The notes below the pieces were generated by a model that worked only from the letters and a program-made list of their open reading frames with translations, ran no database searches and had not been told where the DNA came from. From assembly GCA_000697665.1 (NCBI GenBank), contig KL197794.1, positions 1 to 46,637 of the forward strand: DNA of 46,637 nucleotides. The letters are read 5' to 3'. The position numbers and the translations under genes were made by a program. This document shows, in pieces, positions 1 to 46,637 of this stretch. The DNA comes from Jaapia argillacea MUCL 33604. Lineage: Eukaryota > Basidiomycota > Agaricomycetes > Jaapiales > Jaapiaceae. Position 1 is the first letter of the stretch, and each line of letters begins with the position of its first letter.

Positions 1-25
1 AGCATACACTACTGTCCTGCCTCTA

Positions 26-399
26 TTCATACTGGGCAGGAAGAGAAAGTTACCGAGGGAGAGCATAAGGCCAGCAAACCAGCAGTAAGTGAGTGAGTCG
101 AATGAACAGCGCCCGCTGGCGGCGCGACAGGCGGGAGTGATGGCGGGTGATAAGGAAGAGATAACAACTCCGATTGCACAGGAAGTGCCAACACGTCACC
201 CAGGTCTCGACCGTCCGGATAACCTTTCCCGGTTGATTTCCGGTTGACATGTTCTGGCTGGAACTGATGGCCAAAAGATGGCTCGTTGTTGCTGGTTTTC
301 CCGCCGGTGTCGACAAAATGAGATAGCGAGCCAAACAAAGGTTGTTGGATCAATCGTGTACCAAGTCTTATCAAAGTAAAAGTGTGGGAGGGCCAGGTG
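26..399 (+). repeat. left arm of terminal inverted repeat (374 bp)
   Basis: This stretch is the reverse complement of 46265-46637. The only difference I found is one extra G in the left copy near position 49. The match stops sharply at 399; the next bases differ from those beyond the right arm. On the outer side the left copy has 25 more bases (1-25), while the right copy stops exactly at the end of the window. Both arms hold a short open frame on the outward-facing strand, but it has no recognisable domain and I do not call it a gene. It is either a dispersed repeat on which the assembly ended or a true terminal repeat. Confidence 0.9.
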
Positions 400-852
400 A
401 GTTGACGCTGACTTGTGCCACTGCTAGAAGAGGGCCGATTGACAGTGGTTAGCGGGAAATATCGAGTTTCGTCATGGTGGTCAAGAGGGAAGCTTGCTTA
501 CGAGGGTTTACGGCATGGGTCGGTGAAGTCCAATTATGGCCATAGGGCGGGAATGCACTTCACTTGCCGTTCAATAACTTCAATTGCCCCGAACTTCGAA
601 CCCGGGTCCGCTTCAAAACCTTCGAATCTGAGTTAGCGGCCCTGGCCGATACACACACCCAGTCACGATCATGTTATCTGAGCGCTAATTCCCTCTCAAA
701 TGACTCGTTATCAAGCTTCCTTTACGCGGTGCTCCTCGCCCCTACCCTGCTTTCATCGCCATGCGTCCAAACCCAATCACCGATATTTCGAGTATAAAGT
801 ATGAGAGAACGCGGTGGTGAATCCCTCAGTTCTTCTGAACTCTCCGTCCACC
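400..852. other. upstream region of the AAA ATPase gene
   Basis: No gene seen. It holds the presumed promoter and 5' leader of the gene starting at 853. Short open frames here have no recognisable domains. Confidence 0.5.
793..798 (+). promoter_or_regulatory. candidate TATA box of the AAA ATPase gene
   Basis: TATAAA lies 55 nt upstream of the chosen ATG at 853, a plausible distance for a filamentous-fungal promoter. It is inferred from sequence and position only. Confidence 0.4.
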
Positions 853-3800
853 ATGCCTACTCTTGCGGGGACACTCCCCGCGATTAACACTGTTTTCGTC
901 GCGGTTATCTCTGCTGTAGTGACGCATACGATGTTGACTTACGTCGCTCGTTCACGTGGGGTTGAACTTGTCGCTGGCGGGGAACCAAAACCAGAGCCTG
1001 CAGACTCACAACCAGAAGAGCCCGTTAGTGAATCGGACTCGGATGAGGCACCCCCCAAGGAAGATAATGTCGTCTCTGTCCCCGGTAAACATTTTGGAAC
1101 CAAGGAAGTCATTTGGTACGTCTCCTCCTTCAAGCATCTTTCAACTTATTCCCTGATTACTTTTGTTTTGTAACCACTGGATTAGGAACTCGGAGGATTG
1201 GTGTTGGGATGCGTACGACCCATCTTTGTACGCCAAGGATGATCACGCCCAGGACCCGAACAACTACTTTGTGGTTAACCGTCGTCATAAGAAACGTGGA
1301 GGTCAGTGGGTCGTCATTTGACTCTCACTCTGCCTAGTACTTCGTCTCATCCTTCATTCTTTGCAGATGAAGGTCAACTCGTCGTTACCGATTTTAGCAC
1401 CACCTTGACACACGTCCTTCGGTCAGTACTTAATAATCCTCGTACCATTCATTCTAACTTACCCAACCTCTCATCTCGTTTCAGATCTGCAATCGGAAGC
1501 CCCTTCTTTGGTTCTCACCCCGAATACGAACTCGAAAGCATCTACTCTGACTTGAGGAGACTCCACAAGAAGATGGATGCGGCTAAATCAGCATTTACCT
1601 CGACGACAATGACTCCTGATGAAAAACGAGAAATCGCACTGGATTTCGGAGCTACAGAGGCTAAATCACGTATGTACATTACCTTGGTTGATTCGAACCG
1701 TTGATCTTGATGTTGTGTGGGCTGGTTTTAGCACACTTTAAGGACGAGGACGTCGAGGCGTACTTCAAGAGAGCTATTGAACACTTTACGGTTTTTCTAG
1801 ATTATGTGGATGAACAGTTTAAACCCACGTAAGCTAACCAACCGATTTGTTGGTTATGCATCAACGACTCACTCGGGGCTTGTTCTCTAGCGCCGACCGA
1901 CTCGCTTTGCTCACTTCGTATGGACAAATCGAATTCGACCAACTGGTTTATTACTTCCAACCCGGTGACAAGTACTCGACCAATGATGGAGATGTATGTA
2001 TTTTGTTTGTAGGCCATGGTGGAAACTAATCTTTTTTTCAGTTCGCCTTCGTTTTGGAATCTAGGCATTATTACCAGTAAGTCCCCACATCACTCTTGCA
2101 GTCGTTCATACCTTGACGTTTCCCAGAACGATGACTGGCAGGATTTTTGCGATGAGTGGGAGTGGGTATGAATGGAACGGACAAAAATATACAAAATATT
2201 CGGTCGACAAAGAAATCTTCGAATTTAAGGTAACCTTCCGACCCGAGGAATTTGCGATTCTTTCTGTAGACTGACCTTTTCTATGATCAGGGATCCCGCG
2301 AGATACGCTCACTCATTTGCAAGGCTTTGACCCCCGAATTGGAGGCAACACTGAAAGGTCCGTCATCTATCCTCCAGCACCCTACTGCCTTATTTCTAAC
2401 TTTGGAGTAGAAAGAGGGAAGCTTTACACGTCTTTGTCTGGAGTGCACTACAAGACCTGTGAGTCGATTCTCACCAATCGTCACATTCCTTACTGACCAC
2501 ATTTGTACAGACGAGAGGGTATGCATCTTCATTTTTGCTGACACGCGTTAGGTCTTATACTCTATTCCAGAGCCGGGTCATCGTGGATCGTCGGGCGTTC
2601 AACAATCGTGATGGGTACAACGCTGATCCGTACGTCTATTTCTCGGTTACGGACTCACTCCAGCAATGACTCTTCATCTCTAGAACCGATGTCATACCCA
2701 AACTCGACGAAGACAAGTTGTACCTCTGTCCACGGACCGTTTATGGGTTCAATCTTTCCAAAAAGGTATGTATGACATTTTCCCTTGTTGCGTCTTACCA
2801 GCTCAACTTGGGTTAGAAATGGATGTGTTTCCGTGTGGAAGCGTTGGCTCCTGTGGTCTTTGATGAAAACGCTTGGGATCATCTCGTCCTACACCAAGAC
2901 ACAAAGGCATGATCGTTTCATCTCATACGTTTGCAACTGAACTGACCTTCTTGATAGGTCCTCATCAAAGGCTTGGTCGAAGTAACTCGGAACGCCAATT
3001 CGTCGACGAAAATCATCTCCGACGTGATCTCGGGCAAGGGTGGTGGTTTGGTATGTGAACCATCGGGGATCGGCTGTGATCATTGACTGATATTCTATGA
3101 AGATCTCAGTGCTGCATGGACCTCCTGGAACTGGCAAGACCTTGACGGCTGAAGCGGTTGCGGAACATCTTAGGAGGCCACTCTACATGGTCGGTTCTTC
3201 GGAACTGTCGACTGAACCCGCGGAACTCGAGCATAATTTGAAGGGTATCTTGAGTGTGCGTCATCATCTTTCTTTTACATCCGTTGTTTCGTATCCTGAC
3301 ACGATCATTAGTTGGCCACTGCGTGGGATGCAGTCTTGTTGATCGATGAGGCTGATGTAGGTTCTATTCCGCTGCTCGTCGTGAACCCGGTCATCTGAAG
3401 TGCTGTGTTTTTACAGGTTTTCCTAGAACGAAGGAGTCTCCACGAGGTGTGTGCGCTCTCCTTCTGTAGATCGACTCTATTCACATAGCATCCACAGCTT
3501 CAACGCAACGCACTGGTGTCTGTTGCGCTCCGGGAGTTGGAATATCACCGCGGCGTTCTCTTCTTGACGACAAATAGGATTGGCACCTTTGATGATGCTT
3601 TCCTCTCCAGATTCTCCATCGGTCAGTCCCACAGCCTCCACCCCTTTTCTTCAGATTACTGATACATATCCCTCTACGACAGGCATAAAATACCCTGAAC
3701 TCGACCTGGCAGCTCGTCGTACTATCTGGCGCAAGTTCTTCGAACTCGCTGGCATCCATACTGGCGAAGCTATAAATGGGTACGATGTCGTCAAGATTGG

Positions 3801-4127
3801 AAAAGATCAAGAGGAGGAAGTGCGGGCCATTTCCACGAAAGACCTCGAGTTCCTTGCTGCAAAACCTTTCAACGGTACTTGATTCAACTCGTCCCAAGCT
3901 GATCATCATTTGCTCACCAGCTTTCGCTTTCAGGCCGCACTATCAAAAATCTGGTTCGAACCTCGCAGGCTCTGGCGCTTTCGTCGTGAGTACCATTTTG
4001 GAATTTTTTTTTAGAGACAAAAGAAACTGAGGCTGTTGTTTCCAGCAACGAGTCAATGACAATTGATCATATCAAGGTTGTTGTCCGAGCTTCCGAGAAG
4101 TTCTTGGACGAGTTTGGAAACCCATAA
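853..4127 (+). CDS. membrane-anchored AAA ATPase with DUF7025-like domain
   Basis: Predicted 693-residue P-loop ATPase. Exons: 853-1115, 1186-1301, 1367-1421, 1485-1669, 1732-1828, 1891-1993, 2042-2076, 2127-2229, 2291-2357, 2411-2458, 2511-2518, 2571-2629, 2684-2765, 2817-2906, 2958-3050, 3103-3255, 3312-3356, 3417-3446, 3498-3621, 3683-3874, 3934-3985, 4046-4127. The phases close to a stop at 4125. A hydrophobic stretch at about residues 13-30 suggests an N-terminal membrane anchor, followed by an acidic linker. The middle (about 205-440) resembles the fungal DUF7025 region. The AAA core has Walker A GPPGTGKT (474-481), Walker B LLIDEAD (528-534) and a TTN sensor-1. Such proteins are common in filamentous fungi and their cellular role is mostly unknown. 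Two oddities: an 8-nt exon (2511-2518) and a GC-AG intron (2907-2957). The ATG at 853 has a good context (CCACC). Confidence 0.88.
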
Positions 4128-4512
4128 AATAGTTCTATGTCTCTTCGTATCTCTCATCTGTACACAATGTCACTTTCTCGTCGTGCTGTCACCCTTGAAA
4201 CTGTGAGGTCTCAATCCATAGCGCCCAACAAGGTTACATAACTGGTCCGACACGTTGGTTACAAAAAAGGGAAACAGCAACCAACGACTCCGACTTTGTG
4301 CGATGATGCCCACCCATTGACTCCTTTTCCTACCCTGTCCTCAGCCGGCAGTGGCTGCATCCTTGGGAAATCTGGTAGGGCCTTTGCGAGGATTAATTGT
4401 GCAGAGTAAAACAACCGTTTCGCTGGCTATCCCAATCTAAAAGTCAGTCGAAGCCGATTCCTGCCACTTACGTGGCGACTAATCTACGTATGAATCTTTT
4501 ACCAGTCGAAGC
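4128..4512. other. intergenic, no gene seen
   Basis: Between the AAA ATPase stop and the first F-box gene. It presumably holds the terminator of one and the promoter of the other; I see no distinct element. Confidence 0.4.
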
Positions 4513-5667
4513 ATGCTGCGATTTTGGCCAGTTAAACGAAACCCCGTCAAGAGGCCCACTCCCATTATCTCTGGGCTGGATAGATGTCCACCAGAGATAT
4601 GTGAATATATCTTCAGCTTCGCATGTACCGACGATGGCACCACGGCGAGATCTCTTTCTTTGGTGTCTCGGTACATCTACCAGACTTCGACGATTTATCG
4701 GTATCAAACCATCTCCGTAATGGGTGTCGATAAGATGCTCTCATTGTGTGTTGCGTTGGAGAAAACTCCCCTTCCTCGTCGACCCGTTCGGCACCTCTTC
4801 GCAACTCACCATAAAATCCCTGCCAATGCCAGCTCACGACCCTTGAGCCGACGGTTCACGGTTGACTTGATTTACGGCAAGAGCTCTCTAACCCAGATGG
4901 CTACGAGTATTAAAGGTATGGAACCTCTTTCCTCGGAAGCCATTTCATCGACAAACGACCCAGATAAACACGAAGAACCGACTAACCTCCAGACCTTCCG
5001 AGCCGTTGTTCGACTTCTGGGGCTTGTATCCAGCACATTGGAGACCCTCACCATCGTGATGCCTTCCAAGACTCAAGGCTTTGCCATCCCACTCCCTCTC
5101 CACCGACTTACAGCATTGACCGAACTGAGCATCTACGGGATGTTCGGATCACATACTGCGTGGATCCCAGAGCTGAGCTATACTCTGCCGAAATTGCAGC
5201 GACTACATATTGCCGGACCAGATACCAATCAATATCAGACTCCATGGCTGGTGCGATTAGCCCCTGCACTAACTCATCTCCGCCTGACTGGCGTAGAGGG
5301 AGGTCGCGGTGTCCACATTCCTAGTATTTTGGAAGACATACTTGCCCTACCTCATTCCCCCCACAATTATTTCCCCTCTAAACCGTATCCGCGGCACCCC
5401 GCTATCGAGAGGATCATCGTCCAGTACCGCATCCCACCGCTGCGCCTCCAGTCTGATTTCGAGCACAGCCTATTTCTTGGGTCGTTGGTTGTGTTGCAGT
5501 CCATCATCAACGAATATGCTCACGATGACGTGGTCGCGTTGAAACCGCAGCTCTGGCATGACGATACCCGAAGGCAAGTCATGGAAGCGAAGGAGTTATG
5601 GGTGTCTCGAGTTCAAGGTGGACTAGGGTGTTGGGATGAAGGAGATCAGATGGACCTTCACATTTGA
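4513..5667 (+). CDS. F-box-like protein, cluster member A
   Basis: Open over 384 codons. It has an N-terminal F-box-like segment (CPPEICEYIFSFAC, then TARSLSLVSRYI), a middle part with leucine-rich strands (TLETLTIVMP, LPKLQRLHIAG, LTHLRLTGVEG), and a C-terminal GGLGCWDE. F-box proteins recruit substrates to SCF (Skp1-Cullin-F-box) ubiquitin ligases; that role is inferred, and no partner is visible. The other seven cluster members have a phase-1 intron after the first third. Here a possible phase-1 intron at 4916-4963 (GTATGG to CCCAG, 48 nt, divisible by three, no stop) lies at the equivalent place, so the spliced protein may be 368 residues. Converges on the aldo-keto reductase gene. Confidence 0.75.
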   Translation: MLRFWPVKRNPVKRPTPIISGLDRCPPEICEYIFSFACTDDGTTARSLSLVSRYIYQTSTIYRYQTISVMGVDKMLSLCVALEKTPLPRRPVRHLFATHHKIPANASSRPLSRRFTVDLIYGKSSLTQMATSIKGMEPLSSEAISSTNDPDKHEEPTNLQTFRAVVRLLGLVSSTLETLTIVMPSKTQGFAIPLPLHRLTALTELSIYGMFGSHTAWIPELSYTLPKLQRLHIAGPDTNQYQTPWLVRLAPALTHLRLTGVEGGRGVHIPSILEDILALPHSPHNYFPSKPYPRHPAIERIIVQYRIPPLRLQSDFEHSLFLGSLVVLQSIINEYAHDDVVALKPQLWHDDTRRQVMEAKELWVSRVQGGLGCWDEGDQMDLHI

Positions 5668-5872
5668 TCAGGACAGGGCCATATCATCTTGTGTATTGTT
5701 GTTGGACAACTTCGCTACCTCGAGATCGCTGATCGCTGTTACCGTGTATCACTATATCCAGGTCTATGTGTCCTCATTAACCAGATTTCCAACTGTACAG
5801 GTCGGAAGGATACATGTTATTCAAGACTTTTCAAGCACTTCTGAAGCAGTACAGGTTCCCCTATTCTCCAGC

Positions 5873-7562
5873 TCAATAGGGATAGTCGTCGAACACGTCG
5901 AACTTCAAGCCCCAAGCCTTACTAGGGTTGATGACCCTCTGGGGTGGATGAGAAGTCGCAGCCTCCTCAAGCTTGTCAAACGACGCTTTCGGAAGTTCGA
6001 AGACTACAGACCATCATCAACGCACATTCAACTCAGGAAGCAGCAAAATGGACTCACTCTGTAGGTTCTCCTCAATGCGGGAGGGGGTGACACTCTTGGG
6101 GAGCACGATGGTCTGTAAAGTCATTGTAATTTGGTTAGACAACCTTCAAAATTAGTTGGATTGGTAGAATTACCCCGCGCTGGACATGCCAGGAGATGAT
6201 GACTTGAGCGGGCGTGATGCCAAGATCTTTGGCAATTTCCACAACCTACACCAAAGCGCCAATTCAGTTACCCTTCTCATCCAGCCTTTTCACGAGGGGC
6301 TTACCTCAGGACGCTTGAGGGTTGCTCCGACCTGCTGGGTGCTGCCTAATGGCGAGTATGCTTCCAGGAGAAGGTTGTTCTCCTTGCAATACTACAAGAG
6401 AGGCATCAGCGTTCGCCGCATATGAGAAGTCTATTGGGAGCGAACCTTCAGGAGCTCGGGCTGGGGGTTGAAGAAGTTGAGTTCGACTTGGTTGACAGCC
6501 GGTTGGATTTTGAGCGGGTTAGCAGTAAGATTCTTGAGCCTGGTGTGGGCGGTCTGTAAAATTTCATCCGAGACACGCAAGAATAATTGTTACCTAGGAA
6601 TGTTAAAGCTGATAGGAAAGTGTCAGAACAAGGTTCAAAATTGTCCACCAGGTGGTTTACTCACTTGCTGACACCGATATTCTTGACCTTTCCCTTTGCG
6701 ACCATCTCTTCAAGCTTTTGCCATGTCGGGTAGGGATCCGCAGTAAGTTGCTCATCAATGTTGGTTGTGGCTTTCTTGAAGGCTACCGGCCTAAGTTGGG
6801 AGAATTCGGCTTAATTCTGATACGATAATCGACGAGGAATATTTGGCATACCAGTGGATGATGTACAAGTCCAGGTAGTCTGTTCCGAGCTTCGTCAAGG
6901 ACTCATCGAGGGCAGGCTCTACATCCTCAGGGGCGTGGAAAGTATTCCACAACTACGCCGATGAATTGATCAACTGAAGATGGCGACAAGTCGTGGAAAT
7001 TTACCTTGGAGGTCAGCCAAATGTCGCTGCGAGGGACAGAAGCTTCCTTCAGCGCTTGTCCTACTTCCTCTTCGTTCTGAGTTCTACGATAAGCATACCA
7101 ATAGGAAAAACCCAAGGAACAAGCGCTTACTCGGTAGATCCAAGCACCGTCGATATGCCTGTATCCCGCATCCAAGGCAGTTTTCACAGCAGTACCAACT
7201 TCGCCAGACCCAGCCTGCCAAACACCTATCATTAACCACAAATCAGAATCTGCACAATCAGACGAAGCTCAATTCACAGTACCAAGTGCAACAGATGGGA
7301 TCTTATCGCCAGACGGCAGCGTATAATGCGACGGCAATTTCGACGCCGTCGACATGTTCAAGCGCCCATGGCACCCCGCAGAGCCCCAAAGAAACTTGGA
7401 ATTCGACTTGGAAACATGTCTCAAGCCTGAAAAGATGGCAACCATGATCGCCGCGGCGGTTATGAAGTGAAAGATGCGACGCTTTTTGTCGGCGGTGGTG
7501 GTCGACTTGAAAGGTTGCTCGTTGTCGAACTCGTCAACGGGAAGGCGTTTGTAGGAAGCCAT
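5873..7562 (-). CDS. aldo-keto reductase with N-terminal membrane anchor
   Basis: Predicted 375 residues in 11 exons: 7562-7283, 7225-7131, 7076-7005, 6952-6852, 6790-6665, 6608-6594, 6539-6446, 6391-6305, 6245-6174, 6112-6058, 6003-5873. It is an NAD(P)H-dependent carbonyl reductase of the AKR family. The catalytic tetrad is recognisable: D119 (DAGYRHID), Y124 (AWIYR), K149 (LTSK) and H182 (YIIHW). The C-terminal cofactor motif [16 protein letters not shown] is present. About 85 extra N-terminal residues precede the barrel, with a basic KKRR patch and a hydrophobic stretch ([17 protein letters not shown], about residues 30-46), suggesting a type II membrane protein with a lumenal or exterior catalytic domain, which is unusual for AKRs. 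Exon 6 is only 15 nt. Divergent from the first HIT gene, with 166 bp between the starts. Confidence 0.9.
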
Positions 7563-7728
7563 GGTGGGATTCCAGGCGAACTCGGTGTGGGAGCACGTCA
7601 TACATATACTCGGCAAATCCGGCTCGGGGTCCCGCTCAGACCATAATGTTGAACTTCGTGCTAATCTTGTCGCTGCTTTGCTCGACCGTCGATAGTATCT
7701 TGGATATCTAGCTCCTCACCCATTCAAC
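7563..7728. promoter_or_regulatory. shared divergent promoter region (AKR / HIT gene 1)
   Basis: Only 166 bp separate the two divergent start codons, so both genes must share this stretch for their 5' ends. I see no specific binding site. Confidence 0.4.
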
Positions 7729-8489
7729 ATGGCTGCGTCTAGTGCAAGGTTGTACAACTTGGCTCATCCAAGCAAGACTTGCTGATCAATGTAGATCGCT
7801 TGCCAGTTGCCTCTTCTGCAAGATTATCAAGGGTACGATGGCGTTCTCTACTCTAGCGAAGTGAACAGCGTGTGGTTAACCGTATTAATAGGTGAAATCC
7901 CAAGCTTCAAACTTGTGGAGACGGAACTGTCGTAAGTCTTATCGAGGTATGACCGCATGGGCCCAGTATTAATTTCCCACTTGCCAGGTATTCCTTTCTC
8001 GACATTGGCGCACTCTCGAGGGGGCACTCTCTTGTTATCCCGAAATGTACGTCTAGTTATCGTTCGGGGGAAGTTCAGACCGCGGCTGACGACATTTGTG
8101 TAGATCATGCTGAGAAGCTTCACGAAGTGCCTGATGAGTACTTGACGGACTCTATGATCGTGGCCAAGAAGATCGCTGTTGCCGTTGGTTGTGAGAACTA
8201 CAACATCTTACAGGTTTGTTCTTCCTCTTCTCATTACCAGTGACACAAAATCTCATCGTGCTTCATCGTAGAATAACGGGAAGATTGCCCATCAGGTTAG
8301 CCGTCTATCTTGCCTCTCCAAGTCTTCCCCTCCAACCTATTACTCCAGATCGTCCCCCACGTCCACTTTCATATGATCCCCAAACCCTCCGAGTCAGATT
8401 CGGAGGGACTGGTGATCGGTTGGCCTACCCAACAAATATCGAAGGAGGAGCTAGCCAAACTATACGAGGAACTTAAAGGGAAGCTCTAG
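7729..8489 (+). CDS. HIT-domain protein, copy 1
   Basis: Predicted 143 residues in seven exons: 7729-7748, 7795-7832, 7892-7931, 7988-8046, 8104-8213, 8272-8295, 8349-8489. It is a histidine-triad nucleotide-binding hydrolase of the HINT/Hnt1 type, expected to cleave AMP-linked substrates such as adenosine phosphoramidates. Seen: C12-x-x-C15 (SCLFCKIIKG) as in zinc-binding HINT proteins, LDIGALSRGHSLVIPK, and the triad HVHFHM (101-106), where the middle histidine (H103 or H105 by alignment) is expected to be nucleophilic. Full length for the family. It has a close tandem duplicate just downstream with identical intron positions. Confidence 0.9.
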
Positions 8490-8887
8490 GAATTCTTAGA
8501 GAGTAGACTAGACGAAGTAGATAAGATCTGTGTATAGGTCGTAACTTTCGCTAGAAGCCTAGCCGCTGTATATCATTGCCCTCCTGACATGTAAATCGGA
8601 CGAAAACTGGGACTCGAAGCGTGTCGTCAAGTAATCTCCTGGCTCAGAAGTTCTAGAGGATCGCTGGTATAACGCGACATCCGACAATCCTCCACCACTA
8701 GATAATTTTCTTGATGAATTTCTTGTCGATAAACAATTGCATTCTGAGACGCGGGGGTGTGGGGGAAATAGAGTTGAACGGGACTTGCCGGAAGAACAAC
8801 TCACCTCCAAACAAATCTCAACCTGCCTAATTTGGTAGTCGCCCGGCTTACTCCAGTGCCGTCCTAACCTCCTCACCAAATTGCCCC
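8490..8887. other. spacer between tandem HIT genes
   Basis: 398 bp with no gene seen. It contains the promoter and leader of copy 2. The coding region and the first intron are similar between copies, but I see no clear similarity of this spacer to the upstream region of copy 1. Confidence 0.4.
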
Positions 8888-9643
8888 ATGGCTGTCTCTA
8901 GTGCAAGGTTGTACAAGAAAACATGACTATCGAAGGCTTACTGATCAATATAGATCGCTCGCTAGCTGCTTTTTCTGCAAGATCATCAAGGGTGCGAGTC
9001 TCGTTCATACGCTCGGAGACACTGATCGGCTGAGCTGAGCCATAGTATGAATAGGAGAGATTCCCAGTTTCAAACTCGTGGAGACCGAGCTATCGCAAGT
9101 CTAGTCGTGCTTTCACTCGCACGACGCGGGTTGACCCCTCATTTACAGGTTCTCGTTCCTCGATATTGGCCCACTGTCAAAAGGACACTCTCTCATTGTC
9201 CCAAAATGTAAATTCTCAACGGGGTCTTTCGATGCTACCGTAAGAGCTTCATGATTTTGGCGCAGACCACGGAGAGAAATTGCACGACATTCCCGATGAG
9301 TATTTGAAGGATTCGCTGATTGTTGCCAAGAAGATCGCTCTGGCAGTGGGCTGCGAGAACTACAATATTCTCCAGGTATGTGTTCTACCAGTCTCCGCGC
9401 CACCAAAGCTCATCCATAAATTTTCTAGAACAATGGCAAAATCGCGCAACAGGTAGTCGATTTCTAATTCCCTTCGCCCATGTTACCTGACCACTACCCC
9501 AGCTTGTCCCGCATGTTCATTTCCACATGATTCCCAAACCGTCCGAGTCGGATTCGGAGGGTCTTGTGATTGGTTGGCCCACCCATGAGGTGTCAAAGGA
9601 CGACCTGGCGAAGTTACATGAGGAGATTAAGGGAAAGCTGTAG
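8888..9643 (+). CDS. HIT-domain protein, copy 2 (tandem duplicate)
   Basis: Predicted 143 residues in seven exons: 8888-8907, 8954-8991, 9055-9094, 9149-9207, 9266-9375, 9429-9452, 9503-9643. All exon lengths equal those of copy 1. It keeps the CxxC pair, the HVHFHM triad and the ESDSEG tail, so it should be active. Intron 3 starts with GCAAGT, whereas the matching intron of copy 1 starts with GTAAGT, so this copy has gained a GC-AG intron (or copy 1 lost one). Substitutions between copies are mostly silent or conservative, suggesting both are under selection. Converges on F-box gene B. Confidence 0.9.
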
Positions 9644-9835
9644 GATTGCATGGAGAATGGAACTCACAGGCCTTATTCATTTATCCCAACAAATGTACGA
9701 TATTGTATTTGACCCTCTTGTAGCATGACGTTGAATGCCGAAATTCAACCTTCGAAGCAAAAGGTGGAAACGACAGACCTGTCTGACCTCCGAGTTGACA
9801 CACGGGTCATACCGACGTCCAACTACAATCCCTGG

Positions 9836-11053
9836 TCAACGAGAGCATGACAATGGTAGGTAGCCGTATGACACGAGCGACAATTCCTCCGCAAATCGAT
9901 CAACTTCAGTCTCATCCCAGCACCCCAATCCACCGGCTACCGTATCAAGCCACAGGTCCCTAGCTTCTTCAACGATCTCATCCACATCTAACCCCCAAAG
10001 CTGCGACCTGAGAACCACCACCTCATGATGATCCTTCGCCAACTTCTGGAGGTCATCGAGCACAGTCACATGCCTCGCATAACTGAATTGGGCTCCGTAG
10101 TGAGATGGAGGTCGTGGTCGGATGAGACATCTTTGAAAGGAGGTAGGTCGAGGAAACGGTTCGCCAATTGGAATTGGGAGCCCCAATAATCCCAATAGGA
10201 TATTCCGAAGGTCTGTTCCAGTCTCAAACCCTGAAATACCCATCTCAAGTCCGGAGAAGCAGATATCGGTGAGGGAGGGTGAATCGTTGACGAGAGTAGC
10301 AATATTGGAAGGGATATATTGAGATCCTGCGAGATGTAGCTTTTGAAGAGCGGGAAGGGAACGTTTGCCAGTTTGGGAGATATGCCACCAATCGCGTCCC
10401 TCTTGAGTGGCGAAGAGAGTCAGGTCTTGAAGGACCGGGTAATCGAGATGAGGGAGGGGTACCTCCCATGGTTCGGGCATCACCATAGTCAGGACTTCAA
10501 GATTGGAAGCGACGGTAGAGAGGATTTTTGTAATGCAATCGTTGAGCATGATCCGAGTTTCGTCGTCGGTCTTCCTTCCAGCCCATTGCGGGCTTCCCCT
10601 GATAACTGTCAAAGTTGGTTAACCAAGGTCTTGATCCGTTTTCAAGGACGTACCTATGGATTCGGGAACGCATGTCGCTTTGGAAGACAAGACTCGGCGA
10701 AGACGCTGTGTCCAAGATGGTTTTTTGAGTGGCATTGAAAGCGAGACCAGGGGCCTGGTCTCTACAGCCGCCGCGCCATCTTTATCGTAACAAGACAGAA
10801 AAAGATCTCGAACTCGAGCAGAGTTGGGAGGTATTGTTTCTAAAAGGCACATAAACCTTCGCATCTGGGTCAGCCCGTCTAGGGCAATGGATTGGTATCG
10901 GATACCCATGGACACATTGTGAATGTATCGGGACACCAGGGAGAGTGAGCTCCCGGTGATGCCGCCATCCACACAAGCATATTTAAAAATGCGTTCAAGA
11001 ATCTCCGGAGGGCAGGTGGATAGGGCTGGGTGATGAGCTGGGGAGCCGACCAT
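9836..11053 (-). CDS. F-box-like protein, cluster member B
   Basis: Predicted 389 residues, exons 11053-10654 and 10605-9836, joined by a 48-nt phase-1 intron (GTACGT to GACAG). The F-box-like N terminus has CPPEILERIFKYACVDGG and SLSLVSRYIHNV. Then come leucine-rich strands (LEVLTMVMPEP, LPALQKLHLAG, LTDICFSGLEMG) and the C-terminal GGLGCWDE near residue 364. Closest in style to members A, C and D. Its start is 289 bp from that of member C on the other strand. Confidence 0.8.
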
Positions 11054-11342
11054 GTCAAACGAAGTCGAGTGGTTTCGAATGAGCTTTTCGCAATAAAAAG
11101 TCGAGCTTTAGGGGAAGACTGTGGTTCCCTCCACCAACACTGTCGTCGAAGCCCACGACGACGAGGTAGTCAAATACACTCGTGAGCCTGATTCTGGTAC
11201 AATTTGAAGAATCGAAGTGTGGACACTTATATATTTCAACTTATGATTACTTACTGCGTGATAACTTAAGATAAACTAACCTTGTGTAAATCAAATCCGC
11301 CCAGTTTTCACGCAAACCACGGCAACCATTCTCCCCACAATA
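11054..11342. promoter_or_regulatory. divergent promoter region of F-box genes B and C
   Basis: 289 bp between two head-to-head F-box genes. A TATATA stretch at about 11228-11233 could serve gene C. Nothing more specific is seen. Confidence 0.35.
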
Positions 11343-12553
11343 ATGTCGGCGAACCTAGAGGGACGAGGAGGACCATATTCTCCTCGTGCTTGTTTGCAAA
11401 ACTGTCCTCCAGAAGTTCTGGAACCCATCTGTCGCCTGGCATGTGCGGGGGACGACGGTTCAACTGCCCGTTCCCTCTCTTGTGTTTCCCGGTACCTCAG
11501 CGAGGTCTCGAGGCCACTCCGATACCAGAATGTCGCCATCAACGGAGTGAAGCAACTGAAGAGGTTTTCATCCGTCGTTAAAGAATATCCGAATGTGTGT
11601 CGCGTTCGTAGCCTCTTCTTCTCATCGCACCACTTGCCACGAAAATGTGTTTTTCCTGCTCCAGATGATAAGCCAGCGCGTTCGTGGGGAACACGTATAC
11701 GCAAGCCCATCTTCTCTTCATCCCAAGTGACAGGACGTAGGTTCTCCCCCCTCCTTCGACGCACACCTCCTGATGATATCCCGGACCCCCAGATCATAGT
11801 GGGTATTGGCCCGAAAATATCACTCAAACGGACAAGCAAACAATCCGAAACATCCATCTATATCTCTTTCATATCTTCACCAAAGTCGCTGGTACACTTG
11901 AGTCCCTCACTCTGGTACTGCCCAATCCATGGAATATCCCCTTCCCTAGGGCGGACGCGCCACTCAATATGCTTGTGGAGTTTTCGGTATACGCAATATG
12001 CGAATCGAAAGTGGACCCTTGGATGGAACCTTTAGGCATCCCAGTGGTCCTCCCTGCTTTACAGAGGCTCCACCTTGTAGGACGCTATTTCAACCCACCG
12101 AGTACTCTGAAGTTCATCACCCGTGCTCCTTCTTTAACACACCTCCGCTTCTCCGGGCTGGAATACAGCAGAGGCTCACAAACCGTCCTCCTAGAACTCC
12201 TCAGAACCCGTGCCATCCGCCGATCCCCTCAGCATTCTTGCCCATTCGAATGCTTTCTCATCCAAGCTCGCCCGCTTATCTACGGCAGAGACTTCCCTTA
12301 CAACACTACCAAATCTACCCCTCTTCACGGTCTTCATTCATCCGTTGATGGTCGACCAAGGATCGTTCCACTCAATATGCAAATCTGGAGCGGCACGGCG
12401 GACGAGGTGATTGATGAAGCTAAATCTTGTTGGATTGGGAGAAATGAGGGAGGATTGGGTTGTTGGGATGAAAGTGATGTGATGAATGGGATATTGTTGG
12501 AACCCATTGAAAGGCGTGGGTGGTATTTCGCTGCCGCTGGTTCGGTCGCGTGA
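11343..12553 (+). CDS. F-box-like protein, cluster member C
   Basis: Predicted 384 residues, exons 11343-11736 and 11793-12553, with a 56-nt phase-1 intron (GTAGGT to CCCAG). The two reading frames join only after splicing; the joined frame restores the family strands TLESLTLVLPNP and LPALQRLHLVG. The F-box-like segment has CPPEVLEPICRLAC, with a one-residue insertion (AGDDGST instead of DGGxT). The C-terminal motif GGLGCWDES is present, with a longer tail than in the siblings. The SCF receptor role is inferred from family. Confidence 0.78.
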
Positions 12554-12826
12554 ACAACTCCTCAGAATAACTCCCACCACGTTACATAACTATCTTGCTC
12601 TGTTCAATTTAATGATGGCTTGACTCCACGTCGCATCCTCCCTTTGACTTTCAGCGACCCTGCCTCTGCATAATTCGCTCAACACATCTTTTGTAGCGAT
12701 GTCTTTGCTCGTAATACTTATCTGGGGCACGGCGAAACGCGGTGTCGTTTTGTCGGCTGTGCCCTAACGCCCGACTGTGTCGGAGTTGGGGACGACTTGC
12801 CTTCAACTCGTCAGCTCTGCCAAAAG

Positions 12827-14041
12827 ATGGCCACTCCCCCGTCGGGTTGCACAACAATGGACGACTTCCCTGCAGAAATATTGCAGCATATCTTCTCCTT
12901 TGCCTGTCTCGACGGAGGTCGCACTGGGAGGACTCTCTCTTTGGTATCTAGGCATATTCGAGCAGTATCGAAATCAACCAAGTACCAATCGATTGCGCTG
13001 GAGGGCATAGGCTCCATGGAGAGGTTCTTGGAACACTTGGCAGGAATGGACTCAGATCCCGACCCTCTTTTCATTCGATATCTTTTCCTTTCGCGGTATG
13101 ATCCACCACCTATCAATGGGCCAGTGACGAAACCGTCCGTTGGTCGACGTATTCGCAAGGTCTTTTCTCCGGATTCCTGGTTGAGTTCCATCGCTTCAGA
13201 CCTCGGTACGCCCCTCCGCTTCTGCCTTCCTCCTTCTGCTTACCTCGCGACTGTACCCTTCTTGACACCGCAATCTTGTGGACTCGCTGAAACCTGCTCT
13301 TATACTTCGACAGCTGACCCGAACTGGCTGAGGACACACACTGATACGCACAAATTCGAAAGGATATATGACTGCACATTCCGCGTCATCGCTGGGGCAG
13401 CACCGACCCTCCAAGTTCTAGCCATCGTGATACCCCACCCACGTCAGATTCCTCTCCAGCACATCTCCTTTCCCGCCCTTCGTGACTTGACTGTATTTTC
13501 CACCGAGGAAAGTCGGCTGCAGCAGTCGCTAGCCTATCACAACCCTAGCCCCCATCCTCGACCCATCCTACCTTCTCTTCGAAGGATTCACCTTTCCGGT
13601 CTCGATTACCTACGGCAGAACATGGTCGAGTTCATCAAGGCAACCCCTTCTCTTACCCACACCTGCTTCACAGGTCTGGATGTTGACGGGACCCTTAAAC
13701 CTGTGATCCTGGGTCTTGTAGACGCCAAGACGGGGACAGCATCTGCAGATTCGTCGAACTCCCCATTCCCTCGACCAGAAAATTTCCAGAAATGTTTCGT
13801 TAGACCTCGTCTATCTTTACACCGATTCCGTGAAGAAGAGTATTCGGTTATCGTGGATGAAATGCGACAATGCGCAAGGAATCACGAGGGGTTGGTGTTG
13901 ACGAGGACGATCTTTGAGGACCTGGATGTTGATAACAGTGTCGATGAAGCTAGAGGGTTGTGGTTCGATACCATTGCAGGAGGTATTGGTTGTTGGAATG
14001 AGAGTGATATCGATCTTGACGTTGTTGCTCGGGGAGATTGA
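12827..14041 (+). CDS. F-box-like protein, cluster member D
   Basis: Open from 12827 to 14041 without a stop. By analogy with its siblings it should have a phase-1 intron at 13206-13313 (GTACGC to CGACAG). That intron is 108 nt, a multiple of three and stop-free, so both spliced (368 residues) and unspliced (404 residues) products are possible. The F-box-like N terminus has FPAEILQHIFSFAC, LDGGRTGRTLSLVSRHI; the middle has LQVLAIVIPHP and LPSLRRIHLSG; the end has GGIGCWNESDI. An in-frame TTG at 12797 is not used as the start because siblings begin close to the F-box. Confidence 0.78.
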   Translation: MATPPSGCTTMDDFPAEILQHIFSFACLDGGRTGRTLSLVSRHIRAVSKSTKYQSIALEGIGSMERFLEHLAGMDSDPDPLFIRYLFLSRYDPPPINGPVTKPSVGRRIRKVFSPDSWLSSIASDLGTPLRFCLPPSAYLATVPFLTPQSCGLAETCSYTSTADPNWLRTHTDTHKFERIYDCTFRVIAGAAPTLQVLAIVIPHPRQIPLQHISFPALRDLTVFSTEESRLQQSLAYHNPSPHPRPILPSLRRIHLSGLDYLRQNMVEFIKATPSLTHTCFTGLDVDGTLKPVILGLVDAKTGTASADSSNSPFPRPENFQKCFVRPRLSLHRFREEEYSVIVDEMRQCARNHEGLVLTRTIFEDLDVDNSVDEARGLWFDTIAGGIGCWNESDIDLDVVARGD

Positions 14042-14709
14042 ATTCCCGAATAAGAATACTTCCAAGGCGTGCTCTTGAACAAATGTACGTGATTAACTCC
14101 TATGTTTTCCCCCACACTTTCGTTGAACCCTGCTTCTCTCAGGGATTTACGGGACATGGGCCTTGGCGAAGGGAGTCCCATACGCCTCTGTCCAACAAAG
14201 CATCATTGTCGCACTCTTTCCGCTCTCCTATCCTGCTCAGCCGACCAACTTCCATCTTCATCTTCTTAAACATAATTTTCTTCTCGCTGCTGAATTCATT
14301 GCCCACAGCCTCGCGTCACTTCCAGATGTGTCCATCTCATACCCTGGCTACTGTTCAATCCATCTCGAGTTCGATATCCGTGACGTTGGACTGTCTTTGG
14401 ACATATATATCACGCCTTTGGCGACGGACTTGCCATTCATCCTGGAGTGATTTTATCAACAGAACATTTCCGATATCTGCAAATGTTGACCTCTGCCGAT
14501 TTTCTCTCGTGGTCGCTGACTACGATTGATTCTGTCGTTTCCAACTTGATAACTAACTGTATGGAGCTTGCATAATTGTGACCACGTACTTCGATATGGG
14601 AATGACTCAGACAGTTGGACTGCGGGTCAGAGACAACTTTGTTAAAATACGATCTGCCATCTCCATCGACTGATCTCTGCTAATCACCATTCGCTAACAG
14701 GTTTGATCT
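14042..14709. other. 668-bp intergenic, no gene seen
   Basis: Two overlapping open frames (about 14038-14529 and 14163-14450) have no ATG start, recognisable domain or consistent splice pattern. It probably holds the 3' end of F-box D and the promoter of the HD-domain gene. Confidence 0.4.
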
Positions 14710-15623
14710 ATGTCTCCTCTACCCTCTCAGACGCTCCCGGTTCCCCTTCTACCCTACTTTGCCTCCTTGAATCTACCTCCCCCCTCGATATATCCACCAT
14801 CCCTCTTCGCCTTACTAACCAGTTCTACAAGCACGCCAACGGCTCTGACACCCATCATATCAAAGGCGCTCTCATTCGCTCGCGATTTCCTCCCACCATG
14901 GGTCTTGAACCATTCCCTTCGCGTGTACGCCTATGGCGTAGCTCTAGCTACTCACGCCGGTTGGACCGAGGATCCGGAGGTGGTAATACACATGGGATGG
15001 GATCAGGAGTTGTGGTTCTTAGCTGCGCTGTTTCATGACATCGGGTGGGCACCTGATTCCGAGTGTCGATGCGGAGGTGAAGATGGAACCCGGCTGAGTT
15101 TTGAGATTTGGGGAGGGATGAAGGCGAGGGAGTTGTTGATTGAGTGGGGAGCACCGAGATGGGCTGCTGATGAGGTTTGTGAAGCCATAATTCGGCATAC
15201 CGTACGTCCATCTACCCTCTTGCTTTCCGTATTTTGTCCTGCTCGTCGAGGAGATACTTACTGCTCCCCACCGACGTTCAGGAGGATTACAACTCAGGCT
15301 CCCTCCGCCTTGTCACGGCACTGCTCAACCTCGGCCCCTCACACGATTTCAGAGCGATCCTTCACGCCCCTTCTCTTATCCATCCTGAAACAACGAGCGC
15401 CATTACCCTCCTCTACCCTCGTCTGGGCCTAATATACCACTTTGTGGAGGTGACGAATCACGAGACGGAGACGAAACCGGGTTGTTTAAGTGCTATCTGG
15501 GCGCCAAGGACTTTGGGGAAAGTTGGTGGTATTCAAGATTTTGACGGAGTGCAGGGGAAGTTAGATGAGGGGGAAGATGGATGGGAGAGGAAGAAGGACG
15601 GTCAGTTTCTGGTATTGAAGTAG
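14710..15623 (+). CDS. HD-domain hydrolase, cyanamide-hydratase-like
   Basis: Predicted 277 residues, exons 14710-15201 and 15282-15623 (80-nt phase-0 intron). It shows the metal-binding HD signature in order: H68 (LNHSLRVYAYG), H109-D110 (LFHDIGW), a SFEIWGG helix, and AIIRHT (H163). This spacing is that of the fungal HD family that includes urea hydro-lyase (cyanamide hydratase, DDI2/3-like). The substrate cannot be told from sequence; the family label is an analogy. It is a little longer than typical members because of an N-terminal proline-rich lead and a C-terminal tail. It lies inside the F-box cluster with no visible functional link to it. Confidence 0.78.
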
Positions 15624-15845
15624 TTGAAATAAATACAGCGCAGTCCTCGTCATTCAGACGCAAGGGCGAGCGATAAAGCAGTGAGCCCTCCATCTATAAT
15701 ACAATCACAGGTGAATATTTGTTCGCAGATTTCGGGGCTGAGGTCAGTAAGCTGTGAAGAGATGGGATGCGTGACAGGTCACGGCCAAAGTTCCTTCTGT
15801 GACTCCATTGTGACCTGCCGTCACTCAGCCCCTCCTCCAGTCGTT

Positions 15846-17035
15846 ATGAAACGTTTTCGAATCCGAAAGCGCCACCACCTTAGCCTCGACAAGTTACCCC
15901 CCGAAGTTTGTGAACAAATATTTTTTTATGCGTGCACAGACGGAGGTTTCACCGCCAGGTCCCTCGCCCTCACGTCGAAATATATCAATGAGGCGTCTGA
16001 ATCGTCTCGGTTCATCTCTGTCAGTGTGGCAGGACTCGAGCAGATGCTTAGGCTTCTTGCGAAGCTTCAATCCCGCGGGACAGGGAGTGTCGGAGTGAGG
16101 CACATGTACTTGAGTTACATCCCTCCACGGAAGCTGCGAGTTTCAGAAGCTCGATCATGGACCCCTTGGAGGCTTCGTGAAGGACTAATGGGTAGAGGGC
16201 GTGGAGGTAAGGAAGAATGTACGTCTCGCAACCCATTTCTACGTTGCTGTTTTTTTCACCTTGAATAATGGATTTCTCTAAACCAGCTCCTGCCGAGCTG
16301 GGGGCTCGATACCGGCCTAATCCCACCGAATCCGCTTCCATCGTGACTGCAGCCACCTCCCTCCTCTCCCTAACATCTCCCACACTTCTCACTCTCACTC
16401 TCATCATGCCACAAAACCCGACAATCCTTCTTCCCCGTTCCCCTCCACCCCTCCTCCAAGAGTTATCCCTCGATGCCACCTACCAAACCTATTATACTAC
16501 GAACGAGTGGGAGCCACCACAAGGATATCGTTTACCTGCACTTCGAAAGCTTTACATTGCGGAGCGTTATTTTCATGAGGAGGAGTTCAAGGCTTTGGTG
16601 GGGAGCAGCCCCGGGCTGACTCATTTGAGGTTGGTCGGGGTTGAAGGGAATATTGACGTGGAAGGTGTCCTTGGACCACTTTCTAGAGGACAACCATTTG
16701 ACGAAACTGACCTTGATGGTCACTCTCGTTCCCTCCAAACGATCATCATCCAACCCCGAACCTTGCCTCGGATCTACGGTTGCGGGAATGAAGCTGGCAG
16801 TTACGTCAGGCCTCTACATGCTTTACAGAGATTACAGCAGGATAGCATCGGAGTTCAAGTGATATTCCTCCCTCCTCGAGAAACTAGTGCTGTTCCGTCA
16901 GACGTGGAAGCTAAGATGTTTTGGAAGGACAGTTTAGTGTCGGGTGGGGGAGATGGGCGGGGATGCTGGAATGTTGATCGGAAAGTGGATGTGGAGGCAC
17001 TTATCATGAGGGCACACATGGTGCCGAGCTTCTGA
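15846..17035 (+). CDS. F-box-like protein, cluster member E
   Basis: Predicted 373 residues, exons 15846-16218 and 16287-17035, with a phase-1 intron. The start at 15846 gives the short basic lead (MKRFRIRKRHH) shared with members G and H. F-box-like segment: LPPEVCEQIFFYAC, DGGFTARSLALTSKYI. Middle: LLTLTLIMPQNP, LPALRKLYIAE, LTHLRLVGVEG, TIIIQPRTLP. C terminus: GRGCWNVDRKVDVE. With F, G and H it forms a second subgroup marked by TARSLALTSKYI and a GCW motif followed by VDVE or similar. Confidence 0.8.
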
Positions 17036-17166
17036 TGAAAGGTTGCTCTCCGTCAGTCGAATTCGCAGTGACGAAAGTTGAATCCATACAATATTGCTAC
17101 AACTAAGGTTCTCCACCATGGGTATCCACAAAGTCCATTGAACAAACAAATCTTACAATAATCATC

Positions 17167-18325
17167 TCAACGAACCCAATGCGAAACATCGACGCGTGTG
17201 CTCACATCCCAACACCCATCTCCCCCAGCCATCCTGTTCTTCCAAAACGCTTTGCCCACATCGTCCAACTCGCCGGCACCCAAAACCCTCGAGGGTAAAA
17301 GCACCGCCTCGACGCTAACTTTATCATTGCACAACCTGTGAAACCCATGAAGTAGAGTTGCGAAGAATTGATTAAGGCCTCCAGCTGCAAACTGAGGGGG
17401 AGGTGGGACATATTGGATGATGATCGTTCGGAGTGAAGGATGATGACGCCCAGGTGACTCGAAGCCTTCCTTGTTGGTTAATCCCTTCACGGCACCCCAT
17501 AGAGCGCCGTCAACATTGGTGCTCCCCTCCACTTCGCTCAACCTCAAGTGGGTCAGCCCAGGACTGATCTTCAAGAGGGTCCTGACTTGTTTGTTGGTAA
17601 AATCGCTTCCGGCGAGATGGAGTTTTCGAAGAGAAGGAAGCCGATAGTCTGCTGATGGTTTCCAGAGGCACTCCTCGCTGTTTATGCAATAGAGCGAGAG
17701 CTCCTCGAGTGCGGGAAGTGGATCGGGAGGGAGGAGGAAAGACTTGGTTTGGGGCATTACCAAGGTGAGGGTAATCAGTGTCGAGGATGCGATTGTTAGA
17801 ATAGCTGCGGCAGCGGCGTGGATGGCTGCGAGTGTGGCTGGCGGTGGTTCGTAACGTGCCATTCGATCGTCGTAACCTATTCAAGTGGGTTTAAGGGTGA
17901 TGTCGATTGATGTCGATTAATGTCATTGATAAGAAGAGATACGAACATTCCTGAATGATTTGACTTCCGCTCATTTCCCCGACGTTGAACCTCCTAGTCC
18001 ATAATCGAGGATCGCGGAATATGGTCAAATCTTCCGACAACTTCGAAGGGGCGACATAACTCATGTACATGTGGCTTACCCTCCTGCTCTCTGGAGTGCC
18101 CGCCTCCAAATGAGCGAGGAGATTGAGCATCTGGTCAAGCCCTGAAACGCTAACAGAGTGAAAGCGGCTCGATTCAGACGCCCCGCGAATGTACTTTGAT
18201 GTGAGGGCGAGGGATCTCGCTGTGATGCCTCCATCGATGCAGGCGTCGGAGAAGATGAGGTGGCAGATTTCGGGAGGCAGGTGGTCGAGAGTTGGACCGC
18301 GCCCTCCAGGCGAGAAATGATTCAT
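17167..18325 (-). CDS. F-box-like protein, cluster member F
   Basis: Predicted 362 residues, exons 18325-17947 and 17876-17167 (70-nt phase-1 intron, donor GTTCGT). F-box-like: LPPEICHLIFSDAC, DGGITARSLALTSKYI. Middle: LITLTLVMPQTK, LPSLRKLHLAGSDF, LTHLRLSEVEG, RTIIIQYVPPP. End: GGDGCWDVSTRVDVS. Convergent with E and divergent from G. A TATATG at about 18360 on the minus strand, some 35-40 nt upstream of the start, may be its TATA element. Confidence 0.8.
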
Positions 18326-18748
18326 GAATGGTGATGGGAGAGACGCAGAGGAATGGGCTCATATATGGTGGAGATGATAGTCCTGTCAGCAACCTACCCC
18401 CATGCAACAATTAGACGCTGCTTAGCCTCAAGGCTGGGGATAATTGAGAAGCTAACATAACCGCGAAGGTTGCAGTGCCAATTGACACGCTGCAGCCTCG
18501 GGCTGTACGAAAGATCAACCATGAGGAAATGCAGTCACGATCAATGATTGCAACATGAACGACAAAAAAATAGGCTTGCCGAATTTAAAATTGAAATTGC
18601 CACCCTTCAGCTCTCCAGCTGCGCGTCACTACGGCAACGAGGACATCCCTCCAAGCTTCAAGTCCGAGCGTACCGATGTCAAGTGAGAAACCGTGCTGGT
18701 TCGGGGGAACCTAACTGCACATTTCACCCTGGTCTTTCTTCTGTCACT
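18326..18748. promoter_or_regulatory. divergent promoter region of F-box genes F and G
   Basis: 423 bp between two head-to-head cluster members. Apart from a TATATG near 18360 for gene F, I see no distinct element. Confidence 0.35.
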
Positions 18749-19994
18749 ATGAATCGATTCCGGAAACACAAACACAAACGTCGCCTTACTCTTGACAACT
18801 TACCTCCAGAAATTTGCGAACAAATCATCGCCTTTGCTTGTATAGATGGAGGATTCACTGCTTCATCCCTTGCCCTCACGTCTAAATACATCTCTGGTAC
18901 TTCAGGGGGGTCGCGATTCTACTCCGTCAGTGTATCGGGGCTGGAACGGATAAACAACTTGCTTGAGGCGTTGAGGTCGGGAAATCCTCAGAGCAGGGGG
19001 GTTGAGCACATGTACTTGAGCTATGTTACGCCAACAAAGCAAGTCGATGTGAGGCCGGTCGTCCAAGAGCCTCGGCCATGGACTCGGAGGCTTCGTCAAG
19101 GGTTGACGTGGACGAGCGCAGAAACCAAGGCTATTCAAGAACGTACGTCTCCCAATTCTTTATGAATCTCTTACATCTTTCTACTTACCAATGAGAACTA
19201 ACCCGAACTGACCAGCTAATCCAACACCTCCCAAACCTCCCGCCGAGGCAACAGACCGCTACTGCCCCAAAGTCGACTTGATCTCTGCCATCTCCACCGC
19301 GACAACGGCCATCCTCGCTCTCACCTGCTCAACCCTCGTCACCCTCACCATAGTAATACCCCAAACTGCATCCTTCATCCTCTCTCTCGGCTTTCCCCTC
19401 CTCGAAGAATTATCATTCTATTGCTTATATAGCAACGAGTACGAATGGGAGATCTCAACCAACTATCGCTTATCCGCTCTTCGAAGGCTACATTTAGCTG
19501 GAAGTGAGTTTAGCGAGAGGGATATTAGGAGGTTGTTGAAGATCAGTCCTGGCTTGACTCATTTAAGGCTGAGCGAGGTGGATGGGAGTGTGGATTTGGA
19601 GAGTGCTTTACGTGGGCTTGTTGGCGGGCCGGAAGACCAGATCAACCAGGATCTCTACGGAATTGATCTTGATAGTCCTCTCGGTCGACATCCTTCATTA
19701 GAAACGATCGTCATCCAACCTCGCTTCGAACTCCATGATGCGTTACAGAGGCTAAAACAAGAGGCCTTTTGGGTTGAGGTGGCATTGCTTCAGTGGAGGT
19801 ATCTGCCTAACGTCAAGTTGGAAGATGAAGGGAGAGTGTATTGGGAGGAGAGGGTGGCGGGACGGGAGGGATGCTGGAACATTCGTGGCGAAGTACTGCC
19901 CGACGCCAACTACTCTGCCAGGCTGCGAAATAGTCCCCTCGCCTCTCCGCAACTCTCTACCCTCTTCACACAGAATTTCTTGCCTGGATTGTAG
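18749..19994 (+). CDS. F-box-like protein, cluster member G
   Basis: Predicted 390 residues, exons 18749-19142 and 19216-19994 (phase-1 intron). It begins with a basic MNRFRKHKHKRR lead, then LPPEICEQIIAFAC and DGGFTASSLALTSKYI. Middle: STLVTLTIVIPQT, LSALRRLHLAGSEF, LTHLRLSEVDG, TIVIQPR. The C-terminal motif EGCWNIRGEV is present, but the VDVE-type ending of E, F and H is replaced by about 30 unrelated residues, suggesting a late frameshift or an unrecognised splice. Confidence 0.75.
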
Positions 19995-20314
19995 AATAGA
20001 TGGTCATGGTATATAGCCTCTTGGACAAACGAAAGAGAATCGACTAGCCCAACTTGAAGACGCTATGGATGGCAGTGGCTTCCTTCTGATAGCGACACCT
20101 TGTGGCGCGGTAATTCTCCTCTGTTTCTGAATGCTCCCCGACTGCACCGATGCGATACTGTGGTTGGAGTAACCATCTTTCAAAGTTGATGATTCCGTTT
20201 TCCATGCAAACGGGACAGTAGTGACTATATATAGCTGGACAGGCACTGGAGGCCATTGTTGATTCTCTGAATCCCCACACTTTCTTTACTCTCGATTCAT
20301 CAAACCTCCCGCCC
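19995..20314. other. intergenic upstream of F-box gene H
   Basis: 320 bp with no gene. The only visible element is TATATATA at 20226-20233. Confidence 0.4.
20226..20233 (+). promoter_or_regulatory. candidate TATA box of F-box gene H
   Basis: TATATATA, 82 nt upstream of the ATG at 20315. Sequence and position only. Confidence 0.35.
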
Positions 20315-21544
20315 ATGGGCATAAAACGATTCTGGAAACGGAACCGTCGTCTCACCCTCGACAAATTACCTCCAGAAATCTGCGAACAGATTTCTGCCTT
20401 TGCTTGTATAGATGGAGGTTTCACTGCTCGATCGTTGGCTCTCACGTCGCGATATGTACGCAAGACAGCGGATTCATCACGGTTCCATTCCGTCTGCGTC
20501 TCTGGCCTCGAGCAGATGAATTGTCCTTTGGGGAATGCTTCGAGCGCAGGAAGGTGAAGCATATGTGCTTATCCTCTGCCAGCCCTCCAAGCCCGAGACG
20601 AGCCGTTGCCGGTCTGTTCGGCGGTCCTGGGCTATGGGCTCGAAGAACATTTGAAAGGGGTATGGGTCGAGAAAGTGGAACGGGTAGAGAAAGTGAAATC
20701 ATCGTGGAAGGTGTGGCTTTTGATCAGCTCGATATCCCTGACCACGCTAACCAACTAAACGGTGGTAGCCAAGCATGTGCGAAGGGTGCGGTACTACCCC
20801 CTTTCCTCTGAAATTCAAGCGATCACCTCGGCGGCTTTTGCTATCTTCAGTCTCACGTCTTCCACCCTCCTCACCCTCACACTTGTGATGCTACAGAGTC
20901 GATCGTTCCCCCTCCCTCGAACCCCTTTTCCCGTCCTCGAAGAGTTGTCACTCTATCGCACGTGGATTGATAATTATAATTACGGGTTGGTACCTTCACT
21001 CGATTACCGACTTCCTACGCTTCGAAGATTACATCTTGGTTCGAGCGCTTTCAGTCAAGAGCAGGTTAAGGCGCTTTTGGGGATGAGTCCCCAGTTGACG
21101 GATTTGAGATTCAGCGAAGTTGAGAACGATGTTGATTTGTACGCTGCCTTGGCGGGGCTTGTGAGAGGACTGAAGGCAAGTGAGGATAGACGGGATGAGG
21201 AAGCGGTTGATTCGGGTTCAGGAAGCTATCCTTCACTGGAGACAATCTTGATCCAACCTCGACCGTTACCTCACGTCTTTGGATGGACCGATGCTAGCCA
21301 ATATGTCGACTCTCTCCGTTCGTTCCAGAAATTGAAAGATGATAGCTTAGAGGTGGAGGTCACTTATTTAGCGCCGAGAGAATCTGGTTTACGGATATTG
21401 GACGAGGAGGCGAAGGAGTTTTGGATAGATCGATTGGGAGAGGGACAGGGCTGCTGGGATACTGGGAGTAAAGTGGACCTGGAGGAACTTTTGGAGAGGG
21501 CGAATAACGTACCCCGCTCGATGAATCGGATGATGGTCGGTTGA
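20315..21544 (+). pseudogene. F-box-like member H, disrupted by a frameshift
   Basis: Exon 1 (20315-20710) and exon 2 (20769-21544) carry all family hallmarks: LPPEICEQISAFAC, DGGFTARSLALTSRYV, a phase-1 intron, LLTLTLVMLQ, LPTLRRLHLG, TILIQPRPLP and GQGCWDTGSKVDLEE. However, the frame that starts at the ATG runs into TGA shortly after VSGLEQMN (about 20525-20556). The family sequence resumes in another frame at KVKHMCLS. Exon 1 is 396 nt where the phase needs 3n+1, which fits a one-base loss at about 20517-20540. Either a recent pseudogene or an assembly error; the rest of the gene has not decayed. Confidence 0.8.
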
Positions 21545-21656
21545 TGGTCCGCGCAGAATTTGGTCCGCGGTTTGGTCTATCATAGACTTCAAATTCCCAC
21601 CTAGCCTGTATAGATTGCGGCTGATATCTGCACAAAAATCCTACATCAATTCCACC

Positions 21657-23945
21657 ATGACTATCCGTCTTCCTCACTCCGCGTACGGAGACTTCACTGA
21701 ACCAGAGCACGATCCCGAAATTTCCTCGTCGTCGGGCAGTGAAGATGATGCAGAGGACAACAATTTTGACGATTGGGTTTCAGATGAGGCCCAACCCTGC
21801 AAATCTTTATTCGAGGAAAAGACATTTCCTTCTGCTGTTGAGGCGCTAGCTTACGACAAAGCGACCCATGGAGTTGATTTGGAGACTGTTTTTGGGAAAC
21901 TTTGTGCGTTATCCTTCCATGCCATCCCCCGCGGTGTAGTGGCTGATTAGATCGCATCAATAGCATTGGATTTCCTCCAGCGTATACGCTTGGTCAACTA
22001 CATCAGAAAAGAAGTTGGTTTTCCACTGTTTATGTTCTATTTTGGAAGATGCGTTGACGAATCAAAGTCAAGAAACCTGCTCCTGCCGATGTCTTATCAT
22101 TAACGCGGGAAGTGCCGTTGTTTTCGTCCGACGAGTATCTCATCCCGGTCTTAGAGGATGATCCGCTCCTCCGTAAGCCTCGTTTTCCACCAACTATACT
22201 TCCCTTACCTATTTTACTTTGCTTTCAGAAATCCAAACGGACGATTGGTCTGACGAAGAAGACACTAACGCTGGTCCTTCATCGAAGCAACCTGCCGCCG
22301 AACCTACTGATCTCGAATCCGCCATTCAAAAAGTCCATGCTCTCGAGATACAAGTTGCAAAAGAAAGACAAGAACTCCTCGATTATCGATCCTTCATTGG
22401 CGAGCGTCTAAATGTCGCTTCTATCATTGAGCAAGTTAGAGAGTCTGAAGCTGCTGCTGGACCGTCCGGGGCACAAGAGCCCCTGAGAGATGATGACTCC
22501 CATTATTTCCAAAGCTACGAAGAAAATGGTATCTTCCTTTCCCGTTTCTTTGAAAGCGATTGGTGCTCACTGACGGGTTGCGTCGCCAGACATCCACGCA
22601 GTCATGATCCAGGACAAAGTTCGAACGGCCACCTACGCTAATTTTATCTTATCCCATCCTTCCCTCTTCCGAGATGCGGTAGTTTTGGATGTAGGTTGTG
22701 GGACCGGTATTTTGTCCTTGTTTGCAGCTAGAGCCGGCGCCAAGAGAGTGTTCGCAGTGGATGCGAGTGACATTGCTGAAAAAGCCGAAAAGATCGTCAA
22801 GGATAATGGATTGAGCGACGTCATCACGTATGCTCTCCACCTTCCTCTCCCTAAACAATCCACTTATGCGACGATGTCTTCACCAGTGTTATCCGAGGCA
22901 AAGTCGAAGATATCACCCTGCCCGAAGGTGTCACCCAAGTAGACATCATCATCTCTGAATGGATGGGCTACGCACTGTTGTACGAGTCGATGTTGGATTC
23001 TGTCCTACGCGCTCGCGATAGGTTCTTGAAACCTGAGGGAGTTATGGCGCCTAGTCAGTGTCAGATGGTATTAACGCTCTGTGAAGGGAGTGAGTTGTTC
23101 AAGGAGAGGATCGGCTTTTGGGGCGATGTATATGGTGAGTCTGTCTGCTGGATTTCCTCAATTCAAGAGGAATTTTTTGGAGAGTCGGAATCGAGACGCT
23201 GAGTTAAAATTGATTGTAGGATTTGATTTGTCTACGATGGCAGATGTGGTGTATGACAACGCAGTTGTCGACGTTGTATCGCCTGAGACCCTCCTCAGTG
23301 ACCCCTACGTCGTCAAAGTCAGTCCAACCTTTCCTCTCACTGACCTATTCTTAATCTTGCCGAAAAGGATCTCCATATCGGATCTATAACCACCTCACAA
23401 CTCTCCTTCTCGTCCACTTTCACCCTAACATCCACCGCATCCCGGCGCACCAAAGTACACGCCCTCCTCCTATATTTCGACACGTTTTTCGCATCTGATG
23501 GTCTTCCCATACCTCATGGCACGAAACCTCTCATCGTCAAAGCTGGCGAGGGTATTTTGGCCGAAGTCTGGCCCGTTGGTGCGCATGGGGGGAGGACGAA
23601 ACCTGTGAGGAGGACGAGTCAGGGTGAAGGATTGAGAAAGGTCACGAGTTTCAGTACTGGGCCGGAGAGTTTCCCTACACATTGGAAACAAACTGTGTTC
23701 TTCTTGAGGGATCCCATCGTTGTTGATGAAGGTATGTCCATGTCTTCCTCTCCGGTCGTCTGTGTGATTGGTTGGACGGATCTGACGGATGGACTTTTGC
23801 AGGAACTGTCGTGGCTGGTACTTTCCATTGCAAGAAGAGCGATACCAATTCGAGGGAGTTGGATGTGGAGATTCATTATACTGTGAAGTCCGAGGAGGGC
23901 GATGCTCCTGGGGATGTTATTATTCAGATCTACAAAGTTCGGTGA
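21657..23945 (+). CDS. protein arginine N-methyltransferase, PRMT3 type
   Basis: Predicted 598 residues, exons 21657-21903, 21964-22017, 22068-22172, 22229-22528, 22590-22827, 22887-23134, 23220-23317, 23368-23731, 23803-23945. It transfers methyl groups from S-adenosylmethionine to protein arginines; PRMT3 orthologues act on ribosomal protein S2. The N terminus is acidic, followed by the PRMT3-specific finger region ([12 protein letters not shown], then KATHGVDLE), where only one cysteine and one histidine are visible, so the zinc finger looks degenerate. Next: [15 protein letters not shown], a coiled-coil stretch, [16 protein letters not shown], motif [10 protein letters not shown] (267-275), the double-E loop [12 protein letters not shown] (E339, E348) and the THW loop (534-536). 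The donor of intron 2 (GTTTTC) is weak. Its last three exons are the source of two pseudogene copies downstream. Confidence 0.92.
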
Positions 23946-24363
23946 TCTTTAGTAGCGAGGACAGATAATAGAACACCATTCGAGAAAATATTCCTCGCCG
24001 CGACTTGGCAAGACTCGCCCCTGGATGCCTAGAGGGATAATCTGAGCTCCTCTGTCGACATTCGCGATTGAGAGTCCGTGGCCTAGAACATTGCTCGTCT
24101 ATGAATTCTGTGTATGAGAGACGCCGTAGCAGGTCTATCCATGGCCACATGCCGTAACAAGTCCGGTCTTGTTCTTGCATTGCGCACGCCAGCTTTAAAT
24201 TTTGATTGTCCCTCGACCACTACGCTTCAACTGGAAACCATTCGTTGCATACACGTTAACGACTCTTCTAGCAACGGATCAGCCTCTTCGCGTCTAATCC
24301 GGTAGGCAGAAATCTCAGCGTTGTCGCCGTTGACGAGCTCAACTTTATGCAGTCCTCACGACC
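23946..24363. repeat. 5' flank of F-box gene I (duplicated upstream region)
   Basis: Between the PRMT3 stop and F-box gene I. From about 24145 it is similar to the upstream regions of genes J and K, including the conserved GACGAGCTCAACTT at 24332-24345 just before the ATG. It is therefore part of the duplicated unit and probably includes the promoter and leader. No gene seen. Confidence 0.7.
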
Positions 24364-25902
24364 ATGGATTCAGCAATCCTCGATGCCCTCCGTTCGAACT
24401 TCACATCACCTCCTGGTATTCATGTACCGAGCGCTATCGTAGAATCCCAGGGGGAGGTCGATACCCTGGAGGTTCAGATAAGGCAGCTTAGGGCACAGCT
24501 TCAGATCCTGGAGGAGCGGAGGGACGTTGCTCAAGGCCGTTGCTTGAACCTGAAGTCTCTATCCGCTCCCATCCGCCGCTTGCCCTCTGACATACTGTTG
24601 GAAATATTCAGCCATACCCTGTGGTATGGTTCTGCGGACCCCATATACGACCCGTTTCCACTCCTCCTTACTCACGTCTGTTCCTACTGGAGACATTTGG
24701 CGTTGTCGACACCGACATTGTGGTCGTCGATCCGTGCACGGCCAACAGATGGACAGTTGGAGTATTACAGAGCTCTATGGAACCATTTCCTCCTTCACTC
24801 CGGAACCGCCCCTCTGTCACTATTTCTAGACCTCTCCTATGTTGAGTGGGAACAGGATGAATTGTTGGATCAATTTGTTGAACACAGTCGTCGGTGGAAG
24901 GCGGTGGGCTTCACTATGGATTCCATACAACCCCTACGTCGACTCGAAGAAGATGACATGAACCAACTGCAATCACTCGCACTTGCTGCCCTGGACACCG
25001 TCTCTTCCATATTCCTCCACGACATCACATGCTTCCGATCAGCACACGCCCTGGTCGACGTCTCGCTGGGAGGATATTGGGATCCGTCTTTGGTAGCGCT
25101 GCCTTGGGGTCAGCTCACCACTTTATCTTTTGGATCCAGTATCACCCCCGCATCTCTCAACCTCGACATTTATCTGAGCGTTCTACGCCATTGTACCCAG
25201 CTGGCCCGCCTTGAATTCAACTTCGGCGATTGCGATGTGGATGAGAGGCGACCATCACGATTACCCGGTTACATCACATTGCCGAAGCTACGATCCCTCT
25301 CCGTTGAAGGCGCATTACACATCATGGATGACTTGATCTTCGAGAAACTCGGGCTCCCCGGGCTGACAGAGTTTATCTACCATCCAGGTTTTGTCTCCGG
25401 GATCCCGCGTTCTTTGGAATCTTCCTGGAAGGCGTTCCAATCCTGCGCGGGGAGATCACGATGCAAACTATCCACCATATCGCTGACTCGCGGGAGTGTA
25501 TTCGATGTAGATGTTATTGGTTGGCTCGATTGCCTCCAGTCGGCTCGAGAAGTCACTTTGGACCTGACGTCACTTGTCCGACGCGACCAGAAGACTTTTA
25601 TTGAGTATTTCTCAAATAGAGATGTAGGGTCATCCGGTCAAACAGCCCCTTGCAAGTTTCCATCGATGCAAAGAATCACTATCCATGGACTCCAATCTTC
25701 TCCTTCTGTAATCGAAGCCCTGGTCTCCATGGCTCGATTTCGATGCCGTTTACATTCCCCGGAGTCGTCGAGTTCTCTGGAGACCCCCACAACACTTCTC
25801 TTTGCTTCCTTCGGGAAGCAACTCGCAGCAGAATTGGAATTTTGCCTACGAGACTGCGTGGCAGCTGGTCTCACTCTCCATTTTCACTCTCCACTCTTCT
25901 AG
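24364..25902 (+). CDS. coiled-coil F-box protein I
   Basis: Intronless, 512 residues. A leucine/glutamate-rich coiled coil (about 27-62: LEVQIRQLRAQLQILEERRD) leads into an F-box (IRRLPSDILLEIFSHTL, then LTHVCSYWRHLALSTPTLWSSI). About 390 residues of leucine-rich C-terminal region follow. This architecture is typical of the large Agaricomycete F-box family; the role as an SCF substrate receptor is inferred from family. It belongs to a different subfamily from members A-H. Copies J and K lie downstream in the same orientation. Confidence 0.88.
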   Translation: MDSAILDALRSNFTSPPGIHVPSAIVESQGEVDTLEVQIRQLRAQLQILEERRDVAQGRCLNLKSLSAPIRRLPSDILLEIFSHTLWYGSADPIYDPFPLLLTHVCSYWRHLALSTPTLWSSIRARPTDGQLEYYRALWNHFLLHSGTAPLSLFLDLSYVEWEQDELLDQFVEHSRRWKAVGFTMDSIQPLRRLEEDDMNQLQSLALAALDTVSSIFLHDITCFRSAHALVDVSLGGYWDPSLVALPWGQLTTLSFGSSITPASLNLDIYLSVLRHCTQLARLEFNFGDCDVDERRPSRLPGYITLPKLRSLSVEGALHIMDDLIFEKLGLPGLTEFIYHPGFVSGIPRSLESSWKAFQSCAGRSRCKLSTISLTRGSVFDVDVIGWLDCLQSAREVTLDLTSLVRRDQKTFIEYFSNRDVGSSGQTAPCKFPSMQRITIHGLQSSPSVIEALVSMARFRCRLHSPESSSSLETPTTLLFASFGKQLAAELEFCLRDCVAAGLTLHFHSPLF

Positions 25903-26456
25903 TTAAAAACTCTCTGTTTTATATACCAGATCTTGCGTTCCATGTTAATGACTCGGTATGTTGTATTTGCTTGACTGCTTTCCCAACGTACTTAGGATGG
26001 CTCTGTTTCACAGGTTTTGTTGAACGAACGACTCAGAGCATAGACGAGACATGAAATCTACCAACGAGTACCGGTTTGTGAACCTTGTAGTATGCCAATG
26101 CCATGTCAATAGCCAACAAGCTACCGTTCTGAGTGAGACTGGCCAACCGAGGGCTCGAATCATCATCACCCATGTCACCCTGCTATGGCCCATAGCAGGG
26201 TCTCGTGGTATAACGCTCCTTCAAGCTTCGTCCTCGATTCTTATGAACGCTTTTCCGCGAAGCGAATTCACGGGGCACCACACCCACGACAGTCCAATGA
26301 CGTGCTACAGCTCATCCCAGTCTTCGACGGATCTTCAACCCTGTATGAGTGGATTCCACGGAAAGGGGATAGGTTACTCAATCCATGCAGATTCATCTCG
26401 TTCCCGCTTGCCTTGGGGAGTCGGATTGTGATACTGAATCGAAGTTGATTCCAGTG
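25903..26456. repeat. 3' spacer of duplicated unit, copy 1
   Basis: Closely similar to 28772-29312 and partly to 33207-33430. It contains a stretch open on the minus strand in both full copies (SLLAIDMALAY at about 26100-26135) and a plus-strand stretch (FSAKRIHG, STLYEW, PCRFI). I recognise neither. Possibly remnants of a gene that was carried along by the duplication. Confidence 0.75.
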
Positions 26457-26807
26457 TTCGATTTGTCTACCATGGCAGATGTGGTGTGCGACAGCGCAGT
26501 TGTCGATGTTGTATCGCCCGAAACTCTTCTGTGACCCCTACGTCGTCAAAGTCAGTCCAACCTTCCCTCACACTGGCCTATTCCTAATCTTACCCAAAAG
26601 GACCTCCATATCAGATCCACAACCACCTCCCAACTGTCCTTCTCGACCACTTTCACCCTAGCATGTACCGCATCTCGGCGCACGAAACCACACGCGCACC
26701 TCCCAAATACTATTTTGACTGTGGACGTGGAGATTCATGATTCTGTGAAGGAGGGCGATGCTCCTGCCAGTCGGGATGTTATTGTTCGGATTTACAAGGT
26801 TCGGTGA
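26457..26807 (+). pseudogene. PRMT3 3' fragment, pseudogene copy 1
   Basis: Homologous to the last three exons of the PRMT3 gene, from the end of intron 6 (exon 7 [20 protein letters not shown]) to the last codons. A base loss turns CTCCTCAGTGACCCC into CTTCTGTGACCCC, creating an in-frame TGA. A large internal deletion then joins exon 8 to exon 9, so the THW loop is gone. It has no start and cannot encode a methyltransferase. Confidence 0.88.
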
Positions 26808-27217
26808 TCTTTAGAGACAGCCAGTAGAACACCGTTTGAGAAAACCTTCGTCACCGCGACTATGCAAGATACTACATAATGTAGTTCTCTGATGTCAGAC
26901 ACTTATCTGTCAAGCTACTGGATGACTATGGGGATACACTGATCTGAGCTCTTTTAACGTGCTTCACTTGTGTTTCGAGAGTCCGCATGCCGTAACACTG
27001 GCAAATCTGTCATTCCATTCCACATTCCGCGGCGTGCTGGTTTTTTGATTGTCCCTCGACCACGGTCCACTGCGCTCCAACTTCAGGTGATTCGTTGCCT
27101 CAACGTCCTCAACGTTACTGTAACGACTCTTCCAACAACGATCGAGTCTAAGACGGTAGGCAGAAACCTCAGCGTTATCGCTGATGACGAGCTCAACTTT
27201 ATACAGTCCACACAACC
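26808..27217. repeat. 5' flank of F-box gene J
   Basis: From about 26985 it matches the upstream regions of genes I and K, with GACGAGCTCAACTT at 27186-27199. No gene seen. Confidence 0.65.
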
Positions 27218-28771
27218 ATGGATTCAACAATCATCGATGCCCTCCGTTTGAACTTCACCTCAGCTCCTGGCATTCATGTGCCCAGCGCTATTTCAGAATC
27301 ACAGATGGAGGTCGATGCCCTGGAAGTTCAGATAAGGGAGCTTCGGGCACAACTTCAGATGCTAGAGGAGAGGAGAGATGTTGCTCAAGGCCGTTGCTTC
27401 AATCTGAAGTCTCTATCCGCTCCCATCCGCCGCTTGCCCTCTGACTTACTGTCGGAAATATTCAACCACACGCTGCAGTATGGTTCAACGGGCCCCGTAT
27501 ACGATCCATTTCCACTTCTCCTCACTCACGTCTGTTCCTACTGGAGACATTTGGCTTTGTCGACGCCGACGTTGTGGTCGCCGATCCGTGCACGGCCAAC
27601 AGATGCACAGTTGGTGTATTACAGAGCTCTATGGAACCATTTCCTCCTTCACTCCGGAACCACCCCTCTATCACTGTTTCTAGACTTTGCGCATGTTGAG
27701 TGGGGACAGGACGAATTGTTGGATCAATTTGTTGGTCACTCTCGTCGGTGGAAGGCGGTGGGCCTCACTATGGTGGCGACGACGGATTCCGTGCAACCCT
27801 TACGTCGACTCGAAGAAGGCGACATGAGCCGACTGGAATCACTCGAACTTACTGCCTTGGGCGCCGTCCGTCCCGCATCCCTCCACGACATCGTATGCTT
27901 CCGATCAGCACGAACCTTGGTCAGCGTCACACTGAGAGGATATTGGGATCCATCTTTAGTGGTGTTGCCTTGGGGTCAGCTCACCGCTTTATCTTTTGGA
28001 TCTAGTCTTGTCCCCGCATCCCTCAATCTCGGCATTTATCTCAGTGTTCTACACCATTGTACCCAGCTGGCTCGTCTTGAATTCTACTTTGGCGATCGTG
28101 ATGTAGACGAGGGTCGACCATTGCGATTACACGATCACATCACATTGCCGAAGCTACGATCCCTCTCCGTTCAAGGCGCATTACGCATCATGAATGACTT
28201 GATCTTCAAGAAACTCGGGCTCCCAGAGCTGACAGAGCTTATCTACCAACCAGGTTTTGTCTCCCGAATCCCGCGTTCTTCGGAATCTTCCTGGAAGGCA
28301 TTGCAGTCTTGGGCGGGGAGATCACTATGCAAAGTATCCACCATATCGCTGACTCGCGGGAGTTTATTCGATGTAGATGTTATTGGTTGGCTCGATTGCC
28401 TCCAGTCGGCTCGAGAAGTCACTTTGGACCTGACGGGATGTGTCCGAGGTCACCGCCCGGAGACTTTTATTGAATATTTCTCAAATGGAGACGTAGGGTC
28501 ATCTGACCAAACAGCCCTTTGCAAGTTTCCATCGATGCGAAGAATCACTATCCGTGGACTACAATCTTCTCCTTCTGTAATCGAAGCCCTCGTCTCCATG
28601 GTTCGATTTCGATGCCGTTTACGTTCCCCGGAGTCGTCGAGTTCTCTGGAGACCCCCACAACTCTTCTCTTTGCTTCCTTCGGGAAGCAACTCGCAGCAG
28701 AATTGGAACCTCGCCTACGAGACTGCGTGGCAGTCGGTCTCACTCTCCATTTTCACTCCCCACTCTTCTAG
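27218..28771 (+). CDS. coiled-coil F-box protein J
   Basis: Intronless, 517 residues, colinear with gene I over its entire length. Coiled coil LEVQIRELRAQLQMLEERRD, F-box IRRLPSDLLSEIFNHTL with LTHVCSYWRHLALSTPTLWSPI, and the same C-terminal ending (GLTLHFHSPLF). The differences are mostly substitutions plus small insertions (such as MVATTDSVQPL in place of MDSIQPL), and the frame is intact, so it is probably functional. The 5' and 3' flanks are duplicated too. SCF substrate-receptor role inferred. Confidence 0.88.
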   Translation: MDSTIIDALRLNFTSAPGIHVPSAISESQMEVDALEVQIRELRAQLQMLEERRDVAQGRCFNLKSLSAPIRRLPSDLLSEIFNHTLQYGSTGPVYDPFPLLLTHVCSYWRHLALSTPTLWSPIRARPTDAQLVYYRALWNHFLLHSGTTPLSLFLDFAHVEWGQDELLDQFVGHSRRWKAVGLTMVATTDSVQPLRRLEEGDMSRLESLELTALGAVRPASLHDIVCFRSARTLVSVTLRGYWDPSLVVLPWGQLTALSFGSSLVPASLNLGIYLSVLHHCTQLARLEFYFGDRDVDEGRPLRLHDHITLPKLRSLSVQGALRIMNDLIFKKLGLPELTELIYQPGFVSRIPRSSESSWKALQSWAGRSLCKVSTISLTRGSLFDVDVIGWLDCLQSAREVTLDLTGCVRGHRPETFIEYFSNGDVGSSDQTALCKFPSMRRITIRGLQSSPSVIEALVSMVRFRCRLRSPESSSSLETPTTLLFASFGKQLAAELEPRLRDCVAVGLTLHFHSPLF

Positions 28772-29312
28772 TTAAAAACTCTCTGTTTTATATACCGGAT
28801 CTTGCGTCCCATGTTAATGACTCGGTATGTTGTATTTGCTTGACTGCTTTTCCAGCGTACTTAGGATGGCTCCGTTTCACAGGTTTCGTTGAATGGACGA
28901 GGCAGAATATAGACGAGACTGGAAACTTACCAACGAGTACCGGTTGCGAGCCTTGTATGTATGCCAATGCCATGTCAATAGCCAACAAGCTACCGCTCTG
29001 AGAGAGGCTGGCCATCCGAGCGCTCGAACCATCAGCGTCCATAGCAGGCGGTCTTGTCTCAATGTATAGCGCTCCCTCAGGCTTCGTCCTCAATTCTTAT
29101 GAACGCTTTTCCGCGAAGCGAATTCACGGGGCATCACACCCACGACAGTCCAATGACGTGCCACAGCTCATCCGAGTCTTCGACGGATCTTCAACCCTGT
29201 ATGAGTGGATGCCACGGAAAGTGAATAGGTTACTCGACCCATGTAGATTCATCGCGTCGCCGCTTGCCTTGGGTAGTCGGAATTCGGATACTGAATCGAA
29301 GTTGGATCCAGG
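28772..29312. repeat. 3' spacer of duplicated unit, copy 2
   Basis: Second copy of the 25903-26456 spacer. The minus-strand stretch SLLAIDMALAY at about 28960-28995 and the plus-strand FSAKRIHG and STLYEW stretches are kept. Function unknown. Confidence 0.75.
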
Positions 29313-29994
29313 GTTCGATTTGTCTACGATGGAAGATGTGGTGTGCGACAGCGCAGTTGTCGATGTTGTATCGCCTGAAACTCTTCTGTGACCCCTGCGC
29401 CGTTAAAGTCAGTCCAAATTTACTCACACCGACCTATACCTGACCTTTCCCAAAAGGACCTTCATATCGGATCCATAACCACTTCCCAACTGTCCTTCTC
29501 GACCACTTTCACCCGAGCATCTACCACATCCCGGCGCACCAAACCACCCAATATTTCGACCTGTTTCGCATCTGATGGTCTTCCCATGCCCCATGGGACA
29601 AAACCTCTCATTGTCAAAGCCGGCGAGGGTACTTTGGCGGAAGTTTGCCCCGCTGTTGCGCATGGTGGGAGGACGAAACATGTGAGGAGGATGAGTAAGT
29701 CAGGGTGAAGGAACGAGAAAGTTACAATCTAGGCCAGAAAGCTTCCCAACACATCGGAAGCAAACTGTGCTCTTCTTGAGGGATCCCACCGTCGTCGATG
29801 AAGGTATATCCATGTATTCCTTTCGTATACGTCTGTGATTGGTTGGATCTGACTAATGGAATTTTGCAGGAACCATGGTGGCTGGTACTTTCCATTGCAA
29901 GAAGGGAGTTGGATGTGGAGATTCATTATACTGGGAAGTCCGGGAGAGCGACGCTCCTGGGGATGTTATTGTGCAGATGTACAAGGTTCGGTGA
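29313..29994 (+). pseudogene. PRMT3 3' fragment, pseudogene copy 2
   Basis: A longer copy of PRMT3 exons 7-9 with introns still recognisable. It carries the same CTTCTGTGACCCC lesion as copy 1, plus extra changes: the THW region is scrambled (about 29735-29765), the end of exon 8 is broken, and a stretch in exon 9 after FHCKK is missing. It ends with the PRMT3 stop (TGA 29992-29994). Non-coding remnant. Confidence 0.88.
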
Positions 29995-31449
29995 TCTTCA
30001 GTACTAGTAGGAAGAACAGATAATAGAACGCCATTCGAGCAAATCTTCCTCACCAGCGACCATGGACGATACTAGCTCTCTGATCTCACACGCTTATCTG
30101 TTGTCCCGCCCCTCAACCACTATGGTGATAATCTGGGATCCTCTCGGGTGCTTCATCCACGATTTTAGAGTCCACATGTACATGCCGCATCACAAAACCG
30201 GCGCGGCTCTTGCAAGCTGCTTGCAAGACCATAGACGGTCTGCATCACTCAAAAGACCTATAATTCTTGTAGTCCATCTTGCAAGCAATGATAGTTCTCT
30301 GTCGACCTTGAAGATAACTACAAGGTCTTCGAGCCTTCTATGTGTCTTGTAAGGAGACGGCGAAATCACAAGTCTGATGGCTCATTATCTGATCGTATAT
30401 TCCTTTCCCTCGCAGCTCGTATACATCAGGTAACTACATACACAATCCCGAGCTAGTACAACCGTAGACGGACAAGCTACTTTGTGTAATGTCCAGCCCA
30501 TACTGTACCTGACCGATCAACGATCAACAACTCAGCGATCAGCAACGGGGCAGGGAATAGGCGAGCAGGGAAAAATGGGGCCCAAAGCAGTTCGGCACAT
30601 TCACGAAGAAAACACGTCGGGGAATTGGAGTAGCGACGAGAGGCAATGGTAAGTGATAGGGCCGACAAAGCCGTGAAGAGGAACAGGCAGGGAGAAAATT
30701 GCTATGACAGCGATATTCTCCCTGTCTTCCAGCTCCCTTCAACACCGCACCGAACAACCCCCATTGCTCCTATGCAAGACCCGAGCCGAGAATCAACGAC
30801 AATCACGATGTGACCTAGTCGTGACCCATCCTGAAAAGAGTGGACACGAAGGTAGAGATTAATTACTTGGGTGGGCAGATGGAAGAGGGGAGAGAGGGAA
30901 GACGGAGAGATATTGCGCACCTGTGGGCTTTTAAATGAATTTTCATCGATTCATCACATCGTCGCGTCGCATCGCGATGCCGCGAACCCTAGGCCTTCTA
31001 TCTTCCGCAATCACGCGCCGCTTGCTGAAATCTATATAGTATGAGGGACCAACTCGTTCGTTGCAGGCGTGGTAGTAGGAGAGCCATTCATGACAGCAGA
31101 GATAAGCAAAGGGATAAACCAAGCATGGGTTTGCACCTCAGCCAGGACACAAGCTATGTATATCTTGAAAGCAAGCACAAGCGTGTAACGACAAGGGTGG
31201 GGGTGGGGTGGTAAGTTATTGCATTTGGGTAGGGGACGAGCACAAGCCAGATTACGAGGTGATACGAGGTTATAACACCGGCATCAGGCTGAACTGGGTC
31301 GCATAAGAGATTAAAATGGTTCAAAAGGCTGATAGGCCATGGCAAGCAGATACAAGACGCGTGGAAGGTTTGTTGAACTCCGACAAGGTCTTGTAAAGTC
31401 GCAGTGTCCTTAAAGGTTCGCAAGGTCATACATTTGTCCCGCCGATTTT
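29995..31449. other. 1.45-kb non-coding insertion in the third duplicated unit
   Basis: Between the second PRMT3 remnant and the conserved 5' flank of gene K. The other units have only about 180-200 bp here, so about 1.2 kb is extra. Open frames (such as 30477-30757 and 31154-31465 on minus) have no recognisable domain. It contains three copies of the palindrome CTTGCAAG (30209-30216, 30220-30227, 30278-30285). No transposon ends were identified. Confidence 0.5.
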
Positions 31450-31665
31450 GTGATAGCCGTAACAAGTCTGTCTTGTTTCTTTGCGCACGCCAGCTTTTTT
31501 TATCCCTCGACCACTACGCTCCATTGAACCCGGCGAGGTGATTCGTTGCATCAACGACTCTTTCAGTGACGGATCAGCTTCTTCGCGTCGCAACTGGTAG
31601 GCAAAAATCTCAGCGTTGTCGCCGATGACGAGCTCAACTTCATGCAGTCCTTACGACTCACGACT
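31450..31665. repeat. 5' flank of F-box gene K
   Basis: Third copy of the conserved upstream region, with GACGAGCTCAACTT at 31627-31640 shortly before the ATG at 31666. Confidence 0.65.
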
Positions 31666-33206
31666 ATGGATTCAGCAATCCTCATGCGCTCCGTTCGAAC
31701 TACACATCACCTCCTCGTATTCATGTACCCAGCGCTATCTCAGAATCGCAGAGGGAGGCCGATACCCTGGAAGTTCAGATAAGGGAGCTTCGGGTACAAC
31801 TTCAGATACTGGAGGAGAGGAGAGACGTTGTTCAAGGCCGTTGCTTCAACCTGAAGTCTCTATCCGCTCCCATTCGCCGCTTGCCCTCTGACGTACTGTT
31901 GGAAATATTCAACCACACGCTGTCGTATGGTTGTTCGAACACCATGTACGAACCATTTCCGGTTCTCCTCACCCACGTCTGTTCCTACTGGAGACATTTG
32001 GCGTTGTCGACGCCGACGTTGTGGTCGTCGATTCGTGCACGGCCAAAAGATGGACAGCTGGTGTATCACAGAGCTCTGTGGAACCATTTCCTCCTTCACT
32101 CCGGGACCACCCCTCTGTCACTTTTTCTAGACTTTTCTTGGGGACAGGACGAAACACTAGCATTGGATCACTTCGTTAGTCACTCTCGTCGATGGAAGGC
32201 CGTCGGCTTCACTGTGACAATGGCGGAGTCCATGCAACCCCTGCTTCGACTCAAAGAAGACGACATGAACCAACTGGAATCACTCGCGCTTGCCGCCTTG
32301 GACACCATCATTTCCCCATTCCTCCACGACGTCTCATGCTTCCGATCAGCACCAGTTCTGACCAGCGTTACAATTGGGGGATATTGGGATCCTTCTTTGG
32401 TAGCGCTGCCTTGGGGTCAGCTCACCACTTTATCTTTTGGTGAGATCAACCTCGATCTCGCCGTTTATCTCAATGTTCTACGCCATTGCACCCAGTTGGT
32501 TCACCTTGAATTCAACATTGACGAACACGACGTGGTTGAGGACCCACCATCGCGATTACACGATCACATCAGATTGCCGAACTTACGATCTCTCTCTGTT
32601 GGAGGCGCATTATCTATCGCGGATGACTTGATTTTCGAGCAACTCGAGCTCCCCGAGCTGACAGAGTTTATCTACTATCCACGTTTTTCCTCCCATGGCC
32701 TGGAATCGCTACGGAAGTCATTCCAATCCTGCATGGGGAGATCGCGGTGCACCCTATCCACCATGTCGATTAGTGGTGGGGGCGAATCCGATGCAGATAT
32801 TATTGGTTGGCTCAATTGCCTCCAGTCGGCTCGAGAAGTTACTTTGGACCTGACGGGGCTTGTCCGAGGCCACCGCCAGCAGACTTTTATCGAATATTTT
32901 TCAAGTGAAGCTGTTGGATCGTCCGGCCAACCAGAGCCTTGCAAGTTTCCATTGATGCGAAGACTCACTATCTGCGGACTCCAGTCTTCTCCCTCTGTAA
33001 TTGAAGCCCTCGTCTCCATGGTTCGATCTCGGTGCCGTTTACATTCCCCGGAGTCGTCGAGTTCTCTGGAGACTCCCACAACTCTTCTCTTTGCTTCCTT
33101 CGGGAAGCATTTCACAATACAATTGGAACCTCGTCTACGAGACTGCGTCGCCGCCGGTCTCACTCTCCATTTTCACTGTGAAGTTGCTATTTATGAATCT
33201 ATGTAA
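31666..33206 (+). pseudogene. coiled-coil F-box gene K, start frame lost
   Basis: Colinear with genes I and J. The ATG at 31666 corresponds to their start, but a one-base loss after codon 6 (CTCGATGCC became CTCATGCG) puts the rest out of frame. The family frame is then open from about 31703 to 33206 and includes the coiled coil (READ, VQIRELRVQLQILEERRD), F-box (RRLPSDVLLEIFNHTL, LTHVCSYWRHLALSTPTLWSS) and the C-terminal region. No in-frame ATG precedes the F-box; the first in-frame ATG lies inside it. The ending differs (HFHCEVAIYESM). Either a young pseudogene or a protein made from an internal start. Confidence 0.8.
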
Positions 33207-33500
33207 ATATCGGATCCTGCTTCCCCTATCAAAATATGTCTGTATGTTGTAGCTACCGCTCAGAGACTAGCTATCTGAGGGCTCGAATCATGGGCACCCA
33301 TAGCAGGTGGTCTCTCGTCCCAATGTGTCCGAGTCTTGGACGGGTTGCCAACCTTGCATGATTGGGCGACATGGAAGGACGGAGGTCACTCGATCCATGC
33401 AGATTCATCGCGCCACTGCTGGCCTCGCTGCGTCAAATTTGAAGGAGGCTGTATAAAAGCTCACAATGTACAAAATTACAACAGTAGTGCGGAAGTCCGC
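33207..33500. repeat. 3' spacer of duplicated unit, copy 3 (degenerate)
   Basis: 33255-33430 retains pieces of the duplicated spacer (around GGGCTCGAATCAT, CCCATAGCAGG, CGATCCATGCAGATTCATCGC), much reduced. The duplication ends here; the next gene is an unrelated minus-strand oxygenase. Confidence 0.6.
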
Positions 33501-35037
33501 TCAATGACCATACGTAGCCTTCAAACGTTCCTTGACATAGTCCCCGGCAGTGACAACTTCATATTTCGGTGGTCGCTCCGGAGAGACGCAGCTTGGGATT
33601 GGCTTCACGATGACATACAGTTGGATTGGTGAAGCGATGAGACCTCTAGATGATAACACGTACCTCGAGACGGACGTCATAATCCGTTCCAAAGAAGAGG
33701 GGGATTGAGTATCGGCGCACTCCGCTGCGATTAATAGCGCGATGCACCGTGGACTTGAACACATTGTCTAAGGGAGAGGGACAGGATTTGAAAATAAGCA
33801 TAGATAACAATTGGTCGGCGTACTTGTCCAGCGAGATAGTTGATCCCCAATACTATAAGAATCCCATGAGATATGTGGGTGAAATCCGGAGGTTGATGGA
33901 ACCTACTTAACGACCAGAGTACCCGGAATGGGAGGTGCGTCAATCCATCGTTTCTCCGTGTTTAGGACTTGAAGAGCCTGGATCTCGGGTTCTTGCCATA
34001 AGATCGTGAAACACTAGACATCAAGATGGCTCAATATTTTGTCCTCAGTCTCGCGAGGTTTATAGGATTCCAACCTCCCAACTATCTCAAGTCAGTTCAA
34101 TCTGAATTACCATGTAAGATCGAAGGCTCACTCAGTGTGAGCGCCGATACCGATGACCCGATCGTCCACGGGTCCCGTTTGTGGAGGATAATGCAAGACA
34201 CGCATCAACGCTGCGGAATTCTTGGTCTGGGTTTCTCAATTAGATCAGGTTGACGAAGCTTGGCGGTTGGTCATCACCTTATCTTCGAAAAAGTCTGCTG
34301 GAAGATCCAAAGCGAGTGCGAAGAGGGGGAAGAGACTTTTTCCGAGGTTAACGGCCGCGTGGCTGACAGTGTAAGGTAATCAGTAACAAGGATCAGTGTC
34401 CATCTTGGGTGAGGGACGCACTAGTACTCTAACAATGCCTCTCGGAATCCGGGAGCATCGGATGGCCAGACGTTAGCAGCCAGAGACCTAGCAGTAGCAC
34501 CTTCGTCGACAGAGGGTTTTGCAACCAGGTCCTCCCATCCGAACTCGAAACCTTCATGGAGATCGCCTCGATTTTCGGGATCATTATTGCTGCTCAAAAC
34601 CGGATTGTAACCCTTGAAATTGTTCTTCCGCATATCAAGCTTACGCGAAGTAGTTATATCAGTTATATTTCAACGTGAAACTTGTCTCCTCACCTCCAGC
34701 TTGGATTCCAGTGGGAGTGAGAAGAAATCCTTAGAAGCTGATAAGGCGCTGTGGATTGTTCCTTCAGGGATACCATGATTCTTGACTATTCCCCGCTTAG
34801 AGATAGTGTTATAGGTCCATCACAGTCTACATACCATAGAAAAATCCGACATTCATGCAAGCATCTCTGACCTGCTTCGCGAGCACACGAATGATGTCAG
34901 GATTGTGGGTCGAAACCTGGGCCAAATCTCTGAAGGCAAAGTTCGCATCGAATGTGATAAAGAAGGGTGGAAGCTCACATTATAGGGATCCTGTCAAATG
35001 AAGCATCAGCCTGCGCCGACAATTCAACCAAGGACAT
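33501..35037 (-). CDS. 2-oxoglutarate/Fe(II)-dependent oxygenase (isopenicillin N synthase-like)
   Basis: Predicted 330 residues in 11 exons: 35037-34979, 34929-34835, 34785-34694, 34639-34422, 34362-34278, 34226-34132, 34081-34075, 34013-33907, 33852-33824, 33767-33664, 33602-33501. The N-terminal DIOX_N part has IPIIDLAQVS and CMNVGFFYVKNHGIP. The iron site is H213-x-D215 and H271 (STVHRAINRSG); the 2-oxoglutarate-binding RYS is at 281-283. It should oxidise a small molecule using O2 and 2-oxoglutarate; the substrate is unknown. Exon 7 is a 7-nt microexon (TTGGGAG); with it the active-site run reads HTDWECFTIL in frame, and without it the frame breaks. No biosynthetic gene cluster is seen nearby. 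Confidence 0.88.
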
Positions 35038-35979
35038 GGTTGGGTTGAAAGGACGGGATTGTGACGGGGTCGAACATACTTACCATAAAAGGGCACCGAC
35101 GGTCCGAATTGGTTGGTACATCCCACGGTCGCCCGAGCCCTCCCACTATCATTTGACGGCCGGCGGGCTCGTAAATAACGGCGTTGTGTATATCTCCCCA
35201 TATCACCCTTTTGTTTCAACCACCTTTTTGAGCAAAAGGTGGTCGTTCCTTTGCTCCAAGGCTTCGTCCCAGTCGTCACACAAGCACTCTGCACTCCTGC
35301 CCTGAACTCGTCTCCGTCAATCCTTCCAGGGCTGCTAACGAAGGGTTTTGAGCGTGTCCGGAAAATCTCTAGTTCGAATTTGCCTCGGGGCAACCTGAAT
35401 CCTACCCAGTATGGATCCATTCATGCCTCTCGCATGCTATGTGAGGAGCCTTACCGCTTGTCGTCACTGCTTTTAATTCACTTTCAACCAGATGATTGAA
35501 TTTGAATTCGAGCAGTGCTCCTCTCGCGCCTGTAGTTGCCAACACTACACCGGCAATCCAGGTTCGAAGGCCTCAAGCACGTACCAAAGGGGTGACGAAG
35601 TCCTGAGCCAAACGACGAGTTGACTATATTGTGTGCACAAGAACTCTCACTAGGCGTTCTGAAACAAAGAGTTTGCCGCTGTCCGCTTGTTGATCGCAGA
35701 ATCCGAGTATTCTCAGGTATTTCGTGATTTAGAAGTATTTGAAACTGGAATAAAAGGTACAATTGAACAGAGAGACTACAAGACACGGCGCACTGGTATG
35801 AACATCAGTTGCGTGAATGTAGCTTGCGCTTGGGGACACTTACAAACTCATCCAGGTCATAATGGTCGTTAATGGTGCGGCAAAAACGGGTCGTCAACGA
35901 GAATATCAGGCTGAAGGTGGTATAAATCAGTTCTCAACCCTCGTGGAAAGTACAGCTAACCCTTACCGAACACACAGCT
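35038..35979. other. 942-bp region between oxygenase and small protein, no gene seen
   Basis: It holds the oxygenase promoter on the left and the 3' end of the small-protein gene on the right. A 146-codon minus-strand frame (about 34980-35420) overlaps oxygenase exon 1 and has no recognisable domain, so I leave it out. Confidence 0.4.
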
Positions 35980-36213
35980 CTACTTGGAGGACTTCTTGGT
36001 CTTATCTTTTTTCCGCGGTACGACTGGAGCCGTCCCTCCAAATCCATAGGACGAAGAAAGAGTCGCGAATGAATCGGCATAATTCTTTGTAGGCTTAGTA
36101 GCAGATGAATTCTGCCCAGCATTGTTGGTGGGTACGAGCGTCGCAGTGGAGGATGACTTCGTCGAAGAAGATAAGAGGGAAGTGGAGGAAGATGAGGGTG
36201 TCTGGCCTGGCAT
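35980..36213 (-). CDS. small Ser-rich protein with LSSSYGFGG motif
   Basis: Single-exon frame of 77 residues. The first half is serine/threonine-rich, followed by NYADSFATLSSSYGFGG and a lysine-rich tail (RKKDKTKK). From memory, a similar tyrosine/glycine motif before a basic tail occurs in small conserved fungal proteins of unknown function; I could not check this. No signal peptide or membrane segment. The ATG at 36211-36213 is the only in-frame start near the beginning. Confidence 0.6.
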   Translation of the reverse strand: MPGQTPSSSSTSLLSSSTKSSSTATLVPTNNAGQNSSATKPTKNYADSFATLSSSYGFGGTAPVVPRKKDKTKKSSK

Positions 36214-36848
36214 ATTGAACTGGTGAGTGAGTTGTTTCCTTGGCTCTGAAGTTGTCTGAGGGTGGTTGGTGCAGAATCTAGAGAGAACCCCCCTTTATCC
36301 CCAGCCTTGGCGAAACAAGGTTAACTCGGTGTCTTAGGTTATGGAAGTGATTCGTGGGGAAGGTCCGATGTTCGTTCAGGCCGATGTTGACCATAAGGAC
36401 CAGGAACCGGGACGCAGCCGCAGCCCTGGCTGGAGTTCGTAAACGTCTGGTTTGATCCCATGTTTTGCCTTGAGGGTAACACAGGCCCTCTTCGAGGGCG
36501 AAGGGTCACTCTCACTTCTTTGATGTGGATGGAGAAGAAGCCACTGCGGTGCCGAGTTTGAGTCACCGGTTCGAATCATTCCAACTCTAACCCCAGAACC
36601 ATACTGACGGTGCCGTATCTAATGGAATCCGCAGTCATTTTCTCCGTGCTTCGTGAGTGTGCAATGGGGAGAGCAACTGTTATCGCAAGGCGCAGTATGT
36701 TGAACGATTTCTCCTTTCAACTGACACATTCCGCAGTAGGTCGTTCATCGACAGTTTGTTGTTCAGCACATGTACATGGGCAGGGATTCTGCGAAACAAT
36801 TGTATCACTCCGAAGAGACACGATGGAACAACAAGGTCGGAGGATTCT
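36214..36848. other. 635-bp intergenic, no gene seen
   Basis: Between the start of the small protein and the stop of GH131, both on the minus strand. Open frames on both strands have no recognisable domain. It presumably contains the small-protein promoter. Confidence 0.4.
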
Positions 36849-38033
36849 TCATTCCGAAATCGACGGTAATGGAGGGGCCGACGTGCCTACAGGTCGGAAC
36901 GAACCTCCGCCAGCACTGATGCCGTCCGCAACGCTCTCCACGAAGACTCCAGAGTACAGTAATCCTTCTGTAGTTCCCTCTTGGATCCCATAGTGCACGA
37001 CATCTCCTTGGTCGGCAGTAGAATCTGCTGGATTGACTAACGGAAGCTGATTGACCACCACAAAAATGAATCAGTTGTCGACGAAAACGACGAGATGGGA
37101 AGCCTTACTTTCAGGACTCCAAAGTGGAAATCGCCCTGACCTGCAGTCCCTGCAGTTGCACTCAAGTTTGGAAGGACATCCGTCACAGCTTTCAGGGGTG
37201 CATCATCTTGGGAATACAAAACGGCCAGGGTGCGGTTCGTCCAATCTACCTGGATTGCGAAATTGTGCCAGGTGAACGGGATGAACGTAGTTGAGAACAA
37301 CAGATTCAATGCATGGTCGCGGATTTTGAGGGCGTGAGCGTTCGGAGCTGGTAAAGTTCCAGTCGGATTGGTGTACGGTGAGCCTTAAAGCTTTGTCAAA
37401 CTTTGATACTCCAGTATATTGAAAGTAAAACTATCACCTAGCTGGAGCTCGAAGACGTGTGTTCCATCATTAGGCTCGATGAAGACGACCTGATATTCGT
37501 GAGTGTAGTTGAGAGGTTTCGCGGGGTCGGTCTGGACTGAGAAATGGAAAACTGTAGTGTTGACCTCGATTTCAGGGATCAATGCTGTGTGACCTGCGGG
37601 TCCCTGTGCGAGAAACTCTGTGCGACGGAAACCATACTGAGGTGCCCCTCCTCCCGGGACGAAGACCGATGAATTGTCGATGGTGATAGATATGGTTTGT
37701 TCCGTCGGTACACCCCACTGGTTCCACAAGGGAGTTGGTGGAACAAGATGTCCCAGCAGTGTGGAGTACTGTGAGAAGTGTCAAAGACTTGCCACTACAA
37801 TGAGGTACGAGGATCATACATGAGTCGCATTTTGGCTGCCTTTCACCACGCTAAAAGACGTGAATCAGCATCGAGCGAGTGAGGCACTAGTACTAAGGTA
37901 CGCACGTCAAGTAAGGACCAGTCGACGTGTTCAAGTCGCTATTTGTTAAGTTGAACGGCGCTCGTCCATCGTACAGGATGGGAGTGGCCTCTGCCAAGAC
38001 GAAAAGAGCGACCAGCAAGAACAAGAAGCTCAT
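36849..38033 (-). CDS. secreted glycoside hydrolase family 131 protein
   Basis: Predicted 320 residues in five exons: 38033-37906, 37850-37820, 37768-37438, 37383-37109, 37046-36849. It starts with a clear signal peptide (MSFLFLLVALFVLAEA), then ILYDGRAPFNLTNSDL, LWNQWGVPTEQTISI, GFRRTEFLAQ, WHNFAIQVDW and GDFHFGVLKLPL. This matches the GH131 catalytic domain of fungal beta-glucanases that act on beta-1,3/1,4/1,6-glucans and are secreted by plant-degrading or plant-associated fungi. No cellulose-binding module follows; the tail is Gly/Ser/Pro-rich. It supports a plant-feeding lifestyle. Family assignment is from memory of conserved runs, with high confidence. Confidence 0.88.
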
Positions 38034-38531
38034 TTCGCGTGGGGATACAGCCGCCTGTTATGCATCGGCCTTTTGAAAGTCATCGAGGATAAACTGCGGA
38101 GTGCCTCGGGGTATTCGTCGGCGCTGCCATGGATGGAATTGGAGAAGGAACACACACTAAATCACTCTCTTCCGCATATTGATACCGCCTTCGACCCCGT
38201 GGGGTCCAAATGCTCGAGTGGCTAGCGACAAGAAGCTCAGGAAATGGGGAAATTAAGGGAACTTTTCACGTACATACTGCAAACCCGCTGAGATCGTCAT
38301 TTGAAAACTACGGATGCGATTCACAAGACGAATTACGAACACTCCAATCGCAATTCCACGCCAACTTTGCGCCAAGTCAAGCGAAAAATAGAACTTCGGA
38401 AGGCTTCTCCAATCAATTCAAGAGCAACGATAAGTTACACGGTAATCCTTATTCTTCTTTCTATCAATACAACTTCACGGCTCCATTAAATTGGGGTATA
38501 AACCGCGGAAAGGGAGAAAGAACTCACCTCT
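38034..38531. other. 498-bp intergenic, no gene seen
   Basis: Promoter side of GH131 and 3' side of GSH2, both on the minus strand. The right part is AT-richer than its surroundings. No element identified. Confidence 0.4.
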
Positions 38532-40391
38532 TCAATCATCTACCAAAAGTATCGAATCCAACACTGAAAACCCAGCAGCAACACCACCCTCATCACTATC
38601 CTTCCCTTTCGTCCTAACCAGCCACCCAATCTCCTTCTCCTTAACCTCAACCGACGGATCGCCGAACAACGCCCATCCAAATATACCCAACTCACTTACG
38701 ACATCCGCCTTCACTCCGCCTTCTGATCCGCTACCCGCACGAATAAGATAGTTGCCTAGGCCTTCAGGAGGGACGATAAGTTCCATCGCGATCCATGCTT
38801 GGCGTTCTCGTGGGGGAAGATGGTCGAGAAACGGAGGGATGGAAGATTTGTAGACGTTGTTACCTCCGCCTTCGCGTTGAGGTTTGAGGACCAGGGATGA
38901 AGCTTGCTCACGAGCCTTTCGGACGCCAGAGGTTTCTTTCGCTTCTGCCCCACTGTCGCTGGTTTCTGCATCGTCATCATCTAAACCCCACATGCCCATC
39001 CAACTAGCCCGCAATTCAGCGAGATCATCTTTGCTGAAGGTTTGACCTTCCCATCTACCTTCGTCAGCCAAGAAATGCTCCAAGACACCCGGCTTGGTCA
39101 AGACCTCTTGAACCTTCTTTCCGCCAGCCAATTGAAGTGGGATAGAGGGGCATTTGATAGCTCGCGACCGTTCGAGGAGGAATCGCGTTTCGTATTGTGC
39201 AGATGTGGGGAAATCTGATGGTGTGTATCCAGCTCTGAAATAAATCACTGCAATTTCGTAAGACTTGAAGGTGGTGGACGATATCCGGAGGACATTAGAC
39301 TTGATGTCAAGTGTCGCAGATTTTGCGAGCTCGTCCAAGGTCTGTCGGATGACATGGATACCATGGCTAAATGCAGATCAGAACAAGCGGGGTTGGAGTA
39401 CGGTGATCTCCGACGAACCTCTCGAGAACTTGGTATTCAAGCCATCTCTGGTCGAACACGTTTCGTTCTCCAGCTTGAACAACGAAGAGGATCCGAGCAC
39501 TAATGGCTACAGATCGGTATTCCTGGGGCTACGGATATGAGCGATTACCACTCACTCCGGCACACCGTATGCTGCATGAGCTACTGCTAAACCCTCTGCG
39601 AGCCCCGCAGTTGTGCGATTTTCGGGAAAGTTCTCGGCCTTTAAATAAGGTGAAGAATCATAATACCCAGTTGATGCTCGTAGATAGCTTCACATCAAAA
39701 GTCAAATTTCATCACAGTGAAGGCAGAGTAAGTACGTACTTATGCAAAGTGGCGGTTCGTTCGGACAGGGGACCAAAGGATGATGAAATGGTATTAAACT
39801 CGACTTGTCTCAGGGAGGTCGGTACGTCTTTCGACGGCGCATGCAGGAGATAATCGGATCTGAAGAGTCCAAGATGGAGAGGCTACAGAAACATAGCTTG
39901 ATCAGCATCTGAGGAGTTGCAAACAGTTCGATCGCAGGAAGCAGCTAGGAGGGCTCGGAACAAGAGTAGCCTTGCCCTTCGTTTGACGACTTCCAAAGTA
40001 AAGAATGACTCACTTGGGCTGTTCCCTCGTCCCGTATTTGTTTCCATCCCCTCCACAATTGACCCACGAACTCGTCAACCTTCCCAACCCCTTCCTCCTG
40101 TCCCATCACTCGATCCAAAAACGGTACGTCCATCGCTATCCGCGCATACAGAACATTATACGCAGACTGGATCTTCCTTGCTTGCTCGAACAATCTCCTC
40201 GGGATCGGAGAAGGGAATAGTGCCAAGGGTGCATGGATGGCCGAAGTTGGTGCGGGAGGTTGAGGTAAAGTAGTTGGAAGATAAAGAAGACCATGCGATA
40301 ACGCGTATGTCGTCGCAAGTAAAGTCAAAGCCTCTAATTGTGCCTCTGGCAAGACGGGAGGCCATTCGGAGAGAGGGGACTTGTCTGACAT
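38532..40391 (-). CDS. GSH2: glutathione synthetase (eukaryotic type)
   Basis: Predicted 522 residues in five exons: 40391-40014, 39882-39740, 39687-39556, 39499-39419, 39366-38532. It catalyses the second step of glutathione synthesis, joining gamma-glutamylcysteine and glycine with ATP in the cytosol. Conserved runs in order: LGLFRSDYLLH, RQVEFNTIS, PENRTTAGLAEGLAVAH, ILFVVQAGERNVFDQ, AVIYFRAGYTPSDFP, IKCPSIPLQLAGGKKVQ, the glycine-rich loop LKPQREGGGNN (405-415), MELIVPP, SELGIFGWALF and the C-terminal RTKG-SDEGGVAAGFSVLDS. An acidic insertion (about 374-393, DDDDAETSDSGAEAKE) precedes the glycine loop. Intron 1 is long for this window (131 nt). Single copy and intact. Confidence 0.95.
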
Positions 40392-40770
40392 TGTGAAGGT
40401 CAAAGTGTTAACGGCTGTGAATCAAGTTCAAGTCCAACTCTCTCAAGTTTATGTACAGTATCAGATCCCGCCGATGGTGTTAGTCAGATCCATCAAGATG
40501 CTTGAAATCGGAATCGCATACACAGTAGCAAGATGGTGGCAGGATAGCAACAACATGACGTGATAAGTAGGTGAGGTGGTGCTGGAGGACGAGAGAAAAT
40601 GCAACAGACTATGTACGATGTATTCTCATAAATCTAACAGATATGCGTGTATGGCGGAATAAATTAATGCAACATGACCTAGGTAACGATAGATGAAGTG
40701 AAAGATGGCGAAAGACAGTCCAAGAGTAGGATCAACGACGAAAAGCCGGCGAACCCTCAGACTTGAATGT
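40392..40770. other. 379-bp intergenic, no gene seen
   Basis: Promoter side of GSH2 and 3' end of the histidine kinase. Nothing distinct seen. Confidence 0.4.
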
Positions 40771-43700
40771 CTATGGCGGGTGGTCGAGTGTAGCAGAGGT
40801 ATGTTTCCGTCGCTGCGCCGCAACTTCCACCATATTCCGTAAACTGCGCTCCAGAACTGGTTTTGTGAGAACACTAAAGTCATAGGTAAGGATGGTATAA
40901 CAATCGAAAAGACGGATCGACGACGTACTGATCCACGCCTGCATCAAGATACTCTTGCTGATCAGACAATAGCGCATTGCCTGAACGAACATGATGAGAC
41001 GAGGTAACCTCAACGAATCGACGAGAGACAAACCAGTGACGCCAACCACAAGGTCCCGCCTACCCGCCGCTCTCAGCCGCTTACATGCCTCCACACCCGA
41101 ACAAACAGGCATCTGGTTATCCAAAAAAACAACAGCATACTTACTCGGGGTATGATCCTCCACCACACCCTCTCCCAATTGTCCACTAAGACCTTTCTCC
41201 GATCCGGGTGTGGGCATCGGTGAAGGACACCCATGAGGCGCTCGTCCCATAATCATCTCCAGCGCCAACTCTCCATTCTCCGCCGTGGAAACTTGGCAGC
41301 CCATTCGCGTGAGCATTCTCGACATGAGTAACCTTGTTAAAGGGTCATCGTCTACCACAAGCACCGGGAGTCCACTCTCCACCGGGGGAGGTTTAGGGAG
41401 GGGTGTTCTTGCGGGCATTTTGATGTTTGGAGGTATAGGTGATACGGGGCGTTGGGTTTTGGATGGAAGAGGTTCAGGTGTGGTTTCAACGTGAGGTGTA
41501 TCAACATCACCCGCCGTTGTTTCTGATGAAGAAGATCCTGGTGATAACAGCGGTCGTTCAGGCCTAGGTTCATCGGTCGTAGGTTGGATAGGTGGAGGAT
41601 CGTCGGTCATAGGAGTGAGCATAGGGTCCGTCAGTGCATGGGAGCTACTGCTGTCCTCCGCGCTCAGTGGATCTCCAAAATCATTCAACGCAGGCGGAGT
41701 GTGAACCAAGAGAGAAGCCAGGTTGCCTGAACCACACACAAGTCAACGGGATGGTGTCAGAACGAAGGTGACGAATAATCGGTATAAACAAACTTTGATA
41801 CATATACACACCTGATTGTGCGAGCTTGTGAGCAGTAGCGTTCCGTAATGTCGGCGATATAACCGGGTCAACTTCAATGTCAACTGGGAGAGCGAGGCTC
41901 TTGATGACACCGTCCTCTACCGCAAAGCCAAAGCCCTTATTCTGAGAGCTACCGGTCTGTGAGATCGATGGCGTGGATTCGGGGAGAGCTTTCTTCCCAA
42001 CACCGAGGGCTAGTGAGGGTCCACGTCAGTCATTTCATAGAAGATAAACAATCAGAATCGGAAGCGTACGTAGCTCGACCCAGAAAGTTGATCCTTGACC
42101 AACTTTGGACCTGACGCCAAGACGGCCACCGCTACGCTTGACAATCTGTCTCACAAGGGCGAGTCCAAGCCCAGTTCCCTTCCCACCTATGGGCATGCAT
42201 CGTAAGGTGGAGTAGCGTCTCAGATCAAACAATGTACCAACCTTGTTGTCGACCCTGCTCGGTTTGATTGAACGCCGCTGTTCGCCATCCATCAGCAAAC
42301 AGAGATACCGCAGTCTCAGATAAGTTCACTCACAGAATAGTTTACTTTGCACCATCTCCTTCGGCGGGATACCATACCCAGTATCAGTCACCTCTATCCG
42401 AACAACAATCCACTCGAGAGGTTTCGATAGACTCTTCTCGTGCTGGTTGAGAGCCTTGACAGAGAGTCCCTGTCCCTCGGATCCATCTATACTCCGAGAC
42501 CCATAATCCCGAGCGACACTGTTATCCGCATAATCTGGAGTCATGGGCATGCTAGGCAGATTTCCAGAGGGAAGAATGATTTTGGTCGATATGAATATCT
42601 TTCCCCCCGGAGGTGTAAACTTGCACGCGTTGCTATCAATACCAAAGCAGTTAGTCTTCGTAGCTGGAATGAATTGGATAAGGACACGAACCTGGCAAGG
42701 TTCGTTATGATCTGCCGTAACCGCATCTCATCACCAACAACGATACCATCTTCGTCTGGAACCTCGGTCATAATCCCTGCAATTTCGTTAGAAGATCGTC
42801 CTGTGGCTTCGTACATGGCACGTCGTGATAGCTAGACATGACGCAGAGCGTAAGGATCGGGAAAGGATTAGAGACGGACGGATGAGAACTGACGTCGTCT
42901 ATTGACTTGTCGAAATCCGTTAACAGTTCAAGCTTGCGAGCGTCGGTGGCTAGCCTGATAGGTGCCAGTAACGAGCGCATGGCTTTGTGAAAAGCATAAG
43001 GCTAGTCATTCCAAATTGTCAGCTCCAGGATCGGACACCAACCGCCCCGAACTTACCTTCGAAACAGACTCAAACCGACCACTATCTAGTCGGTTGCTGA
43101 CGTTACCGATCAGCATCAGGTGTAATCCAACGTTAAAGGTTAAGAAACGTACAAGTCAAGGACATCATTAAGAACTGGATGTGCAATCACGTCAGCGAGC
43201 CGCGCAGCCAATAGGAAGTACAAAGTGAAACCGACCTTTAGACATCATAGTCAAACTCGCTTCCAAAGCTCGAAACTCTACCTCTTGACCTTTCCCAATC
43301 ACACCAGACGCTTCCATATTCTGCGCAGCCAACACTACAAATCCCTCGACATCACAAACCATCGACTTGGTGAAAGGGAGGAAAACACTCACAAGCAGTA
43401 TTCAAAGGTACTCGAACTTCATGAAAGACGTATCTGAGAACAACAGGACCTAATCAGTCCCATAGTCCATCCAAAATAACAAATATAGGAACAACGTACG
43501 AAGTCAACCGTCTCTTAGAGTCCGCAGCTTTACTCTCATTGACCTGAGCTTTCTGAGTAGCTCGGAACTGCACTTTCAGTTGATCTCTTAGGGTATAAAG
43601 TCTTCGCTCAGCCTTGAATTCAACGAAAGGATAAGCAAACGTGATGATAGAGGGGAAAATATCAAACACTCACGTTTTCTCTCATGTAGTGGACGTAGAG

Positions 43701-45236
43701 AAGGAAACATTGATATACGATAAAATCCAGGATATCTAACGATTTTCATTACACCAGGTTAGCATTGTATGCTGCAGAACGGAAATGGTACGCACCCCGA
43801 GAGAAAATCGCGTGTTCAGGTACGACGAGAACGCAGGATCTATAGAAGGCGCATGAGCACGTATCTCAGTCGACAAAATGAATCACTTACAGAATAAGGA
43901 AGATCAAAGCTGCTACCATGCTTGGAAACCGATCCAACTTCAATCCAAACATGGCGATGGTGGGGAGCCCGGAAGTGTAGCTATACACCGCCAAAAATCA
44001 ATATCCGGAGAGAAGGTAACCTGGACAGCGTACTAAAAGGTCCCGATGAAATCCTTCTTCCCGCAGGTAAACAATGAACGGTTGGGGTTGTAATAACCGC
44101 ACATGTATCTTGAAGAAAATGAAAGTTAAGGAATCTTCGAGGGTACGAGTCCGACTTGAAGACCTACAGGAATAGAATCTGGTATATGGCCCTTCAAGAA
44201 TGCAAAGAGAGATGTCGGTTAGTTTCAGTACCAGAAACGAGAAGGAGATCCCTTACCAACACCATGTGGAACAAACGAGGTAACACTGGTAGAATAATGG
44301 TCGATCTCTGGGAAAGTCATACATTACCAGGAAGGGTAATGGTAGTATTGTAATTGTCGTGATCTGCAGTGACTTTGTTAGATCCACGAAGAGAAGATTT
44401 CTGGGAGCAACTCACTGCGTAGTAAAATATGTCATCCATTAGTACTCTTGGTGGAGGGACGAACGCAACCCCAATGACCCATGTCAGGATGAAAAAGAAG
44501 GCAGACCAAAGCGCAAGTGACTGTCGGTCCAATGAGACCAAAATCCGAAACGAGATTGGATTCAACATACCTTCCTCATGAACCACAGTTCTTTACGATA
44601 ATGATTCTCAGATTTAGGATCCACAAACCGAACCCAAAAGAACTCCATAACAGAAGGCCATATCCGCCACCTCAAAACGATGAGGGGAGGACAAGAGGCC
44701 CAAAATCCTTCTGCGTGTGTTGCAAAGCTGTCGTGATCGGTATTGGTACCCGTGATTCCTCCAGGGTGGCTGGTTTTTTCTTCGTGTTCGGAGTGTGTCA
44801 CGGACGTCTTCATATCAGGATCAAGCCACGCCCGATCGACGACGACCTCATCAACCTCCTCCGCCTCCGCATCTTCAATGAACCTCCTCGGCCGAACGAC
44901 ACTACTATCCGTAGTACCGTTCTCTTCAATGTTCTCGGATGTCGAAGGGGCGGTACCAGTACCCATACGATGCCGAAAACGCGCCCAATGAACGGTAAAC
45001 CCGCCTTCGATCCGGGCTGACTTGTTCTTCTGTCTCCGTCGTTGGGGATTCGACATTGCGCTCTGTAGGACGGGCATGGGTAAACCCGCCGACTCGGCCC
45101 CGCCAATATCATCGAGAGGGATCTCCGTTTTGGATGCGGGAGCATCTTGAGACTCTCCCTCCTTGTTCAAGGCCTGTGAACTGGTACGATGAGACTCCGC
45201 ATGTCGTCCACGGAGAGCAGATGTCCAGAAAGGCAT
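40771..45236 (-). CDS. hybrid sensor histidine kinase with multi-pass membrane N terminus
   Basis: Predicted 1080 residues in 22 exons: 45236-44571, 44520-44416, 44372-44257, 44191-44168, 44108-44034, 43980-43891, 43839-43796, 43735-43674, 43612-43500, 43433-43393, 43334-43236, 43174-43153, 43096-43057, 43001-42894, 42831-42692, 42632-42334, 42277-42242, 42186-42070, 42009-41812, 41726-41034, 40980-40929, 40873-40771. A polar N terminus (1-220) precedes about six membrane segments (about 223-390, such as LWSAFFFILTWVIGVAFVP). The HisKA domain has phospho-acceptor H436 (YVFHEVRVPLN). The ATPase domain has an N box (ITNLASNACKF), G1 (VTDTGYGIP) and G2 (GKGTGLGLAL). A Pro/Ser-rich linker leads to a REC domain with acidic VVDDD (922-926), phospho-Asp D1001 (VVFLDNQMP) and VLTKP. 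No PAS, GAF or HAMP domain is seen. It should relay phosphate via His-Asp to an Ypd1-like protein; the signal is unknown. Confidence 0.92.
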
Positions 45237-46264
45237 ACAAGTCAACCCGGCAGAGAGAAAAACGGAATATGACCAAGTTCAGACACAAAGTACCGAGGAG
45301 GGAGAGACCACTTGAAAGGAGGCTGATGAGAGGCTAACCGCGCGAACGGGAAACGCTGGCCGCGGTATCCTTGCGTACTCCATGATCGTGGAATCAACAC
45401 ACTAGTTTATCCTCAAGTCTAGGCCCCTGGTGCCAAAAATGCACACAGTTCCTGGAAAAAGGAGCTGTGACAACAGTCATGACGACATGCAGCACACGGT
45501 TATAGGCTTCGCACCACTTTCGCGCCGGGTTTGTGAAGGTGAAGAGGAGGCGGGGATGAACCCGCTGGAACCATGCGTAGTGCTACTGTAGCAATATGCG
45601 AGGAGTAAATGGATCGATATCCTCGTTACGGATTCTACGCCTCGTTTTTTTTGCGTTGAGGGGAGAACAGTTGGTGATGAGAGGCTGTGCGAAGGAACCG
45701 TGCACCGACATCATAGTTCCCACGCACCGAGTCGATCTCCCTGATCCGGTCGAAAAGAAAATACCCCTCCACCCGCCCTCCAGTAACTTTCAGCCTTGTA
45801 ATCAACTTGTAACTCGTCTCCAGCTACTAACTTGCTGTTGCAAGGGAAGAAGCTCTCGACTTGCCATACGTGCATTTTCTTGCTCGATTTTTGGCTCTTT
45901 ATGGTCTTTGTTAGTAAACTTTTCCTCCCCTTGTGTCCATGTGGGTGTGTTACCGTCTTCCTTCGTGAGACCCCTGCGCCTACTTACCGTCCTCCTCTAT
46001 CGATCCTTGTTGTTCTGATGATTCGGTGAGCATTGCTCCACTCGCCTCGCCCTACCTCTTTTCTATGGTTGACCGTTGGATTGGTGCTATCGTTTCGCCC
46101 AGGCCAAACTGTAGAAATGACAAACATCATTTCCATTCAGTCTTTCATTTTATCGCTATTCTCACTTGACGCCGCAAGTATTTTCGCTCCGTGGCGCTAC
46201 GACCTTTCTTACTTTCTTAGTGGTCGCCAGGTTTCCTGGCAACAATGAACGTAAGTTGCCTACC
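45237..46264. other. 1.03-kb region with no recognised gene
   Basis: Upstream of the histidine kinase and inside the right inverted repeat. Plus-strand open frames (45596-46018, 46033-46248) have no recognisable domains. The left part must contain the kinase promoter. ATGAAC plus a GTAAGT donor near 46251 may begin a gene that leaves the window. Confidence 0.4.
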
Positions 46265-46637
46265 CACCTGGCCCTCCCACACTTTTACTTTGATAAGACT
46301 TGGTACACGATTGATCCAACAACCTTTGTTTGGCTCGCTATCTCATTTTGTCGACACCGGCGGGAAAACCAGCAACAACGAGCCATCTTTTGGCCATCAG
46401 TTCCAGCCAGAACATGTCAACCGGAAATCAACCGGGAAAGGTTATCCGGACGGTCGAGACCTGGGTGACGTGTTGGCACTTCCTGTGCAATCGGAGTTGT
46501 TATCTCTTCCTTATCACCCGCCATCACTCCCGCCTGTCGCGCCGCCAGCGGGCGCTGTTCATTCGACTCACTCACTTACTGCTGGTTTGCTGGCCTTATG
46601 CTCTCCCTCGGTAATTTCTCTTCCTGCCCAGTATGAA
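46265..46637 (-). repeat. right arm of terminal inverted repeat (373 bp)
   Basis: Inverted copy of 26-399, matching to the last base of the window. Just inside the repeat lies unique sequence that includes ATGAAC followed by a perfect fungal splice donor (GTAAGT, about 46251). This may be the first exon of a gene that continues into the repeat, but nothing downstream confirms it. Confidence 0.9.

Follow-up and report, generated by a model that had tools for sequence, protein, structure and literature searches.

The window and its genes

The window, i.e., the whole stretch of 46,637 nucleotides analyzed here (G000:C86:1-46637), is part of a 43.7 Mb genome in 95 contigs. It carries eight related genes (A-H), and the layout proposed for them in an earlier note, an F-box-like exon and a leucine-rich exon with a C-terminal GCW(D/N), was recovered in every one. 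Gene A (4513..5667, + strand) encodes 384 amino acids when read unspliced, with the first tail tryptophan at 5599-5601 and GLGCW at 5620-5634. The frames of genes B to G are open once a single phase-1 intron of 48-108 nt is removed, as had been predicted: gene B (9836..11053, - strand; intron 10606-10653, GLGCW 9917-9931), gene C (11343..12553, +; intron 11737-11792, GLGCW 12452-12466), gene D (12827..14041, +; intron 13206-13313 with the unspliced frame likewise open, GIGCW 13982-13996), gene E (15846..17035, +; intron 16219-16286, GRGCW 16955-16969), gene F (17167..18325, -; likely intron 17877-17946 with donor GTTCGT and coordinates derived from offsets, GDGCW 17209-17223), and gene G (18749..19994, +; intron 19143-19215, GCW located by eye at 19869-19877 within GREGCWN and followed by a long tail). 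The doubt expressed earlier about an intron in gene A was justified, as its frame is open without splicing and the candidates are all weak; a 77-nt candidate that ends at a good-looking branch site was rejected because, judged by eye, it breaks the frame. Gene H (20315..21544, +) is indeed disrupted, with a TGA that closes the frame after 80 codons, further exon-1 residues readable in another frame, and an open exon-2 part (20768-21544) that includes GQGCW at 21443-21457.

Across A-H, exon 1 has 11 invariant columns (n = 8), and the suggested contrast between VSRYI in A-D and TSKYI in E-H holds except in C (VSRYL), D (VSRHI), and H (TSRYV). A relic of exon 1 of the same family of approximately 40 codons (15653..15775, -) was found by profile at E 6e-10 and matches gene F at 63% identity in tblastn (E 0.0019). 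It lies between gene E and a gene for an HD-domain protein (PF01966, E 3.6e-08; 14710-15620, +) that sits amid the F-box cluster. Two small multi-exon genes in tandem (~7730-8490 and ~8880-9643, +) share an HVHFHMIPKPS stretch that looks HIT-domain-like by eye. Other domains on the - strand comprise an aldo/keto reductase (6927-7241), GH131 (37385-37729), a glutathione synthase (38532-39338), and a response regulator (40771-41739), and no tRNA or Rfam RNA was found in the window.

A second F-box-like family is present in three tandem copies (24364-25902, 27218-28771, and ~31686-33206, all +). The middle copy shares 83% and 73% identity with the other two, and at least 40 more places elsewhere in the genome match this family at E up to 1e-10. 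Like A-H, these genes are F-box-like, arranged in tandem, and part of this genome, but they consist of a single open frame of approximately 500 amino acids with another N terminus and, by eye, without the GCW tail, and the A-H family profiles gave no match in them at E 0.01. The two families adjoin both in the window and on contig C4 near 1.80-1.86 Mb.

Family size, spread, and phylogeny

Contrary to the earlier description of a local family, A-H are eight of approximately 50 members found genome-wide on 16 contigs. Members were sought by single-protein searches of the own genome and then by iterated profiles over the fetched loci, and the search counts are lower bounds. From 52 exon-2 candidates, C72:74920 (76 columns) and C8:559004 (49 columns) were dropped as too short, which left 50 members that are often only ~30-40% identical to each other. 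Besides the window (n = 8), clusters occur on C3 (259-277 kb, n = 7) and C1 (264-281 kb, n = 6), and the remaining members lie alone or in small groups on C1 (604-607 kb), C2, C3 (1.68 Mb), C4, C6, C7, C8, C12, C14, C16, C18, C25, C37, C42, and C62.

The 49 members with both exons were split into a core of 31, including the window genes, and 18 outer members (C14, C25, C4, C16, C37, C7, C3:1678, and C6:1293). In 26 of the 31 core members, the top-ranked intron candidate at the F-box/LRR junction is of phase 1 (hand count; the candidate in A is weak), the exceptions being C1:265559 and C12:882426, with a phase-0 top candidate, and three broken members with none or none clear. Exon 1 and exon 2 lie in a single open frame in 17/18 outer members. 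Three outer copies located 22-43 kb apart (C14:809094, 852342, and 874317), two of which share 93% and 90% identity with the first and one of which carries in-frame stops, are a recent dispersed duplication. Two exon-1-like matches on contig C6 (L050 2553-2804 and 6508-6759, +) have no accompanying exon-2 match, and two full family members there are on the other strand. Among viral contigs, none of five pattern matches to the family was confirmed as a homolog, and a search of plasmids with exon 2 of gene F found no homolog. Similar ACTDGG...LSLVS proteins are presumably widespread in Agaricomycetes.

The maximum-likelihood tree of the 49 members (LG+G4, 1000 ultrafast bootstraps) kept only one of the two subgroups that had been distinguished within the window. 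Genes E-H form a clade (100% bootstrap), and A-D was rejected as a subgroup because A and B/C/D fall in separate clades. Gene A is sister to C62:22955 (100%), B and D (97) are joined by C12:882426 (100), C groups with C8:922298 (72), and these last five form one clade (97); several deeper core nodes are weak (26-74). Since A, B/C/D, and E-H are placed apart, the window cluster unites three lineages, one of which, E-H, is a local expansion.

F-box relationship of exon 1 and repeats of exon 2

Exon 1 is related to canonical F-boxes. In a profile-profile comparison with eight such F-boxes of the same genome, it matched with 91.7% probability over 43 columns, against a maximum of 1.5% in shuffled controls (n = 50). 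Matches of A-H to individual Pfam models were weak. PF12937 (F-box-like) was matched by 4/8 window exon-1 pieces at E up to 0.5, and no window gene reached the curated F-box cut-off (best printed score 19.8 vs 24.3 bits, gene F). One of the ten outer members scanned, C25:302805, scored above the F-box-like cut-off (24.7 vs 24.3 bits). LRR_At5g56370 (PF24758) was matched by 5/8 exon-2 pieces (best E 6.2e-05), with no printed window score at the curated cut-off, and no FBD-type domain was reported in the Pfam scans of the window genes.

Sequence searches of the PDB gave no match for exon 1 and none that was convincing for exon 2. When a predicted full-length model of A was used, the best structural re-alignments were to F-box/LRR proteins, with identities of 7-18% among the top eight. 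In these FBXL proteins (Skp2, FBXL5, FBXL17, KDM2A/KDM2B) an F-box is followed by a leucine-rich solenoid, an arrangement that A-H would probably share; A-H differ from them in an F-box that scores under the Pfam cut-off and in a tryptophan tail of their own. The F-box/LRR identity put forward earlier is thus supported by the profile comparison, by C25:302805, and more weakly by re-alignment of the model, and the sequence comparisons support a reading of the N terminus as a divergent F-box, which would be expected to bind Skp1, with exon 2 probably forming a short leucine-rich solenoid.

The C-terminal tryptophan tail

The earlier note had described GxGCW(D/N) as invariant within freely varying surroundings. 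All eight window genes have GCW with D or N after it, but the exact GxGCW occurs in only seven (gene G has GREGCWN), gene E has a 4-residue insertion ahead of GCW, and the surroundings are not free to vary, with a conserved E-A-K-x2-W-x2-R directly upstream. The further claim that constraint is concentrated in the C-terminal motif proved correct, since no other part of exon 2 is as constrained. In the exon-2 profile of 217 columns, the most informative positions are W203 (47/47 aligned) and W214 (46/46), followed by C213 (39/46), with G212 in 42/46 and G209 in 41/46 aligned tails and an exact GCW in 36/46. The conserved tail is therefore broader than GCW and comprises two tryptophans eleven residues apart (W-x5-GG-x-GCW) preceded by the EAK stretch. 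It could be aligned in 46/50 members, all with both tryptophans; the four unaligned ones (C6:1293203, C25:317430, C25:318631, and C37:83008) were counted as misses, and in C25:317430 and C25:318631 the first tryptophan is still present in frame.

Because local profile alignments end at matches and so favor the motif, W-x10-W was also counted free of alignment. It was found in 44/51 family exon-2 tails and 2/81 control ORFs, over spans that differ somewhat (starting 60 residues ahead of the profile end in the family; the final 75 residues of mechanical ORFs in the controls), and in 0/51 of the remaining parts of the same family stretches. Among the seven family misses are gene E, with its two tryptophans set farther apart by the insertion, and a piece of one of the broken members. 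Column conservation and W-x10-W counts together therefore define the signature as E-A-K-x2-W-x2-R followed by GG-x-GCW.

A cysteine that adjoins an invariant tryptophan in 39 of 46 tails could suggest a redox or metal site, but this cysteine is replaced in the other seven (W in four; Q, F, and L in one each), the tryptophans never are, and no second conserved Cys or His was seen by eye in the tail columns. We rejected cysteine chemistry as the main role of the tail and consider it highly improbable. The tail might instead be a docking site for one shared partner, such as a cochaperone, a cullin-cycle factor, or an anchoring protein, with the repeats binding varied clients. Conservation within exon 2 is highest in the tail, in proteins that have otherwise diverged widely, and C-terminal extensions of variable length come after it, which places it near an accessible end. 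However, a strictly kept tryptophan pair with tolerated cysteine changes is also expected from buried packing, and the predicted model places the tryptophans on and beside the last helix with high confidence, so that docking seems to us unlikely. We favor a C-terminal cap in which both tryptophans would be packed on the last repeat, as suggested by the conservation of the tail and by the secondary structure of the predicted model.

Selective constraint

Ratios of dN/dS were calculated with the Nei-Gojobori method over short regions for nine pairs of members, of which two (E/H and F/G) lie in the window and seven elsewhere; the two window pairs are near dS saturation and some of the nine include broken members. 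No computable ratio exceeded 1, and positive selection, raised earlier as a question for the middle region, was rejected as an established fact. Profile columns 111-192 (residues 269-352 of A, directly before the tail) were looser than columns 1-110 in 7/9 pairs (0.14-0.83) and the loosest of four regions in 6/9, and the F-box region was loosest in the C1, C14, and C6 pairs. The tail was tighter than the middle in 8/8 pairs with a computable ratio; against this trend, the tail of the ninth pair had three nonsynonymous changes and no synonymous one.

Loose middle regions, a ratio of 0.80 for the F-box of one pair, weak F-box scores, and breaks in at least 8/50 members would also fit F-box-like LRR proteins that now act outside the SCF complex, as scaffolds or as drifting genes maintained by duplication rather than by function. 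Yet every computable ratio is below 1, 42/50 members have no detected break, and the phase-1 intron candidate has kept its first rank at the F-box/LRR junction in most of the core, and we regard such a departure from the SCF as rather improbable.

Proposed function and significance

The reading that we consider probable is that A-H are SCF substrate receptors with variable last repeats and a solenoid closed by a tryptophan cap, and that they belong to a large family of fungal F-box/LRR proteins evolving by birth and death. Columns 111-192 would be the likely substrate-contact face, given that most pairs are loosest there, and proteins of the A-H type would bring various clients to the SCF ubiquitin ligase, presumably for degradation. 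As a more speculative extension, to which we give little credence, the dozens of tryptophan-capped receptors might form an innate recognition set that marks foreign or non-self proteins for degradation; its targets could be proteins of viruses, transposons, or incompatible mycelia, met by fast-changing last repeats on the fixed scaffold of the cap.

As an expanded F-box family, A-H and their relatives are of a fairly ordinary kind. Rhodonia placenta has 164 F-box proteins (PMC7314958), and the F-box sets of Caenorhabditis show large, species-specific expansion with a less constrained C-terminal part (PMC8665587); the consulted excerpts on these comparably large repertoires name no Trp/GCW tail. 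According to further excerpts, F-box proteins are among the orthogroups of complex multicellular fungi (PMC8893723), are listed among the expanded families of Piriformospora indica (PMC3192844), and F-box-like domains are enriched in Ganoderma australe (PMC8955403). The W-x5-GG-x-GCW tail was not found named or described in the excerpts searched from open-licence literature.

Some mushroom-type fungi have large F-box sets. The W-x5-GG-x-GCW signature makes one such family recognizable across members that are often ~30% identical, where the Pfam F-box model mostly fails, and it directs attention to the final repeats ahead of the cap as a possible seat of client specificity.
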